The position numbers and the translations under genes are program-made. Shown in pieces: positions 1 through 64,000 of a DNA stretch of 64,000 bases. Below the pieces are notes generated by a model. It worked only from the letters and a program-made list of their open reading frames with translations, did no database searches and had not been told where the DNA came from. How positions within the stretch are numbered: the first letter of the stretch is position 1; each line of letters starts with the position of its first letter. Origin of the DNA: Povalibacter uvarum (GTDB lineage Bacteria; Pseudomonadota; Gammaproteobacteria; Steroidobacterales; Steroidobacteraceae); contig NZ_JACHHZ010000005.1 in assembly GCF_014202975.1 (NCBI RefSeq), positions 434,001-498,000 of the forward strand, read 5' to 3'.

Positions 1-1446
1 CAGGTCGCTTTCGTCGATGTCGGCGGTACCAGGATTGTCGTTGAACGTCAGCGCCGGAATGCCGTCACCTGCGTTGAAGTCAATGGACAGGCCGGGCGCG
101 ACGCGAACGCCACGCATGGCGATGAAGTCTTCCTCGTATTCGCTCGTCTGCCAGGCCACATCGGCGCGCAACTCGAAGGCATCGCTGACGTTCCACTTGC
201 CGCCGAGCGCGTACAGGAAGCTGTCGGTCTTCGCCGTGAACAAGTCACCGCTCGTGAAGCCGAAAGGCACGTCCGTGTTGCGCGACTTGACGATGTTCGT
301 GCCCGGGTAGAGCACGATGTTGGCGTTCTGGGGGCTGCCCCAGAAGTCGACGAACGTGAACATCAGCGAATTGAACTGCTGGTTGCGATAGCCGTTGTAG
401 AACACATCGAGCACGTACTCGGATGAGTCGTTGGGTGCCCACTGCAGTGAGATGTTGGCTGCCGGACGCTCGCGCTCGCCAGTGAGATCGCTGGCGAACA
501 CAGCATCGCGTGACAGGATGTACTCGGCCTCTTCGCCGCCGACAACCATTGTCGAGCCTGGTGCCGTGGGCAGACCGTTGAGCAGTCCAGGCTGCCAGTT
601 TTCCACGCCCCAGTACTGCGGAGCGACTGCCCAGTCTTCAGGACCGCCCTGGTTATAGACCGAACGAATGATCTGGTAAGCCCCGAGATTCGCGGGCGGA
701 TCATCCGTGGCAAACGGCATCTGCGCGCCAGCCGTGAAGCTCTGACCGCGATAGTTTGTCTGCGCGTACGAGACGTTCAGCAGCGCGCCGACCTCGCCGA
801 TGCCCGTTGTCCAGCGATCGCTGAACAGCGCGCTGACGTTGGGATCCAGTTCTTCACTCTGTTCCTGATAGATGCCGCGCACCGACAGCGAAACTTTGCT
901 CTCGGGGAAATTGAAAGGGCGCTGCGTCTGAATGTCGATCACGCCGGCGATACCGGCCTCGATCAGGTCGGCGGAGCGGGTCTTGAAGACGTCGACCCGG
1001 TTGATCAGGTTGGCCGGCACGTCGGCCAGCGCAATCTGACGGCCCGATGCCGTGAACACGTTGCGGCCATTGACCGTCGTTGTGACATCGTCGAGGCCGC
1101 GAATGGAGACTTTGCCGGCCTCGCCGTTTGCACGGTCGGTGACTTGAACACCGGGCACGCGCTGCAGCGCTTCGACCACGTTGTTGTCCGGGAACTTGCC
1201 GATGTCCTCGGCCACGATCGCATCGACGAGTTGAATGGATTCGCGCTTGATGTCGAGTGCCTTCTCGAGGCTCTCGCGAATGCCGGAGACGACCACTTCT
1301 TCCAGCTCTTCGGTCGCCGGCGCTGCCGCCTGACCGAAGGCACTGCCGCCCGCTGTGACGCCGAGCAGCACCGTCGAAATGGCCGAAGCCAGCCGCATGT
1401 TGCGCGGCGTGCGGTGATTGGCGCGCTCGATCCCCCACCTGTTCAT
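1..1446 (-). CDS. TonB-dependent receptor, 3' end outside window
   Basis: Outer-membrane active transporter, probably for arabinan oligosaccharides given the neighbouring genes. The reading frame is open from the ATG at 1446 to the window edge (482 codons), so the C-terminal barrel strands are missing. A signal peptide ends near AFGQA, and a TonB-box-like acidic stretch (EELEEVVVSG) follows. The plug then shows the family pattern DIGKFPDNNVVEALQRVPGV, typical of the Xanthomonas/Caulobacter-type carbohydrate receptors. A GGGGGAG ribosome site lies just upstream of the start. The gene is divergent from the GH43 arabinanase. Two GntR-like sites lie 18 to 61 bp upstream of the start. The family is clear; the substrate is inferred from context only. 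Confidence 0.93.
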   Translation of the reverse strand, partial: MNRWGIERANHRTPRNMRLASAISTVLLGVTAGGSAFGQAAAPATEELEEVVVSGIRESLEKALDIKRESIQLVDAIVAEDIGKFPDNNVVEALQRVPGVQVTDRANGEAGKVSIRGLDDVTTTVNGRNVFTASGRQIALADVPANLINRVDVFKTRSADLIEAGIAGVIDIQTQRPFNFPESKVSLSVRGIYQEQSEELDPNVSALFSDRWTTGIGEVGALLNVSYAQTNYRGQSFTAGAQMPFATDDPPANLGAYQIIRSVYNQGGPEDWAVAPQYWGVENWQPGLLNGLPTAPGSTMVVGGEEAEYILSRDAVFASDLTGERERPAANISLQWAPNDSSEYVLDVFYNGYRNQQFNSLMFTFVDFWGSPQNANIVLYPGTNIVKSRNTDVPFGFTSGDLFTAKTDSFLYALGGKWNVSDAFELRADVAWQTSEYEEDFIAMRGVRVAPGLSIDFNAGDGIPALTFNDNPGTADIDESDL

Positions 1447-1463
1447 ATAATGCTCCCCCAAGT

Positions 1464-1507
1464 TTGTTAGACAATTGAATCCGACCGGGCCATCTTGTCC
1501 GACAATT
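1464..1507. promoter_or_regulatory. Twin GntR/FadR-type operator candidates
   Basis: Two copies of a 13-mer occur at 1464-1476 (TTGTTAGACAATT) and 1495-1507 (TTGTCCGACAATT). They start 31 bp apart, about three helical turns. Each contains TTGTnnnACAA, which fits the TNGTnnnACNA consensus known for the FadR subfamily of GntR regulators. They lie directly upstream of the receptor start at 1446, so they probably control that gene. No GntR gene is in the window. Confidence 0.5.
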
Positions 1508-1609
1508 AGGCGGCTGGCAAGGAGGGTTCGGGCCCGGATCGCTGTTTCGGAGGCGTTCGCAGGTGCAAAATGAGCCTGTCTTACTCTCGCCACACGGTGC
1601 CGAGGGGTC

Positions 1610-1632
1610 GAAACCTTCCGGTAACCGGTTTC
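1610..1632. promoter_or_regulatory. LacI-type operator candidate (AACCGGTT core)
   Basis: GAAACC (1610-1615) and GGTTTC (1627-1632) form an inverted repeat, and AACCGGTT at 1623-1630 is a perfect 8-bp palindrome with a central CG. Such CG-centred palindromes are typical of LacI-family operators. It lies about 320 bp before the GH43 start. The regulator is unknown. Confidence 0.35.
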
Positions 1633-1949
1633 GGTACCTCCTTCAGGCTTGCCCACCCTGGTCCGGATCGATACCATTCATTTGTCGGAGTTAATGCAAG
1701 TCAAGGCGTCGAACGCGCGCTGCTGGGGGAAAATCGATGACACGTCTGAATGGCCGCGGCCGCGTAGCAATGCCGGGCGCGAATTCCTCCGCCGATTCCC
1801 ACATGACTTTCATGGCGCGGTGATCGCGCACCGATTTCTCACGCTCTCTCCCCGGCCGGCTGTCGTGGCAAAGTCGCTTCCCCTGGCGACTGCCGCGACG
1901 CCGGCCGGGGGACTTCGCGCTCACGGCAAATGACCCACGGCAGCGATCG

Positions 1950-2981
1950 ATGACCAACGGCTCGTATCTGAACCGTCGAGACCTTCTGCGTGCGACGACG
2001 CTGTCGCTCGGCGCGCTGCTGTTGCCGCGGCCGGGAAGCGCGCAGTCCCCGATCAACGAGCGCCTGGCCGGCAATCTCTTTCCTGTTCACGATCCCTGCC
2101 TGGTCAAGGAAGGCGATACCTATCATTTGTTCTCCACGGGCCAGGCGGCCGACGCGACCGGCCTGCTGCCGTGGCGTACGTCGAAGGATCTGGTGAACTG
2201 GGAGCTGCGCGGCAAGGTTTTCGATGCCATTCCCAAGTGGGCGCAGGAGGCCGTACCCGGCACCGTCGGCATGTGGGCGCCGGACATCATTCATATTAAC
2301 GGCGAGTACCGGCTCTACTACTCGTGCTCGACTTTCGGATCGAACCGGTCCGTCATAGGGCTGATTGCCAATCGCACGCTCGATTCGGCCTCGCCCGATT
2401 TTCAATGGGAGGATCGCGGGCTGGTGATCGAGTCGCAGCGCAACGATGACTTCAACGCCATCGATTCGAACGTGCTCGTCGATCGCGAAGGGCAGCACTG
2501 GCTCACGCTCGGCAGCTTCTGGAGCGGGATCAAGCTGTTTCCGATCGATGCGCGGACAGGGAAGCCTCGCCCCGGTGAAAAGCGCAAATACTCACTGGCG
2601 TCACGACCTGTGCCGGACAAGGCGCCCGCTGCCATCGAAGCACCGTTCCTGATCGAGCGGAACGGCTACTACTATCTCTTCGTCTCCTTCGACTACTGCT
2701 GCCGCGGTGCGAGCAGTTCGTACTACATCGTCGCCGGCCGCTCGAAGAGCGTGACGGGCCCGTACGTCGGCCGTGACGGAAAATCGATGCTCGATGGCTA
2801 CGGCACCCAGATCCTGCGCGGAGACCGCCGTTTCCGCGGTCCCGGCCACAACGCCATCTTTCGTGAAGGCTCGAACGACTATCTCGTCTATCACGCGTAC
2901 GACGCCGAGCATGACGGCCGGCCGACGCTGCGCATCGCGCCGGTCGACTGGAGCGATGGCTGGCCGGTGGTGAGCTCGTGA
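1950..2981 (+). CDS. GH43 endo-1,5-alpha-L-arabinanase, Tat-exported
   Basis: Hydrolyses alpha-1,5-arabinan backbones outside the cytoplasm to release arabino-oligosaccharides. The N-terminus has a twin-arginine type signal (NRRDLLR, hydrophobic stretch, then SAQ). GH43 catalytic residues are in place: base Asp48 in VHDPC, pKa-modulating Asp172 in AIDSN, and acid Glu230 in AIEAPF. The FDYCCRG and GPGHN motifs point to the arabinanase subfamily (GH43_5-like). The 343-residue length is normal for a single five-bladed propeller without extra modules. It is the first gene of a rightward series including an ABC importer and two arabinofuranosidases, which supports arabinan as substrate. The start at 1950 leaves a complete Tat signal. 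Confidence 0.9.
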   Translation: MTNGSYLNRRDLLRATTLSLGALLLPRPGSAQSPINERLAGNLFPVHDPCLVKEGDTYHLFSTGQAADATGLLPWRTSKDLVNWELRGKVFDAIPKWAQEAVPGTVGMWAPDIIHINGEYRLYYSCSTFGSNRSVIGLIANRTLDSASPDFQWEDRGLVIESQRNDDFNAIDSNVLVDREGQHWLTLGSFWSGIKLFPIDARTGKPRPGEKRKYSLASRPVPDKAPAAIEAPFLIERNGYYYLFVSFDYCCRGASSSYYIVAGRSKSVTGPYVGRDGKSMLDGYGTQILRGDRRFRGPGHNAIFREGSNDYLVYHAYDAEHDGRPTLRIAPVDWSDGWPVVSS

Positions 2982-2997
2982 AGACGCGGAGCAAACC

Positions 2998-3101
2998 AGA
3001 ATTTTCCACGGGGGGCACGGGGAAGTACGGGGGCCGGAAATCCGGCGTCATTGCGAACTCGGTCCTTCCCCCGTGTTCCCCGTGCCCCCCGTGGAAATTC
3101 T
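2998..3101. repeat. Large inverted repeat between GH43 and ABC genes
   Basis: Left arm 2998-3033 and right arm 3068-3101 are near-perfect reverse complements over about 34 bp, built around CCACGGGGGGCACGGGGAA, with two small mismatches. A smaller hairpin (GCCGGA/TCCGGC, 3033-3046) lies inside. As RNA it would be a very stable stem within the operon. It could be a REP/MITE-like element or an mRNA processing or attenuation structure. It has no U-tract. Confidence 0.85.
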
Positions 3102-3122
3102 TTCTTTCTCCTGAGTGACCTC

Positions 3123-4214
3123 GTGGCTGAACTCGAAATCATCAATGTCAGCAAAACCTTCGGGCAGTCGAAGGTGATCGACAACGTATCGCTGACGGTC
3201 GGCGCGAAAGAGTTCGTGGTCTTTCTTGGGCCCTCGGGCTGCGGCAAGTCGACGCTTCTGCGCATGATCGCGGGGCTCGAAACGGTGGACGAAGGCGAGA
3301 TTCGCATCGGCGGGAAGCGTGTCGACGCGCTCCCGCCCGGCGAGCGCGGCGTCGCAATGGTCTTTCAGCACTACGCGCTGTATCCGCACATGACGGTGCG
3401 CGAGAACATGTCGTTCGGCCTGCGCAACGTGAAGATCGCGCCCGCCGAGATCGATCGGCGAGTGGCTGCCGCAGCGAAGATGCTGGAAATCGAGCATCTG
3501 CTCCAACGCAAACCGGCCCAGATCTCCGGCGGCCAGCGACAACGCGTCGCGATCGGCCGGGCGATCGTCAAGGAGCCGCACCTGTTCCTGTTCGATGAGC
3601 CGCTGTCGAATCTAGACGCAGCGCTTCGGGTGCGTACCCGCCTCGAGATCGCGCAGCTTCATCAGCGTGTCGATGCGGCGATGATCTTCGTCACGCACGA
3701 TCAGATCGAGGCGATGACGCTGGCGCACCGGATCGTCGTGATGAACAACCAGCGGATCGAGCAGATCGGCACGCCGATGGAGGTCTACTCGCGGCCGGCC
3801 ACCGCGTTCGTCGCAGGATTCGTCGGCACACCCTGCATGAACTTCGCGCCGGTTGAAATCACGGGCGCGTCGCCGTTCGTCACGCTGCGGTTGCCCGACG
3901 GATCGATGCTCGAGACACGGGTGGATCGCAAAGCGCTGCCGGAAGGAGGGCGGTTCAAACTGGGAGTCCGGGCGGAATCGGTTCGGCCCTGCGCGACGGG
4001 CGAGGGCAATTGCAGCGGCACGGTGAAGTTCGTCGAACGCCTCGGTGACCGCACGCTCGTCTATGTCCTGCTCAGCGACGGCACGACGATCGTCGCCGAG
4101 GACGCTGGCATGAGCCGCATCGCGATTGCCGACGCTGTCGGCCTGCGGTTCGATAGCGCAGGCGTGCACCTGTTCGACGATGTGCGCGGCTATCACGCAG
4201 CCGAGGGCGCCTGA
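3123..4214 (+). CDS. ABC importer ATPase, MalK/UgpC type
   Basis: Energises the sugar importer encoded by the next three genes. Visible motifs: Walker [11 protein letters not shown]-loop [13 protein letters not shown], signature [15 protein letters not shown] (ISGGQ for the usual LSGGQ), Walker [13 protein letters not shown] and switch FVTHD. A C-terminal TOBE-like region follows, as in MalK, UgpC and MsmX. I chose the GTG at 3123 (product starts [14 protein letters not shown]). The longer frame back to 3051 would translate the inverted repeat and begins with TTG. Its stop is one base before the next gene's ATG, so translational coupling is likely. A dedicated ATPase inside an arabinan locus contrasts with Bacillus, where MsmX is shared between importers. 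Confidence 0.93.
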
Positions 4215-4215
4215 G

Positions 4216-5127
4216 ATGTCGGTCGCGGCTGCACACGTTACGGATTCACGTGAGACGCGCAGCGGCGCTCGTGGCGACTGGAGCAGCCTGCTCTATGTCG
4301 CGCCGTTCCTGCTCATCTATATCGTGCTGGTCGTGTATCCATTGTTCTCCGGCATGTGGCTGAGCCTCCACAAGGCGGACTTCTTTGGTGAACGCGTTTT
4401 CGTCGGACTCGAGAACTTCACGCGCCTGCTGGCGGACAAAGTATTCCTGGGGACGCTGTGGAACACGTTCTACTTCATTGTGCTCACGGTGCCTGCGCTC
4501 GCGATCATCGGACTCGGATTGGCGCTGGCGTTGAATCGAACGACGCGAGCCGCAGCGGTACTTCGCGGCGTGTTTTTCTCGTCGTCCGTTCTTTCGGTGA
4601 CCATCGTCACCTTGTTGTGGCGCGTGGTATTCATTCCAGACGGTGGCTTCATCGCCACCGTGCTCGAGATGTTCGGCAAGCCGCCTGTCGCTTTCCTGAG
4701 TGACGAAGATCTCGCGCTACCCGCGATTGCGATCACGACCATCTGGTGGTGCATCGGACTGCCAATGATGCTGTTCCTCGCAGCGCTGCAGCAGGTGCCA
4801 AAAGAGCTGTACGAGGCGGCTGCGCTGGACAACGCCGGTCGCTGGAAGACGCTCTGGAGCGTGACGCTGCCGTCGATCCGCCGCACCTTCGCGCTCGTGA
4901 TCATCATCGAGATCGTGCTGCAGTTTCAGCTTTTCGGCCAGGCGCAGCTCATGACGCTTGGCGGACCGAACAATGCGTCGCGACCCATCGTGTTGTTCAT
5001 CTACGAAGTCGGCTTCAACCGCTGGGATATCGGCTACGCAGCGGCGGCCGCGCAGATTCTGTTCGGACTGATCCTGATGGCCGCACTGGCACAGTACTTC
5101 GTGGCCCGCCGCAAGGGAGAAGCCTGA
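4216..5127 (+). CDS. ABC sugar importer permease 1 (MalF/UgpA type)
   Basis: Inner-membrane permease that pairs with the next gene. About six membrane segments are visible, starting at LLYVAPFLLIYIVLVVYPLF. The cytoplasmic coupling motif EAAALDNAGRWKTLWSVTLP matches the EAA loop that docks on the ATPase. The 303-residue length is usual for this subunit. The ATG at 4216 follows the ATPase stop (4212-4214). A longer frame from 4126 would overlap the ATPase gene and lacks family sequence. The likely substrate is arabino-oligosaccharides, by analogy to AraNPQ, and rests on the neighbouring GH43, GH51 and GH127 genes. Confidence 0.93.
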   Translation: MSVAAAHVTDSRETRSGARGDWSSLLYVAPFLLIYIVLVVYPLFSGMWLSLHKADFFGERVFVGLENFTRLLADKVFLGTLWNTFYFIVLTVPALAIIGLGLALALNRTTRAAAVLRGVFFSSSVLSVTIVTLLWRVVFIPDGGFIATVLEMFGKPPVAFLSDEDLALPAIAITTIWWCIGLPMMLFLAALQQVPKELYEAAALDNAGRWKTLWSVTLPSIRRTFALVIIIEIVLQFQLFGQAQLMTLGGPNNASRPIVLFIYEVGFNRWDIGYAAAAAQILFGLILMAALAQYFVARRKGEA

Positions 5128-5966
5128 TGGCCGCGGGCAGCATGGTCGGGCGCACGCTCAGCGATCGACTGATCCTCGTAGCGGTGATCGTGCTCGGCAT
5201 CGTCATGGTCGCACCGATCGTGTGGGCGTTGGGCCTGTCGCTCAAGACAAACGCCGAGCTGATGGTCGATACGAGCTCGGTGCTGCATGCGCCGTACACG
5301 CTGCAGAACTACTGGGACCTCGTGATCGGATCGCCGGTGTTCCGCTGGTTCGTGAACAGCATGATCGTGTCGCTCGGCATGACGATCGGTGTGCTCGTTC
5401 TGTCGTCGCTGGCCGGTTACGGATTCGCGCGCCTGGAGTTTCCAGGCCGGGATATCATCTTCGTGCTGGTGTTGTTCGGGCTGGCTGTCCCGGAGCAAGC
5501 GGTGATCATTCCGCGGCATCAACTGTTCAGCGAGCTTGGCCTGCACAACACGTACATCGGACTCATCCTCCCGGGCCTGTCGACGTCGTTCGGGGTGTTC
5601 CTGATGACGCAGTATTTTCGCGCGATTCCGCGTGAAGTCGACGAAGCCGCGATGCTCGACAACGCCACTCGATTCCAGGTCTTCTGGCGTGTGTTGTTGC
5701 CGATGACGTTGCCGGCGCAGGCAACCCTCGGCATCTACACCTTCCTGCACGCGTGGAACGACTATTGGTGGCCGCTGATCTCGGGCACGAACGCCCAGAT
5801 GTACACAGTGACCGTGGGCATCGCGTCGACTCAGATCAATTTCGCCGAGTCCGCCGGCCTCGGATTCCTGATGGCGCAGGCGATCTTCGCCGCGCTGCCG
5901 ATCCTCATCGTGTACGTCTTCTTCCAGAAGTACATCGTGCGCGCGGTTTCTGGAGGAGCGACGTGA
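5127..5966 (+). CDS. ABC sugar importer permease 2 (MalG/UgpE type)
   Basis: Second permease subunit. It has the MalG-type fold with an N-terminal membrane segment (LILVAVIVLGIVMVAPIVWA), an EAA loop (DEAAMLDNATRFQVFWRVLLP) and the HAWNDYWWPL segment typical of this subunit. The start ATG overlaps the previous stop by one base (TGATG at 5125-5129), a sign of coupled translation. Length is 279 residues. With the ATPase, permease 1 and the lipoprotein it forms a complete CUT1-family importer. Confidence 0.93.
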   Translation: MAAGSMVGRTLSDRLILVAVIVLGIVMVAPIVWALGLSLKTNAELMVDTSSVLHAPYTLQNYWDLVIGSPVFRWFVNSMIVSLGMTIGVLVLSSLAGYGFARLEFPGRDIIFVLVLFGLAVPEQAVIIPRHQLFSELGLHNTYIGLILPGLSTSFGVFLMTQYFRAIPREVDEAAMLDNATRFQVFWRVLLPMTLPAQATLGIYTFLHAWNDYWWPLISGTNAQMYTVTVGIASTQINFAESAGLGFLMAQAIFAALPILIVYVFFQKYIVRAVSGGAT

Positions 5967-7294
5967 AGCGACGTGCCTTCGCGGGCCTCGCGGGTGCCGC
6001 CCTTCTCGCAGGCTGCGGCGTTTCGCAAGCGCCCAATGAAATCGTCGTGCAGCGATTCTTCGGTACCTGCAACGCCCAGTACGGATCGCAAACGGATGTC
6101 GCTGCGGCGCAGACCGAGTGCGGGATCATCACGACGCTCATCAACAAATTTCGCGCCGAGAATCCGGACATCAAGGTGACCGTGAGCACGGTGGCCTGGC
6201 CCGGTTACAACCAGCTCTCGGCGCAGATGGCGACCGGCGATGCGCCCGACGTCGTCACGATGCACGAGTCGGCGATTCCAGATTTCCAGTCGCGCCACTT
6301 GCTGGAACCGATGGGCGAGGAGTTGCGGGCGGTTGGCGTGGAGCCGGACAACTTCACCGAAGCGAGTCTGAAAGGCGTCACGATTGCAGGCAACGTTTGG
6401 GGCATGCCGTTCGACACGTGGGCGCCGCTGTGGCACATCAACATGAACTATTTCCGACAGGCCGGGCTCGTGCGCGACGACAAGCCGATCCTGCCGTCAT
6501 CGCCGGAAGAGCTCATCGAGCAGGCTCGTCAGTTCAAGAAGGCGACGGGCAAGCCGTACTTCGTTCAGGCACTCGCAAACCAGAAACCGGCGTACTCGCG
6601 GAACCTGTACACATATCTGATGCAGCAGGACGCGGACTTCTTCGCCGATCCGAAGCGCATCAAGCTGCGGACACCCGAGGCCCGCCGGATCGTCGAGATG
6701 TTCCGGACGCTCTACGAAGAAGGACTCACGACTCGCGACCAGGACTATGCCGCTGCGACGCGCGGCTTCATGAATGGTGACGGCGGTGTGTATCTCGTCG
6801 GCACCTGGATGATCGGCGACTACGAAGCGGAGTCGCGACGGCCTGACCGACCGCTGTCGAACGGCTACACCGTCTATCCGTATCCGCAGCTCTTCCCGGA
6901 GAAGGACGCCACCTTCGCTGACGGCCATTCGTGGGTCATGCCGGTGAAAGAGCGAACTCCCCAGCAACGACAGGCTGTCTATCGTCTTCTGAAGTTCCTT
7001 GCCGACAACAACTTTCAGTGGGCGCGCACCGGTCATCTGCCCGCGTTCACGAGCGTCATCGAAAGCGCCGAGTTCAAGGCGCTGCCGTATCGCGACAACA
7101 TCGCGAAGATTGCGCTTACAGGGACGCCGCTGCCGGCGGGCGTCGAGCGACGGTTCGCCATCGAAGACACGATCGGCGAAGAGCTTGCCCCCGCCATCGC
7201 CGGCCAGAAGTCGGTGGAGGCCGCGCTGTTCGACGCCGAGCATCGCGTCAACGATCTCTTGTTTCATGTGCTGGCGACGAGCGGTGAGCCATGA
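5963..7294 (+). CDS. ABC importer extracellular solute-binding lipoprotein
   Basis: Captures sugar in the periplasm for the two upstream permeases. The GTG start at 5963 overlaps the permease stop (GTGA). The product begins with a short charged and hydrophobic signal ending in LLAGC, a lipobox, so it is probably membrane-anchored. The body is of the family 1 (MalE-like) type, with TVAWPGYNQLSAQMATGDAPD, GMPFDTW and the WMIGDYE and HSWVMP segments. Length is about 443 residues, normal for the family. The frame extends upstream to 5753, but that part overlaps the permease gene and has no signal peptide. Confidence 0.92.
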   Translation: MKRRAFAGLAGAALLAGCGVSQAPNEIVVQRFFGTCNAQYGSQTDVAAAQTECGIITTLINKFRAENPDIKVTVSTVAWPGYNQLSAQMATGDAPDVVTMHESAIPDFQSRHLLEPMGEELRAVGVEPDNFTEASLKGVTIAGNVWGMPFDTWAPLWHINMNYFRQAGLVRDDKPILPSSPEELIEQARQFKKATGKPYFVQALANQKPAYSRNLYTYLMQQDADFFADPKRIKLRTPEARRIVEMFRTLYEEGLTTRDQDYAAATRGFMNGDGGVYLVGTWMIGDYEAESRRPDRPLSNGYTVYPYPQLFPEKDATFADGHSWVMPVKERTPQQRQAVYRLLKFLADNNFQWARTGHLPAFTSVIESAEFKALPYRDNIAKIALTGTPLPAGVERRFAIEDTIGEELAPAIAGQKSVEAALFDAEHRVNDLLFHVLATSGEP

Positions 7295-7298
7295 GCAA

Positions 7299-7327
7299 CG
7301 AGCCAGAGGTTCCATCCATCTGGCTCG
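7299..7327. repeat. Hairpin between binding protein and GH51 gene
   Basis: CGAGCCAGA (7299-7307) and TCTGGCTCG (7319-7327) form a 9-bp stem with an 11-nt loop. No U-run follows, so it is not a classical terminator. It could be an mRNA stability or partial-termination structure separating transporter and enzyme expression. Confidence 0.45.
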
Positions 7328-7386
7328 CAGCTCGCAGCGCATCGCTCGCAGCTTCCGATCTCTCCTAATTCTCCGAGACCTCCCCC

Positions 7387-8898
7387 ATGCTCCGCTCCAG
7401 AATCATCGTCGACCGCGACTTCATCATCTCTCCTCTCGATCGCCGCGTGTTCGGCACGTTCGTCGAACACATGGGGCGATGTGTCTACGGCGGTATCTAC
7501 GAGCCGGGGCATCCGACCGCGGACAAGCGCGGCTTTCGTCAGGACGTGCTCGAGCTCACCAAGGAGCTGGGTCCGACGATCGTTCGCTATCCCGGCGGCA
7601 ACTTCCTCTCGGGGTACAACTGGGAGGATGGCGTGGGGCCGAAGGACAAGCGCCCGACGCGACTCGATCTCGCATGGGGCTCGACCGAGACCAACCAGTT
7701 CGGCACGAACGAGTTCATGGATTGGTGTCGCGTCGCGAACGTAGAGCCGATGTTCGCGGTGAACACAGGGACGCGGGGTGCCGACGAGGCGCGTAATTTC
7801 CTCGAGTACTGCAACCATCCGGGCGGCACGTATTGGTCGGACCTGCGCCGCTCGCACGGTTACGAGAAACCGCACGACATCAAGTTCTGGTGCGTCGGCA
7901 ACGAAATGGATGGGCCATGGCAAATCTGCCGCAAGACCGCGACCGAGTACGGCCGCATAGCGCAGGAGACCGGCAAGGTCATGCGCTGGGTGGACCCCGA
8001 CATCAAGCTCGCAGCCTGTGGTTCATCCGCACGGACCATGCCGACATACGCTGCATGGGAACACGACGTGCTGGACAACTGTTTCAACGAGGTCGATTTC
8101 ATCTCGCTGCACCAGTACTTCCGCAATGACAGCAACGACATCCAGACGTTCTTCACGGTCATCGAGGACCTGGATTCGTTCATCAAGGAAGTTGCCGCGA
8201 TCGCCGATGCCGTGGCGGCGAAGCGCCGTTCCTCGAAGCGCATCATGCTGTCGCTGGACGAATGGAATGTCTGGTACAAGGCGCACACGCCAGAAGACCT
8301 GCGCAAGCCGGGCTGGCCGCAGGCACCGAAGCTCATCGAAGAGATCTACAACTTCGAGGATGCACTTATCGTCGGCGGCGCGCTGATCACCATGATCAAC
8401 AACGCCGATCGCGTGAAGGCAGCGTGCATCGCGCAGCTCGTGAATGTCATTGGTCCGATCATGACGGAGACCGGCGGTCCGGCGTGGCGCCAGACGATTT
8501 TTCATCCGTTCTCGCAGGCATCGCGGCACGCGCGCGGCAACGTACTGCGTGCGAAGATCGATTCGCCGACGTTCTCGACCAAGACACATGCCGATGCTTC
8601 CTGCGTCCTCGCGAGCATCGTGCACGACCCGGACTCCGGCGAGGTGAACATCCTGGCGCTGAACCGGCACACGACGGAAGAGATCGAGCTCGAAGTCGAA
8701 TTGCGCGGCCTCGGCAAGCTCAAGGTCGTCAGTGCGTCGGAGCTGCACCACAAGGATCTGAAGGCGATCAATTCCAAGGACAAGCGCGATGAGGTATCGC
8801 CGGCGTCACGCAGCGATGTGACGATCAGCGGCGAGACGTTGAAGGCGAAGCTCAAGCCGCTGTCGTGGAACGTGATCGCAACGGGCGCAGCGTCGTGA
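7387..8898 (+). CDS. abfA: GH51 alpha-L-arabinofuranosidase, cytosolic
   Basis: Removes terminal alpha-L-arabinofuranosyl residues from imported arabino-oligosaccharides. GH51 motifs are present: VRYPGGNFLSGYNWEDGVGP, acid/base Glu173 in VGNEMDGPW and nucleophile Glu292 in SLDEWNVW. There is no signal peptide, so it acts in the cytoplasm downstream of the ABC importer. The 503-residue length equals typical AbfA proteins. It follows the binding-protein gene by about 90 bp and overlaps the next gene's GTG start by four bases. Confidence 0.95.
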   Translation: MLRSRIIVDRDFIISPLDRRVFGTFVEHMGRCVYGGIYEPGHPTADKRGFRQDVLELTKELGPTIVRYPGGNFLSGYNWEDGVGPKDKRPTRLDLAWGSTETNQFGTNEFMDWCRVANVEPMFAVNTGTRGADEARNFLEYCNHPGGTYWSDLRRSHGYEKPHDIKFWCVGNEMDGPWQICRKTATEYGRIAQETGKVMRWVDPDIKLAACGSSARTMPTYAAWEHDVLDNCFNEVDFISLHQYFRNDSNDIQTFFTVIEDLDSFIKEVAAIADAVAAKRRSSKRIMLSLDEWNVWYKAHTPEDLRKPGWPQAPKLIEEIYNFEDALIVGGALITMINNADRVKAACIAQLVNVIGPIMTETGGPAWRQTIFHPFSQASRHARGNVLRAKIDSPTFSTKTHADASCVLASIVHDPDSGEVNILALNRHTTEEIELEVELRGLGKLKVVSASELHHKDLKAINSKDKRDEVSPASRSDVTISGETLKAKLKPLSWNVIATGAAS

Positions 8899-10808
8899 GA
8901 CCCGCGATGAGGTCGGTGCTGATTCGCGCAGCGGGTTCGGTTCTCCTGGCTGTGCCGATGTTCGCGGCAGCGCATCCGACGCCGGTCGAAACATTCCCGC
9001 TGTCGGACGTTCAGCTCCTCGACGGCCCATTCAAGGCCGCGATGGAGCGAAACGCGAAGTACCTGCTGGAGCTCGATGCTGACCGATTGCTGCACAACAC
9101 TCGAAAATACGCGGGACTGGAGCCGAAGGCCGAGCTGTACGGCGGTTGGGAATCGCAGGGCATCGCCGGTCACTCGCTGGGTCACTACGTCACCGCGCTC
9201 TCGCAGCAATACAAAGCGACTGGCGATCGGCGTTTCCGGGAGCGCATCGACTACATCGTCGCGGAAATGGCTGAGGCCCAGCGCGGATATGGCGACGGCT
9301 ATGTCGGTGCACTGCCGCCTGCGGAGTTGGAAACGTTGCGCGGGCTGAAGCAGGGCAAGGTTGAGCCGCGTGATCACTTCTTCTTCAAGAACGGCGCGTG
9401 GGTTCCTTGGTACACGCAGCACAAGGTGCTCGCCGGGCTCAAGGATGCCTGGGTTCTCGGCGGCAATGAGCAGGCGAAAGCTGTGACGCTCAAGCTCGCC
9501 GACTGGGTCGATTCTGTCACCGCGGGCCTGACGCAGGAGCAACTGCAATCCATGCTCAGCGTTGAGCACGGGGGCATGCGCGAGGTGCTGATCGAGATTC
9601 ACTACTTGACCGGTGAGCCGCGCTATCTCGCGACGGCGAACCGCTTCTATCACCACGCTGTGCTCGACCCGCTCGTTGCGGGTCGTGATGAGCTGGCAGG
9701 CGAGCACGCGAACACGCAGATTCCCAAGATCACCGGCGCGGCGCGCAGCTACGAGGTGACCGGCAATGCCGACGATCGCGCTGCCGCGGTCGACTTCTGG
9801 AAGATCGTCGTTCGCCAGCACTCTTGGGTGAACGGCGGGAACAGCGACGGCGAACATTTCTTCGTGCCGAACACCGCATCGTCGCATCTAAGCGCTGCGA
9901 CCGCGGAGACGTGCAACACGTACAACATGCTCAAGCTGACGGAGCATCTGTTTACCTGGCAGCCGAGCGTCGAGTACGCGGACTACTACGAACGCGCGCT
10001 GTACAACCATATCCTTGCGTCGCAGGAACCTGATCGCGGCATGTTCACGTACTTCATGTCGCTGAAGCCCGGGCACTTCCGTACTTACAGCACGCCGTTC
10101 GAGTCGTTCTGGTGCTGCGTCGGTAGTGGCATGGAGAATCACACGAAGTACGGCGAGGCCGTCTACTTCCACGGCACCGACGATCTGTATGTGAACTTGT
10201 TCATTCCCTCGGCGCTCACCTGGCGTGAGAAGGGCTTCGCGATCGAACAGCGGACGGACTATCCGCGCGGCGATCGGACCCAATTCGTCGTGAAGCAGGC
10301 TTCGGATCGACCCATGTCGCTGCGTGTGCGAACCCCGGCGTGGGCCACGCGGCCGTTGACGATCGAGGTCAACGGCAGGGTGATCGGGAACGAGGCGCCG
10401 CCAGGGTCCTATGCCACGATTATCCGGACATGGAAGAAGGGCGATCGCGTCAGCGTCACGATCCCGATGGCGGTTCGTACCGAGGAAGTGCATGGCGCAC
10501 CGAATACCGTCGCGTTCCTGTACGGACCGCTCGTCCTCGCCGGCGACCTTGGCCCGGCGCCTCGCAGCGAAACCGTTCCGTACGCGAAGGACCAGGTCGT
10601 CAATCTGAAGGCGCCTGACTTCCCGGTGCCGACGCTGGCGGCCACCACGGAGAAGGCGCTTGCCGCGATTCGCCGATTGCCGGGTGATCAGCTGGCATTC
10701 AAGACGCAGGGCATAGGTCAGCCCTCGGACGTGACGCTGAGGCCTTTTCCAGATCTGCACTACGAGCGGTACAACGTTTATTGGGCGCTGAAGCCGGCGA
10801 CGCCCTGA
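8895..10808 (+). CDS. GH127/GH146 beta-L-arabinofuranosidase, exported
   Basis: A DUF1680-type (alpha/alpha)6-barrel enzyme that cleaves beta-L-arabinofuranosyl linkages. The zinc-thiolate catalytic centre known from HypBA1 is visible: Glu and Cys in TAETCNTYN (residues 334 and 336 from the ATG at 8907) and the paired cysteines in FWCCVGSG (403-404). The N-terminus is a signal peptide (SVLLAVPMFAAAHP), so it acts in the periplasm. The GTG at 8895 overlaps the GH51 stop; an ATG at 8907 is an equally plausible start. The opening LSDVQLLDGPFKAAMERN resembles GH146 as much as GH127, so the exact family number is open. It probably closes the arabinan operon, since a REP-like repeat follows. Confidence 0.9.
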   Translation: MRPAMRSVLIRAAGSVLLAVPMFAAAHPTPVETFPLSDVQLLDGPFKAAMERNAKYLLELDADRLLHNTRKYAGLEPKAELYGGWESQGIAGHSLGHYVTALSQQYKATGDRRFRERIDYIVAEMAEAQRGYGDGYVGALPPAELETLRGLKQGKVEPRDHFFFKNGAWVPWYTQHKVLAGLKDAWVLGGNEQAKAVTLKLADWVDSVTAGLTQEQLQSMLSVEHGGMREVLIEIHYLTGEPRYLATANRFYHHAVLDPLVAGRDELAGEHANTQIPKITGAARSYEVTGNADDRAAAVDFWKIVVRQHSWVNGGNSDGEHFFVPNTASSHLSAATAETCNTYNMLKLTEHLFTWQPSVEYADYYERALYNHILASQEPDRGMFTYFMSLKPGHFRTYSTPFESFWCCVGSGMENHTKYGEAVYFHGTDDLYVNLFIPSALTWREKGFAIEQRTDYPRGDRTQFVVKQASDRPMSLRVRTPAWATRPLTIEVNGRVIGNEAPPGSYATIIRTWKKGDRVSVTIPMAVRTEEVHGAPNTVAFLYGPLVLAGDLGPAPRSETVPYAKDQVVNLKAPDFPVPTLAATTEKALAAIRRLPGDQLAFKTQGIGQPSDVTLRPFPDLHYERYNVYWALKPATP

Positions 10809-10810
10809 TC

Positions 10811-10900
10811 GTTACTCCCGCGAAGGTTCTCCATTACTCCCGCGAAAGCCGAGTCCATCTTGCTAGCCGGGATGGATGCCCGCTTTCGCGGGCATGACGG
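10811..10900. repeat. REP-like hairpin element
   Basis: Contains two degenerate copies of actcccgcgaa and a perfect hairpin ATGCCCGC/GCGGGCAT (10876-10895, loop TTTC). It has the same plan as the other REP-like elements in the window. It separates the arabinan operon from the acyltransferase fusion gene. Confidence 0.8.
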
Positions 10901-11027
10901 CCTGCGCTAACCGGCGCATCCGCGCCCCGACCGGTACGTCGCCGCTATTGACCGGTTCTCCCTGTTCCCCCGCTTGCAGGCTGCGCAGAATGCACGCCGT
11001 CGCAATGGCCTGAGGATGGGGACCACC

Positions 11028-13154
11028 ATGCACGACTCGCCGGAACGGCTGCACGCATTGGATGCAGTCAGAGCGTTCGCCTTGCTCCTTGGCATCGTGC
11101 TGCACGCCACGATGTCGTTCATGCCCGGTCTGATCGCAGTAGGCTGGCCGATTGCCGACCGCTCGCAGAGCGAGTTCCTGCAAGGGACATTCTTCTTCAT
11201 CCATGTTTTCCGCATGACGATGTTCTTCGTCATCGCGGGCTTCTTCGCGCATCTGCTGTTTCATCGCCGTGGCGCTTCGGGCTTCATCAGGGACCGGCTG
11301 CGCCGCGTCGGCATTCCGCTCGTTGTCGGCTGGCTGATATTGGCACCGATGATCATCGCGACGCTGATCTGGGCCGCCTGGGGTTCGCCGCCACCGGCGC
11401 CGCCGCCCGGATTCGAGAAGCCGGCGTTGCCGTTCCCGCTCATGCATCTGTGGTTCCTCTACGTGCTCGCGCTGCTGTACGTGGTCGTGCTGGTGATTCG
11501 GCAGTTGATCGTCAAGCTGCCGAACGCCGATGCGATCCGGGCACGCGCGGACGCGTCGATGGGTTGGCTCGTTCGCAGTCCGGTGGCAGCGATGGTGCTA
11601 GCGATTCCGGTTGCGACCGCGCTCCATTTCTACCAGCCGTGGATGGTTCACGGCGGGATTCCGACGCCGGACATGTCGCTGATCCCGAACTCGCCGGCTT
11701 TCATTGCCTTCGCGACGGCGTTCTGTTTCGGCTGGCTGCTTCATCGGCAGACGACGCTGCTCTCTTCGATGCAGCGCGGCTGGGTGGCGTATCTCGCGAC
11801 CGCGATCGTGCTGACGAGTGTCGCGCTGTTCATGGTGAGCGATCTGCCGTCGGGATTTTTTGCGAAGCTTGAAGGGTTGCCGCGCCTTGCCTACGCGGTG
11901 ATCTACGGCATCGCGAGCTGGTGCTGGACTTTCGCAATCATCGGCGCGGCGATGCGATACCTGTCGCGTGAGCGTCCGGTCGTCCGCTACCTGGCGGATT
12001 CGTCGTACTGGCTCTATCTCCTGCATCTGCCGCTGGTGTTCGCGCTGCAGCAGCTCGTGTCGGAGTGGCCGTTGCATTGGAGTGTGAAGTATCCGCTGAT
12101 CGTCAGCGTCACAACGGCGCTGCTCCTCTTGAGCTACCGGGCGTTCGTCCGCTCTACATATATAGGAGAGGTACTCAACGGTCGCCGCTACCCCAAGGGG
12201 CTCGAGAAGGGGCTCGAGCGACCGAGCACGGTTGTTGCCGCACCGGCGACATCGCATTCGCACGACCCGCAGAAGACTCTGGCTTCGCTGAAGGCCGTGA
12301 AGAAGCGCTACGGCTCGACGCTGGCACTCGACGGTCTCGACCTGAATGTAGGGAAAGGCGAGCTGGTGGCTGTGCTCGGTCCGAATGGCGCCGGCAAGTC
12401 GACGGCCATCGGGCTGATGCTCGGACTGCAACGGCCCGACCAAGGCGCCGTCTCTCTGTTCGATGAAAGTCCGGAGTCGCTCGCGGCACGTCGTCGCGTC
12501 GGTGTGATGATGCAGGAGGTCGCGCTCGCACCGGAACTGCGAGTGCGGGAGCTGATCGATCTCACCGCGAGCTATTACGCCGCACCGATGACTGCGGAAG
12601 CGGCGATGGAGATGACGCACACCAAGGAGCTGGCACTGCGTCCTTACGGCAAGCTCTCGGGCGGACAGAAGCGCCAGGTGCAGTTCGCGATGGCTATCTG
12701 TGGTCGGCCGCAGCTGCTGTTCCTCGACGAGCCGACCGTAGGCCTCGACATTCGCGCGCGCGAAATGATGTGGTCCACGATCCGCGAACTCGTTCGTGGT
12801 GGCTGTTCCATCGTGCTTACGACGCACTATCTCGAAGAGGCGGAATCGCTCGCGGATCGCGTCATCGTCGTCGCCAAAGGCAGGGTCATCGCCAGCGGCA
12901 GCGTCGATGAGATGCGCGCACTGGTTTCCCGTCGACGTGTGAGCTGCACCACGAGCACGCCGATCGCGGAGATCGAACGCTGGCCGGATGTCGACTCCGT
13001 CAGCAGCACGGGCGGTCGCGTCCTGATCTCGACGGCCCGCGCGGAGGATGTCGTTCGACGACTCCTCGCGGCCGACGCGACACTCTCCGACCTCGAAGTC
13101 CAGCGCGCTGGCTTGTCCGAGGCATTCACCGAGCTCACGCAGGAGGCTGCCTGA
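11028..13154 (+). CDS. Acyltransferase-3 / ABC ATPase fusion protein
   Basis: One frame joins two domains usually found in separate proteins. Residues 1 to about 375 are a multi-helix acyltransferase-3 (OpgC/OafA-like) membrane domain with the conserved LDAVRAFALLLGIVLHAT (His26) and SYWLYLLHLPLV. A linker of about 45 residues follows. Residues 419 to about 650 are an ABC-2-type ATPase: Walker A GPNGAGKST (451-459), LSGGQKRQ (543-550), Walker B LLFLDEPTVGLD and switch LTTHYLEEAE. A small C-terminal domain ends the protein (708 residues). The next gene is an ABC-2 permease overlapping by one base. Together they could acylate and export a lipid or glycan, or be a fused but independent exporter; no substrate can be read from the sequence. 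I chose the ATG at 11028, preceded by GGGGA. The ATG at 11016 is possible. Confidence 0.82.
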   Translation: MHDSPERLHALDAVRAFALLLGIVLHATMSFMPGLIAVGWPIADRSQSEFLQGTFFFIHVFRMTMFFVIAGFFAHLLFHRRGASGFIRDRLRRVGIPLVVGWLILAPMIIATLIWAAWGSPPPAPPPGFEKPALPFPLMHLWFLYVLALLYVVVLVIRQLIVKLPNADAIRARADASMGWLVRSPVAAMVLAIPVATALHFYQPWMVHGGIPTPDMSLIPNSPAFIAFATAFCFGWLLHRQTTLLSSMQRGWVAYLATAIVLTSVALFMVSDLPSGFFAKLEGLPRLAYAVIYGIASWCWTFAIIGAAMRYLSRERPVVRYLADSSYWLYLLHLPLVFALQQLVSEWPLHWSVKYPLIVSVTTALLLLSYRAFVRSTYIGEVLNGRRYPKGLEKGLERPSTVVAAPATSHSHDPQKTLASLKAVKKRYGSTLALDGLDLNVGKGELVAVLGPNGAGKSTAIGLMLGLQRPDQGAVSLFDESPESLAARRRVGVMMQEVALAPELRVRELIDLTASYYAAPMTAEAAMEMTHTKELALRPYGKLSGGQKRQVQFAMAICGRPQLLFLDEPTVGLDIRAREMMWSTIRELVRGGCSIVLTTHYLEEAESLADRVIVVAKGRVIASGSVDEMRALVSRRRVSCTTSTPIAEIERWPDVDSVSSTGGRVLISTARAEDVVRRLLAADATLSDLEVQRAGLSEAFTELTQEAA

Positions 13155-13945
13155 TGTCCATCACGACTGTGGCTTCCCAGGTCAACGCACCCATGCCGAC
13201 GAGCAGGGTGATCCATTGCTACGTGACCGAGGCGAAGTACGCGTTCCTCAGGGCGATTCGCAATCCCGGTTTTTCGATCCCCACGCTGCTGTTCCCACTG
13301 ATGTTCTATCTGCTCGTCGGCTTCGTGTTCCGTGCGTTCCAGGCGACGGACCCGAACGTATCGTTCTTCATGTTCTGCGGATTCGCGACCATGGCCGCGA
13401 TGACGCCCGGCATGTTCGGCTTTGGGATCGGGTTCGCACTGGAACGCGAGCAGGGATTGTTCCGCTACAAGCGGGCTGTTCCGATGCCTCCGTTCGCGGC
13501 CTTGCTCGCCAGTGTGGCGATGTCGGTCGTATCGACTGCGATTGCCGTCACACTGATGGCCGGCGCAGCTCTCGCGCTCGGCTCAGTGAAGTTGTCGATC
13601 CTGCAGGTACTGACCGTGGTCGCCGTCGTGTCGCTGGGCGCGATTCCGTTCTGCTCCATCGGATTGTGGCTCGGTTCCATCTGCTCGGGCCGGGCCGCGC
13701 CGGCGATCACGAACGTGATCTACATAGTGCTCATCTATTTTTCGGGCCTGTTCATTCCTCTACCCGAGGGAATCCGTGTCGTGGTGCTGGGTTCGCCCGC
13801 GTTCTATCTCGACCAACTCGCACTCGCCAGCATCGGCGCCCAGAACTTCATCGTCGGATCGGCAGTGAATCACGTCGTCGTGCTGCTCGGAGTCACCGTG
13901 CTGTTCCTCGGCCTTGCGACGCGGCGACTCGCCAGGGAAGGCTGA
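13154..13945 (+). CDS. ABC-2 type permease
   Basis: Membrane partner of the ATPase domain encoded just upstream; its ATG overlaps that stop codon by one base (TGATG). It has about six predicted membrane segments and the ABC-2 layout seen in exporters of drugs, lipids or polysaccharides: a cytoplasmic N-terminus, TLLFPLMFYLLVGFVF, a GREQ-like loop (LEREQGLFRYKRAVPMPPF) and a last helix near the C-terminus. Length is 263 residues. No histidine kinase/response regulator pair, often found beside such exporters, is adjacent. The substrate is unknown. Confidence 0.88.
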   Translation: MSITTVASQVNAPMPTSRVIHCYVTEAKYAFLRAIRNPGFSIPTLLFPLMFYLLVGFVFRAFQATDPNVSFFMFCGFATMAAMTPGMFGFGIGFALEREQGLFRYKRAVPMPPFAALLASVAMSVVSTAIAVTLMAGAALALGSVKLSILQVLTVVAVVSLGAIPFCSIGLWLGSICSGRAAPAITNVIYIVLIYFSGLFIPLPEGIRVVVLGSPAFYLDQLALASIGAQNFIVGSAVNHVVVLLGVTVLFLGLATRRLAREG

Positions 13946-14234
13946 TCGCTTAGGGACTGCCCCGAGCAGCAAACACGGCCAACTTGCCCAGTTCGCGTTC
14001 TCGGCCCTTAAGGGCTGGCCAATCGCACCGCGGTCAATCGCTTGAATGGGATGACGGCCTGAATAGGGCATCCCCGGATTTTTCCGCCTCTGCCTCCAAG
14101 TCAGCCATGAGCGGACCCCGCGGCGAAACCTGAATCGGTACTGCGGGACTCATCATTGGAAAGAGGCTGCCGCTATCTCGTTCATACCTGCCCCGTAGAG
14201 GCAGATGGAACGGTTCAAAGGAGCTCAGACCAAC
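13946..14234. other. Intergenic region before the chemoreceptor gene
   Basis: About 290 bp. It holds one perfect palindrome, GCCCTTAAGGGC at 14004-14015, and an AAGGAG ribosome site at 14217-14222 that favours the ATG at 14235 as the chemoreceptor start. I could not identify a convincing sigma-28 or sigma-70 promoter. Confidence 0.45.
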
Positions 14235-15860
14235 ATGCGCGCGAATGGCCCTGTGACGAACGCGGAGTACGTGCTGCCGGATGATGAAGTCATCATCACG
14301 CACACGGACGCGACCAGCCGCATCACCTATGCCAATCCCGCTTTCCTGGGCAGCAGCGAGTTCTCGCTGGAAGAATGCATCGGGCAGCCGCAGAACATCG
14401 TGCGGCACCCGGACATGCCGAAGGAAGCGTTCGCCGATCTGTGGGAAACGATTCGCGCGGGCAGGAGTTGGACGGGCATCGTCAAGAACCGGCGCAAGAG
14501 CGGCGGTTTCTACTGGGTGCGGGCGAACGTGACGCCGATGATGGATCGCGGCCAGATCGTCGGATACATGTCGGTTCGCGTGAAGCCTTCGCGCGAAGAA
14601 ATCACCCAGGCCGAGCGCATCTATGCGGACATTCGCGCCGGGCGCGCGGGCTCGATCCGGATCAAGGAAGGGCGGGCCTTCGATACGTCGATCCGCGGTC
14701 TCCTGGGTCGCGCGTCGAATCCGTCTCTGCGCACGGGCACATGGGTGGTCGTCGGCGCGCAGAGTGCGCTGATGGCCGGAGCCGCGCTGACGAATCTGCT
14801 GGCGAGAGGCCCGGCAATGATGACGTTGCTCAGTGCAGCCTGCGCCAGCATTGCGTTCGCAAACATGCTCTACATTCAGCACAGCGTCGTGCGCCCGCTG
14901 ATCAAGTTGCGCGATGCTGCGTTCAAACTCGTGAGCGGCGACACCCGAACCCGCATCGTCGATGAGGGTGTGTCGTGCATCGTGGCAGTCGCACAAGCGT
15001 TCGAACAGGTGCGAGTCAAGCTCGACGGCGTGCTCAAAGACAACATCGCCGCCGCCGAACAGGTCCGCGACGGTGTCGGTGAAGTCGTGAATGCCAACTC
15101 GGATCTGTCGAATCGCACCAGCGAACACGCAGCGGGTCTCGAGGAAACCGTAGCGTCTCTGGAGCAGCTGACCTCCACCGTCGCGCGAAACACGGAAAGT
15201 GCGCATCAGGCAACCAAGCTCGCGGTGCAGTCGTCTTCGGCAACGGTCCGTGGACGCGAAGTCGTGAGCGAAGTTTCGGCGACGATGGGGGCCATCACCG
15301 AGTCGTCGCGCCGTATCGGCGAGATCGTTGGCATCATTGACGGCATCGCATTCCAGACCAATCTGCTGGCGCTGAATGCAGCTGTCGAGGCAGCACGTGC
15401 TGGCGATCAGGGTAGGGGTTTCGCAGTCGTCGCGCAGGAAGTCCGCAGTCTGGCGCAGCGTTCGGCCGCATCAGCCAAGGAGATCAAGGAGCTGATCACG
15501 CAGTCCAACGAGCGCGTGACCCGCGGCAGCGCGCTGGCGGCTCAGGCCGAGGAATCGATGGGGCAGGTCGTGGATTCCGTCAAGCGCGTGACCGATGTCA
15601 TCTCGGAGATCGAAGCTGCGAGCCGCGAACAGTCATCGGGCATCGAGCAGATCAATCGCGCGATGTCGCAGATGGACAAGATCACTCAGCAGGACGCACA
15701 GATGGCGCACGAACTCAGTGAAACGGCGCAGAGCCTGCAGCGTCAGTCGGAGCAGATGCTGGCCGCGATCTCGGCGTTCTCGATGCAGGCTGGACGGCAG
15801 TTGCACGCACCCGCACGTTCCGCCGCGCCTTCCACACACCAGCTCGCGAGAGCTGCCTAG
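14235..15860 (+). CDS. aer: Aer-like PAS chemoreceptor (MCP)
   Basis: Probable redox or energy taxis receptor. The N-terminus [18 protein letters not shown] closely follows the Aer start, which supports the ATG at 14235; the frame extends to 14205. A PAS domain follows (about residues 15-115; [14 protein letters not shown], the usual FAD-binding region in Aer). Two hydrophobic segments ([21 protein letters not shown] and [15 protein letters not shown]) and a HAMP-like stretch come next. The cytoplasmic signalling domain carries the conserved hairpin [20 protein letters not shown]. There is no large periplasmic sensor. No che or fli genes are near, so it is an orphan receptor. An inverted repeat follows its stop. 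Confidence 0.92.
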
Positions 15861-15868
15861 GTCTCGTC

Positions 15869-15891
15869 GGTCCCTCCGCAAAGGAGGGACC
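15869..15891. terminator. Bidirectional hairpin between convergent genes
   Basis: GGTCCCTCC (15869-15877) and GGAGGGACC (15883-15891) form a perfect 9-bp stem with a 5-nt loop. It sits between the chemoreceptor stop and the convergent VOC gene stop. There is no clear U-tract, so intrinsic termination is likely but not certain. Confidence 0.6.
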
Positions 15892-15894
15892 GAT

Positions 15895-16284
15895 TCACGC
15901 GGTGATCTCGATCCGGTTGCCGTCGGGATCGAGGGTGACCGCTTCGTAGTAGCCATCGCCGGTTCGACGCGGGCCATCCAGGATCGGATGGCCGTCGCGC
16001 CGAAGACGAAGCGCCAGCTCATCCACTCGTCGATCCGAGCCCAGGCCGATCGCAATGTGAGTCAGTCCCATCCGGTGTGCGCCCGGTTCCGCGGTGACGG
16101 GCGCAAGCGTCGTCGTCCGCATGACTTCGATGCGGGCTCCGCTTTCGAAGCTCAGGAAGCACGACTCGAATCCCTTGGCCGCGTTCACGTAGTGAGCGCC
16201 GGCGGTCGCGCCAAAGTAGGTCGAATAGAACGCCTTGCAGCGCTCGAGATCCGTCGTCCACAGGGCAATGTGATCGATGCGCAT
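15895..16284 (-). CDS. VOC (glyoxalase/dioxygenase superfamily) protein
   Basis: Small single-domain metalloprotein of the vicinal-oxygen-chelate fold. The start MRIDHIALWTTDLERCKAFY has the first metal-ligand His, THIAIGLGS the second-module His, and the end VTLDPDGNRIEI the metal-ligand Glu. Length is 129 residues, as for glyoxalase I-like and fosfomycin-resistance-like members. The specific reaction cannot be deduced. It is divergent from the TonB receptor at 16596, with the operator region between them. Confidence 0.85.
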   Translation of the reverse strand: MRIDHIALWTTDLERCKAFYSTYFGATAGAHYVNAAKGFESCFLSFESGARIEVMRTTTLAPVTAEPGAHRMGLTHIAIGLGSDRRVDELALRLRRDGHPILDGPRRTGDGYYEAVTLDPDGNRIEITA

Positions 16285-16432
16285 GGGTCGCGATGGTGCG
16301 CAACCGCGGCGCAGTGCGCAAGGCGTTCTCCGATGCGCGCCGCCTTCCCGATGTGATCGCTACCTCGTGCCGGAGGCTTGCGCGAAGTCGCCGTCCGTTC
16401 GCGGCGGCAAGTCTCGTCCGGAAATCACGTAC

Positions 16433-16440
16433 CAACGTTG
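16433..16440. promoter_or_regulatory. Upstream LacI-type half-operator CAACGTTG
   Basis: CAACGTTG at 16433-16440 is a perfect palindrome within ACCAACGTTGTCAT. It shares ten bases (CAACGTTGTC) with the second site 66 bp downstream. Two spaced sites allow repressor looping, a common LacI-family arrangement. Confidence 0.5.
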
Positions 16441-16496
16441 TCATGCCTATTTTTATAGATTGAAAGTGCACCGATAGCACAATCGGTCGTGCAGGT

Positions 16497-16525
16497 TTGA
16501 CAACGTTGTCCCGACTCAGTATCCC
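16497..16525 (+). promoter_or_regulatory. Sigma-70-like promoter overlapped by LacI-type operator
   Basis: A consensus -35 TTGACA (16497-16502), 17-bp spacer and -10-like TATCCC (16520-16525) precede the TonB receptor by about 70 bp. The perfect 12-bp palindrome GACAACGTTGTC (16499-16510) covers the -35 box, so a bound LacI-type repressor would block RNA polymerase. Two LacI genes lie downstream at 21501 and 22602. Confidence 0.55.
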
Positions 16526-16595
16526 TTGCGCCGCGCTGACGCAGCCCAGGCGGCGTCGCGACCGAATTACAAGCAGTCGCAGACAGGGGAATCTC

Positions 16596-19349
16596 ATGAC
16601 GTCATCGAAACTGAATCCAGTCGCCGCCGGTTCTCGCGCCGCGGCACGGTGCATGCGGGACGGGCATCGCCGCTGGTCCACGCTCGCACTTGCAGTAACC
16701 GCGACACTGTCGGCGGCAGCATCGGCTGCGCCGCAGGCACAGGACGCATCCGTTCTCGAAGAAGTGATCGTGTCGGTCGAGCGTGTGGAGCAATCGCTCC
16801 AGAGCTACGCCGGCACCGCGGCCGTCGTTTCCCAGGCGACGCTCGACCAGGTCGGCGCCACGGACCTGCTGGATCTTCCGGCTCTGATGCCCGGACTCGA
16901 GATCACGAACTACGAAGGGAACACCGAGATTTACGTGCGCGGCATCGGCAGCAACGCGAACACGGAACTTGGCGATCCGGCGATCGCAACGCACCTCGAT
17001 GACGTGTACGTGCCACGGCCTCGCGGGCTGGGCGTCGCCTTCTTCGATCTCGAACGCGTCGAAGTGAATGTGGGTCCGCAAGGCACCGTGCGCGGCCGCA
17101 ACGCACTCGGCGGCAGCATGAACATCGTTTCACGCAAGCCGAAGCTCGAAACCTTTGAGGGCTATGCCGAAGCGATGGGCGGTAACTACGACCAGAGCGA
17201 ATTGCGCGGTGCGATCAACGTGCCGCTTGGCTCGATCGCCGCGGCTCGCGTTGCCGTCTACTCCGCCAAGCACGATGCGTACGTGGAGAACACGGGTCCA
17301 CTCGATCAACTGCTCGGCTGGGAGTCGCAGGATGATTTCGGTGCGCGTGCTCATTTCCTGCTCGAGCCAAACGATGATCTGTCCGTGCTGCTGACCGGCG
17401 ATTTCCTGAACCAGCAGGGCACCGGTTCGCGAGGCGTCGACTTCTACAACTCATCAGTCGCAGGCAATGACTGGGACAAGTACGACGATCCGCGTCGTGT
17501 GAATCAGACGGGTTTCTCGCCGGTCCAGGACACTGACAATTGGGGTCTCGCGCTCAATGCGACCTATCGCACCGACTGGTTCAACGTTCAGTACATCGGC
17601 GGCTATCGCGATCTCAAGTACACGCAAAGTCTTTCGAACAGCGGCCGCAACTACGATCTCGATGGCGATGAGCGCATGGTCGTGGAGCGCGCGGGTCTCG
17701 TCGATCCCGACGGTCCACTTGCGGATGACTTTGTGCAGGAACGCTACTACGGCGCCTACGGTGCGTTGATCTGGGATGCGACGTCCGAGAGCCGCACGCA
17801 CGAGCTGCGCTTCACCTCACCTGACGACGCGGATCGTGTGACCTGGGCAGTTGGCTTCTACAAGTTCAAGGAAGAGCAGCAGGTCTTCCTGGGCATTCCT
17901 CTCGATTACTCGACGGATCTGCCTTACCTGGAGTTCAACCAGGGCAATGTGGTCGGCGACTCCAAGTCCGCGTATGCCGATCTGACGTGGAAAGCGACCG
18001 ATCGTCTGAGCCTGACCGCGGGCGCCCGCTATTCCGAGGAAGGCAAGGAGCGCGATGGCTTCAACTACATTGCAGGCATCAATACCAACGGCGTCGCGGT
18101 GCGGACGGGCACACCCGGATTCCGCATGACCGGTCTCAGTCGCGCCAACCTGAACCCGGATGCAGACGGCGACGGCACGCCGAACACGATCAACGACCTC
18201 ATCCTGCTCTACCAGGCCGGCATCTCGTCGTACGGTATCGACGATACGCTCGACGAGTTTCTTGCGGGCGGTTGCGTGCAGGCGAGCCAGTTCCAGGGTA
18301 CATGCGCGGGATATCCTGGCCTGAGCGTCGCTTTCGGCGGTGCGACGGTGCAGACGGGCGAGAACTCGGATTCGTACATCGATTGGCGCTTCCGCGCGGC
18401 CTTCGATATCACCGACGACAACATGGTGTACTTCCTCGTCGCCACCGGTAACAAGGCGCCGAGCTTCAACGACACGGTCGATCTCGACACGGGTCCCGGC
18501 GAAAACCTCTACACGCCGCCCGTCGGTCCCGAGAAGAACACCATGTTCGAGATCGGGTCGAAGAACACGCTGACGGTCGCCGGCAATCCGATGATCCTGA
18601 ATGCCTCGGCGTACTACCTGAAGTACACCGACCAGGTGTTCAGCACCCTGGTGGGCATCGAACAGCTCGACGACGACCCCAACAACGATGCGGGTTGCGA
18701 GGACATGAATCCGACCACGCCGTGCTCGACGATCACTCTGAATCAGAACATCGGCGAAGCCACGAACATGGGCGTGCAGTTCGATGCGTCCTACAACTTC
18801 GGGCTCGGCTTCAACGTTGCCGGCACCCTGCTGTGGCAGGACACGGAGTATGCCGATGGGTCGGTGGTGAACGACGGTCGTCGCAGCAGCCCGATCGGCG
18901 GCACACTGCAGGTAGACCTCGGTGGCAACGAACTGCCCCGCACGCCGCCGTGGACACTCAACCTCCGCTTCGGTCAGGAATTCCCGTTGGGCTCCGGCAC
19001 GATGGACTGGGTCGCGTCGGGTACCTACAAGAGTTCGTACTTCCTGACGGCATTCAACGGCGGTTCCGGACGCGACGGGGCCAAGGAAGTGACTACAGTC
19101 GATGCCGCGGGTGTGGCGACGGGCTATGGCGCCGACCTGCTGCGGTTGTACGACGAAGTCGATGGTTATGTTCACCTGGACCTCGGCGTTGGCTACACAA
19201 CGGGCGAGGGCAATGTGCGCGTCGAAGCGTTCCTGAACAACGCGACGGATGAGGCGCACGCTTCCCAGGCCACGATCGACGGCGGCACGCAGGAGTTCGT
19301 GTTCAATCCGCCGCGGACGTACGGTGCGCGGATCCGTGTGAGCTTCTGA
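16596..19349 (+). CDS. TonB-dependent receptor (beta-glucoside locus)
   Basis: Outer-membrane receptor of about 917 residues. After the signal peptide (ending ASAAPQAQ) comes a TonB-box region, SVLEEVIVSVERVEQSLQ. The plug has DLERVEVNVGPQGTVRGRNALGG and the barrel ends in RTYGARIRVSF, the aromatic C-terminus needed for outer-membrane insertion. It is followed by a GH3 lipoprotein gene and two LacI regulators, which suggests uptake of beta-glucan or cello-oligosaccharides. The start ATG at 16596 has AGGGGA upstream. Confidence 0.93.
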   Translation: MTSSKLNPVAAGSRAAARCMRDGHRRWSTLALAVTATLSAAASAAPQAQDASVLEEVIVSVERVEQSLQSYAGTAAVVSQATLDQVGATDLLDLPALMPGLEITNYEGNTEIYVRGIGSNANTELGDPAIATHLDDVYVPRPRGLGVAFFDLERVEVNVGPQGTVRGRNALGGSMNIVSRKPKLETFEGYAEAMGGNYDQSELRGAINVPLGSIAAARVAVYSAKHDAYVENTGPLDQLLGWESQDDFGARAHFLLEPNDDLSVLLTGDFLNQQGTGSRGVDFYNSSVAGNDWDKYDDPRRVNQTGFSPVQDTDNWGLALNATYRTDWFNVQYIGGYRDLKYTQSLSNSGRNYDLDGDERMVVERAGLVDPDGPLADDFVQERYYGAYGALIWDATSESRTHELRFTSPDDADRVTWAVGFYKFKEEQQVFLGIPLDYSTDLPYLEFNQGNVVGDSKSAYADLTWKATDRLSLTAGARYSEEGKERDGFNYIAGINTNGVAVRTGTPGFRMTGLSRANLNPDADGDGTPNTINDLILLYQAGISSYGIDDTLDEFLAGGCVQASQFQGTCAGYPGLSVAFGGATVQTGENSDSYIDWRFRAAFDITDDNMVYFLVATGNKAPSFNDTVDLDTGPGENLYTPPVGPEKNTMFEIGSKNTLTVAGNPMILNASAYYLKYTDQVFSTLVGIEQLDDDPNNDAGCEDMNPTTPCSTITLNQNIGEATNMGVQFDASYNFGLGFNVAGTLLWQDTEYADGSVVNDGRRSSPIGGTLQVDLGGNELPRTPPWTLNLRFGQEFPLGSGTMDWVASGTYKSSYFLTAFNGGSGRDGAKEVTTVDAAGVATGYGADLLRLYDEVDGYVHLDLGVGYTTGEGNVRVEAFLNNATDEAHASQATIDGGTQEFVFNPPRTYGARIRVSF

Positions 19350-19438
19350 CATGACTGCGGCAGGCCGGTGGCACGCGAAACCATCCCCCTCGCATGCCGG
19401 CCGGCCCTGCCGCGGCCGTGCCTCTTCCCAGAGGCGAA

Positions 19439-19452
19439 TGAAAGCGCTTACA
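19439..19452. promoter_or_regulatory. LacI-family operator TGAAAGCGCTTACA
   Basis: The 14-mer fits the LacI/GalR/CcpA-type consensus TGnnAnCGnTnnCA exactly and has a perfect AAGCGCTT core. It lies 45 bp upstream of the GH3 start, so control of GH3 and the two LacI genes after it is likely. The half-site differs from the TGACAACG half-site before the TonB receptor. Confidence 0.65.
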
Positions 19453-19496
19453 GTGCGGTTTTTCCGCCCATTCACCCAACCGTCCAGGAAGCCCAA

Positions 19497-21494
19497 ATGG
19501 CCGCAAACGAGAGACTGACACTACGGTGGCATCGCCCTGCAGCGATGCTGATCGCGGGGGTACTGCTGCAGGGATGCGGGGCCGATCGTCCAGCCACGAC
19601 GGCAGCGACCACCGATTCGACGCCGGCTACGCAGGTGCAGTGGCCTCACGCGAAGAGCGCGGTTGCCGCTGATCCGCGGGTCGAGGCGCGAATCGCCGAA
19701 TTGCTCAAGCAACTGACGCTCGAGCAGAAGATCGGCCAGATGACCCAGCCGGATATTCGTGATGTCACTCCGCAGGATGTGAAGCAATATCGCCTCGGCT
19801 CCATCCTCAACGGCGGTGGCGCTTTCCCGGGCAACAAGAAGTACGCGAAGGCCAGCGATTGGGTGGCTCTCGCGGATCGCTACTACGAAGCATCGATGGA
19901 CACGTCGACGGGCGCACCGGCGATCCCGATCATCTGGGGTACGGATGCTGTGCACGGCCACAACAACGTGGTCGGTGCGACGCTGTTCCCGCACAACATC
20001 GGCCTGGGCGCGATGAACAATCCGGACCTGATCGAGAAGATCGGTGCCGCGACTGCAGCCGAAGTCGCCGTCACGGGCCTCGACTGGACGTTCGCTCCGA
20101 CGGTCGCGGCAGTGCGCGATGAACGCTGGGGAAGGACGTACGAGGGCTATTCGGAAGATCCCGAGATCATTCGCGCATACGCCAGCAAGATGGTCGTGGG
20201 CATTCAAGGTGCCGCGGGAACGCCGGCGTTCCTCGATGGCAATCACGTGCTCGCGACTGCGAAACATTTCATCGGCGATGGCGGCACGAATCTCGGTGTG
20301 GATCGCGGCAACAACGTCGCGCCCGAGCAGAAACTGCTCGAGATCCATGGACAGGGCTATATCACATCGCTCGAGGCGGGCGTTCAGACTGTCATGGCTT
20401 CGTACAACAGCTGGCAGGGCTGGAAGCTGCACGGCCACCGCTACCTCCTGACCGACGTACTCAAGAATCAGATGGGCTTCGATGGTTTCATCATCAGCGA
20501 CTGGGACGCGATCGATGAAGTGCAGGGCTGCTCCAAGGACAAGTGCGCCGATGCGGTCAACGCCGGCGTGGACATGTTCATGGTGCCGAAGGACTGGAAG
20601 AGCTTCATCACCAACACGGTTGCGCAGGTCAAGGCGGGTGACATTCCCGAATCACGCATCGACGACGCGGTGACGCGCATTCTGCGTGTGAAGCTTCGCG
20701 CAGGCATGTTCGAGAAGGGCAAGCCGTCTTCGCGGCCGCTGGCGAACAAGTCCGAGCTGATCGGCTCGCCTGAACATCGTGCCATCGCACGCCAAGCTGT
20801 GAGTGAGTCGCTCGTGCTGCTCAAGAACCGCAACGGAGTTCTGCCGCTGCGGCGCGAAGTGAAAGTGCTGGTAGCAGGCGAGGGCGCCGACAGCATCGCC
20901 AAGCAGGCCGGAGGCTGGACGATCTCCTGGCAGGGCGACGGCAACACCAACAAGGATTTCCCGGGCGGCACGTCGATCTTCGCCGGCATCAAGGCCGTCG
21001 CACCGAACGCGTCGCTGAGTGTCGATGGCAGCTTCAGCGACAAGCCGGACGTGGCGATCGTGGTCTTCGGTGAGGATCCGTACGCCGAGTTCATGGGCAA
21101 CATCAAGTCGATCGACTACCAGGGCGCGAACGGTCGCGATGCGGCGCTGATGACGAAGCTCAAGGCGGCGGGAATCCCCGTCGTGGGGGTGTTCCTGAGC
21201 GGCCGCCCGCTGTGGGTGAATCCGGAGCTGAATGCATCGGACGCGTTCGTTGCTGCATGGCTGCCCGGCAGTGAAGGCGGCGGTGTCGCCGATGTGCTTT
21301 TCCGCAACGAGCAGGGCGGAGTGAACAAGGACTTCAAAGGCAAACTGTCGTTCTCGTGGCCGCGTTCGACGGATCAGTTCGAGATCAACCGCAACGATCC
21401 GAACTACGCGCCGCTCTTTGCGTACGGCTTCGGTCTGACCTATGCCGACAAGGATACGCTCGGCGACGATCTGCCGGTTGCGAGCGCGGAGTAA
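19497..21494 (+). CDS. GH3 beta-glucosidase / glucan glucohydrolase, lipoprotein
   Basis: Exo-acting beta-glucosidase of the ExoP/CelD type, 665 residues. The N-terminus has a lipoprotein signal with lipobox LLQGC, so it is probably anchored in the periplasm. Domain 1 is a TIM barrel with DAVHGHNNVVGATLFPHNIG, DWTFAPTVAAVRDERWGRTY, KHFIGDGGT and nucleophile Asp in IISDWDAIDE. Domain 2 carries FGEDPYAEFMG and AWLPGSEGGGVADVLF. It ends directly after domain 2, whereas ExoP-like relatives carry an extra C-terminal domain. I chose the ATG at 19497 (AGGAAG upstream). The frame continues to 19368, but that extension would cover the operator at 19439-19452 and has no signal peptide. Confidence 0.93.
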   Translation: MAANERLTLRWHRPAAMLIAGVLLQGCGADRPATTAATTDSTPATQVQWPHAKSAVAADPRVEARIAELLKQLTLEQKIGQMTQPDIRDVTPQDVKQYRLGSILNGGGAFPGNKKYAKASDWVALADRYYEASMDTSTGAPAIPIIWGTDAVHGHNNVVGATLFPHNIGLGAMNNPDLIEKIGAATAAEVAVTGLDWTFAPTVAAVRDERWGRTYEGYSEDPEIIRAYASKMVVGIQGAAGTPAFLDGNHVLATAKHFIGDGGTNLGVDRGNNVAPEQKLLEIHGQGYITSLEAGVQTVMASYNSWQGWKLHGHRYLLTDVLKNQMGFDGFIISDWDAIDEVQGCSKDKCADAVNAGVDMFMVPKDWKSFITNTVAQVKAGDIPESRIDDAVTRILRVKLRAGMFEKGKPSSRPLANKSELIGSPEHRAIARQAVSESLVLLKNRNGVLPLRREVKVLVAGEGADSIAKQAGGWTISWQGDGNTNKDFPGGTSIFAGIKAVAPNASLSVDGSFSDKPDVAIVVFGEDPYAEFMGNIKSIDYQGANGRDAALMTKLKAAGIPVVGVFLSGRPLWVNPELNASDAFVAAWLPGSEGGGVADVLFRNEQGGVNKDFKGKLSFSWPRSTDQFEINRNDPNYAPLFAYGFGLTYADKDTLGDDLPVASAE

Positions 21495-21500
21495 CGCTGC

Positions 21501-22532
21501 ATGATGACGAGACCGGCTATTGGCACTGTCGCAGCGGAAGCGCGCGTGTCGATCAAGACGGTCTCGCGCGTCATCAACAACTCAGATCGTGTGACCGCGG
21601 CGACGCGCGAACACGTGATGGGCGTGATTCGCCGGCTGGGATACAGCCCTAGTCCCAATGCCCGGCGTCTCGCCGGGCATCGCTCGCTGCTGGTGGGGTT
21701 GCCGTTCGACAATCCATACGCGAGCTACGTCACCGATGTGCAGAGCGGTTCGCTTGCGAGCTTCAGGGCGGCGAACTATCAGGTCGTGATGCATGCCTGT
21801 GATTCGCAGTCACCCGTGCTGGCGGACGAGCTGCGGCTATTCGTGCACAGCGTGCGAGTGGACGGCGTGCTGCTTACGCCGCCGCTGTCGGATTCGGCGG
21901 CGGTCATCGAGATGCTGGATCGGGACGAGATCCCTTTCGTGCGGATCGCTCCGTCCGGTCGCAACGATCCGACTCGCAGTGTGTTTGCCGGCGACAGGGA
22001 ATCGGCGGCGGCGATGACCCGGGATCTTGCGACTCTGGGTCATCGGCGCATTGCTTTCGTGATCGGCCATGAGCGCGATGCGGGAACCGCGCAACGTTAC
22101 ATGGGCTATTGCGACGGTCTGCGATTGAGCAAGCTGTCGCTCGATGCTCGCTGGGTCGTCGAAGGCGACGGCAGTTTCGAAGCCGGTATCGCCAGCGGGC
22201 GAAAGTTGCTGCGGATGCGCAAGGCGGACCGTCCGACAGCGATCTTCGCCAGCACCGATCTCATGGCGGCGGGCGTTCTGCATGCGGCGCACGAGCTGGG
22301 CGTCGCGGTGCCCACCGCACTCTCGGTCGCCGGCTTCGGCGACGAGCCACTCGCAAGCCAGGTGTGGCCTAGACTCACAACAATCAGGCAACCGCTGCAG
22401 GGCCTGGCACAGCAGGCCGCGGCAATGCTGATGGCTCAGTTGCGCCGAGACTCCGTGCCTGCACCCGCGGTCCCTGTTCAATCCTCGCTGGTGATTCGTC
22501 AGTCCACTGCCGTGGTCGCCTCCCGATGCTGA
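21501..22532 (+). CDS. LacI-family transcriptional regulator 1
   Basis: Sugar-responsive repressor of 343 residues that starts six bases after the GH3 stop. The N-terminal helix-turn-helix is IGTVAAEARVSIKTVSRVIN and the hinge helix is SPNARRLAG. The periplasmic-binding-protein-like effector domain shows MTRDLATLGHRRIAFVIG and PTAIFASTDLMAAGVLHAA. Its recognition helix VSIKTVSRVINN is identical to that of the next gene's product. ATG codons at 21501 and 21504 are both possible. The likely targets are the palindromes before the TonB receptor and GH3 genes. Confidence 0.93.
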   Translation: MMTRPAIGTVAAEARVSIKTVSRVINNSDRVTAATREHVMGVIRRLGYSPSPNARRLAGHRSLLVGLPFDNPYASYVTDVQSGSLASFRAANYQVVMHACDSQSPVLADELRLFVHSVRVDGVLLTPPLSDSAAVIEMLDRDEIPFVRIAPSGRNDPTRSVFAGDRESAAAMTRDLATLGHRRIAFVIGHERDAGTAQRYMGYCDGLRLSKLSLDARWVVEGDGSFEAGIASGRKLLRMRKADRPTAIFASTDLMAAGVLHAAHELGVAVPTALSVAGFGDEPLASQVWPRLTTIRQPLQGLAQQAAAMLMAQLRRDSVPAPAVPVQSSLVIRQSTAVVASRC

Positions 22533-22543
22533 CAAAACACTCG

Positions 22544-22571
22544 TTGCCGGCGGCAGCCGTCATCGTAGAAT
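22544..22571 (+). promoter_or_regulatory. Sigma-70-like promoter for second LacI gene
   Basis: TTGCCG (22544-22549) and TAGAAT (22566-22571) are separated by 16 bp and lie 30 bp before the ATG at 22602. The -10 box matches consensus in five of six positions. This would let the second regulator be expressed separately from the GH3-LacI1 unit. Confidence 0.4.
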
Positions 22572-22601
22572 CGGTGTGCAGAGTCGCCCGGAACCGAAAG
22601 C

Positions 22602-23681
22602 ATGTCCAATGCCACGATTCGTGATGTTGCCGCCCAGGCGCGGGTATCCATCAAGACGGTTTCGCGCGTCATCAACAACGTCAAAACTGTGCAGCCGCAG
22701 ACGCGGGAACGCGTGCTGCGTGTCATTCGCAAGCTCGACTATCACCCGAATCCTTCCGCTCGTGGCCTCGGCGGCAGCCGGTCGTACCTGATTGGCGTGC
22801 TCTACGACGTCTCGTGCGCTTACTACGCCACGGGAGTTCTGGCCGGTGTCATCGAGACATGTCGCGCGGCTCGCTACCAGGTCGTGCTGCATCCCTGCGA
22901 CTACCAGTCACCGGCGCTCGTCGAAGATGTGATGCGCAATGTTCGGCAATCGCGGGCCGACGGCGTGATCGTGACGCCGCCGCTGTCGGACATCGGCGTG
23001 ATCGTCGATGCGTTCAAGCAGCATTCCGTGCCCTTCGTGCGCATTGCACCAGCCGAGCACGAGAACGACCTCCACAGCGTTTACACGAACGATCGCGAAA
23101 GCAGCGCACGCATGACGGAGCAGCTGGCCTTGCTTGGGCATCGGCGCATCGGATTCGTAGTCGGCAATCCGGATCACGCCGCGGTGGCGGATCGCTTCAG
23201 CGGCTATCGCGACGGGCTCAAATCGAGTGGCCTGTTGTTCGACAAGAAACTCGTTGCGCAGGGTTACAACTCGTTCTCGTCGGGGGTCGAAGCCGGGCGC
23301 AAACTTCTGAATCTGCCGTCCGACAAGCGGCCCACTGCAATTTTCGCCAGCAACGATGAGATGGCGGCTGGGGTGCTCGCGGTGGCGCACGGACTGGGAA
23401 TCGCCGTTCCCGAGGAATTGTCGGTCGCCGGTTTCGACGATGCGCCACTCGCGAGTCAGGTCTGGCCGGCGCTCACCACGATCAAGCAGCCGGTGCCAGC
23501 GATGTCTGCGCATGCAGCCGAACTGTTGCTGCGGATGCTTCGCGGCGAACCCGACGAACGGTCGGGGCAGATCATGGAGTCCTCGCTGACGTTTCGCCAA
23601 TCGACCGGTCCCGCGCCAGATCGCCCTTTGGCCAAGCACGTTCGCAATGCGCGCGCGGCTCGGGTTGCGGAGACGACCTGA
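22602..23681 (+). CDS. LacI-family transcriptional regulator 2
   Basis: A tandem paralogue of the preceding gene, 359 residues. The HTH ATIRDVAAQARVSIKTVSRVIN shares the whole recognition helix with LacI 1, and the effector domain has the same segments (LALLGHRRIGFVVG, PTAIFASNDEMAAGVLAVAH). The hinge is unusual: PSARGLGGSRS has glycines where LacI 1 has ARRLAGHRS, which could change minor-groove DNA contact. It has its own promoter-like sequence. The pair probably arose by duplication and may respond to different sugars from shared or similar operators. Confidence 0.93.
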   Translation: MSNATIRDVAAQARVSIKTVSRVINNVKTVQPQTRERVLRVIRKLDYHPNPSARGLGGSRSYLIGVLYDVSCAYYATGVLAGVIETCRAARYQVVLHPCDYQSPALVEDVMRNVRQSRADGVIVTPPLSDIGVIVDAFKQHSVPFVRIAPAEHENDLHSVYTNDRESSARMTEQLALLGHRRIGFVVGNPDHAAVADRFSGYRDGLKSSGLLFDKKLVAQGYNSFSSGVEAGRKLLNLPSDKRPTAIFASNDEMAAGVLAVAHGLGIAVPEELSVAGFDDAPLASQVWPALTTIKQPVPAMSAHAAELLLRMLRGEPDERSGQIMESSLTFRQSTGPAPDRPLAKHVRNARAARVAETT

Positions 23682-23683
23682 CT

Positions 23684-24085
23684 TCAGCTCCCGGCGTCGT
23701 CCAGGGTTTTCTTCATCGCGTGCGAGCCGAGTTCCATCATCTGCCCGATCGCGCCGGCGATCTCGTCCGGCAGCAGATCGGCGATCCAGATGACGTGGCT
23801 GCGATCGGCCCCTTCGCGGATCACTTCGAAAGATCCGTTGTGATGAGTGGGCTTGCCTTCGACGACTGAATAGACGAGGCGGTGCGCGGCGTCATCGATC
23901 GTCACGATTCGCTCTTTCGCGACGAGTCCGTTTGCAAACGTGACGGTGCGAAGTGTTCCGTCCAGTTGGCAATCCGTCACGAAGTCTCGTGCGAGGCGCG
24001 TATGGATCGCGCCGACATCCCGGAAGGCAGCCCAGACCTCATCGGCGTTCGCCTGGACAGTGAATTCTTTGCGGATGGTTGCCAT
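23684..24085 (-). CDS. SRPBCC-family (START-like) protein
   Basis: A 133-residue single-domain protein with the SRPBCC/polyketide-cyclase start IRKEFTVQANADEVWAAFRDVGA and a matching C-terminal helix (MMELGSHAMKKTLDD). Such proteins bind hydrophobic ligands or act as small cyclases; the ligand is unknown. No signal peptide. It converges on LacI 2 with a two-base gap. Confidence 0.8.
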   Translation of the reverse strand: MATIRKEFTVQANADEVWAAFRDVGAIHTRLARDFVTDCQLDGTLRTVTFANGLVAKERIVTIDDAAHRLVYSVVEGKPTHHNGSFEVIREGADRSHVIWIADLLPDEIAGAIGQMMELGSHAMKKTLDDAGS

Positions 24086-24193
24086 GGGTTTTCCTCCATG
24101 CGACTGTCAGAAGCATGATCCTCCGGCCCGCCCGCCCGCACTTGGAGAAAGTTGCGGACTCGCGCTGCCGGTACTTAGGAGTTTCTCCGACGC

Positions 24194-24712
24194 ATGCCGC
24201 TCCGCGATAGCCTTCTACGTCAGTTCGACACCGCGTGGAAATTGACGTCCTATCACCTCGACGGACTCACGACCGAGGAGTGCCTCTGGCGCCCGGCGTT
24301 ACGTGGCCTGCATATATATGACAGCGGGAACGGGCAGTGGCGCGTCGACTGGCCCGAAAGTGAAGGCTACGAGATCGGGCCGGCCAGCATCGGCTGGCTG
24401 AGCTGGCACATGATCTTCTGGTGGTCGATGGCGGTCGATCATTCCTTCGGCGATGCGACGCTGGCGCGCGATCGCGTCGTCTGGCCGGGAAGCGCGGAAG
24501 GAGTACGGAAGAGGCTGACCGATCTGCACGATCGCTGGCACAGCGAACTGGATCAGCTCAGCGAGGGAGATCTCGAATCAACGGCCCGTACCCGGTGGCC
24601 GATGCGCGAGCGGCCGTTCGGCGACGTTGCTGCATGGGTCAATATCGAACTCATGAAGAACGCCGCCGAGATCGGTTACGCCCGCTTTCTCTATGCGGTG
24701 CGCGCGGGTTGA
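24194..24712 (+). CDS. DinB-family (DinB_2) putative metalloenzyme
   Basis: A 172-residue four-helix-bundle protein of the DinB/YfiT superfamily. It begins LRDSLLRQFDTAWKLTSYHLDGLTTEECLWRP and has a metal-ligand type His in WLSWHMIFWWSMAVDH. Members include thiol-dependent transferases; the substrate is not predictable. It is convergent with the methyltransferase lipoprotein gene (seven-base gap). Confidence 0.8.
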   Translation: MPLRDSLLRQFDTAWKLTSYHLDGLTTEECLWRPALRGLHIYDSGNGQWRVDWPESEGYEIGPASIGWLSWHMIFWWSMAVDHSFGDATLARDRVVWPGSAEGVRKRLTDLHDRWHSELDQLSEGDLESTARTRWPMRERPFGDVAAWVNIELMKNAAEIGYARFLYAVRAG

Positions 24713-24719
24713 GGCGAAA

Positions 24720-25622
24720 TCAGCCCGTCGGCGCTGTCGGCTTCTGGAACCTCAGCGTCATCCGGTCCGATTCGCCGATCGCGTCGTACTTCGTGCGATC
24801 GAACTTCGGATCATTGGCGTCAGCGCCTTCGCTGTATGGACGCGTGCGCGAGCTCGGGGGCAGCGTCCAGACGCCGAACGGATGATCCGCCGTGTCGGCC
24901 GGATTCGCGTTGACCTCTGAGCTCGCGACGAGCTCGAAGCCTGCCTTCCTCGCAAGGTCGACCACGTAGGCTTCGGTGACATAGCCGCTCGCGGCTTTCG
25001 GATCCTGATTGCCCGGCTTTGCGCGATGCTGCTCGACGGCGAGGATGCCGCCTGGCTTCAGGGCGCCATAGAGGTCGCTGAACACCTTGTCGGCGACGCC
25101 GCCGCCCATCCAGCCGTGTACGGAGCGAGCGGTGAGGATGAAGTCGAACGTATCGGCAGGCAGCGGCTTGGACTTCGCTCCGAAGTTGACCAGCGTCACT
25201 GTGCCGTAGACATCGGGTTTGGCAGCGAAGCGGGCCTCGAAGTCCGATCGTGCCTTGCGAGCGCCTTCCGAGAGCTCGGGATTATCGAGATCCGCGCTGG
25301 TGGCGTAGTACTTGCCGCCCGTTGCATGGGCGTAGGGCGCAAGGATCTCCGTCCACCAGCCACCGCCGGGCTGCACTTCCAGGATGATCATGCCCGGCTG
25401 CAATCCCCAGAACTCGAGCGCTGCCTGCGGATGCCGGTATTGATCGCGAGCTCGATCCTCCGCGCTGCGCGTCTCGGAATTCACCGCGGTGGCGATCGGA
25501 TCGGCCGCAGCTGCGGCGGGCGGAGCGCTTTCGGCAGGCGCCGTCGCGGCCGATTCTTCCTTCTTCGAACAGGCGGCGAGGGTCGCCAGCAACATCAGAA
25601 AACCAATCCGGACAGCAGTCAT
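24720..25622 (-). CDS. Predicted SAM methyltransferase, lipoprotein
   Basis: A COG4798-type methyltransferase-like protein of 300 residues. It begins with a lipoprotein signal (LATLAAC), a low-complexity Ala/Pro linker, then a Rossmann methyltransferase core (GMIILEVQPGGGWWTEILAPY for the SAM-binding loop, DFILTARSVHGW, LKPGGILAVEQHR). A SAM enzyme outside the cytoplasm is puzzling because SAM is cytosolic, but this signal-bearing family recurs in proteobacteria. It is divergent from the kinase gene at 25763. Confidence 0.85.
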   Translation of the reverse strand: MTAVRIGFLMLLATLAACSKKEESAATAPAESAPPAAAAADPIATAVNSETRSAEDRARDQYRHPQAALEFWGLQPGMIILEVQPGGGWWTEILAPYAHATGGKYYATSADLDNPELSEGARKARSDFEARFAAKPDVYGTVTLVNFGAKSKPLPADTFDFILTARSVHGWMGGGVADKVFSDLYGALKPGGILAVEQHRAKPGNQDPKAASGYVTEAYVVDLARKAGFELVASSEVNANPADTADHPFGVWTLPPSSRTRPYSEGADANDPKFDRTKYDAIGESDRMTLRFQKPTAPTG

Positions 25623-25708
25623 TGGATTCTCCAGTAAGTGTTACCCCTGAACAGGGCGGCAGTTAGTCAGTGCAGCCGCGTCCTGTCAACGCTGTGCGCT
25701 GTTGCGCA

Positions 25709-25732
25709 AAAACCTAGCGAGTGCTAAGTTTT
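25709..25732. promoter_or_regulatory. Palindromic operator candidate before amino-sugar operon
   Basis: AAAACCTAGC (25709-25718) and GCTAAGTTTT (25723-25732) are inverted repeats matching at nine of ten positions around a 4-bp spacer. The site lies 31 bp upstream of the kinase ATG in the divergent gap shared with the methyltransferase gene. No regulator gene is adjacent, so the cognate factor is unknown. Confidence 0.5.
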
Positions 25733-25762
25733 ATTCCATCACGAACAGAGGATGGCGGGGGA

Positions 25763-26716
25763 ATGCTGCTCGGCTTCGATGGGGGTTGGAACAAATCAGC
25801 GCTGGCGCTATGCAGCCTGGAAGGCCGGTTGCTCGCGCGCCTGCGCGGACCGGGAACGGCCATTGTCGGGCTGCCGACCGAGCGCTTCTTCACAGTCGCC
25901 GAGTCGATGGTGCAGGAGATCTGCAGGCTCGCAGGCATCCAGCAAACGCAGATAAGTCATCTGGCACTGGGACTCAGCGGCGTCGACTTCGACGATGAGC
26001 GGAAGGCGCAGCATCACTGCATTGCCGACGGGCTCAGGCTCGATCCCGCACATCTGACCCTGGTGAACGATGGCGTCGCTGCTCTCTGCGGCGCATCGAA
26101 AGCCGAGCGGCTCGTGATCGTCCAGCACGGCAGCGGCATCACGCTGTCATGGCGTGCGAAACCGGGCGAAGAGCAGGTCTTCGACAGCCTCGACGTCGCG
26201 AATGTCTTCGATATTCGCCGCGAGGTCACCATTCAGATCGCTCGAATGATCGACGGCCGGGCCGAGCCTACGCGGCTGCTCGGGCAGGTTCTGCGGCATT
26301 GCGATGTACCCCCGGAGCAGTTCGCCGAATGGATGTTCCGCGACCCCATTGCGCGACTGCGCCAGACGCTGCTGGAAACCGTGGTGTTCAAGGCCTGGCG
26401 GGAAGGCGAGTCAGTCGCGACAGACCTCGTGCAACGTGCAGCCGCGGACTATGTGCTCGCGGCACGCGCGATGGGTGCGCGCATGCCTCGTGGTGCGGGT
26501 TTCGTTGCCGCTTTCGGCGGCGGCGTCATTACGCAAGGCGGCGCCGACTTCCAGCAACTGTTGAGTCGTCGTCTGGGCGAGGCGTGTCCGGAAGCAACGC
26601 TGACTTCCGTGCAATTGCCGCCCGAAGCGGGTGCCCTGGTTCTCGCCGGTCGTCGCAGCGGCATCGATGCGAGCATGTTGTTCGACCGGTTGCTCGAACA
26701 GTGGAGTGACCTGTGA
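25763..26716 (+). CDS. BadF/BadG-type sugar kinase (GlcNAc kinase-like)
   Basis: An ASKHA-fold ATPase of about 317 residues, likely phosphorylating an amino sugar or its disaccharide. Family motifs appear in altered form: phosphate-1 is GFDGGWNKSALAL (usually DGGGTKT), then LALGLSGVD, LVNDGVAALCGAS and QHGSGITLSW (usually GTGS), and FGGGVITQGG near the C-terminus. It heads a five-gene operon (kinase, NagB-like, GH4, ChbG, GPH transporter). I chose the ATG at 25763; the frame continues to a GTG at 25721 within the palindromic operator. It overlaps the next gene by four bases. Confidence 0.82.
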   Translation: MLLGFDGGWNKSALALCSLEGRLLARLRGPGTAIVGLPTERFFTVAESMVQEICRLAGIQQTQISHLALGLSGVDFDDERKAQHHCIADGLRLDPAHLTLVNDGVAALCGASKAERLVIVQHGSGITLSWRAKPGEEQVFDSLDVANVFDIRREVTIQIARMIDGRAEPTRLLGQVLRHCDVPPEQFAEWMFRDPIARLRQTLLETVVFKAWREGESVATDLVQRAAADYVLAARAMGARMPRGAGFVAAFGGGVITQGGADFQQLLSRRLGEACPEATLTSVQLPPEAGALVLAGRRSGIDASMLFDRLLEQWSDL

Positions 26717-27525
26717 CATCCCTCGCAGTGAGCGTGCTTGCATCGGACATCGATGTCGGCGAAGCCGCTGCCGACATCGTGCTCGCTGCACATCAGCAGG
26801 CAACAGCAGAGCGGCGCGCATTCGTGCTCGGGTGTCCCGCCGGGCGTACTCCACGATCGACGTACGCCGCGCTGGCGAGACGCGTCGCTGCCGCGCAGGT
26901 CGACCTCTCCAATACTCGCATCGTCATGATGGATGAGTATGTCGAGCACTCGACCGGCGATTGGCGCTGGTGTCCATCCCACGCGCACTACAGTTGCAGA
27001 GGTTTCGCCGAGCGCGAACTGCGCAGTGTCATCAACGCGGGCCTGCCGGTGTCGAAGCAGATTCCGGCGCACGCTGTTCATACCCCGGAACCAGAACGCC
27101 CCGAAGAGTACGAGAGGCTGATCGAGGCGCTCGGCGGCATCGACGTGTTCCTGCTCGCGACTGGTGCTTCGGATGGCCATGTTGCCTTCAATCCGCCAGG
27201 TACCTCACTCGGGAGCGTGACGAGAGTCGTCGAGCTCGCACCAACGACGCGCAGCGACAATGTCGGCACGTTCCCCAGGTTCTCATCAGGTGATGAAGTC
27301 CCGCGCCATGGTGTCAGCGTCGGGCTGGGAACTATCGTCCGGCTCTCGAGGCGCACGCTCCTGCTGATCTGCGGCCCTTCGAAGCGTGCGTCCTTCCGTC
27401 GCGTCATGAGCAGCGGCGGGTTCGATGCTTCGTGGCCGGCGACAGTGATCTGGACGTGTGTCCACGGTGAAGTGCTCGCGGACGAGGCAGCGGCAGGGAA
27501 GAGAAAGGACAAGAGATATGCGTGA
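26713..27525 (+). CDS. NagB-like glucosamine-6-phosphate isomerase/deaminase
   Basis: It aligns along its length with E. coli NagB: phosphate loop LGCPAGRTPRSTY, base Asp in MMDEYVEH, triad region ASDGHVAFNPPGTSLGSVTR, VGLGTIVRL and GPSKRA. NagB converts GlcN-6-P to fructose-6-P and ammonia. The catalytic Glu148 position of NagB (AFNEP) is Pro here (AFNPP), while Asp and His of DGH are kept, so the chemistry may be altered. The GTG start overlaps the kinase stop (GTGA). Its end overlaps the GH4 start by eight bases. Length is 270 residues. Confidence 0.85.
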   Translation: MTSLAVSVLASDIDVGEAAADIVLAAHQQATAERRAFVLGCPAGRTPRSTYAALARRVAAAQVDLSNTRIVMMDEYVEHSTGDWRWCPSHAHYSCRGFAERELRSVINAGLPVSKQIPAHAVHTPEPERPEEYERLIEALGGIDVFLLATGASDGHVAFNPPGTSLGSVTRVVELAPTTRSDNVGTFPRFSSGDEVPRHGVSVGLGTIVRLSRRTLLLICGPSKRASFRRVMSSGGFDASWPATVIWTCVHGEVLADEAAAGKRKDKRYA

Positions 27526-28795
27526 GTTGAAAGTATGTGTCGTCGGAGCAGGTGGCAGCTACACACCGGAGATCGTCGAGGGCTTGATCACGCATCGATC
27601 GCAGGGACTCAATGTGCGTGTCCTGGGTCTTTGCGATACCAATCGCGATCGGCTCGAAGTCATGGCCGGACTCGCGCGCCGCATGATCGATTCAGCCGGT
27701 GCCGACATCGAAGTGCAGGTCAGCCAGGAGCTCGGCGAAGCCGCGCGGGATGCGGACTTCGTGGTGACGCAGATTCGTGTCGGCGGCATGCAGGCGCGTC
27801 GGATCGACGAAGTCATTCCCGCGAAGTACGGCATCATCGGCCAGGAGACGACGGGCCCGGGCGGCATGTTCAAGGCGCTGCGCACGATTCCCGTCATGCT
27901 GGACGTCGCTCGAGTCGTCACTGAGGTTGCGCCGCGGGCATTCATTCTCAACTACACCAATCCCAGTGGCGTGGTTACGGAGGCGGTTCTGACGCTGACC
28001 CGGGCGCGCCTCCTCGGGCTGTGTTCGAGCATTCCCCTGATGCAAGTGCAGTTGCGCAAGCTGCTGCAGCCCCGATTTGGCGACGTCCGGATCCACAGTG
28101 TCGGGCTGAATCATCTGGGCTTCATCTTCAGGATCGTCGCCAAAGAAGCCGATGTGACGAGTGCGGCAATCTCATGGGCGCGCAGAAACCATGGCGGTGA
28201 GGATTCACTGCTCACGTCCGCGCTCGAGGTCGCCGAAACCATCGGCGCGATTCCGGTGCCGAAGTACGGCGATCTCTACTTCCATCGTCGTCGCGAGGTG
28301 AAGTTGGCTGCCGAGGCGTCTCGCACGCGGGCCGATGTTGTGATGGACATCGAGGCTGCGGTCCTGAAGGAAGCCGCCGATCCGCACACTGTTGGCAAAC
28401 CCGCTGCTCTCCTGCGGCGCGGAGGTGATGGCTACAGCAGCGTCACGTTCTCGACGATGCTCTCCATCGTCAGCAATCGCGGCGACGACATCGTGATGAG
28501 TGCCATGAATCGCGGCGCGGTGAGTGATCTACCGGACAATGTCGTCGTCGAGACGAACTGCCGTGTCGATGCGCTGGGCGCCAATCCCATTCCCGTGGGA
28601 TCGCTGCCGCTCGCCATTCGCGGTCTCGTTCAGGCCGTGAAGACGCATGAAACGCTGACGGTGCAGGCAGCGGTAACGAAGCGGCGCGACCTGGCGCTCC
28701 AGGCTCTGCTGGCCCATCCCCTCGTAAGCGACATCGATGTAGCTGTGCCGCTGCTCGATGAGATGCTCCAGGCCCACGGACTCGAGTACCACTGA
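27518..28795 (+). CDS. GH4 6-phospho-beta-glucosidase family (ChbF-like)
   Basis: An NAD+ and Mn2+-dependent glycosidase. The NAD-binding start VVGAGGSYTPEIVEG, QETTGPGGMFKALRTIP, NYTNPSGVVTEAV, GLCSSIP (metal Cys) and GLNHLGFIF (metal His) follow the 6-phospho-beta-glucosidase/ChbF subgroup. Length is 425 residues. GH4 members of this type usually cleave disaccharide-6-phosphates made by a PTS, but no PTS gene is in the operon; a kinase is encoded instead. The ATG at 27518 overlaps the NagB-like gene by eight bases. Confidence 0.9.
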   Translation: MRELKVCVVGAGGSYTPEIVEGLITHRSQGLNVRVLGLCDTNRDRLEVMAGLARRMIDSAGADIEVQVSQELGEAARDADFVVTQIRVGGMQARRIDEVIPAKYGIIGQETTGPGGMFKALRTIPVMLDVARVVTEVAPRAFILNYTNPSGVVTEAVLTLTRARLLGLCSSIPLMQVQLRKLLQPRFGDVRIHSVGLNHLGFIFRIVAKEADVTSAAISWARRNHGGEDSLLTSALEVAETIGAIPVPKYGDLYFHRRREVKLAAEASRTRADVVMDIEAAVLKEAADPHTVGKPAALLRRGGDGYSSVTFSTMLSIVSNRGDDIVMSAMNRGAVSDLPDNVVVETNCRVDALGANPIPVGSLPLAIRGLVQAVKTHETLTVQAAVTKRRDLALQALLAHPLVSDIDVAVPLLDEMLQAHGLEYH

Positions 28796-28796
28796 C

Positions 28797-29633
28797 ATGA
28801 ACCTGCCCTCGCTCGCCGAGCGGCTCGGCTACGGCGCCGACGACCGGCTGCTCATCGTCAACTGCGACGATTTCGGCTCCAGTCGCGATGCGAACAACGC
28901 AACGCTCGAGTGCTTCGAGCGAGGGATCGCATCCAGCGCGACATTGATGGTGCCGTGTCCCTGGGCGCTCGATGCAGTGCGCAGGTCGACGCAGTATCCA
29001 GTGGGTGTCCATCTGACATTGACGTGCGAGTACCCGTCGTATCGCTGGCGGGGGCTCACGAACGGCGCTTCGTTGCTGGACTCAGAAGGGTTCCTGCCCA
29101 GAACTGTCGAAGAAGTGCACCGCGCTGCTTCGCTCGACGAGGTCAGGCAGGAGTGTCGGGCGCAGATCGCGCAGGCGCTCTCATGGGGACTGGACGTCAC
29201 GCACATCGATGCTCACATGGGAACAGCGCAGACCGATCCGCGCTTCTTCGCCGTGTATGTCGATCTGGCGGCCGAGTTCGATCTGCCGCTGAGAATGGTC
29301 GGCACGGATCTGGAGGCGACACTCGGATTTCCATGCAGGGATGTCGCCGTGGCGCGTGGACTGATCTTCCCCGATCATTTCGTTTCGCCGTGGGGACGTC
29401 CAACCTACGAGGTTCTGCTTGAGGCGCTCGACGTGCTGCCGCCGGGCGTAACCGAGATCTACGCGCACCCCGTCACCGATGGAGACGAGCTTCGGACGTA
29501 TGACCCAAAGCACGCCGATGTCCGTGTAGCCGACTATGCGTGTCTCATGGATTCCGGGATCCGGGAGCGAATTCAGTCGGCCGGCATTCGTCTGATCAGC
29601 TTCCGCGAGTTGCGCGAGCTGCAGAGATCGTAG
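28797..29633 (+). CDS. chbG: ChbG/YdjC-type carbohydrate deacetylase
   Basis: Removes an N-acetyl group from chitobiose-type oligosaccharides. The YdjC fold motifs are visible: metal-binding NCDDFG near residue 24, HLTLTCE, and HIDAHMG. In E. coli, ChbG deacetylation is needed before GH4 ChbF can act, so its place beside GH4 supports a chitobiose pathway. Length is 278 residues with no signal peptide, so it is cytosolic. One base separates it from the GH4 stop. Confidence 0.9.
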   Translation: MNLPSLAERLGYGADDRLLIVNCDDFGSSRDANNATLECFERGIASSATLMVPCPWALDAVRRSTQYPVGVHLTLTCEYPSYRWRGLTNGASLLDSEGFLPRTVEEVHRAASLDEVRQECRAQIAQALSWGLDVTHIDAHMGTAQTDPRFFAVYVDLAAEFDLPLRMVGTDLEATLGFPCRDVAVARGLIFPDHFVSPWGRPTYEVLLEALDVLPPGVTEIYAHPVTDGDELRTYDPKHADVRVADYACLMDSGIRERIQSAGIRLISFRELRELQRS

Positions 29634-29635
29634 TC

Positions 29636-31006
29636 ATGAGTGCCGTCGAAGCAGTGTTTGCTCAGGCTCGCGCTGCGCCCACGGCGAGAGGCGCCCGACT
29701 AGGCTACGCCGCGGGCTGCTTTGGCACGGATGTCTTCTGGCAGGGCACGAGCTTCTTTCTGCTCTTCTACTACACGGACGTTCTCGGTATCAGCAGCACA
29801 ACAGCTGGGCTGGTGTTCGCGGCGGCGATGATCTGGGACGGCATCACTGATCCGATCATGGGGCTCATCGCCAACCGGACGCAGTCCCGCCTCGGCCGAT
29901 ATCGCCCGTACATCCTGTTCGGTGCCGTTCCGCTGGCGGCTTCCTACGTCGTGATGTTCGCGCAGCCGTTTGCCGCCGCTGGATTGATCGTCTACACGCT
30001 GCTGGCGCAAATGCTGTTTCGCACGGCCTACACCGTCGTTTCGATTCCTTACGGGGCGTTGTCCGCCTCGATGACCAGCGATGCCGCGGAACGCAGCCGG
30101 CTCGCGACCTTCAAAGTGCTGGGTGGGGCGGTCGCGGCGCTCTTCGTGGCACTCGCCACTCAACCGTTCATTGCATTGTTTCCGACCGCGGAAGAAGGCT
30201 GGTTCGCCCTCAGCATCCTTCTTGGCGCGTGTTCTTGCCTTGCGCTGTACGCGACGTATCGGACGGCGAGCGAGAAAGCGGACACCGTCGAATTGCAGCA
30301 GCCGCCGGTCCGACGGCAGCTGGAAGCGCTGTGGCGAAATCCGTCGTTCATCATCGTCATCGCCGCGATCATGTTGTCGAGCATTGCTTCGGTGATCAGC
30401 TCGAAGGTGACTGTCTATTACTTCACGTACTACCTCTCGAAGCCGGATCTCGCCGGCATCGGGCTGGCGATCCAGGTCGTCGCAGTCATGGCGTGCACGC
30501 CGCTCTGGGCCTGGGTGGCGCGTCGCTATTCGAAGCGCATCGCGTGGCTGGCCGGCGCTGCGATCGCAATCGTGGGGCAGGGCGTGTTCTACGCATACGC
30601 AGGTACCGACTCGATCATCGTGATGTCGCTGGTGGCAGTGATCTGGATCGGCGGGTCAGCCGTGCCGGTGATCTTCTGGAGCATGGCACCGGACACCGTC
30701 GAAGTCGGCGAGTGGCGCACCGGTGCACGCAGCGAAGGTGCGGCGTTCGGAATCGTATCGCTCGGCCAGAAAGTCGCGCTCGGCATCGGCATCGGACTCA
30801 CGGGAATTCTGCTGGATGTCATTCGCTACGTTCCCGGCGCTCAGCAGTCCGCGGTGACGCTCGAAGGCATGCACGCAATGATGACGTTGCCGGGGCTCGT
30901 TGCGGCCGCTGCGTCGGGCGCGGTGATGTGGTTCTATCGGCTGGATGGGACGCTGCATGCGCGTCTTGTGAAAGCGCTGCAGTGGCGGGCGAAGAAGCGC
31001 CGGTAG
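29636..31006 (+). CDS. GPH-family glycoside:cation symporter (MFS)
   Basis: An inner-membrane transporter of about 456 residues with 12 predicted membrane segments. GPH/MelB-type motifs are FLLFYYTDVLGIS, AMIWDGITDPIMGLIANRT, RYRPYILFGAVPL and YTVVSIPYGALSASMT. It is probably the uptake route for the amino disaccharide handled by the operon, replacing a PTS. The ATG at 29636 is two bases after the ChbG stop. A REP-like repeat follows the stop immediately. Confidence 0.9.
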   Translation: MSAVEAVFAQARAAPTARGARLGYAAGCFGTDVFWQGTSFFLLFYYTDVLGISSTTAGLVFAAAMIWDGITDPIMGLIANRTQSRLGRYRPYILFGAVPLAASYVVMFAQPFAAAGLIVYTLLAQMLFRTAYTVVSIPYGALSASMTSDAAERSRLATFKVLGGAVAALFVALATQPFIALFPTAEEGWFALSILLGACSCLALYATYRTASEKADTVELQQPPVRRQLEALWRNPSFIIVIAAIMLSSIASVISSKVTVYYFTYYLSKPDLAGIGLAIQVVAVMACTPLWAWVARRYSKRIAWLAGAAIAIVGQGVFYAYAGTDSIIVMSLVAVIWIGGSAVPVIFWSMAPDTVEVGEWRTGARSEGAAFGIVSLGQKVALGIGIGLTGILLDVIRYVPGAQQSAVTLEGMHAMMTLPGLVAAAASGAVMWFYRLDGTLHARLVKALQWRAKKRR

Positions 31007-31007
31007 T

Positions 31008-31074
31008 GTCATTCCCGCGGAAGCGGGAATTCAGGCCTTTGCTTCGGGTGGATTCCCTCTTTCGCGGGAATGAC
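31008..31074. repeat. REP-like paired hairpin element
   Basis: gtcattcccgcg...gcgggaat and attccc...cgcgggaatgac form two inverted-repeat units in opposite orientation. The element fills the gap between the convergent transporter and sulfatase genes and could act as a bidirectional terminator or mRNA-end stabiliser. Confidence 0.85.
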
Positions 31075-31077
31075 GAG

Positions 31078-32400
31078 TCAGGGCTCTGCCGCAACGCGCG
31101 GCTCGGTAATCCCAAAGGCCTGCCGCGCCTGCCCCATCCGGGCCGCCATGTCCTTCATCACATCCGGATGCCGGGCAGCCACGTTGTAGTTCTCGCCAGG
31201 ATCATTCTTCATATCGAACAGCAGCGGATACTTGTAAGCACCGAGCGGAATGCTGACGGTGCGGTAGTAGCTCTCGACGACATACTTCCAGCGATCAGTG
31301 CGCAGCCCCGCAAGCGATTCGTTGTTGAACAGCAGCAGTTGTTCGTGGGGAGAAATGGAGCGGGATTTCAGAACCGCGGAGATGTCCTTGCCATCGATCG
31401 TCAGCCCGGCGGGCAGGTTGCGGCCCGCCATCGCGACCACCGTCGGCAGCAGATCGATGTTCATCGTGATTGCGTCGGAGACTCGTCCTTGCGGAATGAC
31501 GCCAGGCTGTCGCGCGATGAACGGCACACGATAGCCGCCGTCCCATCCTGCGCCGCCTTTGCGATCCCGCAATCCCGCAGTGGAGCCTTCAAACCAGGGG
31601 CCGTTGTCGGATGTCACGACCACGAGCGTGTCGCGATCGATACCGCGTTCGCGCAAGCGATCGAGCAGGCGGCCCATCTGGTAGTCGAGCTCTTCGACGA
31701 CGTCGCCGTAATCGGCGGCCGCCGACCGTCCGTGAAAATCAGGGTGCGGGTCCAGCGGAATGTGCGGCGCCGTCGGTGCGAGCACCATGAAGAACGGCGA
31801 GTCGTGCCTGTCGTCGATGAAGCGCAGCGCGCGATCGAAGAATCGCTGTGTCAGGCGCGGAAAATCCACGCCCTCCTGAGTGAGCTCCACGCCTGGCCCG
31901 GCGGTCTCATACAGCGACAGCGGCTTCATGTCGTGGCTGTACGGCAGGCCGAAGAACAGATCGAAGCCCTGCTGGGTCGGCGGCCAGAACGGCGCTACAT
32001 GGCCGAGGTGCCACTTACCAACGAACGCTGTCGCATAGTCCGGCTTCAGTGCTTCAGCGATCGTGACCTCTTCGGGCGGCAGTCCATTGCGATCCGTGGG
32101 ACGAATGACATCCTTCGCAAGGCCGGTGCGGATCGGCATCCGACCCGTCAACAGGCCCGCGCGAGAAGGCGTGCAGACATTTGCTGAAGCATAGGCGTTC
32201 GTGAGCCGGATGCCTTCCTTCGCCATGCGATCGAGCCGAGGCGTGCGAATCAGCCGATTGCCGTAGGCGCTGAAGTCGCCGTAGCCGAGATCGTCGGCGA
32301 GCACGACGATGAAGTTGGGACGTCGCGCCGCCGCTGGCAAGGCAGTGAGCGGCGCGAGTGTTGCGGCGAGGGCGCCGCCGAGAAAGTGACGGCGCTTCAT
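31078..32400 (-). CDS. Sulfatase (type I, formylglycine-dependent)
   Basis: Hydrolyses a sulfate ester in the periplasm. A signal peptide (MKRRHFLGGALAATLAPL..., with a Tat-like RR) precedes the alkaline-phosphatase-like core. Key motifs: metal site VLADDLGYGD, the formylglycine motif CTPSR with Cys76, GKWHLG, and VVTSDNGPW for the second metal group. Cys76 must be oxidised by a formylglycine-generating enzyme, not encoded here. Length is 440 residues. It lies 12 bases downstream of a TonB receptor gene on the same strand, so a sulfated ligand for that receptor is likely. Confidence 0.93.
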   Translation of the reverse strand: MKRRHFLGGALAATLAPLTALPAAARRPNFIVVLADDLGYGDFSAYGNRLIRTPRLDRMAKEGIRLTNAYASANVCTPSRAGLLTGRMPIRTGLAKDVIRPTDRNGLPPEEVTIAEALKPDYATAFVGKWHLGHVAPFWPPTQQGFDLFFGLPYSHDMKPLSLYETAGPGVELTQEGVDFPRLTQRFFDRALRFIDDRHDSPFFMVLAPTAPHIPLDPHPDFHGRSAAADYGDVVEELDYQMGRLLDRLRERGIDRDTLVVVTSDNGPWFEGSTAGLRDRKGGAGWDGGYRVPFIARQPGVIPQGRVSDAITMNIDLLPTVVAMAGRNLPAGLTIDGKDISAVLKSRSISPHEQLLLFNNESLAGLRTDRWKYVVESYYRTVSIPLGAYKYPLLFDMKNDPGENYNVAARHPDVMKDMAARMGQARQAFGITEPRVAAEP

Positions 32401-32412
32401 GGGCTCCTGCGA

Positions 32413-34605
32413 TCAGAACTGGAATGCGATCTCGGCCCCGTACGTCCGCGGATCGCCGCGTTCGACGAAGCGCGTGCCGAAGAAATCGCTCGTCCGGTTC
32501 GTGAGGTACTCTTCTTCCAGCACGTTGTTGCCGAACACAGCGAGTTCCCACCGGTCCGCGAAGCGCAGGGCAATCCGCGCGTTCAGCAGTCCCCGCGATT
32601 CGAGATACTGCGCCGGGAGATTTTCCTGGCCCGCATACGTGTCCGTACGATACGCATACTGCGCGAAGACCACCAGATCGCCATTCCAGGCTGCGATCGG
32701 CTGCGTGTACTGCGCCGATACGCTGCCTGACCACTCCGGAGAGAAGGGGAGCTGGTTGCCGCTGGCATCTGCTCCCGCGGCGCCACCGCCCGGGAAGTTC
32801 TCGAAGGAGCCGTCGATGTAGGCTGCATCCAGTGTCAGACGCAGTTGATCGAACGGCACTGCCTCGATGCTGAGCTCAGCGCCTGTCGTGGCGACTTCCG
32901 CTGCGTTGCTCAGCTGGATGACCGTGATGCCGCCGAAGCGATTGAAACGGTTGATCTGATAGTCGCGATAGTCGGCCTGGAACGCGGCGATGTTGACCCG
33001 GAGCATGCGATCGAAGAACTCCGTCTTCGCGCCGATCTCGTACGACTTCACCGTCTCGGTATCGAACGCAAAGTCGACGCGCCCGTCGCCGTTGAGGTCG
33101 AGCACCTGGTTGCGATTGAGGAAGTCGATGTTCCAGCCGCCGCTCTTGAAGCCTTCGGAGTACTTGGCGTAGAGGTTCGAGGTATCACTGATCTTCCAAG
33201 TGAGTCCGACGGCGGGCGTCAGCTTGTCTTCCTCGTCGTCGTCGCGGAAGTTGTTGAGCGTTGCAATGCCGACCAGGCCGCTCGTCGAGCCATCGAGATT
33301 GAACAGCAGGTCGCGCTTCTCCATCGTGTAGCGGGCGCCGGCGTTCAGGATCCAGTTGTCCGTGATGTTGAAGTCGACGGAGCCGAAGGCCGCGTAGGAA
33401 TCCGTGACGATTCGCGCGTTCGAGGGTGTGTTCGAGTTCGGTGCCAGGCCCAGTCCGAGACCGCCGGCGCCCGCGCCCCAGAATGCAATGCGCTCGGTTT
33501 CCGCCGTTTCCTGCAGGAAGAACACGCCAGCGACGAAGCGAACGCGTTGATCCGTCGGCGACGCGATACGCAGTTCCTGCGAGATCTGCTCGAAGTCGTC
33601 GGAGTAGCGCGTGTACACGAGATCGGCGGGGCTGTAGTCGTTGTCGGCCTGGATGAAGAGGCGGCTGTCCCGATAGGCGGAGATCGACGTGAGCGTCATC
33701 TCGTTGGCGAACTCGTACGTGATGTTCAGGTTCGCGCCCTTGTTGACTGCTTCCTTCATGCGCGGCGTGTTCGTGTTCGTTTCGAACGGCGCAGGCGCAT
33801 TCGGGTCGGTGGTGCCGCCGCCCGTCAGATTGGAAACGGACTCAGGTCCTGAGCGGAAGGAGTCGTCCTGCGTGTAGTCGACGATGAGATCCATCGTCAG
33901 TGCATCGGTAGGCAACGCCCGCAGGCCGAGGCGCCAGGACTGCAGATCCAGCGAGCCGATGACGTCGTCGCCGCTGTAAAGGTTGGTCGTGAAGCCGTTG
34001 CGACGCTCATCGGAGAATGACAGCTTCGTGAGCAGTTTGTCTTCGACGAGCGGTACGTTCACGCCGGCCGTCACGCCCCGGTAGTCATAATTGCCGCCGG
34101 AAACGCGCACGTCGCCGCTGAAATCACTGCTGGGTGGGGCGGTGATGATGTTCACTGCACCCGATACCGTGTTGCGACCGAACAGCGTGCCCTGCGGGCC
34201 GCGCAGCACTTCGACGCGTTCGATGTCGAGCATCGGCTGATTCAACGCGGAAGGCTGACCGATGTAGACGCCGTCGAGGTAGACGCCGGCGCGCCCGGTG
34301 AATCCGATATTGCGACCACCACCGCCGACGCCGCGGATGTAGACCGTGTCGTTGGCGGAACCGCGATCCAGGCTCAGACCCGGTGCGACGTTGGCCAGAT
34401 CGGAGAGACGCGTCGCGTTCAGTTGCTCGATCCGGTCAGCGCCGATCGCGCTGATGGCAATGGGCACGTCCTGCAGGTTTTCGGTGCGCTTTTGCGCGGT
34501 GACGATGATCTCTTCGAGTGCCGCCGACGGTGTCTCCTGTGCGGCGCTGACGCCAGCCATGCCGGCCAGCCCGGCGCAAATCGCGGTCGATACGAAACGC
34601 TTCAT
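32413..34605 (-). CDS. TonB-dependent receptor paired with sulfatase
   Basis: A 730-residue outer-membrane receptor. Its signal peptide ends VSAAQ; then EEIIVTAQKRTENLQDVPIA (TonB-box region), plug motif DIERVEVLRGPQGTLFGRNT and a C-terminal ...AEIAFQF. The shorter barrel and the AQKRTENLQDVPI start are common in receptors of sphingomonads and relatives that import siderophores, aromatics or steroids, besides sugars. With the sulfatase downstream and a TetR gene divergent, a sulfated small molecule is as plausible as a sulfated glycan. GGGGGAG precedes the ATG. Confidence 0.93.
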   Translation of the reverse strand: MKRFVSTAICAGLAGMAGVSAAQETPSAALEEIIVTAQKRTENLQDVPIAISAIGADRIEQLNATRLSDLANVAPGLSLDRGSANDTVYIRGVGGGGRNIGFTGRAGVYLDGVYIGQPSALNQPMLDIERVEVLRGPQGTLFGRNTVSGAVNIITAPPSSDFSGDVRVSGGNYDYRGVTAGVNVPLVEDKLLTKLSFSDERRNGFTTNLYSGDDVIGSLDLQSWRLGLRALPTDALTMDLIVDYTQDDSFRSGPESVSNLTGGGTTDPNAPAPFETNTNTPRMKEAVNKGANLNITYEFANEMTLTSISAYRDSRLFIQADNDYSPADLVYTRYSDDFEQISQELRIASPTDQRVRFVAGVFFLQETAETERIAFWGAGAGGLGLGLAPNSNTPSNARIVTDSYAAFGSVDFNITDNWILNAGARYTMEKRDLLFNLDGSTSGLVGIATLNNFRDDDEEDKLTPAVGLTWKISDTSNLYAKYSEGFKSGGWNIDFLNRNQVLDLNGDGRVDFAFDTETVKSYEIGAKTEFFDRMLRVNIAAFQADYRDYQINRFNRFGGITVIQLSNAAEVATTGAELSIEAVPFDQLRLTLDAAYIDGSFENFPGGGAAGADASGNQLPFSPEWSGSVSAQYTQPIAAWNGDLVVFAQYAYRTDTYAGQENLPAQYLESRGLLNARIALRFADRWELAVFGNNVLEEEYLTNRTSDFFGTRFVERGDPRTYGAEIAFQF

Positions 34606-34643
34606 GACTCCCCCTGTTGTGCCAGGACGCTGTTCCTGTGTTC

Positions 34644-34659
34644 CCTAGTGGTCACTAGG
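34644..34659. promoter_or_regulatory. TetR-type operator CCTAGTG-GT-CACTAGG
   Basis: Two 7-bp arms form an inverted repeat with a 2-bp centre in the 106-bp gap between the TonB receptor (leftward) and the TetR gene (rightward). Position and symmetry fit a TetR autoregulatory operator controlling both directions. Confidence 0.65.
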
Positions 34660-34711
34660 TATTGTGTAAATATCTAGCATGCACGAGGTATTTCGTGCAA
34701 CACTTTTCGCG

Positions 34712-35374
34712 ATGGCGGCAAGACGCAAGAACACCAAAAGCCCGACGGATACGGGGCCGGCACGGGTTGTGCTCCCGGCAGGTACGCGACAGTCGCGTGG
34801 CCGTGCGCGGCGCAAAGCCGTATTGCAGGCGGCCCGACGGCTGTTCGCGCAATCCGGTTTCAAGGGCACGAGCCTGATGAGCGTCGCGAAGGAGGCGGGC
34901 ATCACCGATGCCGGCCTGCTGTATCACTTCCCGACGAAGATCGATCTGCTGCTGGCAGTGATCGAAGAGGGCGATCGCGAGCAGGATCTGGCGCTAAGCC
35001 GCGTTCCCGACGATTCAGGCATGGCGCTCATCGAACGCATGGCGACGTTCGGCGCGGACCTCGAGGATGATCCCGTGTTGACGGCTCTGGACGTAACGCT
35101 GTCGGCGGAGCACTTGCAGGACGAGTCGGCGGTCAACCGATACTTTCGCGAACGCTATCAGCGTTTCCGTCGCCAGATCGCCAATGCGTTTACCGATGCG
35201 CGCGACAAGGGAGTCCTCTCGAAAGCGACGGATCCCAAGACGGAGGCCGAGCTCATGATCGCGGTCCTCGACGGCCTGCGGCTGCAGTGGATTCTTAGCG
35301 GGGGCAAGGTGTCGATGGCGACCGGAATGCGTCGCTACGTGCAGAGCGTCTTCGAGCGACTGAAGGTTCGCTGA
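34712..35374 (+). CDS. TetR-family transcriptional regulator
   Basis: About 220 residues. The N-terminal HTH spans RKAVLQAARRLFAQSGFKGTSLMSVAKEAGITDAGLLYHFPTK, in the usual TetR order. The C-terminal part is all-helical and ligand-binding. The frame extends to an ATG at 34679, which would add 11 residues. I prefer the ATG at 34712 because the earlier one lies close to the operator and promoter region, but neither has a good ribosome site. It probably represses the divergent receptor-sulfatase unit. Confidence 0.9.
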   Translation: MAARRKNTKSPTDTGPARVVLPAGTRQSRGRARRKAVLQAARRLFAQSGFKGTSLMSVAKEAGITDAGLLYHFPTKIDLLLAVIEEGDREQDLALSRVPDDSGMALIERMATFGADLEDDPVLTALDVTLSAEHLQDESAVNRYFRERYQRFRRQIANAFTDARDKGVLSKATDPKTEAELMIAVLDGLRLQWILSGGKVSMATGMRRYVQSVFERLKVR

Positions 35375-35424
35375 CTCCGTCGAGTCAGCCGCTTCCGTGC
35401 GGTGGTGTATTCCCCGATGCGAAT

Positions 35425-35468
35425 CGTGAACCCGGCGCGCATGCTCCGCGCGCACGGGATGGTTCACG
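35425..35468. other. Stable hairpin just before the YidB-like gene
   Basis: CGTGAACC (35425-35432) pairs with GGTTCACG (35461-35468), and GCGCG/CGCGC pair inside. The hairpin ends a few bases before the GGAG ribosome site of the ATG at 35482. It could be a terminator of the TetR gene or a 5' leader structure affecting translation of the next gene. Confidence 0.45.
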
Positions 35469-35481
35469 CGGAGATGAAGTC

Positions 35482-35892
35482 ATGGGTCTACTCGATCAGG
35501 TCGTCGGCGCTGCGCTCGGCGGGGGCGCGGGTGCCAAGGGCGGCGGTCTCAACGCCGTGTTGTTGCAGCAGTTGATCGGGATGCTCAGCAAACCCGGCGC
35601 GCTCAACAACCTCATGGCTGCATTCCAGCAGCAAGGGCTCGGCAACATCCTGCAATCGTGGCTGGGCACCGGAGCGAATTTGCCGATTTCGCCGTCGCAG
35701 GTGCAGCAGGTGTTCGGCGACGGGGCGTTGTCCGCGCTCGCCAAGGGTGCCGGCATCGGCGTTCCGGAAACCGCCAACGCGCTTTCCGGCTTGCTGCCGC
35801 AGGTGGTCGACAAGATCTCGCCGGGCGGCAAAGCACCGTCCGCGAACGACCTGGGTGGCTTGCTCGCCTCGGTCGGTAAACTTCTGGGATAG
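35482..35892 (+). CDS. YidB/DUF937-family protein
   Basis: A 136-residue protein beginning MGLLDQVVGAAL, followed by Gly-rich segments (GGGAGAKGGG) and a conserved helical region ending LGGLLASVGKLLG. This matches the YidB/DUF937 family, whose function is not established. No signal peptide or membrane helix. It converges on the esterase gene with a two-base gap. Confidence 0.8.
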   Translation: MGLLDQVVGAALGGGAGAKGGGLNAVLLQQLIGMLSKPGALNNLMAAFQQQGLGNILQSWLGTGANLPISPSQVQQVFGDGALSALAKGAGIGVPETANALSGLLPQVVDKISPGGKAPSANDLGGLLASVGKLLG

Positions 35893-35894
35893 CT

Positions 35895-36884
35895 TCAGCC
35901 AAGCTGATCGCGAAGCCACTGGGACGTTTCAGCGAGCGCACGGTCGCTGACAGCCGCGATGGAAACGGCTTCGAGAAAGCTGTGTGATGCACCGCTGTAG
36001 ATCGCGCTATGCGCGGGAACGCCTGCGGCTCTGAGTTTTGCCGTCAGCGCAACACTTTGCTCGGCCAGGACATCCAGCTCCGCAATCGCAAGAAAGGCCG
36101 GCGGCAGTCCCGAGACATCGGCGCGCAGCGGACACGCCAGAGGATTGTCAATGTCAGTCGCGTCGCGAAGATAGTTGAGCCAGAACTGTTCCATCTCCGC
36201 GGCCTCCAGCATCGCGCCCGGCGCTCCGAGCCGACTCGCTGCGAGGTCGGAGATGCTGCGATCGAACGCGCCGTAGTTCAGCACCATCGCTCGCACCGCA
36301 TCGTCATCGCCGGTGTCCCGCAGTGACAGGCAGGTGGCGAGAGAAAGATTCGCGCCCGCGGAATCTCCACCGATTGCAATTCGTGCCGCATCGATATCGA
36401 TATCCTGCGCATGCTGTCGAAGCCAGCGAACGACGTCGACACTTTCATGGAGTGCACGCGGAAATTTCGACTCTGGCGATAGCGAGTAATCGACACCGAT
36501 CACAACGATGTCGGCGCGCGCCGCATATTCGCGCATCAAGCGGTCGTGAGTGTCGATGCTGAACAAGGTCCAGCCGCCGCCGTGCAGATAAACCATGGCG
36601 GGCTTGCCTGGGGCAGGTGATGGATCATGTATCCGCACGCGCACGGTTGCTTCGCGCGTCGGCACCTGAAGCTCGCTTCGGCGATGCATGGCCGGTCCGC
36701 CGGCGGTCCAGGGGGCGCGCACTTCTTCAGCGATCCGTCGCCGTTGCGGTGGCGGAAGGTCAGCGAAATCAGGGTATCGACTGAATCCCGCGCCCACGGC
36801 TGCATTGAAGCGGCCGACCTCGGGGTCGAGCAGCGTCTGCGGTACGGCATCCTTCCCTGTGGCGCTCAAGTTCGGGGGCTCCAT
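35895..36884 (-). CDS. HSL-type alpha/beta hydrolase (esterase)
   Basis: A hormone-sensitive-lipase family esterase of about 329 residues. Oxyanion motif YLHGGGWTLFS, nucleophile GGDSAGANLS, acid region AELDVLAEQ and His in SGASHSFLE are in order. No signal peptide, so it is cytosolic and likely cleaves short-chain acyl esters. The frame runs upstream to 37244, but that part is antisense to the AraC gene and lacks family sequence. The ATG at 36884 is the last start before the conserved region and is divergent from the AraC gene. Confidence 0.85.
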   Translation of the reverse strand: MEPPNLSATGKDAVPQTLLDPEVGRFNAAVGAGFSRYPDFADLPPPQRRRIAEEVRAPWTAGGPAMHRRSELQVPTREATVRVRIHDPSPAPGKPAMVYLHGGGWTLFSIDTHDRLMREYAARADIVVIGVDYSLSPESKFPRALHESVDVVRWLRQHAQDIDIDAARIAIGGDSAGANLSLATCLSLRDTGDDDAVRAMVLNYGAFDRSISDLAASRLGAPGAMLEAAEMEQFWLNYLRDATDIDNPLACPLRADVSGLPPAFLAIAELDVLAEQSVALTAKLRAAGVPAHSAIYSGASHSFLEAVSIAAVSDRALAETSQWLRDQLG

Positions 36885-36953
36885 TCGCGGCGGTTCGAAT
36901 CTGTGATATGAGTGAAAAAATCTACTGACCTCACCCCGCGGGTGCCGTCGCCG

Positions 36954-37796
36954 ATGGAACAACAATCGTCTCGTCCGGGCCAGATCCGGAAAGCGCCAGG
37001 CGCTCCGGAACGCAGCACTCGCGGCATCGACTACCAGGATGTGCCGAGGCCGGTCGCCGGTCTCGCCGATGAATATCCTGGAGGATTCGTCGATCCGCGG
37101 CACTCGCACAAGCGGGCACAGTTCCTCTACGCGATCACTGGCGTTACACAGGTAACGACGGATCATTCGAGCTTCGTTGTCCCGCCGCAGCGCGCAGTAT
37201 GGATTCCTGGCGGCGTTGCGCACGAAGTCCACTGCCGTGGCCATGTTTCCGTGCGCACGCTCTATATCGATCCGCGTGCACGGCCGGATCTGTCGGACAC
37301 CTGTCGCGTGCTCGAAGTGTCCGATTTACTGCGCGAGCTCATCCTGGAAGCGACACGCATGCCGGTCGAGTACGACGTGAACGGCCGCGATGGTCGCGTC
37401 ATGGCCTTGATTCTCGATGAAATTGCAGCAGCCCCCAGCGTGCCGCTGCACGTTGCCATGCCGCAGGATCCGCGATTGACACGAGTGTGTCGCGCGATTC
37501 TCGCCGATCCCGCGCACGCCGATACGCTCGACGACTGGGCGCGCGTCGCCGGTGTGGGACGTCGCACTTTCACGCGGATGTTTCGCCGGGAAACGCGCAT
37601 GAGCTTCGCGGCATGGCGTCAGCACGTGCGGTTGATGGAAGCGCTGTCCCGGCTGGCGACTGGCGAGGCGGTCACGGCTGTGGCGCTCGATGTCGGTTAC
37701 AACAGCCCCAGTGCTTTCACAGCAATGTTTCGCAAGGCGTTCGGTGCCGCGCCGACCCGGTACATCAAGGAAAGCGCGTCACACACAGCGGAGTGA
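36954..37796 (+). CDS. AraC-family regulator with cupin sensor
   Basis: The N-terminal cupin domain (PRHSHKRAQFLYAITGVTQVTT, VPPQRAVWIPGGVAHEV) probably binds an effector. The C-terminal double HTH includes LDDWARVAGVGRRTFTRMFRRET and VTAVALDVGYNSPSAFTAMFRKAFG. About 280 residues from the ATG at 36954. The frame extends to a GTG at 36912, which would leave only 27 bp to the divergent esterase. It may regulate the esterase. A palindrome follows the stop. Confidence 0.87.
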   Translation: MEQQSSRPGQIRKAPGAPERSTRGIDYQDVPRPVAGLADEYPGGFVDPRHSHKRAQFLYAITGVTQVTTDHSSFVVPPQRAVWIPGGVAHEVHCRGHVSVRTLYIDPRARPDLSDTCRVLEVSDLLRELILEATRMPVEYDVNGRDGRVMALILDEIAAAPSVPLHVAMPQDPRLTRVCRAILADPAHADTLDDWARVAGVGRRTFTRMFRRETRMSFAAWRQHVRLMEALSRLATGEAVTAVALDVGYNSPSAFTAMFRKAFGAAPTRYIKESASHTAE

Positions 37797-38097
37797 CGCG
37801 ACGAGGCAACGACCGATCCGGTCGTTGCTGCATTCAGGTTGTGCATGACCTCGTCCTCCCGCCTCAGCGCGGTGCGCAGGCCGTCCGTTCCGCACAACAG
37901 CCACGACCCGGTGGCCCGATCTCAATAGAGATCGACCCTGCCACATCGGCGAACGACCAGCCCCCGGGCGCAAGCTTTTGTCCTACGTCCATAGAGCCGG
38001 CCGCTCGAAGCATCGATCGGAACCGGTCGTGGCGGTTGATACATGTCGGCCGACCACACTGGCGCCACGGGGCAACGCTGAATAGATCGAGGGGACC
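37797..38097. other. Intergenic region between AraC and TonB receptor
   Basis: A 301-bp gap. It has a perfect 9-bp inverted repeat GCAACGACC/GGTCGTTGC (37806-37828), probably ending the AraC transcript or serving as an operator. A second hairpin CGATCTC/GAGATCG lies at 37917-37934. No gene is recognisable. Confidence 0.5.
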
Positions 38098-40323
38098 ATG
38101 CGTCACAACACACTGCGAACCATCATCAGATCCACTCTCTGCCTGGCGGCTGGCTCCGCCGGCCTCGCGGCATCCGGCGTAATGGCGGCGGAGAACCTGA
38201 AGGACGACGTGCTCGTCGAAGTCATCGTGACGGCGAACAAGCGTGCGCAGGAACTGCGGGACGTCGCCGGATCGGTGAGCGCCTACACAGGCGATCAGCT
38301 CAAGGAGCTGGGTGCGCAGAGCCTCTCCGACTACATCACGCGCCTGCCGGGTGTCGTCTTCAACGACTATCAGCCGGGCGTTTCCGAAGTCGTGATCCGC
38401 GGCATTTCAGGCACGACCTATCACGAGCAGGGCCAGGCCGTGGTGGGTTACTACATCAACGAAATTCCCCTGAGCGAGCCGGGCTGGCCGATCGTCATCC
38501 CGGACGTGGACACGTTCGATCTCGAACGCGTCGAAGTGTTGCGCGGCCCGCAGGGCACGCTGTTCGGTTCGGCGTCTCTCGGCGGTCTCGTGAACTACAT
38601 CGTGAAGGAAGCGGACACCGAAGGCTTCGACGCAGCCGTCCAGACGTCCGCGTCACAGACGCATGAGTCCGACGACTTCAACTACGGCATCAAGGGCATG
38701 GTCAACGTGCCGCTGTCGGACACGTTCGCCGTGCGTGTTGTCGGTCTAGAGCGCCGCGACGCAGGCTTCGCGGACAACGTTCGCACGGGCCAGGACGACT
38801 CGAACGATCTGACGACGCGCGGCGCGCGCTTGTCGGCGGTCTTCGAGCCGAGCGATGCAACGAAGCTGTCGTGGCTCACGCTCTACCAGAAGACGGATCT
38901 GGAAGATCAGACGTATGTGACGATGCCGACACTGACGCGCGATACCTATGTCGCCGAGCCGCACAAGACCGAGATGCTGGTGAACAGCCTCCGGCTCGAT
39001 CAGGACCTGAGCTTCGGTTCGCTCACGATGCTGGGCGCGCTCGCGAACAAGGAAAGCGATCTGATCTTCGACTACACGCGCGATTTCCCGACCGGCATTC
39101 TCGGCAGCGGGCTGGGTACGCCGGTCTATGGCATCGGCGAAGCGGAGTCCGAGTCGAAGAGCATCGAAGTGCGCATCGCGTCGCCCGGCGACAGCAAGAT
39201 CGGGTGGGTGATCGGCGCGATGTATCTCGAAAGCACGAAGGATTCGCTCGACAGCATGCACCAGGACGGCTTCGCGGGTTTCCTCGATGACGAAGGATTC
39301 GACGGCGACGCACTCGCGCCCGGCGACAACCAGGATCGCTACTTCGTGCATCGCAAGGACGAAGAAATGGCGCTGTTTGGTGAAGTGACGTTCAGCTTCA
39401 CGGATACGGTGTCGCTGACGGCCGGCGGGCGACTCTTCGAAGCGAAGAGCGACAACAACATCGGCCGTCTGCCGCAGGCGGTGTTCGGAGCGGAGGGAAT
39501 CGAGGCTTCGCCGGGTTACTCCTACAGCGAAGACAAGAAGGATGATGGCTTCACTCCAAAGGTGACGCTGTCGTGGAAGCCGAACGAAGACTTCATGGGC
39601 TACGCGTCCTATTCCGAAGGTTTCCGCGTCGGCGGCGCCAACCCGAATCCTCCGGGCCTCACGCCTTCGCAGCTCACGTACGACAGCGACTCGGTGCAGA
39701 ACTACGAAATCGGCGTGCGCTCGACGCTCGTCGGCGGCGGCTTGCTCGTCGATGCCACTGCGTTCCACATCAAGTGGGACGATATCCAGGTTCGTCTGTT
39801 CGGGCCCGCACCGACGTACTACGCCTATGTATCGAACGCAGGCGGCGCCGAAGTGGATGGCGTCGAACTGTCGACGACCGTTCGCGCCGGCCAGGTGTTC
39901 GAGTGGCAGGCGAACGTGTCGTGGATCGACGCAGAAGTCACGGCATTCGTGCCTGACTCGTTTGCGCCGAACGGCGGTTACCCGATCGGCACGACGTTGC
40001 CGGGTTCGTCGGAATGGACGGTGTCCAACACGATCTCGCTCACCTTCGACGACGTGTTCCTGAGCCCGCAGTTCGTTCTGGCGCACCGGTACCTGTCCGA
40101 AGCGCCCGTGGCCTTCGCGAACGTGAGCGAAAAGGGTGACTATCACCTCGTCGATCTGCGTGCGAGCACGCGGTTCGGTGACTCGGTCATGGTGACCGCG
40201 TTCGTGAACAACGTGTTCGACGAGTACGGCATCCTCAACTGGCCGTTCGGCGACTTCGGCGTGCCGCTCGCGTCGGTGACGCGCCCGCGGACGATCGGGG
40301 TGAGCCTGGACTGGTCGTTCTGA
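38098..40323 (+). CDS. TonB-dependent receptor
   Basis: 741 residues. The signal peptide ends ASGVMAAE; TonB-box region DVLVEVIVTANKRAQELRDV; plug motif DLERVEVLRGPQGTLFGSAS; barrel ends RTIGVSLDWSF. The start at 38098 is preceded by GAGGGG. It is flanked by the AraC gene and, convergently, by an M20 peptidase and a beta-propeller amidohydrolase, so the ligand is not obvious. A rho-independent terminator follows. Confidence 0.93.
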   Translation: MRHNTLRTIIRSTLCLAAGSAGLAASGVMAAENLKDDVLVEVIVTANKRAQELRDVAGSVSAYTGDQLKELGAQSLSDYITRLPGVVFNDYQPGVSEVVIRGISGTTYHEQGQAVVGYYINEIPLSEPGWPIVIPDVDTFDLERVEVLRGPQGTLFGSASLGGLVNYIVKEADTEGFDAAVQTSASQTHESDDFNYGIKGMVNVPLSDTFAVRVVGLERRDAGFADNVRTGQDDSNDLTTRGARLSAVFEPSDATKLSWLTLYQKTDLEDQTYVTMPTLTRDTYVAEPHKTEMLVNSLRLDQDLSFGSLTMLGALANKESDLIFDYTRDFPTGILGSGLGTPVYGIGEAESESKSIEVRIASPGDSKIGWVIGAMYLESTKDSLDSMHQDGFAGFLDDEGFDGDALAPGDNQDRYFVHRKDEEMALFGEVTFSFTDTVSLTAGGRLFEAKSDNNIGRLPQAVFGAEGIEASPGYSYSEDKKDDGFTPKVTLSWKPNEDFMGYASYSEGFRVGGANPNPPGLTPSQLTYDSDSVQNYEIGVRSTLVGGGLLVDATAFHIKWDDIQVRLFGPAPTYYAYVSNAGGAEVDGVELSTTVRAGQVFEWQANVSWIDAEVTAFVPDSFAPNGGYPIGTTLPGSSEWTVSNTISLTFDDVFLSPQFVLAHRYLSEAPVAFANVSEKGDYHLVDLRASTRFGDSVMVTAFVNNVFDEYGILNWPFGDFGVPLASVTRPRTIGVSLDWSF

Positions 40324-40329
40324 AGAAGT

Positions 40330-40370
40330 GGATGGCGGATAGCGGATAGCGGATAGCGGATGGCGGATAG
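40330..40370. repeat. Heptamer tandem repeat GGATAGC
   Basis: Six consecutive copies of ggat(a/g)gc, the last partial, run from 40330 to 40370, just after the TonB receptor stop. The final copies also form the left arm of the terminator. Such a tract can vary in copy number by slippage. Confidence 0.85.
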
Positions 40371-40391
40371 TGATCGGGACTATCCGCTTTT
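40363..40391 (+). terminator. Rho-independent terminator
   Basis: GCGGATAGT (40363-40371), loop GATCGGG, ACTATCCGC (40379-40387), then TTTT. This perfect 9-bp stem with a U-run ends the TonB receptor transcript. Its left arm is built from the heptamer repeat. Confidence 0.8.
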
Positions 40392-40397
40392 CCTTGT

Positions 40398-40516
40398 TGT
40401 GGGTCCGGCTTTAGCCGGACGTCATCGCCGTAGGCGATCCGGCGCCTCCGTCACTCCCGCGCACGCGGGAGTCCATCTGGATCAAAGGCATGGATTCCCG
40501 CTTTCGCGGGAATGAC
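40398..40516. repeat. Compound repeat: two small hairpins plus paired REP
   Basis: In order: GTCCGGC/GCCGGAC (40403-40420, loop TTTA), ATCGCC/GGCGAT (40424-40438), then two REP hairpins (40450-40474 and 40491-40516). The same three-part order recurs at 54959-55068. It lies between convergent genes. Confidence 0.85.
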
Positions 40517-40520
40517 GAAC

Positions 40521-41717
40521 TCAACCGAGCAGCTTCGCGATCAGCTCCCGGTAGATCCCCAGCCCCGTCCCGATCAGCTCATCCGGAAAATCATAGTCAG
40601 GGCTGTGCAGCGCAGGTGCGTCGACGCCAGCGCCCAATCCAAACATCGCGCCCTTCGACACCTGCGTGAAGAGTCCAAAATCCTCGGACCAACGGAAGGG
40701 CTGCGGAAGACGCTGCGAGTGGAGGCCCAGCGATTCGGCTGCCGCGACGATCAATCGAACGGCTTCCGGATCATTCATCGTCGCGGCGAAGTCGTCGTGC
40801 CACTGCACATCGAGTGAGAGATTCGCCGCCTTCGCGGCCTGCGTGACCATCGCGACTGCACGAGTCTTCAGTGACTGCAGATCCGAATCCTTCGCTGCGC
40901 GCAACGTCGCAAGAACCTCTGCAACGCCCGGCGCGATCCCAAACGATCGCTCGCCCAGCGTCGCGTGCGTCAGTGTGACCAGGCGGAACTGATCGATGTC
41001 CGATGTATCCCCGAGCGACGGGAGTTCACCCAGCAAGCTTGCGACGGCGGACGCCGGGCTCACGCCGAGTTCGGGCTGCGAAGCGTGCGAGGTGCGGCCT
41101 TCCAGTCGCGCAGCCATGCCGACCGATGCCATCGCGAATGTCCCTTCGCGTGTCAGCACCTGGTGCAATGGGTAGCCCGGCATGTTGTGAATCGCGAAGC
41201 AGTAGTCCGGGGCAATCGCCGCAAAGCGTGGATCGCGACGGATTGCGGCCGCGCCATCTCCAGTCTCCTCCGCGGGTTGAAAGAGCAGAACAACCCGACC
41301 GCGCGCGAGCGGTGACCGCACCAGCAGCGGTGCAATGGCCGCGACCATCGTCATGTGCCCGTCATGGCCGCACTTGTGCGAGACATGCGCATGCTGCGAG
41401 CGATGTCCGAAGTCGTTGGGTTCGTCGATCGGCAGCGCATCGAGCTCGCTGCGGAACAACACCGTCGGTCCTGGCGCTGCCCCCCGATAGATGGCCGCAA
41501 CGCCCGTGCCGCCCAGTCCTGTGATCACTTCGTCGGGCCGATGATCGCGAACGAAATCGACGATGGCGCGCGCCGTACCCGTCTCACGGTTGGAGATCTC
41601 GGGTTGTCGATGCAGCTGATGTCTCAGCGCGACGGCATCGCGAACGATGGAGGTGTCGACGGCCATGGGCATCTCGTCAGGCGGGTTTGACGCGGAGTAT
41701 GACGCGGAATCGATCAT
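40521..41717 (-). CDS. M20-family amidohydrolase/peptidase
   Basis: A metal-dependent amidohydrolase of 398 residues (hippurate hydrolase/IAA-amino-acid hydrolase type). Metal motifs: HKCGHDGH, QPAEETGDG (catalytic Glu plus ligand) and a late His in ALHSPDYDFPD. No signal peptide, so it is cytosolic. Its ATG overlaps the upstream amidohydrolase stop (ATGA), so both are probably co-translated. It may hydrolyse N-acyl amino acids or dipeptides released by that enzyme. Confidence 0.9.
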   Translation of the reverse strand: MIDSASYSASNPPDEMPMAVDTSIVRDAVALRHQLHRQPEISNRETGTARAIVDFVRDHRPDEVITGLGGTGVAAIYRGAAPGPTVLFRSELDALPIDEPNDFGHRSQHAHVSHKCGHDGHMTMVAAIAPLLVRSPLARGRVVLLFQPAEETGDGAAAIRRDPRFAAIAPDYCFAIHNMPGYPLHQVLTREGTFAMASVGMAARLEGRTSHASQPELGVSPASAVASLLGELPSLGDTSDIDQFRLVTLTHATLGERSFGIAPGVAEVLATLRAAKDSDLQSLKTRAVAMVTQAAKAANLSLDVQWHDDFAATMNDPEAVRLIVAAAESLGLHSQRLPQPFRWSEDFGLFTQVSKGAMFGLGAGVDAPALHSPDYDFPDELIGTGLGIYRELIAKLLG

Positions 41718-44700
41718 GGCCGGTCATTGCTGAACCACAAAGCAGGCAACGCGCGCTCGCGCGGCCAGACTTCTTTCAGTGTATCCGCGTCGTAGAGCCG
41801 GCCGTTCTTCATGACCTGTCGCAGCGACAGAGTGTTGCGGATGTCTTCGAGCGGATTGTGCTCGAGGATCAGGAGATCCGCGAACTTGCCCGGCTCGAGG
41901 CTGCCGATCTCGTTCGAGCGACCGATGATGTCGGCACTCTGCATCGTTGCGGCCCGCAGGAGTTCTTTCGGGGTCAGACCGCCGGAGGCCAGTGCCTGCA
42001 ATTCCCAGTGATAGCCGAGTCCCTGGAACTGCCCATGGCTGCCGACGCCGATGCGTCCGCCGGCACGCATGATCCTTGCGGCGCCTTCGGCGAGCTGCGG
42101 ATAGATCTGATCGCTGTCGCGGAACCAGATGGCGCGGCGCGTGCGTGCGTCGATGACATCCGGCGGCATGAAGCGGCGGATCTTCGGATCGTCCGCCGGA
42201 GCCTGTGTCATGAAGAAGTGGTCTTCAGCGAAAGGTCCGCCATAGGCCACGAGTGCCGTGATCGTGTAGCCGATCCCGCTGCGCGCAAACAGCTGAACGA
42301 CATCCTCGTAGAGCGGCACGGTCGGCAACGCATGCTCGTTGCCTGCGAACCCGTCGAGTGCATGTGTCAGATCGAGTTTGAAATCCAGCGCGCCCTCGGT
42401 GGTAGGCATCATGCCGAGCTCCGCGGCAGCAGCGACGACGAACTGTCGTTCGCGACGATTGCCGATGGCGTACGACTTGAGATTTCGCGTGCCGTAGAAA
42501 TCTCGATAGCGCGTCAACAGGTCACGGGCCTCCTGCATTGATTTCAGCCGGTTGTCGGAAAACATCCCCGGCCCGGTGGAATGAGCGCGCGGTCCCGGCA
42601 TGAGGCCGGCTTCGATCATGTCCTCGTAGACGAACATGTCGCTGGTGAACGGCTGCACGTCCAGTCCGGTCGTGACTCCATAGGCGAGGTTCGCCAGGAA
42701 GCTCCAGTTCTGCAGATCCAGTACACCGCGCCGGATTTCGAACCAGTGGGCGTGCGTATCGACGAAGCCTGGGACGATGAAGCGCCCCGTGACGTCGCGA
42801 ATCGTCGCGGCGGCTGGAATCGAGACGGTACCCTGCGCGCCAATGGCTGCGATGCGGTTGTTCTCGATCACGACATCCGCGTTCTCGATCACCTCATCGC
42901 CCTTCATGGTGATCGCGGTTGCCCCTCGAAGCACTACGGTTCCGCCAGGAACGTCTCGCGGCAACTCGACTTGCGCGACGAACTGCTGCGGCTCGCTCTT
43001 CGGCGGCGAGGTCGGAGCCTGCGATTCGCCAACGCTCTGCGGCTGATCGAAGGTGATCTGTTCGAACGGCAGGCGGAAGAATGTGGAACCCAGTGACCAT
43101 GTCACCGTCTTGCCGCCATCGGCCCAGGCAAAGTAGTCGGCACCGAACTGCGTAACGCGCTTGTGGGGAACACTTGGCTGCGCGAGGTTGACGGAGAAGT
43201 CCGTATCACCGGTCTGCGGCACGGCGATGAGATGCAAGTGTGAGCCGAGGCGGGCAAGCGCCCACTTACCGTCGGGACTGAGCTGCGCGTCGAGTGCATT
43301 CACCGGATCGGGCTGCACGCGTTGTCCAAGTCCTTTGACTTGCACATGGGTTCGACGATCGCTGCCGTCGAGCCGCACCGATTGCAGTCCCCCATCGGAA
43401 TAGAAGAACACGCGCTGCGTATCGGAAGTCAGGTGCAGGCTGCGTGCGCCTGATGCGTGAGAGATCAGCGCAACGTCACCACCGCCGGTGGGGATGCGCA
43501 CGATATCGGCAACGCGGCCGGGCGAGAGGTCAGTCAGGGTGCGCGTGCGCGCGTAGTTGCTGGAACGCAGCGCAAAGACGCTCTTCCCATCGGCAGCGAA
43601 CAAGGGATCGCTGTAATAGCCCGCAACGGTCGTCAGGCGCTGAGGTGAGCCACCGCCGTCCGCTCGCGCCTTCCAGATGTGACCCCCATTCGCGGACCAC
43701 GTGACATACGTGATCCATCGCCCATCCTGCGACCAGGAAGGATGGAACTCAGCATCGTTGCTGCGAGTAAGCCGCTTCGGCGCCGCGCCGTCGCGCAAAG
43801 GCATGACGTAGAGCTGGCCGAGTGCGGAAAGAACGAGCGTCTTGCCGTCGGGCGACTGACGTGGCGTTTGAACGACGCGAGCGCGAACGGGACCCGTCGG
43901 CGTCGTTTGTTGACCGCGAAGATCGGGGCCGATGTCGAGTTTGACACGCGCGGTGAAGGGGACTTCCGCAGCCGTGCCGCTGTCGACAGCGATGCGCCGG
44001 ATCTTCCCGCCGTACGCGATCAGGATCGCCTGGCCATCGGGCGTGAAGTCGTAGCCCGGCATCAGGTCGCGGGACGTCATTGCTTCCTGCTCGTCGCGCT
44101 GCACCGGATAAGCGAGCCAACGATCTTCGCCGGTGTCGAGATTCCTCAGGCGCAGACCCGTCTTGCCCTCGAAGCGCGTCGCGTAGGCAAGCACCTTGCC
44201 GTCATGCGAAACGACCGGGCGCATGGCGCTGCCGGGCGCGGAGATGAGCGTCTCTTCCGTGTTGCTGCGCAGGTCGCGCCGCAGGATGCTCCACATGGGC
44301 AATTCTGCGTTGTACTCGAAGCCACCGAGTTTCTGTGAGTAGTAGAGGTAGCGACCATCGGGAGACGGTGCGGCTCCCATGGCGTTGGGGCGCACATCGA
44401 CGGGCGATGCGGCGTGCATGTCGCCGCCGCCACCCTTGGCGCCGGCTCCATTCGCGCGCGTGATCTGCACACCGCTGCCGCCCTGCACGTGATACATCCA
44501 CAATTCGAAGATGCCGTAGCTCGGAATGGATCGGGCCACGTAAACGTACTGACCGTCCGGCGACCAGGCGGGCGACACGAACGTGCGATCGTCTTCGTCG
44601 CGAGTGAGTTGCTGCGCCGAAGAGCCGTCCGCGTTTGCAATCCAGAGGTTCTCACTGCCCGAGCGGTCCGAGAGGAAAGCGATCTTCCTGCCATCCGGCG

Positions 44701-44980
44701 AGAACACCGGCTGCGATTCGAAGGGCAGGCCGCCCAACAGCAGCTTCGCTTCCCCGCCGCCCGCGTCGATCGAATAGATGTCGCCGAGCAACTCGAAGAC
44801 GATCGTGCGCGCATCCGCGGAGATGTCCAGCGAAAGCCACGTCCCTTCGTGTACATCGAACTCGATCTGACGGGCCGGCTTCAGCGGCGATTCGTCAGCG
44901 GCCGTCGCGAACGGGGCAGTGCCGGCGAGACTTGCGATGGCACAGCACTGGAGCAGGAATCCGGAGAACGTCGCTTTCAT
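41714..44980 (-). CDS. Secreted beta-propeller amidohydrolase
   Basis: A large 1088-residue exported enzyme. A signal peptide (ending FATAAD) is followed by TolB/PD40-like propeller repeats (FSPDGRKIAFLSDRSGSENLW, PAWSPDGQYVYVA, PSWSQDGRWITYV). From about residue 690 there is an amidohydrolase domain: IVPGFVDTHAHW (HxH metal site) and GSLEPGKFADLLIL at the end. The combination is a known family; propellers of this kind may control access for peptide-like substrates. It precedes and overlaps the M20 gene, suggesting a joint amide or dipeptide degradation route. Confidence 0.9.
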   Translation of the reverse strand: MKATFSGFLLQCCAIASLAGTAPFATAADESPLKPARQIEFDVHEGTWLSLDISADARTIVFELLGDIYSIDAGGGEAKLLLGGLPFESQPVFSPDGRKIAFLSDRSGSENLWIANADGSSAQQLTRDEDDRTFVSPAWSPDGQYVYVARSIPSYGIFELWMYHVQGGSGVQITRANGAGAKGGGGDMHAASPVDVRPNAMGAAPSPDGRYLYYSQKLGGFEYNAELPMWSILRRDLRSNTEETLISAPGSAMRPVVSHDGKVLAYATRFEGKTGLRLRNLDTGEDRWLAYPVQRDEQEAMTSRDLMPGYDFTPDGQAILIAYGGKIRRIAVDSGTAAEVPFTARVKLDIGPDLRGQQTTPTGPVRARVVQTPRQSPDGKTLVLSALGQLYVMPLRDGAAPKRLTRSNDAEFHPSWSQDGRWITYVTWSANGGHIWKARADGGGSPQRLTTVAGYYSDPLFAADGKSVFALRSSNYARTRTLTDLSPGRVADIVRIPTGGGDVALISHASGARSLHLTSDTQRVFFYSDGGLQSVRLDGSDRRTHVQVKGLGQRVQPDPVNALDAQLSPDGKWALARLGSHLHLIAVPQTGDTDFSVNLAQPSVPHKRVTQFGADYFAWADGGKTVTWSLGSTFFRLPFEQITFDQPQSVGESQAPTSPPKSEPQQFVAQVELPRDVPGGTVVLRGATAITMKGDEVIENADVVIENNRIAAIGAQGTVSIPAAATIRDVTGRFIVPGFVDTHAHWFEIRRGVLDLQNWSFLANLAYGVTTGLDVQPFTSDMFVYEDMIEAGLMPGPRAHSTGPGMFSDNRLKSMQEARDLLTRYRDFYGTRNLKSYAIGNRRERQFVVAAAAELGMMPTTEGALDFKLDLTHALDGFAGNEHALPTVPLYEDVVQLFARSGIGYTITALVAYGGPFAEDHFFMTQAPADDPKIRRFMPPDVIDARTRRAIWFRDSDQIYPQLAEGAARIMRAGGRIGVGSHGQFQGLGYHWELQALASGGLTPKELLRAATMQSADIIGRSNEIGSLEPGKFADLLILEHNPLEDIRNTLSLRQVMKNGRLYDADTLKEVWPRERALPALWFSNDRP

Positions 44981-45059
44981 TACGCGCGCAACCTCGATCG
45001 ATTCATGAATGCATTGTGCCGCGAGGACAGCTTCGGGCGAAGCTCGCTCGCTGCCCGGA

Positions 45060-45683
45060 TCAGGCAGGCCTTTGCGGGTTGAACTCTTTCATCCATTGCA
45101 GCAGATCGTGCTGACCTTCGCGATTCAGCGCGACTGTGATATCGCCGAGAACGGCATCGCGCTCGTCCTGACCCAGCTTGAATCTGGCCCGGGTCTCGAC
45201 GATCCGCGCGCGGAAGCCGGTTACGTGCCGGGCGAGCGTCGCATAGCGCGGGCCCATCAGGCCGATATTCCAGGCTTCCGGGCGACCGGCCTCCATTGTG
45301 GTCACCAGCTCGCTCAGGTGCTCATCGGTGTACGCGGGATCGTCGATGAACTCGATGTCCACTACGAACTGCACGGCCGCGTAATTCCAAGTCGGGCCCC
45401 AGGTCTTGTCGTGTATCCACGAAGGCGAGATGTAGCCGTTGGGTCCCAGAAACAGGACCAGGGCGCGCGACTGTGCGCGCAGCTTCTCGATGTGGTCGTT
45501 CGAGCGTGCGAAATGCCCGGCCAGCCCTTCGAGGCCTCCCGAGGGACCGAGGATCGGAAGCAGTGGCAGAAGGGTGGCCTGAAAGTCCCCGTCGTTCGCC
45601 GAGACGACCCACGCCAGGCGTTGGGTCCGGACCAGGTTCACGATGTCTTCGCCCGAACGCGGGGCGAAGCGATGAGTCGTCAC
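45060..45683 (-). CDS. PaiB-type FMN-binding protein
   Basis: A 207-residue member of the FMN-binding split-barrel PaiB family, annotated elsewhere as negative regulators. Motifs: AWVVSANDGDFQATLLPLLP, FLGPNGYISPSWIHDK and WNYAAVQ. The actual biochemical role is uncertain. It lies upstream of the propeller amidohydrolase on the same strand (79-bp gap) and is divergent from the SDR gene. Confidence 0.87.
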   Translation of the reverse strand: MTTHRFAPRSGEDIVNLVRTQRLAWVVSANDGDFQATLLPLLPILGPSGGLEGLAGHFARSNDHIEKLRAQSRALVLFLGPNGYISPSWIHDKTWGPTWNYAAVQFVVDIEFIDDPAYTDEHLSELVTTMEAGRPEAWNIGLMGPRYATLARHVTGFRARIVETRARFKLGQDERDAVLGDITVALNREGQHDLLQWMKEFNPQRPA

Positions 45684-45870
45684 GGGAGAAACTCCGGAAG
45701 CCTCGGCCTGATCGCCGATATCCCTTGGAAATTAGGCAGCGGCGGCGGATAGAGCCCACCGGGGCGGGTCAATCTTCGGCGAGTTCGGGCCAGACCGGCG
45801 CCCGTAGGAATGCGACTTGCGCGGTTGAACCGGGCAGTCGACGATCCGGCCTCACTCGAACGGAGCGCCC

Positions 45871-46662
45871 ATGGATCTGCAACTCAAGAATCGACTGGCA
45901 CTGGTCTCCGGCAGCACTGCCGGCATCGGCTTCGCCATCGCCGAAGCGCTGGCTCGCGAAGGCGCCAGAGTCATCGTGAACGGCCGCAAGCAGGCGGCGG
46001 TCGATGAAGCGATCGCGAAGATTCACGCATCGACGGGCGCGCAAGTGCTCGGGTTCGCCGGCGATCTCAGCACGGCCTCCGCCGCCGAGTCCCTGGTGCA
46101 GCGTCATCCGGGCATCGAGATCCTGGTCAACAATCTCGGCATCTTCGAGCCGAAGCCGTTCGAGCAGATTCCCGATGAGGACTGGATGCGCTTGTTCGAG
46201 ACCAACGTGCTCAGCGGCGTGCGCCTGACGCGTCTGTGCCTGCCGGCGATGAAGCGCGCCAATTGGGGCCGCGTCATCTTCATTTCGAGCGAAAGCGGCG
46301 TGCAGATTCCGGCCGAGATGATCCACTACGGCGTGACGAAGACAGCGCAGCTCGGCGTCTCGCGCGGACTCGCCGAGGCGCTTGCCGGCACGGGGATCAC
46401 GGTGAACTGCGTTCTGCCCGGACCGACGCGTTCTCGCGGCGTGGGCGATTTCGTCGATGCCCTCGCAAAGAGCGAAGGCAAATCTTTCACCGAGTTCGAG
46501 AAGGAGTTCTTCGAGAAGGTCCGCCCGACGTCGCTGATCAAACGCTTCGCGACGCCGGAAGAAGTCGCGGCGCTTACGGTTTACCTGGCGAGCCCGCTTG
46601 CGTCCGCGACGACGGGGGCGGCGGTCAGGGTGGATGGGGGGACGATCAAGAGTGCGTTCTGA
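45871..46662 (+). CDS. Short-chain dehydrogenase/reductase
   Basis: A classical SDR of 263 residues. NAD(P)-binding SGSTAGIGFAIAEALA at residue 14, NNLG, catalytic Ser in ISSESG and YGVTK for Tyr/Lys, and the C-terminal VRVDGG. An Asn-Gly-Arg after beta-strand 2 (VIVNGRK) suggests NADPH preference. Substrate unknown. GGAG precedes the start. Confidence 0.9.
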   Translation: MDLQLKNRLALVSGSTAGIGFAIAEALAREGARVIVNGRKQAAVDEAIAKIHASTGAQVLGFAGDLSTASAAESLVQRHPGIEILVNNLGIFEPKPFEQIPDEDWMRLFETNVLSGVRLTRLCLPAMKRANWGRVIFISSESGVQIPAEMIHYGVTKTAQLGVSRGLAEALAGTGITVNCVLPGPTRSRGVGDFVDALAKSEGKSFTEFEKEFFEKVRPTSLIKRFATPEEVAALTVYLASPLASATTGAAVRVDGGTIKSAF

Positions 46663-46676
46663 CGGGTCACCCGTCA
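46660..46676. repeat. Perfect palindrome shared by two stop codons
   Basis: TGACGGGT-C-ACCCGTCA at 46660-46676. Its two ends are the TGA stop of the SDR gene (plus strand) and the TGA stop of the PEP-mutase-like gene (minus strand). Probably a compact bidirectional transcript end. Confidence 0.6.
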
Positions 46677-47489
46677 CCTCTTCATGAACCGGTTGATGTC
46701 CTGCAGCCCCTCGACATACCCGAACGTGCCGCTCTCCCTGATCTCATTCGCTGCGTGGATGAGTCCGCTCATCGCTGCGCGATACAGCGACGTCGCGAGG
46801 CTGATGCGCTTCACGCCGACGGCTTCGAGCTGCGCCTTGCTGAATGACTTGCCCGGCACGCCGACCATGAAATTCACGGGTTTCGAAACGGCGGAGCAAA
46901 CCGCTTTCACCGTGGCCAGGTCGGGAAGAAGCGGCGCGAAGAGCACATCGGCACCGGCTTTCTCGTAGGCCTGAAGTCGCCGGATCGTGTCGTCCAGATC
47001 GGCGATGCCATGCAGGAAATTTTCGCAGCGACCGGTCAGCGTGAACGGAAACGGCAAGCTGCGAGCGGCAGCGACGGCTGCCGCGACTCGATCGACAGCC
47101 AGTTCGAAGTCGAAGATCGGTTTCGCACGGTCGCCGGTGGCGTCTTCGATCGATCCGCCGACGAGACCCGCTTCAGCGGCGAGCCGGATCGTTTTCGCAG
47201 CGGCTTCGGGCGAATCGCCGAACCCCTTCTCGAGATCGCCCGAGAGCGGCAGGTCCGTTGCGCCTGCGATCGATCTGATCTGCGACACCGCTTCATCGAG
47301 CGTCACCTTGCCATCGAGACGTCCCAGCGTATTGGCCGACGCGCCGCTGGAAGTGGCCAGCGCTTCGAATCCAAGACCGGCCATGATGCGAGCCGATCCC
47401 GCATCCCAGACGTTGGCGATGACGAATGCGCCAGGCCGCTCATGCAGTGACCTGAAGGCGCGGGCGCGATCGGCTTGGGAGATCGTCAT
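46674..47489 (-). CDS. PEP mutase/isocitrate lyase superfamily protein
   Basis: A TIM-barrel lyase-like protein of 271 residues. Motifs: PGAFVIANVWDAGSARI, SGDLEKGFGDSPE, GLVGGSIED and LTGRCENFLHG, typical of the carboxyvinyl-carboxyphosphonate mutase-like branch. No phosphonate genes are near, so a C-C lyase role on a 2-methylisocitrate-like substrate is equally possible. I chose the ATG at 47489; the frame extends to 47549 without family sequence. Confidence 0.87.
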   Translation of the reverse strand: MTISQADRARAFRSLHERPGAFVIANVWDAGSARIMAGLGFEALATSSGASANTLGRLDGKVTLDEAVSQIRSIAGATDLPLSGDLEKGFGDSPEAAAKTIRLAAEAGLVGGSIEDATGDRAKPIFDFELAVDRVAAAVAAARSLPFPFTLTGRCENFLHGIADLDDTIRRLQAYEKAGADVLFAPLLPDLATVKAVCSAVSKPVNFMVGVPGKSFSKAQLEAVGVKRISLATSLYRAAMSGLIHAANEIRESGTFGYVEGLQDINRFMKR

Positions 47490-47659
47490 GAGGGCATCCT
47501 GTTGATCGAGATCACGATGGGCCGGCGTGCGCCGCCAGGTGTTCGCCACTATCGCGCGTCAGCATGGCTCGGCTCGAGGCGCCTGGCGATGACGGCGAGT
47601 ATGGATTCGCTGCTGCGAAAACACTCGCTGTTTTCGGACTTCGCCGAGGCGCGACGTTG

Positions 47660-48064
47660 TCAGAGATGCCGCGTTTCTTCAGGCGTCCGTTCCCAGTGAT
47701 TGTGCCGACCGTCGAAGTACTGCACGGGCGCGGCAATGAGCTCCGCGGGTCCGACGTCATCCAGCGCGCCGAGGTTGATCGAAACGAAATGACCGCCGAT
47801 CTCCTCGATGTAGCCCCGACCGAAGGGCCGGATGCCGCAGTGCCTGCAGAACAGATGATGGACGCTGTTGCTGTTGAACTGGTAGTCCGAAAGATCGGCC
47901 TCGCCGCTCAGCAGGCGGAAGGCATCCGGCTTGATGGAGGTGCCCCAATGACGTGCCTTCGTGCAAATCGAGCAATTACACTTGCCGGTGCCGGCGCTCA
48001 GGTCGATGTCGGCTTCGAACTGAACCTTGCCGCAATGGCAGCTGCCCCGATACGTCTTTTGCAT
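47660..48064 (-). CDS. GFA-family zinc protein
   Basis: A 134-residue protein of the GFA/CENP-V family, related to glutathione-dependent formaldehyde-activating enzyme. Zinc cysteines: CHCGKVQFE, CNCSICTK and FCRHCGI. Members bind thiols and zinc; the substrate is unknown. About 170 bp separates it from the next minus-strand gene; that gap holds only a small hairpin CGAAAACA/TGTTTTCG (47616-47636). Confidence 0.87.
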   Translation of the reverse strand: MQKTYRGSCHCGKVQFEADIDLSAGTGKCNCSICTKARHWGTSIKPDAFRLLSGEADLSDYQFNSNSVHHLFCRHCGIRPFGRGYIEEIGGHFVSINLGALDDVGPAELIAAPVQYFDGRHNHWERTPEETRHL

Positions 48065-48153
48065 CGCAATCGCTCCTGTTGTTCCTGCATGCCGTTATAT
48101 CGACTAACCATGACAAGTAATGTCGTGAATCGGACTTCACTCACCGGAAGCCC

Positions 48154-49017
48154 ATGCCGCTGACCGCTCTGCTCGCCGTGTTGCTGGCCGCAGCAACTCA
48201 TGCGACATGGAATCTCTACGCGAAACGGGCCGCGGGATCGCGCCACTTCGTCTGGCTCTATTCCATCGGCTCGGTGGTGATCTATGCGCCGATCGTGCTC
48301 TGGATCGCCATCGTGGAACGCCCGGACTTCGAATTGCGGCACTGGATCGCGCTGACCGCCACGGCGATTCTTCATCTCGGCTATTCGCTGGTGCTTCAGG
48401 CCGGCTATCGCGCTTCGGATCTGTCGCTCGTGTATCCGATCGCGCGCGGATCGGGCCCGTTGATGTCGTTCTTCGCGGCAGTGCTGCTGCTCGGCGAGCG
48501 CATCACGTTGCAATCGGTGCTCGGCGTAGTGCTCGTCGTGTCCGGCATCGTGCTCGTCGCGGGTCTCTTGCGAGAGCCGCACAAGGCGCCGCGAGCGGGC
48601 ATTGCCTACGGGTTGGTCACGGGGGTGTTCATCGCCGCCTACACGATCAACGATGGGTGGGCGGTGAAGGTGCTGCTGATCTCGCCGTTCATCGTCGACT
48701 ACGCGGGCAATCTCTTCCGGATCATTGTGCTGTCGCCGCAAGCCTGGATGGATCGCGTGCGCGTCCGGGAAGAAATCCGTCTGTACCTGAAGCCGGCGCT
48801 GGTCGTCAGCATCCTCGGTCCGCTCGGCTACATTCTCGTCCTCTACGCGATGCGCGTCGCGCCGATCAGCCATGTCGCGCCGATGCGCGAGCTGGCGACG
48901 TTGATCGGGACGTACTTTGGCGCGCGGTTGTTGAAGGAGAAGGCGGCGCCGGAACGGATGGTAGGAGCGGCGTGCATCGTCGCGGGAGTGATCTCGCTCG
49001 CGATGGCGGACGTGTAG
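48154..49017 (+). CDS. EamA/DMT-family transporter
   Basis: An inner-membrane protein of 287 residues with about ten hydrophobic segments in two EamA halves, each ending in the usual ARGSGPLMSFFAAVLLLGERI and MRELATLIGTYFGARLLKEK motifs. Likely a metabolite exporter of the drug/metabolite superfamily. The substrate is unknown. It is convergent with the sugar kinase gene. Confidence 0.88.
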   Translation: MPLTALLAVLLAAATHATWNLYAKRAAGSRHFVWLYSIGSVVIYAPIVLWIAIVERPDFELRHWIALTATAILHLGYSLVLQAGYRASDLSLVYPIARGSGPLMSFFAAVLLLGERITLQSVLGVVLVVSGIVLVAGLLREPHKAPRAGIAYGLVTGVFIAAYTINDGWAVKVLLISPFIVDYAGNLFRIIVLSPQAWMDRVRVREEIRLYLKPALVVSILGPLGYILVLYAMRVAPISHVAPMRELATLIGTYFGARLLKEKAAPERMVGAACIVAGVISLAMADV

Positions 49018-49052
49018 GAAGGCTACTGGCGACTGGCCAGACAGGGAGAAGG

Positions 49053-50417
49053 TCAACTTGGCAGGTGTCGGCGCCAGGTGGAGCGATAGGTGTCGAGGTT
49101 TGGAATCGTGCACGCGCGGACGACAGCGTATTTGTCGTCGCCAGGGAGTTCGTAGCCCGCGAGATAGGTTGCTGCTCGGGTGCAGGCGCCGCTGGCGGAG
49201 CGCGATAGAACGCCGGACTGCGGGCGCCACGTTGCGAGCAGGGAGAGAAAGAGAGGATTCGACGCGAACGGGCCGTCGACGAGTACGTCGCCGCTGGCAC
49301 CGAGTAAGTCGAGTAGCAGATCGCTGAGCAGAGCGCAGTAGGCGCTGGCGAGCGCCTGGCGTTGCGGATCGGTCAGATCAGATGCGTTCAGCAGATGGCC
49401 TTTCGACCCCGCGAACGGGCCTGCCGGCGCGAATGCCGGCAGGGCGAAGGCGCCACGCTTCACGATGGCCGCGAGATCATCTTCGGTCGCAGCGCCTGCC
49501 CGTCCGGCAATCGCCTCATACTCGCGGCCGCCCATGAATCGCGCTGTTGCAACCGGTGAGCCGAAGGCATCGACGTTGGCGAGCATGTCGCGCTGGTCGT
49601 CGAGATTCGAGAGATCGCCGCGGTTCGCCATGAGCACCGTCCAGGTGCCGCTCGAGATCACGGCGAAAGGCTGCTCGCGCGGACGATCGATCAGGTACTG
49701 CAGATACGACGCATTCGAATCGTGGATACCGCAGATCACGCGGCAGCTGCGCGGCAGTCCGGTCTGGACAGCAATCGATTCCGACACCGTGCCGAGTGCT
49801 TGTCGCGCAGGCAGAACATCGGGCAGCAAGCGATCCCATCCATTCGCGCGTGCCAGCGCCGAGAACTGTCCGGCATGCGGCCGCCACAGATCAGTGTGAC
49901 ATCCCAGCGATGTCGCCTCGCTCGCCATGACGCCGCTGAATCGCCAAGCCCAGTATTGAGGATATAGAAGGACGTGCCGCGCGCGATCGTAGGCCTCCGC
50001 CTGGCGATGCTTCAGATAGAACAGTTGGCGCGCGAGATTCAGACCGAGCGGCAGGGCAGGTGAGAGCGTCTCCACGAACGGATCGCGCTCGCGGGCATAA
50101 GCATCATTGATCTGCTCGAAGCGCGGATCTTCATAGTCCGGGGCGGCCACGACATCGCCGTTCGCATCGACCAGCACCGCGGTTGCGCCGTGAGCAATCG
50201 GCACGAGTGCTGCGACGTGAGCCGTTTCCGGCGCTGACCGAAACCGTTCGATCAGCCAGCGCTCGATGCCGGCGACATCGAGTTGTCGGCCGATCGCCGA
50301 GTCGATACTGGCGTTCGCGTGCTTGTGGCTCGAAGCCTCGCGGCCGGTGGCCGCGTCGATGAAGCTGAGCTTCGAATGCGTCTTGCCGATGTCGATGATG
50401 GCAATGAACGTCGGCAT
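49053..50417 (-). CDS. rhaK: FGGY-family L-rhamnulose kinase
   Basis: Phosphorylates L-rhamnulose to L-rhamnulose-1-phosphate. FGGY motifs: ATP-binding start IAIIDIGKTHSKLSFID, CGIHDSNASYLQYL and the second phosphate motif ISSGTWTVLMANRG. 454 residues from the ATG at 50417. The frame extends to 50528 over the regulator gene and is rejected. It is downstream of the DeoR regulator and close to an aldolase/dehydrogenase, isomerase and mutarotase, the set found in rhizobial rha loci with RhaK rather than RhaB. Confidence 0.88.
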   Translation of the reverse strand: MPTFIAIIDIGKTHSKLSFIDAATGREASSHKHANASIDSAIGRQLDVAGIERWLIERFRSAPETAHVAALVPIAHGATAVLVDANGDVVAAPDYEDPRFEQINDAYARERDPFVETLSPALPLGLNLARQLFYLKHRQAEAYDRARHVLLYPQYWAWRFSGVMASEATSLGCHTDLWRPHAGQFSALARANGWDRLLPDVLPARQALGTVSESIAVQTGLPRSCRVICGIHDSNASYLQYLIDRPREQPFAVISSGTWTVLMANRGDLSNLDDQRDMLANVDAFGSPVATARFMGGREYEAIAGRAGAATEDDLAAIVKRGAFALPAFAPAGPFAGSKGHLLNASDLTDPQRQALASAYCALLSDLLLDLLGASGDVLVDGPFASNPLFLSLLATWRPQSGVLSRSASGACTRAATYLAGYELPGDDKYAVVRACTIPNLDTYRSTWRRHLPS

Positions 50418-50436
50418 CGCGCGATTCGAGGCCCGC

Positions 50437-51240
50437 TCAGGCCAGCTTCTGCTGCGAGTCTTCGTCGGTGGCTTTCGCGAGAATGATCTTGATGCCGGCG
50501 GTGCGGAAGGCTTCGAGCTCTTCTTCACGCGCTTCGTCGTCGGTGATGATCGTGGAGATGCGATCGAGGCCGGTGACGATCATCGCGGATTTCTGTCGCA
50601 GCTTGCTGCTGTCGGCCATCACGATCACTTCCTCCGTCCGCTTCAGCAGCTTCGTTTGCGCCTGCACGATCAGCGGATCGGCTTCCATCATGCCGAAGCG
50701 GTTGATGCCGTAGCAGCCGGTGAAGAGTTTGTGGCCCCAGAAGTTGTCGATCGTGTCGTTGCTGAAAGGGCTCAGCACGATGTTCTGTTCACGGTAGATC
50801 GTGCCGCCGGGAAGGGTGATGCGATTGCGGCTGGTGGCGAGCAGCTTGGCCGCGATGGGAAAAGAGTTCGTGAGCACATCGAGATCGTGGTCCGCCAGGA
50901 ATTCGACCAGCGCGAACGTCGTCGTGCCGCCGTTGATGATGATGCTTTCGCCCTTGTTGATCAGCGCCGCGGCAGCTCGTGCGATGGCTCGCTTCTGACC
51001 GACTGCGATGTCCTGGCTCACCGAGAACGGCATCCCGACCAGATGCGACTGCAGTCGCGGCCGCAGGGCCTCGGCACCACCGCGGATCCGGCGCAGCTCA
51101 CCGCGTTCGGCCAGCGTATTGATGTCGCGGCGGATGGTGGCTTCGGAGGCATCGAGCAATTCCAGCAACTCGGCGACCCCCACGAAGGAGCGTTCCTCCA
51201 CGAGCTTGAGAATCAGATGGTGCCGTTCGCGTTCGAGCAT
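50437..51240 (-). CDS. rhaR: DeoR-family regulator of rhamnose genes
   Basis: 267 residues. The N-terminal winged HTH is LERERHHLILKLVEERSFVGVAELLELLDASEATIRRD, followed by the DeoR hallmark LAERGELRRIRGGA. The C-terminal sugar-phosphate-binding domain has GESIIINGGTTTFALVEFL and ADSSKLRQKSAMIV. I chose the ATG at 51240; the longer frame to 51396 covers the promoter. It is divergent from the aldolase gene with a likely operator between them. Relatives in rhizobial rha loci (RhaR) repress rhamnose genes. Confidence 0.9.
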   Translation of the reverse strand: MLERERHHLILKLVEERSFVGVAELLELLDASEATIRRDINTLAERGELRRIRGGAEALRPRLQSHLVGMPFSVSQDIAVGQKRAIARAAAALINKGESIIINGGTTTFALVEFLADHDLDVLTNSFPIAAKLLATSRNRITLPGGTIYREQNIVLSPFSNDTIDNFWGHKLFTGCYGINRFGMMEADPLIVQAQTKLLKRTEEVIVMADSSKLRQKSAMIVTGLDRISTIITDDEAREEELEAFRTAGIKIILAKATDEDSQQKLA

Positions 51241-51335
51241 GAGCCCCCCTTGATGCGCGCCTCTCTTCCCCTCCGACCAAACCCTCCGACCGGGCGCACT
51301 GGCCCGGATCCGGCCCGGAACCGGATTCGCGAAGT

Positions 51336-51373
51336 TGATCGAAAATGCGCGATGCTGATTGTAGCTGATCGAT
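51336..51373. promoter_or_regulatory. Bipartite DeoR operator candidate, site A
   Basis: Two TGATCGA half-sites at 51336-51342 and 51366-51372 start exactly 30 bp apart. TGATCGAAAATG and TGATTGTAG, an 8-bp variable spacer, and TGAtCGAT recur with identical spacing at 63232-63269. The site lies between the divergent rhaR and rhaD starts. A -10-like TATGAT (51377-51382) for rhaD follows at once, with any -35 box inside the operator, which fits repression. On the minus strand TACAAT is a possible -10 for rhaR. Confidence 0.72.
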
Positions 51374-51442
51374 TCGTATGATACACAGTGCGCCACAAGC
51401 CCCGGGGTGTCACCCGTGGGTCAATGCTGACGGGGGAGTCTG

Positions 51443-53578
51443 ATGGACGCGTCCAAGTTCAGGCAAGCGGCGGAGGACGTGCCTCCGTCCAGGCAGAACT
51501 TGCTGGAAAATCGCTGGGATACGTCGGTCGCCGCCAAGCTTTCCCCGCCCGAGCTGCTCCTCTATCGATCGAATCTGCTCGGTTCCGACAAGCGCGTGAC
51601 CAATTTCGGCGGGGGCAACACCTCGGCCAAGGTGACTGCAAAAGACCCCCTGACCGGTCATCCGGTCGAGGTGCTCTGGGTGAAGGGATCCGGGGGCGAC
51701 CTGGGAACGATGAAGCTGGACGGCTTCGCCACCTTATATATGGAGAAGTTCCAGTCGCTCGAGGGGTTCTTCCAGGGACCCGAGAGTGACGCGGAAATGG
51801 TCCGGCTCTACTCGCACTGCACCTTCGATCTGAATCCCCGCGCCGCCAGCATCGACACGCCTCTCCATGGGCTCGTGCCCTATGCCCATGTCGATCACAT
51901 GCATCCCGACGCAATCATTGCGATTGCCGCTTCCGCCGACAGCCGGGCGCTGACGCAGAAGATCTTCGGCGAAGAGATCGGCTGGTTGCCGTGGATCCGA
52001 CCCGGCTACGAGCTCGGATTGCGGCTGCGCAAGTTCGTGCGCGAGAACCCGAAGGCGCGCGGCGTCATTCTCGAAGCGCACGGTCTCTTTACGTGGGCGC
52101 AGTCGTCGGTCGCGTGCTACGAGAACACGATCGACATCATCAACCGCGCGACGCAGTGGCTCGAAGGCCAGAGTGAAGGCCGGCAGCCGTTCGGGCCGCA
52201 GAAGTCCGCGCCACTGTCGGCAGAGAAGCGCCGCGAAGTTGCCGCGGCAGTAATGCCACGCGTGCGTGGTTTGATCTCGAAGAACGTCCGCAAGATCGGA
52301 CATTTCGACGACAGTCCCGCGGTGCTCGAGTTCGTGAACAGCGGCAAGCTCGACGAACTCGCCGCACTGGGCACGTCCTGCCCCGATCATTTCCTGCGCA
52401 CGAAAATCTGGCCGCTGGTTCTGCCATTCGATCCCGCGAAGGAAACCGTCGAGCAGCTGATCGCGCGCATCGGCCCTGCAGTCGAAGACTATCGAGCGCG
52501 TTATGCGGCCTACTACGAGCGCTGCAAGCGACACGGATCGCCGAAGATTCGCGATGCGAATGCCGTCGTCTATCTCGTTCCCGGCGTCGGCATGTTCACG
52601 TTCGCTGCCGACAAAGCCACGGCGCGTATCGCCGGTGAGTTCTATCTCAACGCGATCAATGTGATGCGCGGTGCAAGCGCCGTGTCGACCTACCGCGGCC
52701 TGCCTGAGCAGGAAGCGTTCGATATCGAATACTGGGATCTCGAAGAAGCGAAGCTGCAGCGCATGCCGAAGCCCAAGCCGCTTGCGGGCCGCATCGCGCT
52801 CATCACCGGCGGTGCCGGCGGCATCGGAATCGCAAGCGCCCAGCGGTTGCTCGACGAGGGCGCATGCGTCGTCATCTGCGACATCGATCGCGATGCACTC
52901 TCGGGTGCGGAAGAACGTCTGCGGACGCAATACGGCAAGGACAGCGTCGCCGGCTGCTGGGTCGACGTGACGCGCGAAGATGCCGTGGGCAAGGCATTCA
53001 GCGATCTCGGCTGGATCTTCGGCGGGATCGACATCTGCGTGTCGAATGCGGGCATCGCATCCGCGTCGCCGATCGATGAAACCTCGCTGGCTACATGGCA
53101 GCGCAACATCGATATCCTGGCGACGGGCTACTTCCTGATCGGCCGCCAGTCGTTCCAGCTCATGAAAGCGCAGGGCATCGGCGGATCGATCGTCTTCATC
53201 GGCTCCAAGAATGCTCTGGCTGCGTCGGCTGGTGCGGCTGCGTACTGCACAGCCAAGGCCGCCGAGCTGCATCTGGCACGCTGCCTCGCGCTCGAAGGCG
53301 CAGTCGCGGGCATTCGTGTGAACGTCGTGAATCCGGACGCCGTATTGCGCGGCTCGCGCATCTGGCAGGGCGAATGGGCCCAGCAGCGCGCCGAGCAGTA
53401 CAAGACCAGCACCGACGAGCTCGAATCGGTTTATCGTGAGCGCAGCCTGTTGAAGCGCAGCGTGTATCCCGAGGACGTGGCGGAAGCCGTCGCGTGGTTT
53501 GCCTCGGAGCGCTCGGCGAAATCGACGGGTAACATCATCAACGTCGATGCGGGGAATGCCCAGGCATTCACGCGCTGA
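51443..53578 (+). CDS. rhaD: Rhamnulose-1-P aldolase / lactaldehyde dehydrogenase fusion
   Basis: A bifunctional 711-residue enzyme. Residues 1 to about 430 are a class II aldolase with zinc ligands His149/His152 or His154 (PYAHVDHMHPD) and His213 (EAHGLF), splitting L-rhamnulose-1-phosphate into DHAP and L-lactaldehyde. From residue 448 there is an SDR domain: TGGAGGIG (455-462), SNAG, and Tyr601/Lys605 in YCTAK, which should oxidise lactaldehyde to lactate. The fusion is the known RhaEW/RhaD type of rhizobia and bacilli. GGGGGAG precedes the ATG. It is followed by the isomerase gene 62 bp downstream. Confidence 0.94.
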   Translation: MDASKFRQAAEDVPPSRQNLLENRWDTSVAAKLSPPELLLYRSNLLGSDKRVTNFGGGNTSAKVTAKDPLTGHPVEVLWVKGSGGDLGTMKLDGFATLYMEKFQSLEGFFQGPESDAEMVRLYSHCTFDLNPRAASIDTPLHGLVPYAHVDHMHPDAIIAIAASADSRALTQKIFGEEIGWLPWIRPGYELGLRLRKFVRENPKARGVILEAHGLFTWAQSSVACYENTIDIINRATQWLEGQSEGRQPFGPQKSAPLSAEKRREVAAAVMPRVRGLISKNVRKIGHFDDSPAVLEFVNSGKLDELAALGTSCPDHFLRTKIWPLVLPFDPAKETVEQLIARIGPAVEDYRARYAAYYERCKRHGSPKIRDANAVVYLVPGVGMFTFAADKATARIAGEFYLNAINVMRGASAVSTYRGLPEQEAFDIEYWDLEEAKLQRMPKPKPLAGRIALITGGAGGIGIASAQRLLDEGACVVICDIDRDALSGAEERLRTQYGKDSVAGCWVDVTREDAVGKAFSDLGWIFGGIDICVSNAGIASASPIDETSLATWQRNIDILATGYFLIGRQSFQLMKAQGIGGSIVFIGSKNALAASAGAAAYCTAKAAELHLARCLALEGAVAGIRVNVVNPDAVLRGSRIWQGEWAQQRAEQYKTSTDELESVYRERSLLKRSVYPEDVAEAVAWFASERSAKSTGNIINVDAGNAQAFTR

Positions 53579-53640
53579 CGACATCGAGCGGCCCGCGGTC
53601 GTTACGACATGACGGGCCCCGGACGACGAGGGGGTAGGTC

Positions 53641-54948
53641 ATGACGGGAAATCCCGCAGCCACGTTCATCCAGGCGCGTGCGATCGAGCAAGCGAACGCA
53701 CGCCTGCAGGCGGATCTCGAGCAGGACTATCAGCGCCTGGGCGAGCTGCTCACGCGCAACGGTATCGAGATCGACTCGGTCACGAACGCCGTGGCTGCAT
53801 TCGAAGTCGCGATTCCTTCGTGGGGTGTCGGCACTGGCGGGACCCGGTTCGCGCGCTTTCCGCAGCCCGGTGAGCCTCGCTCTGTTTTCGAGAAGCTCGA
53901 AGACTGTTCCGTGATCCAGCGATTGACCGGTGCGACGCCGCGAGTCTCGCTGCACTTTCCGTGGGACCAGACGGGCGACATCGCGGGGCTGAAAGCCTGC
54001 GCCGATGAGCTGAAGCTCGGCTTCGACGCGGTCAACTCGAACACGTTCCAGGATCGTCCCGGGCAGACGCAGTCCTACAAGTTCGGCAGCCTGACGCATA
54101 CCGATCCCGCGGTACGAGAGCAGGCAATCGCGCACAACATCGAGTGCATCAAGATCGGTGCGCAGCTCGGCTCAAAAGCACTGACGCTGTGGATCGGCGA
54201 CGGAGCGAACTTCCCGGGCCAGCAGAACCTCGCGCGTGCGTACGAGCGGTATCTCGAGTCTGCTGCAAAGATCTACGCAGCGTTGCCTTCGGACTGGCGG
54301 CTGCTCATCGAGCACAAGATGTACGAGCCGGCGTTCTATGCGACGGTGATCCAGGACTGGGGCAGTTCACTGATGGCGGCGCAGACGCTCGGTCCGAAGG
54401 CATTCTGCCTCGTCGACCTCGGCCATCACGCGCCCAATGTGAATATCGAAATGATCGTGAGCCGGCTCGTGCATGCGCGCCGTCTCGGCGGCTTCCATTT
54501 CAACGATTCGAAGTACGGTGACGACGACCTCGATGCGGGATCGATCGACCCGTACCGGCTGTTCCTGATTTTCAACGAGCTCGTCGATGCTCAATGGCGC
54601 AAGACGCCGGACCTCGCGCTCGCGCATATGCTCGACCAGTCGCACAACGTCACTGACCCCGTCGAGAGCCTCATGAGCAGCGCGATCGAGCTGCAGCGGG
54701 CGTACGCGCAGTCCCTGCTCGTCGATCGCCGCACACTCGATGAGTACCAGCAGGACAACGATGCGCTCATGGCCTCGCACACGCTCAAACGTGCGTTCAC
54801 GACCGACGTCCAGCCGATCCTCGCGATGGCCCGCATGCGTCGCGGCGCGGCGATCGATCCGATCGGCACCTATCGCAGCAGCGGTTATCGCGCGGCCTGT
54901 GCGGCGCGCAGGCCGGCGAACCTGAGCTTCGGGGGCGGAATCGTCTGA
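53641..54948 (+). CDS. rhaI: L-rhamnose isomerase (RhaI type)
   Basis: Converts L-rhamnose to L-rhamnulose. A 435-residue TIM-barrel isomerase of the Pseudomonas stutzeri/Rhizobium type rather than E. coli RhaA. Metal-ligand regions: LLIEHKMYEPAF (Glu), LVDLGHHAPN (Asp/His) and HFNDSKYGDDDLD (His/Asp). The opening segment PSWGVGTGGTRFARFPQPGEP is characteristic. GAGGGGG precedes the ATG. It completes the rhamnose pathway with rhaD and rhaK. A compound repeat follows. Confidence 0.92.
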   Translation: MTGNPAATFIQARAIEQANARLQADLEQDYQRLGELLTRNGIEIDSVTNAVAAFEVAIPSWGVGTGGTRFARFPQPGEPRSVFEKLEDCSVIQRLTGATPRVSLHFPWDQTGDIAGLKACADELKLGFDAVNSNTFQDRPGQTQSYKFGSLTHTDPAVREQAIAHNIECIKIGAQLGSKALTLWIGDGANFPGQQNLARAYERYLESAAKIYAALPSDWRLLIEHKMYEPAFYATVIQDWGSSLMAAQTLGPKAFCLVDLGHHAPNVNIEMIVSRLVHARRLGGFHFNDSKYGDDDLDAGSIDPYRLFLIFNELVDAQWRKTPDLALAHMLDQSHNVTDPVESLMSSAIELQRAYAQSLLVDRRTLDEYQQDNDALMASHTLKRAFTTDVQPILAMARMRRGAAIDPIGTYRSSGYRAACAARRPANLSFGGGIV

Positions 54949-54958
54949 GGCTTCGACT

Positions 54959-55068
54959 GTGGGTCCCGCTTTAGCGGGACGTTATCGCCGACAGGCGATC
55001 AGCATCGTCATTCCCGCGAAAGCGGGAATCCACTCTGCTTCGTCATTTCCCGCGTTCGCGGGAATGAC
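54959..55068. repeat. Compound repeat: two small hairpins plus paired REP
   Basis: Same order as at 40398: GTCCCGC/GCGGGAC (54963-54980, loop TTTA), ATCGCC/GGCGAT (54984-54999), then REP hairpins at 55007-55033 and 55042-55068. It lies between the convergent rhaI and GH97 genes. Stem bases of the first hairpin changed in a compensating way (C-G to G-C) relative to the other copy. Confidence 0.87.
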
Positions 55069-55079
55069 GAGTGTGGCGC

Positions 55080-57017
55080 CTACTCCGCCGTCACCACGAA
55101 CCCACCTCGTGCCGCGATCGTCAGCTCGAGCGCCTTGCCGCGCTCAACCTGCATGCTCTGCGTCCGGAACGACAGGTTCCCACCCGGTCCATCGGTGATC
55201 AGCGTGCCCTTGCTCACGCCGAGCTCATCGAGCCTCAGCGTCACGCTTCGCGATTCCTTCTCCGCATTGATCCCGCACAGATACCACCGCTTGCCGCTGC
55301 GACGAGCGAGCACGACGTAGCGGCCGGGAAAGCCATCCAGGAACTTCACCTCGTCCCAGACGCTCGGGACACCCTTCATGAATTCGCGCACGTAGTCCGG
55401 GGCGCGTGCCATGCCTTCGGGAATCTCCGCGTAGTGAGTGATACCCGAGGTGAACAGAACCGACAGCGCCAGCTCGAAGGCGCTGCTCGTGCGCCGCTCG
55501 ATGTTGTTGATGCGATCGAGCACGACGGGCGTGAAGTCCATTGGATCGAACACGTTGCGCGTGAACGGCAGCATCGCGGCGTGCGTCGGCTCGTCCTCGG
55601 CGTTCTTCTGCTCGAACGTCACGAACTCGAGCCCGCGCACCGCTTCCATCGTCATCAGGTTCGGATAGGTGCGCTGCCAGCCACGCGGGAGCGTCGAACC
55701 GTGGAAATTCATCAGCAGTCCGAAGCGGGCGGCATCTTCGAGAATGTCGTGGTAGTACGCGATGGCGGACTGGCCGTCTCCAGGCAGGAAGTCGACTTTG
55801 AGCCCAACGACGCCCAGCGCCTTCACGCGGGTGAATTCGCGTTCGCGATCCTTTCGCGTGAGGAGCAGCCCGCGTGGCGTTTGCGGCGCCGTGTTCCAGT
55901 CACCGGCCGAGTTGTACCAGGCAAGAACGCTGACGTTGCGCGTGCGGGCGTAGTCGACGAGTTCCTTCATCTTCGCATCGCCGATCTGCTGGTCCCACAT
56001 GCTGTCGATCAGCGTGTAGCGCCAGCCCATGTCCGCCGCATAGTCGATGAAGCGCTTCTGCGTGTCGTAGGTCGTGAGCGGATCGCCGAGCAATGGCCAG
56101 CTCCAGGAAGCCTTGCCCGGACCCGGTCCGGGGATTTTGGCGCCAGGCGCGGGCTTGTCCGCGAGATCGGTGCCGAGTGTCGATTCGACGATCGTCTTCA
56201 GGCTGCCGACGACGACGAGTCGCCACGGTGTCTGCCAGGGCAGCGTCGACTGCGGATTCACCGGACCGTTCTGGAAATGCTCCAGTGGATCCGGGAAGCC
56301 GACGCGGTATTCGGTGCTGCGCCAGGTGCCTTTCAGTCGTGTGCCTGGGTAGTTGCGATCGAGTCCCGTCTCGCTGATCAGCAGCCAGGTGTCGCCGCTG
56401 CGGAAGAGTCCGGGATAAACCCAGCCGGCGCCGGTCGGCGAGGGCGTGCCGACGATCCACTCGCGATCGTAGATCTCCTCGTAGGAGGGATTGGTTTCGC
56501 TCCAGCCCGTCTTCGCCGCCGCGATCGGCTGCAGCCAGGTCATCGTGCCGGGCAGGAAGTTGAACGACGAGGTCTCTTCGCTGAGCCGATGCACCCGCGA
56601 GCTCGTTTCGGGGAACCGATAGCGGAAGGCCACGCCGTCGTTCGAAACCTGGAAGACGATCTCCAGCTTCTGGCCCGCTGCGGTCTGCAGCGATGCGACC
56701 TGGCGATTCGCCCGATACTCGTTGAGCCGGCGCTTCGAGGTCAGCAGCTCGTAGCGATCGACGACGGATTCCGATGCGGATACTGACGTGAGCCGCAATG
56801 CGCGAGTGAAGTCGGCGTCGTCTCGCACGAGACCCAGCTTCGAGGATTGCAGTAGAGGTTTGCCGGCGAGCTCGATGGAGTAGCGAGGCGAGCCTTCGGT
56901 GCTCACGTCGAACACTGCGACAACGCGCCCGTCGGGGCTCGTGATGCGCGTCGGTGCCGCGATGGCGAATGCCGTGGGCAGAAGGATCAGGGCGGTCGTC
57001 GCGATGGCTTTGAGCAT
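55080..57017 (-). CDS. GH97 glycosidase, retaining type, exported
   Basis: A 645-residue three-domain GH97 enzyme with a signal peptide ending AIAAP. The N-terminal beta-super-sandwich (to about 280) is followed by the TIM barrel and a small C-terminal beta domain. Nucleophile Asp409 in GLKVDFLPGDGQ and acid/base candidate Glu458 in MTMEAVRG match the retaining branch (alpha-galactosidase or beta-L-arabinopyranosidase) rather than SusB-like inverting alpha-glucosidases, which use glutamates. In this rhamnogalacturonan locus it would trim galactosyl or arabinopyranosyl side groups in the periplasm. Confidence 0.9.
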   Translation of the reverse strand: MLKAIATTALILLPTAFAIAAPTRITSPDGRVVAVFDVSTEGSPRYSIELAGKPLLQSSKLGLVRDDADFTRALRLTSVSASESVVDRYELLTSKRRLNEYRANRQVASLQTAAGQKLEIVFQVSNDGVAFRYRFPETSSRVHRLSEETSSFNFLPGTMTWLQPIAAAKTGWSETNPSYEEIYDREWIVGTPSPTGAGWVYPGLFRSGDTWLLISETGLDRNYPGTRLKGTWRSTEYRVGFPDPLEHFQNGPVNPQSTLPWQTPWRLVVVGSLKTIVESTLGTDLADKPAPGAKIPGPGPGKASWSWPLLGDPLTTYDTQKRFIDYAADMGWRYTLIDSMWDQQIGDAKMKELVDYARTRNVSVLAWYNSAGDWNTAPQTPRGLLLTRKDREREFTRVKALGVVGLKVDFLPGDGQSAIAYYHDILEDAARFGLLMNFHGSTLPRGWQRTYPNLMTMEAVRGLEFVTFEQKNAEDEPTHAAMLPFTRNVFDPMDFTPVVLDRINNIERRTSSAFELALSVLFTSGITHYAEIPEGMARAPDYVREFMKGVPSVWDEVKFLDGFPGRYVVLARRSGKRWYLCGINAEKESRSVTLRLDELGVSKGTLITDGPGGNLSFRTQSMQVERGKALELTIAARGGFVVTAE

Positions 57018-57064
57018 CAGGGCTTCCTTTGGTATTCGAGCGGCGAGAGTATCGCCGACCTTTC

Positions 57065-57131
57065 GTCACACCCGCGAACGCGGGTGTCCATCTCCATCTA
57101 AGGCATGGATTCCCGCGTACGCGGGAATGAC
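57065..57131. repeat. REP-like paired element overlapping a gene end
   Basis: Hairpin units at 57065-57090 (cacacccgcgaacgcgggtg) and 57106-57131 (attcccgcgtacgcgggaat). The transporter gene's stop codon (57098-57100) lies in the linker between the two units, so the last residues of that protein are repeat-encoded. Confidence 0.87.
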
Positions 57132-58615
57132 TGAGGAGGGTTGGCCGCCGCCCCGCGCCCCCACAACCGCTCATACGGCCACCCCGACAGATCTTCCACG
57201 ATGCGCCGGTTCTCCGGCGTCGGCTCGGTGCCGGGTTGTTCCTTGAAGCGTTTGATCTCGCCCATCAGGACTTCGTGCGTCTCCCGGTTCAGATGGAAGC
57301 GCAGCGACACGAAGAAGCCGAACGTGAGCAACGTCAGCGTGCCGAGTCCCATCACGATGAGAATCGTGGTGACAGCTTCGGACGACTGCGTCGCACTGCC
57401 GGCCACGAACCCGCCTGCCTGCAGGATCAAACCGACGCCCATTACCGCAGCGGCCTGTGTGGTCTTGCGCACGAAGGTCATCACGCCCGCGAACGCACCC
57501 TCGCGACGCCGGCCCGTCACGATCTCGTCGACGTCAGCCATGTAGTTGTAGACGTTCCAGGGAATGTAGTTGAGGCCGCCCCGGCCGAGGCCCGCCACGA
57601 GCACGGGCACATAGATCCACCAGGCCTGCGCGGGCTGAGCGTGATGCAGCGCCAGAAATCCGAGCACGGCGACGCCGAACAGCGATACCGCGATTCGATA
57701 CGAAGGCGCGGGGTGATAGTGCAGGCACATCGGAATGAAGACAGCGACGGAGAGCAACTGGGCAAATGCCATCGCTCCAAGATAGTTGGATGCAGCGACC
57801 ACCGTGCTGCCGAGCGCGAACACGACGAAGTACGTGAACGCAGCGTTGAATATGTCCTGGCTGATATAGCCGCCGAGATACATGCCGAGATGCAACCGGA
57901 ACGCGCGAATGCGCATCGTCGCCCAGAGATCGGAATAGAGGCGACGCAGGCTGCGCAACGGCGAAACATGATCTTCGCTGGCGATGCTTTCGATCTCTTC
58001 GCGCGGTCGTTCCCAGCTGAACGTGAAGACGGCCAGTGCAACCAGCATGAAGATGACCGAGAAGATGATGCCCAGGTACAGGAACGTCTCGGCCGACTGC
58101 TTGCCGAAGTGCTCGATGATCCGGCCAGGCAGGACACCTGCCAGGATCGCGGCGATCTGCCCGCAGAGGATGCGTGCACCCGCGAACTTGGCCTTCACCT
58201 TGTAGTCGGGCGACATCTCCGCGGCGAGCGTCTCGTACGGAATCAGCTCCATCGCATACACGACTTCGAAGAAGACGTATGTGACGAGGTAGTACCAGAA
58301 GCTCTGACCCTCGATCCACATCAACGCGAAGCTCGGCAGCAACGGCACGGCCAGCAGCACGAAGAAGCGCCGGCGACCGAATTTCCTGCCGAGCCGCGTG
58401 CGATGGAAATGATCGGACAGATAGCCGATCAGCGGGCTTGCCACCGCATCGAACAACCGCGCGATAGCGAAGATTGCCGCCGCCTGCACCGGCGTGAGCC
58501 CACAGAACGTCGTATAGAAAAACAGGATCCAGCCGCTGATGACGGCCATCGCGCCGGCACCGAGGAAATCGTTGGAGCCGTAGGCGAGATAGTGGCCGAA
58601 GCGGACGGGGCGCAT
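57098..58615 (-). CDS. GPH-family sugar transporter with repeat-encoded tail
   Basis: A 505-residue MFS/GPH transporter with about 12 membrane segments. Motifs: LAYGSNDFLGAGAMAVISGW, ARLFDAVASPLIGYLSDH, RKFGRRRFFVLLAVPLLP and YETLAAEMSPDYK. It likely moves rhamnose or unsaturated rhamnogalacturonan disaccharide into the cytoplasm, where GH105 and the rhamnose enzymes act. The last residues, SFPRTRESMP, are translated from a REP-like repeat, so the original C-terminus was probably replaced. It lies in the receptor, mutarotase, GH105, transporter, GH97 series. Confidence 0.9.
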   Translation of the reverse strand: MRPVRFGHYLAYGSNDFLGAGAMAVISGWILFFYTTFCGLTPVQAAAIFAIARLFDAVASPLIGYLSDHFHRTRLGRKFGRRRFFVLLAVPLLPSFALMWIEGQSFWYYLVTYVFFEVVYAMELIPYETLAAEMSPDYKVKAKFAGARILCGQIAAILAGVLPGRIIEHFGKQSAETFLYLGIIFSVIFMLVALAVFTFSWERPREEIESIASEDHVSPLRSLRRLYSDLWATMRIRAFRLHLGMYLGGYISQDIFNAAFTYFVVFALGSTVVAASNYLGAMAFAQLLSVAVFIPMCLHYHPAPSYRIAVSLFGVAVLGFLALHHAQPAQAWWIYVPVLVAGLGRGGLNYIPWNVYNYMADVDEIVTGRRREGAFAGVMTFVRKTTQAAAVMGVGLILQAGGFVAGSATQSSEAVTTILIVMGLGTLTLLTFGFFVSLRFHLNRETHEVLMGEIKRFKEQPGTEPTPENRRIVEDLSGWPYERLWGRGAAANPPQSFPRTRESMP

Positions 58616-58658
58616 GGAGGTGACTGTGAGCTATGAAATGACCAGGTCAGGGCTTCTC

Positions 58659-58729
58659 GTCATTCCCGCGAAAGCGGGAATCCATCGGAAGCCAGGGAAG
58701 GATGGACCCCCCGCTTGCGCGGGGGTGAC
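58659..58729. repeat. REP-like paired element
   Basis: Hairpin units at 58659-58684 (attcccgcgaaagcgggaat) and 58703-58729 (accccccgcttgcgcgggggt). It sits between the transporter start and the GH105 stop, inside a probable operon. Confidence 0.87.
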
Positions 58730-58740
58730 GACGTTGATGC

Positions 58741-59847
58741 TCAGATGAACGCCCTCTTGAACTCCACCAGCGCCAGCATCGCCATCGCCTGCCCATACGG
58801 CATCGACGTCAGCGGCACTTTGCGATAGCCATCCAGGTCATCGAAGACCGGGGTGCCGAACGACACGTTCCGCAGTTCGCCGGAAGGAGCGATGTTCGCG
58901 ATGACGGCCTTGAGGGCGCGGACGCCCGCGTCCTCGTACTTCGCGTCGATGTAGCGCTTCCGCACGGACTTGAGGATGCCGTAGGCGAATCCCGCGGTGG
59001 CGGAAGCTTCGAGATAGGAGTTCGGATCGTTGATCAGCGTGTGCCACAGGCCGCTCTTATCCTGGTGGCGTACCAGCGCGTCGATCTGTGCGACATGTGT
59101 TTCGAGCAGGAACTCACGCAACGAATCGCCGGGCTGCAGATCCAGCAGCTCGATGAACTCCGGGATCGCGATCGTGACCCAGCAATTGCCACGCGCCCAG
59201 AGCGCTTCGGCGAAGTGATGGTGGCCCTGGAACGTCCAGCCATGAAACCACAGACCGGTCTTGCGATCGACGAGGTACTTGATGTGCACCATGAACTGCC
59301 GCCGGGCCTCTTCGACGTACGCCGGACGATTCAGCAGCTTGCCGATCTTCGCCAGCGGCAACACGCTCATCATCAGCGTGTCGTCCCAGAGCTGCTGCGG
59401 GTTCTCGGAGTTGAACACGATGTGCTGGAAGCCGTTTTCCTGCGTGCGCGGCAGGCCGTGCATCACCCATTCGGCCCAGGTGTCGAGATAGGGCAGGTAA
59501 GTCTTGTCGCCGTGCTCCTCGTAAAGGTATGCGAGCGTCAGCAAAGCGGCGACCGTGTTGATGTTCTTCGTCGGCGTACCGCTGTGGAAGCGGTCGCGGA
59601 ACCAGCTCTGCATGATCGCAAGGCAGCGCGCGCCGTTCGTGAGCTGGTAGTACTTGTAGATACCGTACAGGCCGACGCCGTGCGTCCATTCCCAGTCGTT
59701 CCAGCCCTTGGTATCGATGACCCGGCCGTCGTCGAGGCGCAGCAGGAACTCTCCGGAGCTGTCCTTGATGTCCACCAGGTTGCTGATCAGAAGCTGGATG
59801 TGACGCTCGACATCGGCGGCATCGATGCCATGGGCAAGATTCGGCAC
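58741..59847 (-). CDS. GH105 unsaturated rhamnogalacturonyl hydrolase
   Basis: A 368-residue (alpha/alpha)6-barrel enzyme of the YteR family. It removes the 4,5-unsaturated galacturonyl residue left by rhamnogalacturonan lyase, freeing rhamnose. The catalytic aspartate is in LWDDTLMM (Asp155/156); WNDWEWTHGVGLYGI and FHGWTFQGHHHFAEALWARGN line the usual active site. No signal peptide, so it acts in the cytoplasm. No rhamnogalacturonan lyase gene is in the window; one may lie beyond 64000. Confidence 0.92.
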   Translation of the reverse strand: MPNLAHGIDAADVERHIQLLISNLVDIKDSSGEFLLRLDDGRVIDTKGWNDWEWTHGVGLYGIYKYYQLTNGARCLAIMQSWFRDRFHSGTPTKNINTVAALLTLAYLYEEHGDKTYLPYLDTWAEWVMHGLPRTQENGFQHIVFNSENPQQLWDDTLMMSVLPLAKIGKLLNRPAYVEEARRQFMVHIKYLVDRKTGLWFHGWTFQGHHHFAEALWARGNCWVTIAIPEFIELLDLQPGDSLREFLLETHVAQIDALVRHQDKSGLWHTLINDPNSYLEASATAGFAYGILKSVRKRYIDAKYEDAGVRALKAVIANIAPSGELRNVSFGTPVFDDLDGYRKVPLTSMPYGQAMAMLALVEFKRAFI

Positions 59848-59896
59848 GTCAGGTCCTCGGTACGTTCATTCGCACACGCTGCCAGTATTCACACAA

Positions 59897-60211
59897 TCAA
59901 TCCAGATGGAACAGCGGCTGCAGCGGCCATTCGCGCGGACGATTGTCCGGATGCGTCTCCATCAGATCGGCCATGTACTTCCACCAGCGCTGCATCACAG
60001 GATGCCGCGGCAGCGCCTCGCGCTGATTGTCGGGCGTGAGCTTCAGCACCGCGAAGAGGTGCAGCGTTTCCTCATCGAGGAAGATCGAGTAATCGTAGAT
60101 GCCGGAGTCCGTCAGCAGCTGTGACAGCTCCGGCCAGATCTCGTCGTGCCGGCGTCGATACTCTTCCACGACGCCGGGCTTGAGCTTCATACGGAATGCA
60201 TGGGTCGTCAT
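59897..60211 (-). CDS. rhaM: L-rhamnose mutarotase
   Basis: Interconverts alpha and beta anomers of L-rhamnose, supplying the form used by the isomerase. 104 residues, the normal RhaM/RhaU size. Motifs: FRMKLKPGVVEEYRRRHDEIWPEL (catalytic His), YDYSIFLDEETLHLFAVL, and RWWKYMADLM. It lies between the TonB receptor and GH105 genes on the same strand and has no signal peptide. Confidence 0.95.
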   Translation of the reverse strand: MTTHAFRMKLKPGVVEEYRRRHDEIWPELSQLLTDSGIYDYSIFLDEETLHLFAVLKLTPDNQREALPRHPVMQRWWKYMADLMETHPDNRPREWPLQPLFHLD

Positions 60212-60231
60212 GCGGGTCTCGCTGCAGTCTC

Positions 60232-63144
60232 CTACTGGAACCGGTACTGCACGCCCAGGCTGAACTGCCGGCCCGTATGGCCATACACGAACGTGCTGTC
60301 GCGGTCGGAGTCAATGTACTGCCGCTTGTACTCATCGAACAGGTTCAGCGCCTCGAAAGTCAGCTTGAACTGGTCGTTGAGGCTCCACGAAGCGGAGGCA
60401 TCGAAGGTCAGCATCTCGTCCGTGCCCTCGACGTCCTGCAGCGGATTGTTCGCCGGCAGCGCTTCGAGGAACTTGTCGCGATACGATGCCGACAAGCGGG
60501 CGCTGACAGTCGTGTTCTCCCAGTAGACCGTCGCGTTGTATGCGTTCTTCGACAGGCCGAGCAGATCGTCGCGCGTCGTGGTCGTTGCGCTCTGCGCGAG
60601 GTAGTACTCGATCTCGGAATCCACCCACGTGTAGTTCAGCAACGCGCCGAAGTTGCTCATCCAGCCCGGCAGGAACGAGAAGGCCTGCTGGTAGTTGATC
60701 TCGAAGCCCTTCAGCGGACCGCCTGGGGTGTTGACCGGACGGCTCACGGTGAACGGTGTGTTGTCGGGATCGAGATTCGTGCCGATCAGCAGCGCGAGCG
60801 GCAGGCCGGTCTCGCGGAAGCTCATCTGCTGCGACTGGTTCTGGATGTACGTCTCGATGTCCTTGTAGAAGAGACCCAGCGCCAGCAGCGAGCTTTCCGC
60901 GAAGTACCACTCGACCGACACGTCGTACGTCGTCGCGAGGATCGGTTCGAGGAACGGATTGCCCGAGCTCACGCCCGGTGTGCCCGTCAGATTCACAGCG
61001 CCGCCAGGTGTCAGGAACCCGATCTCAGGCCGCGACATCACACGTGCGACGGAGAAGCGACCGATCAGTTCGTCGCTGAGCTCCGCGGCCAGATTCAATG
61101 CCGGCAGGAACTCGCCGTAGTCGTGATCGACGGTGACCTGCACGGGAGTCGTGGCGACCTGATAGCCGGTCGATTCCAGGTCGGTCAGCACATAGCGCAC
61201 GCCGATATCGCCGCGCAGCGGGATGCCGAACACATCGAAGCGGAAGTCCTGCTGCAGATAGACGCTGGTGTCCTTCTCCGTCAGGTGCCGGATATTGCCG
61301 CGCGGTCCGGGAAGCTCCGAGCCGCCGAGTACCCACAGGCCGGTGCCGCTGTAGATGTCGTACTGATCGATGAACTTGTCGTAGTCCGTCGTGAGCCACG
61401 ACGACGGGAAGCGCCCCGAGAGACCGCCGTCACCAAAGCCGGTCACGAGACGCGTCACATCGGTGAGCTGCGCGGTAGTGAGATCCGGCACGAGGAAGTT
61501 GTTCGGACGCGCCTTGGCGTGAATGTCGTAGTCGAACTCCGTGAAGCGCGCGCCGAACTTCAGTGTCATGTCGTCGGCCCACGTCCACGCGAGACTGGCG
61601 TCGCCTGTGCGGTATTCGTTCTCGACCCAAAGCGGCGTCATGCGGACTTCGGCATTGCCCGCGCCGAACGTGTATTGCGCGGGATCAGTCACGTCGAAAT
61701 CGTGCGTGAAGGTCGGGCGGTCGCGATCCTGGGTGAAATCGATCGTCATGCCCGCGTTCGGCCGCTGGAACATGATGGTCGTCTGCACCGGCTGATCGAG
61801 ATTGTTCGTCGACTGGCCCGCGACGATGTTCAGCCGCAGCGTATCGCTGAACTCGTGCGATCCGGTGAGCGTGAACTGCATGAACTCGCTCTTCCACTCA
61901 TCGTGCTGCGTATCGGCGCGCACGTCGACGCCCTCGAAGGTGCCGAGGCCGATGTCGAAGACGTCCAGCCCGAAGTTTGTGCCCTGTGTATTGCTCACGC
62001 CGACGGGGATCAGTTCGGCGAAGCGGATCGCCGTCTGCGGCTTGCCGTTCTGGGAAATCGCGCGCGCGAACGAGAAGCCTTCGAGCCAGCTTTCCTCGCG
62101 TTTCACGTCGTAGTCGCTGTAGAGCGCGTCGAGCGTAAAGAGTGTCGAGTCGGCGGGCTGCCATTGCAGCGAGGCGCTGACACCGAGCCGTTCCTGGTCG
62201 TGCTCGAAGCGGCCATAACGAGGCAGGCGGGGCAGGAATACGGTGCTGCGGTTCACGAGGTCGTAGTAAGGGTCGTTTGCGGCTGGACGTTCGACACCGG
62301 TGGCACAATTCGCCGCGTCAGTGCCGCGAACCGGATCGTTCGCCGGATTCTGCGGCGTGCGGCCGACAGGCGTGCAGAAGCCGCCGTCGACGGTGGCCGG
62401 ATTCCAGCCGCCGGAGCCGAATTCTTCTTCGAAGTAGTGGCGCTCGGTGTAGGCGATCGACGCGAGTGCGCCGAACTTGCCGTCGGCCCACGTGTTGCTG
62501 ATCAGCGCCGAGAAGCGCGGCTCAACGTCTTCGGACAGATCGTTGTAGTTGCCCTGCACGCTCGTGACGAACGTGAGGCCGGGGAAGTCGAACGGCCGTG
62601 CCGTCGTCAGGTCGACCGTCGCACCGAGCGAGCCTTCGACGATTTCCGCCGAGGTGGTCTTGCGAACGGCGATCGTGTTGAACAGCTCGGACGCAAAGAC
62701 GTTGAAGTCGAAGCCGCGGCCGAGATTCGCGCCGCGGTCACTGACCGTGCCGCTCGCCGCGCTCTGCGCTTCCATCCCGTTGATGCGAACGCGCGTGAAG
62801 CTGGGATTCAAACCGCGAACGGTGATCGCCTTGCCTTCACCGGCGACCCGGGAAATCGAAACACCTGGCACCCGCTGGATCGATTCGGCGAGGTTCGAGT
62901 CCGGAAAGTCCGCGATGTCCTCGGCCTTGATGACGTCGACGACGCCGCTCTGTTCGCGCTTTTCGGCCAGGGCGCTCTCGAGACTCGCGCGATAGCCGGT
63001 GACGACGACTTCTTCGAGATTGGCGCCATTGGCCGCTCCGTTCGGAGTCGATGCCTCTTGCGCCGCAGCAGATGAGATTGCCAGGACCAGTGCCGGCGAC
63101 AACGCCTTCACGGCGCACGAAATCTTCTTCGATCCTTTCGACAT
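60232..63144 (-). CDS. TonB-dependent receptor of rhamnogalacturonan locus
   Basis: A 970-residue receptor. The signal peptide ends ISSAAAQ; TonB-box region NLEEVVVTGYRASLESALAEK; plug motif DIADFPDSNLAESIQRVPGV and RGLNPSFTRVRINGMEAQ, the TIGR01782-type carbohydrate receptor pattern; the C-terminus ends FSLGVQYRFQ. The ATG at 63144 has GGAGGGG upstream; the frame extends to 63324 across the promoter and is rejected. Probable ligands are rhamnogalacturonan-I oligosaccharides. The putative RhaR site lies 88 bp upstream. Confidence 0.94.
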   Translation of the reverse strand: MSKGSKKISCAVKALSPALVLAISSAAAQEASTPNGAANGANLEEVVVTGYRASLESALAEKREQSGVVDVIKAEDIADFPDSNLAESIQRVPGVSISRVAGEGKAITVRGLNPSFTRVRINGMEAQSAASGTVSDRGANLGRGFDFNVFASELFNTIAVRKTTSAEIVEGSLGATVDLTTARPFDFPGLTFVTSVQGNYNDLSEDVEPRFSALISNTWADGKFGALASIAYTERHYFEEEFGSGGWNPATVDGGFCTPVGRTPQNPANDPVRGTDAANCATGVERPAANDPYYDLVNRSTVFLPRLPRYGRFEHDQERLGVSASLQWQPADSTLFTLDALYSDYDVKREESWLEGFSFARAISQNGKPQTAIRFAELIPVGVSNTQGTNFGLDVFDIGLGTFEGVDVRADTQHDEWKSEFMQFTLTGSHEFSDTLRLNIVAGQSTNNLDQPVQTTIMFQRPNAGMTIDFTQDRDRPTFTHDFDVTDPAQYTFGAGNAEVRMTPLWVENEYRTGDASLAWTWADDMTLKFGARFTEFDYDIHAKARPNNFLVPDLTTAQLTDVTRLVTGFGDGGLSGRFPSSWLTTDYDKFIDQYDIYSGTGLWVLGGSELPGPRGNIRHLTEKDTSVYLQQDFRFDVFGIPLRGDIGVRYVLTDLESTGYQVATTPVQVTVDHDYGEFLPALNLAAELSDELIGRFSVARVMSRPEIGFLTPGGAVNLTGTPGVSSGNPFLEPILATTYDVSVEWYFAESSLLALGLFYKDIETYIQNQSQQMSFRETGLPLALLIGTNLDPDNTPFTVSRPVNTPGGPLKGFEINYQQAFSFLPGWMSNFGALLNYTWVDSEIEYYLAQSATTTTRDDLLGLSKNAYNATVYWENTTVSARLSASYRDKFLEALPANNPLQDVEGTDEMLTFDASASWSLNDQFKLTFEALNLFDEYKRQYIDSDRDSTFVYGHTGRQFSLGVQYRFQ

Positions 63145-63231
63145 GACCCCCTCCGGTGATATGGCCCGGTTCGCGCCTCTACAGGCGTCTGCCGGCCTGC
63201 TGTTTCGATGCCGGCCGATCATGGCAGTTTG

Positions 63232-63269
63232 TGATCGAAAATGAAATATTATGATTGTAGTTGACCGAT
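63232..63269. promoter_or_regulatory. Bipartite DeoR operator candidate, site B
   Basis: Matches site A (51336-51373) over both conserved blocks: TGATCGAAAATG, an 8-bp spacer of different sequence, then TGATTGTAG and TGAcCGAT. Half-sites TGATCGA and TGACCGA again start 30 bp apart. It lies 88 bp before the receptor start, close to the 96 bp between site A and rhaR, and in the same orientation relative to the gene. Confidence 0.72.
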
Positions 63270-63300
63270 CAAGGCGGCGAGACGCCGCCGTCGATCGGTC
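63263..63300. other. Two-tier hairpin between operator B and esterase end
   Basis: Outer arms GACCGATC (63263-63270) and GATCGGTC (63293-63300) enclose a GGCGGCG/CGCCGCC stem (63273-63289). The left arm overlaps the operator half-site and the right arm overlaps the REP element and the esterase stop. It may terminate the esterase transcript and compete with regulator binding. Confidence 0.55.
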
Positions 63301-63323
63301 ATCCCCGCGCACGCGGGGATCCA
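63298..63323. repeat. Single REP-like hairpin overlapping a gene end
   Basis: gtcatccccgcgcacgcggg with matching arm to 63323. The esterase stop (63299-63301) is part of this element, so the last residues of the esterase (GSPRARG) are repeat-encoded. Confidence 0.85.
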
Positions 63324-64000
63324 TCTGTCTCCAGCTGCTCGGCCAAATGACCCGTCAATCGCGCGTCCGCCGCCCGCATCCCCTCCACAACCCGCCTTGC
63401 CAGTTCATACGCCCCGTAGTCACTGTGATGAGTGAGATCGCGACCTTCGTCGGCGAAGGCGCGGGGCGCGCGTTGTGGGCCGAGCGATTCATAGAACTGT
63501 TTGCTAGCCGACCAGAGATCGATCACCGCGACGGATTCTTCCCGGGCAACTGCGCGAACCGCCTCCGGATAATCACCATGACTGTTCACGATGTGGCCGC
63601 CGTCGTCGAAGCGGCGCCGTTCCGGTGATGTGATCAGGATCGGCGTCGCGCCCCGTCGTCGTGCTTCGCCGATGTAGGCACGAAGATAGTCGCGATACGT
63701 TGTCGCCGCCTCGGCGTAGGTCTGCGGCCACTGCGCTTTCTGATCGTTGTGGCCGAACTGGATCAGCAGCCAGTCGCCCGGCTGCAGTGTCGAGAGGATC
63801 TTGTCGAGGCGCAGCCCAGTCATGAAGGACTTCAGCGTCTCGCCGGACTCGGCGTGATTCGCGATCGCGACATCGGGCTTGAAGAACCGCGGCAGCATCT
63901 GTCCCCAGCTCGCGGACGGTGCCGCTTGCTGGTCGGTGACCGTTGAGTCGCCGGCGAGATAGACAGTCGGCACGTTGGCGCGCTCGATCGTCACGGAGCG
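63299..64000 (-). CDS. Rhamnogalacturonan acetylesterase (CE12/SGNH), 5' end outside window
   Basis: Removes acetyl groups from rhamnogalacturonan. SGNH blocks: VYLAGDSTVTDQ (Ser nucleophile), SWGQMLPRFF, FGHNDQKAQWP (block III Asn) and DLTHHSDYGAYELARRV (catalytic Asp/His). The frame stays open to the window edge. The GTG at 63994 is probably internal, because no signal peptide is present and CE12 proteins of this type often carry an N-terminal domain. About 233 residues are visible. The C-terminal tail comes from a REP-like repeat. It is upstream of the TonB receptor on the same strand. Confidence 0.88.
   Translation of the reverse strand, partial: RSVTIERANVPTVYLAGDSTVTDQQAAPSASWGQMLPRFFKPDVAIANHAESGETLKSFMTGLRLDKILSTLQPGDWLLIQFGHNDQKAQWPQTYAEAATTYRDYLRAYIGEARRRGATPILITSPERRRFDDGGHIVNSHGDYPEAVRAVAREESVAVIDLWSASKQFYESLGPQRAPRAFADEGRDLTHHSDYGAYELARRVVEGMRAADARLTGHLAEQLETDGSPRARG

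Follow-up and report, generated by a model that had tools for sequence, protein, structure and literature searches.

The DNA motifs of DeoR-type RhaR regulators have been described for four lineages, and the part of that account used here (PMC3870299) gives them unique sequences and two imperfect direct repeats with a 10-11 bp periodicity. The same part describes RhaR of Rhizobium leguminosarum as a negative regulator, a role of the rhizobial protein that is restated in a passage of PMC9025865, and reports for RhaR of Chloroflexus a gel shift in which a DNA of 38 bp carrying the repeat TCGAAA four times was bound and L-rhamnulose abolished the binding.

Here we analyse a stretch of 64,000 nucleotides (the window; G000:C5:434001-498000) from the 6.32-Mb genome of Povalibacter uvarum, which is assembled in 11 contigs. 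Two similar elements lie in the window, one (op1) next to a gene for a DeoR-family repressor and the other (op2) upstream of a gene for a TonB-dependent receptor. Judging from the sequence, we consider it highly probable that each is an operator of RhaR, the protein encoded beside op1, that it is composed of four 10-bp units presented on one face of the DNA, and that these operators join the genes for rhamnose and rhamnogalacturonan utilization into a shared regulon. The relevant features of the window are the following.

49053-50417, minus strand: FGGY-family sugar kinase (FGGY_C_2) following rhaR, probably the rhamnose/rhamnulose kinase
50437-51240, minus strand: rhaR, DeoR-family repressor of 267 aa, with the DeoR helix-turn-helix (PF08220) and DeoRC sensor (PF00455) domains over cut-off
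51336-51375, plus strand: op1, units TGATCGAAAA, TGCGCGATGC, TGATTGTAGC and TGATCGATTC, in the rhaR-rhaEW gap
51346-51355, plus strand: second unit of op1, consisting mostly of a supposed free spacer (see below)
51359-51364, plus strand: putative -35 box of rhaEW, TTGTAG, within unit 3
51382-51387, plus strand: putative -10 box of rhaEW, TACACA
51443-53578, plus strand: rhaEW (rhaD), bifunctional rhamnulose-1-phosphate aldolase/short-chain dehydrogenase (NF006189 at 1136.6 bits and TIGR02632, both over cut-off)
53641-54948, plus strand: rhaI, L-rhamnose isomerase of the rhizobial type (TIGR02629, over cut-off)
55080-57017, minus strand: GH97 glycoside hydrolase, the end of a same-strand run that starts with the TonB receptor gene
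57098-58615, minus strand: MFS sugar transporter
58741-59847, minus strand: GH88/GH105-type unsaturated glycosyl hydrolase (PF07470)
60232-63144, minus strand: TonB-dependent receptor of the TonB-Xanth-Caul subfamily
63218-63245, minus strand: putative core promoter of the TonB receptor gene (TTCATT, 16 bp, CATGAT)
63232-63271, plus strand: op2, units TGATCGAAAA, TGAAATATTA, TGATTGTAGT and TGACCGATCA, upstream of the receptor gene on the minus strand
63299-64000, minus strand: GDSL esterase with a frame that continues beyond the window, possibly acting as a rhamnogalacturonan acetylesterase

The rhaR product is the only protein of this genome with a DeoRC match over cut-off (one partial match lies below it). 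It is identical to RhaR of R. leguminosarum at 138 of 266 positions (52%), with the stretch ASEATIRRDI unchanged, which suggests that the two are orthologues, and it is 84% identical to the repressors of named Peristeroidobacter and Steroidobacter genomes. UlaR, the top-scoring NCBIfam name for the regulator, was rejected, its 196.6 bits falling short of the curated cut-off of 244; profile A2, compared with solved structures, gave no match at 1e-5. The dual function of RhaEW is mentioned in PMC3870299. The FGGY-family kinase scores far below the cut-off of the NCBIfam rhamnulokinase model.

The first-pass annotation had reported a shared element at two sites, and this observation is fully borne out: positions 51336-51373 and 63232-63269 are identical at 30 of 38 positions. 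The first copy lies between the DeoR gene (50437-51240, minus strand) and rhaEW/rhaD (51443-53578, plus strand), and the second lies 87 bp upstream of the TonB receptor gene (60232-63144, minus strand), measured to its start codon. The 30 shared positions comprise the 28 recognized in that annotation plus an AT (offsets 16-17) that falls within the stretch taken for a free spacer; the next best segment of the window, on either strand, retains 19 of the 30. When the whole genome (6,321,800 bases in 11 contigs) was searched with the two-block pattern, allowing up to three mismatches, these two sites were the only matches, and the reversed pattern, used as a control, gave none. A terminator-like site is also present near op2, at 63209-63226 on the plus strand. 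Additional in-phase units beside op2 (CGAT at 63206 and 63216) were considered and discarded, their unit scores reaching just 3-4 of 6.

The element is built of four tandem 10-bp units with a consensus of about TGATCGATNN, and TG recurs every ten bases throughout op1 and op2. The eight bases previously described as unrelated are thus no free spacer: they form part of a 10-bp repeat unit, unit 2, that is in phase with the other three. A sequence model (R1), built from an alignment (A1) of ten elements, i.e. op1, op2 and eight from related genomes, retrieved two more sites of this genome that were not part of its training set (op3 at E 3.7e-4 and op4 at E 6.8e-4), both outside the window. Op2 itself scores 32.5 bits with R1, as a member of the training set.

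C5:502930 onward (window-equivalent 68930; R1 match at C5:502942-502969): op3, units TGACCGAAGT, TTATCGGAAA, TGATTGTATA and TGACCGATTC
C3:261302-261339: op4, a near-perfect array of four 10-bp units, TGATCGATAA, TGATCGATAG, TGATTGATAA and TGATCGTTGA

Op3 has rhaS of a rhamnose ABC transporter (TIGR02637, over cut-off) and genes for an ABC ATPase and a permease on one side, and a gene for an FMN-dependent L-lactate dehydrogenase (lldD) on the other. We take L-lactate to be the product of the lactaldehyde dehydrogenase half of RhaEW, so the presence of lldD at this site fits. Op4 precedes a gene whose product contains the full set of three PcRGLX domains, presumably a rhamnogalacturonan exolyase of the type named PL26 in CAZy. 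Scored against TGAYYG (maximum 6 per unit), the four arrays give 6-4-6-6 (op1), 6-3-6-6 (op2), 6-5-6-6 (op3) and 6-6-6-6 (op4).

We searched 20 genomes with the four-unit pattern (TGAYYG four times, spaced by N4, up to three mismatches). The six matches in the genome of P. uvarum correspond to four sites, op4 being matched in three registers, and all four adjoin rhamnose or rhamnogalacturonan genes, which answers the question of matches away from sugar genes raised in the first-pass annotation; the reversed pattern had no match in any of the 20 genomes. Ten of the searched genomes lack rhaR, and these yielded seven matches in all, each with three mismatches. Genomes carrying rhaR also contain some matches away from this gene, one of which (G008:C796) has two mismatches. 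Op2 has three mismatches, the level reached in genomes without rhaR; by the unit pattern alone it could therefore be a chance match, and its support is the 30/38 identity to op1. The three-unit pattern with up to two mismatches proved too loose for this genome (9 forward and 10 reverse matches, versus 4 for the control), with 7 of the 19 matches falling at op1, op3 and op4. It has one other single-mismatch match, at C5:216985.

A rhaR gene (E <= 1e-30) is present in 10 of 60 genomes searched, including that of P. uvarum. The element lies upstream of rhaR in eight of the nine relatives that have the gene (G001, G003, G007, G008, G010, G011, G012 and G022), seven of which also carry rhaEW beside it, as judged by tblastn (the exception is G007). 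In the ninth relative, G013, only units 3-4 and the block downstream of them remain, and rhaEW was not found in 19 kb around rhaR, about 4 kb of them on the upstream side. Up to 150 candidates were scored with R1 in each genome; a site at E < 1e-8 was found in nine of the 10 rhaR-bearing genomes, all except G013, and the search of 14 genomes, taken from the 50 without rhaR, gave nothing better than E 0.096. In each of the eight relatives R1 finds a single strong site, and the wide regulon would thus be partly particular to this genome.

Weaker sites are also found in the relatives. The rhaR-bearing genomes contain 15 weak R1 matches (E 0.35-8.5), one of which (L055) is the G013 remnant upstream of rhaR. 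Seven of them were compared with the positions of lyase genes, and five (L057, L059, L060, L063 and L067) directly precede a gene of the PL11 or PL26 type. When both strands were considered, an array of four units (shuffle P <= 0.03) was present in eight of the 14 regions upstream of PL11/PL26 genes, that of P. uvarum included, and was not found in the other six, two of which have a weak R1 match; the 14 regions represent all such genes of the 10 rhaR-bearing genomes, several being homologous and hence not independent. Two of the PL26 genes, those of G003 and G011, have their array at or near the estimated gene start. A weaker array (TGATYGAAAG TGAAATATTT TGAMGCWAAA TGATGGC) precedes four of 29 other receptor loci, which score above 20 bits and encode receptors 42-44% identical to that of P. 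uvarum; the remaining 25, at 13.4 bits or less, lack it.

For a wider comparison we used a scan of GTDB genomes that yielded at least 556 confirmed relatives, of which the best 80 were retained together with one Martelella plasmid. In 76 of these loci rhaEW is divergent from rhaR; they are mostly from Rhizobiales, and some come from the same genomes as the relatives described above. Three units at a period of 10 bp reach at least 16 of 18 in 70 of the 76 gaps and 14 or 15 in the other six, whereas the same score is attained in 0, 0, 0 and 1 gaps at periods of 8, 9, 11 and 12 bp, and in 0.2 in dinucleotide shuffles. The rhizobial gaps in this sample, drawn from the best 80 of at least 556 loci, are close relatives and not independent. 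The last unit of most rhizobial arrays is TGATTGACA (or CGATTGACA), which contains TTGACA. The alignment of upstream regions, proposed earlier as a check, has therefore revealed an element conserved before rhaR orthologues, in eight of nine relatives and in 70 of 76 gaps.

The two elements were originally interpreted as a bipartite operator, with two contact blocks separated by a free 8-bp spacer and RhaR touching two faces of the DNA. It is true that the spacer stretch is where op1 and op2 diverge most and that unit 2 is the weakest unit of op1, op2 and op3 (4, 3 and 5 of 6, respectively). In op4, however, the same stretch forms a complete unit (TGATCGATAG), and in op3 nearly so (TTATCGGAAA); we have dropped the free-spacer reading for this reason. 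Moreover, unit 2 retains its TG and CG in 11-12 of the 12 operators aligned, namely op1, op3, op4 and nine belonging to other genomes (op2, whose gene is on the other strand, was omitted, and its unit 2 keeps the TG and not the CG), and a spacing of 10+10+10 bp places the units on about one face, contrary to the two-face arrangement. We now regard the bipartite operator as very improbable. Hardly any credence can be given to the idea that the element belongs to another regulator of the AraC, LacI or GntR type acting on the same genes. Direct repeats, with a 21-bp periodicity, are likewise the targets of AraC-type rhamnose regulators (PMC3870299), and the sites of the TonB type in the relatives differ in units 3-4. 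Two units scoring at least 11 of 12 were nevertheless found at a period of 10 bp in 73 of the 76 gaps, at 20 bp in 40, at 30 bp in 13 and at 21 bp in one, and on this periodicity an AraC-type regulator of the 21-bp direct-repeat kind was rejected. The AraC-type RhaS/RhaR of E. coli have as their site an inverted repeat of two 17-bp half-sites. Strong sites also occur in genomes with rhaR and in 0 of the 14 searched without it, and the same repeat occupies the rhaR gap of Rhizobiales, a group in which negative regulation is reported for a DeoR-type RhaR.

The status of op2 calls for separate consideration, since op1, op3 and op4 could be RhaR operators and op2 mainly a conserved promoter of TonB receptor genes that resembles them. 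Op2 shares a 33-bp block (AATATTTCAYTTTCRATCANNARCTGYCATGAT) with four related receptors in which units 3-4 match poorly, and unit 2 of op2 matches this block rather than the unit consensus; the three mismatches of op2 to the unit pattern point in the same direction. Op2 nevertheless agrees with op1 at 30 of 38 positions, including an exact unit 1, nine bases of unit 3 and the TGANCGAT of unit 4, and the bases of units 3-4 lie outside the block shared by the receptors. We therefore consider this explanation unlikely. In G012, a second RhaR is encoded directly behind the orthologues of the GH105 and MFS genes of the op2 run (71% and 80%), which ties RhaR to this run on separate grounds; no array was found near it, and the TonB gene there ends at the contig edge, its upstream region being outside the sequence.

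Assignment of the element to RhaR also suggests how it might overlap the promoters. The sequence TTGACA, contained in the last unit of most rhizobial arrays, is the consensus -35 box. The third unit of the Steroidobacter group reads TGATTGTATA or nearly so, followed 17 bp further on by a conserved TAAACA or TACACA, with TG one base before it (by eye) in 10 of the 12 operator rows; in op4 the block lies one base further on, and G007 lacks the TG. It would appear that the third unit doubles as a -35 box in this group. Accordingly placed, the putative -35 box of rhaEW derives from conservation and from the TTGACA of the rhizobial counterpart unit, while its putative -10 box, 17 bp past it and with TG one base before, lies in a block conserved across the 12 operators. 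The candidate core promoter of the receptor gene overlaps units 1-2 of op2 and lies in the block conserved before the four related receptors. A generic sigma-70 promoter scan called no promoter at the op1 or op2 gap.

We infer the following mechanism from these features, covering binding, repression, the inducer, promoter positions and operon extents. The units, one per helical turn, would all lie on about one face of the DNA, and a RhaR oligomer would be expected to place one helix-turn-helix on each. When the rhamnose catabolite is absent, RhaR would cover the array; at op1, op3 and op4, where unit 3 serves as the apparent -35 box (TTGTAG, TTGTAT and TTGATA, respectively) with a -10 box 17-18 bp on, it would block RNA polymerase, and at op2 units 1-2 apparently overlap the -35 box of the TonB receptor gene. 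RhaR would come off the DNA in the presence of a rhamnose catabolite, either rhamnulose or rhamnulose-1-phosphate, so that four target groups might be switched on together: rhaR-kinase with rhaEW-rhaI; the TonB receptor-GH105-MFS-GH97 run; rhaS, the ABC ATPase and the permease with the L-lactate dehydrogenase gene; and the rhamnogalacturonan exolyase gene. With slightly less than an even chance, in our estimate, the promoter is built into the operator, i.e. one unit is TGATTG instead of TGATCG since its TTGTAT, TTGATA or TTGACA serves as the -35 box too, RhaR and RNA polymerase compete for it, this overlap is common to Steroidobacteraceae and Rhizobiales, and the array has spread in this genome to the TonB receptor, rhaS/lldD and rhamnogalacturonan lyase genes, widening the regulon.

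The first-pass annotation had assigned the element to the DeoR-family RhaR and proposed a single regulon for uptake and catabolism. Both proposals gain support from the sequence, the former from the relatedness of the repressor to its R. leguminosarum counterpart and the conserved array before rhaR; the regulon appears larger than was claimed, as op3 and op4 lie outside the window. For a bacterium of the Steroidobacteraceae type, the analysis thus offers a four-site regulon for rhamnose and rhamnogalacturonan that is open to testing, and a limited literature search, judged by titles and the starts of abstracts, found no description of it. The operator grammar of DeoR-type RhaR (tandem 10-bp units, with the unit at the putative -35 box shifted to TTG) would be extended from Rhizobiales to this group, and a named regulator is now linked to the TonB receptor and to the PL26-type lyase, which provides a lead on their substrates. 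The predicted effect is that the cell takes up a plant polymer rich in rhamnose and degrades rhamnose under one common switch.

Among known systems, the RhaR regulon of Rhizobiales (rhaRSTPQUK/rhaDI of R. leguminosarum) is similar in its repressor, in the divergent rhaR-rhaD gap and in the TGATCG-like tandem units at 10 bp; rhaI, rhaD/EW and rhaS are also present here, and the divergence of rhaI-rhaD from rhaR-rhaS seen in R. leguminosarum WSM1325 recurs among the relatives of the window, for example in L087. The rhizobial gaps mostly contain three clear units, the last being TGATTGACA, whereas the arrays of this genome have four; three sites are added here, at the TonB receptor, rhaS/lldD and rhamnogalacturonan lyase genes, and rhaS, some 17 kb distant from rhaR, has a putative operator of its own. 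The DeoR-family RhaR of Chloroflexus aurantiacus resembles the present system in its four tandem repeats within a 38-bp DNA, but the DeoR-type RhaR groups are described as non-orthologous, each with its own motif, in PMC3870299. That source also places rhamnose and rhamnogalacturonide genes of Erwinia chrysanthemi under one regulator, RhaS, which is an AraC-family activator, unlike the putative DeoR-type repressor considered here. Domains, relatedness, gene order, 10-11 bp repeats, and the placement and conservation of the sites all support membership in the RhaR (DeoR) regulon, which in this genome is most likely a well-supported but ordinary extension of the known system, with at least four sites.

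Two CGAT motifs (window 63206-63219) lie 30 and 20 bp before op2, the operator preceding the TonB receptor gene, in phase with its units, and are perhaps remnants of a longer array. A 33-bp promoter-like block, AATATTTCAYTTTCRATCANNARCTGYCATGAT, likewise occurs at op2; it is strongly conserved 5' of TonB receptor genes in four relatives (loci L029, L032, L033 and L034). One of these four receptors shares a cluster with a PL11-type rhamnogalacturonan lyase containing a CBM6 domain (L081 15352-17613), 5' of which a weak RhaR-like array is located.

A rhamnose link was not evident for the following window genes, the second group being situated farther up than the first:

46674-47549, PEP-mutase-family protein
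38098-44980, TonB receptor, with an M20 peptidase and a PD40/amidohydrolase protein in its vicinity

A near-identical sequence, approximately TGACCGGCAATGAGCGAGAATTATCATAGTTGATTG, matches the four-unit pattern (TGAYYG x4 spaced by N4) at 3 mismatches in five relatives:

G001:C8:400544
G011:C9:2388618
G010:C27:60003
G003:C2:1277774
G008:C907:20644

In the stretch L086 6681-13421 (contig C80), relative G012 encodes a second RhaR (71% identical), whose gene adjoins a TonB receptor and is placed immediately 3' of orthologues of the GH105 and MFS genes of the op2 run; it is a regulator copy within the rhamnogalacturonan operon. Past the window end, op3 (between rhaS and lldD) is followed by genes for a protein resembling oligogalacturonate lyase (Pectate_lyase22) and for a further TonB receptor (L079 10898-15271; window-equivalent 70897-75270), which suggests that its neighbourhood is part of a larger pectin locus.
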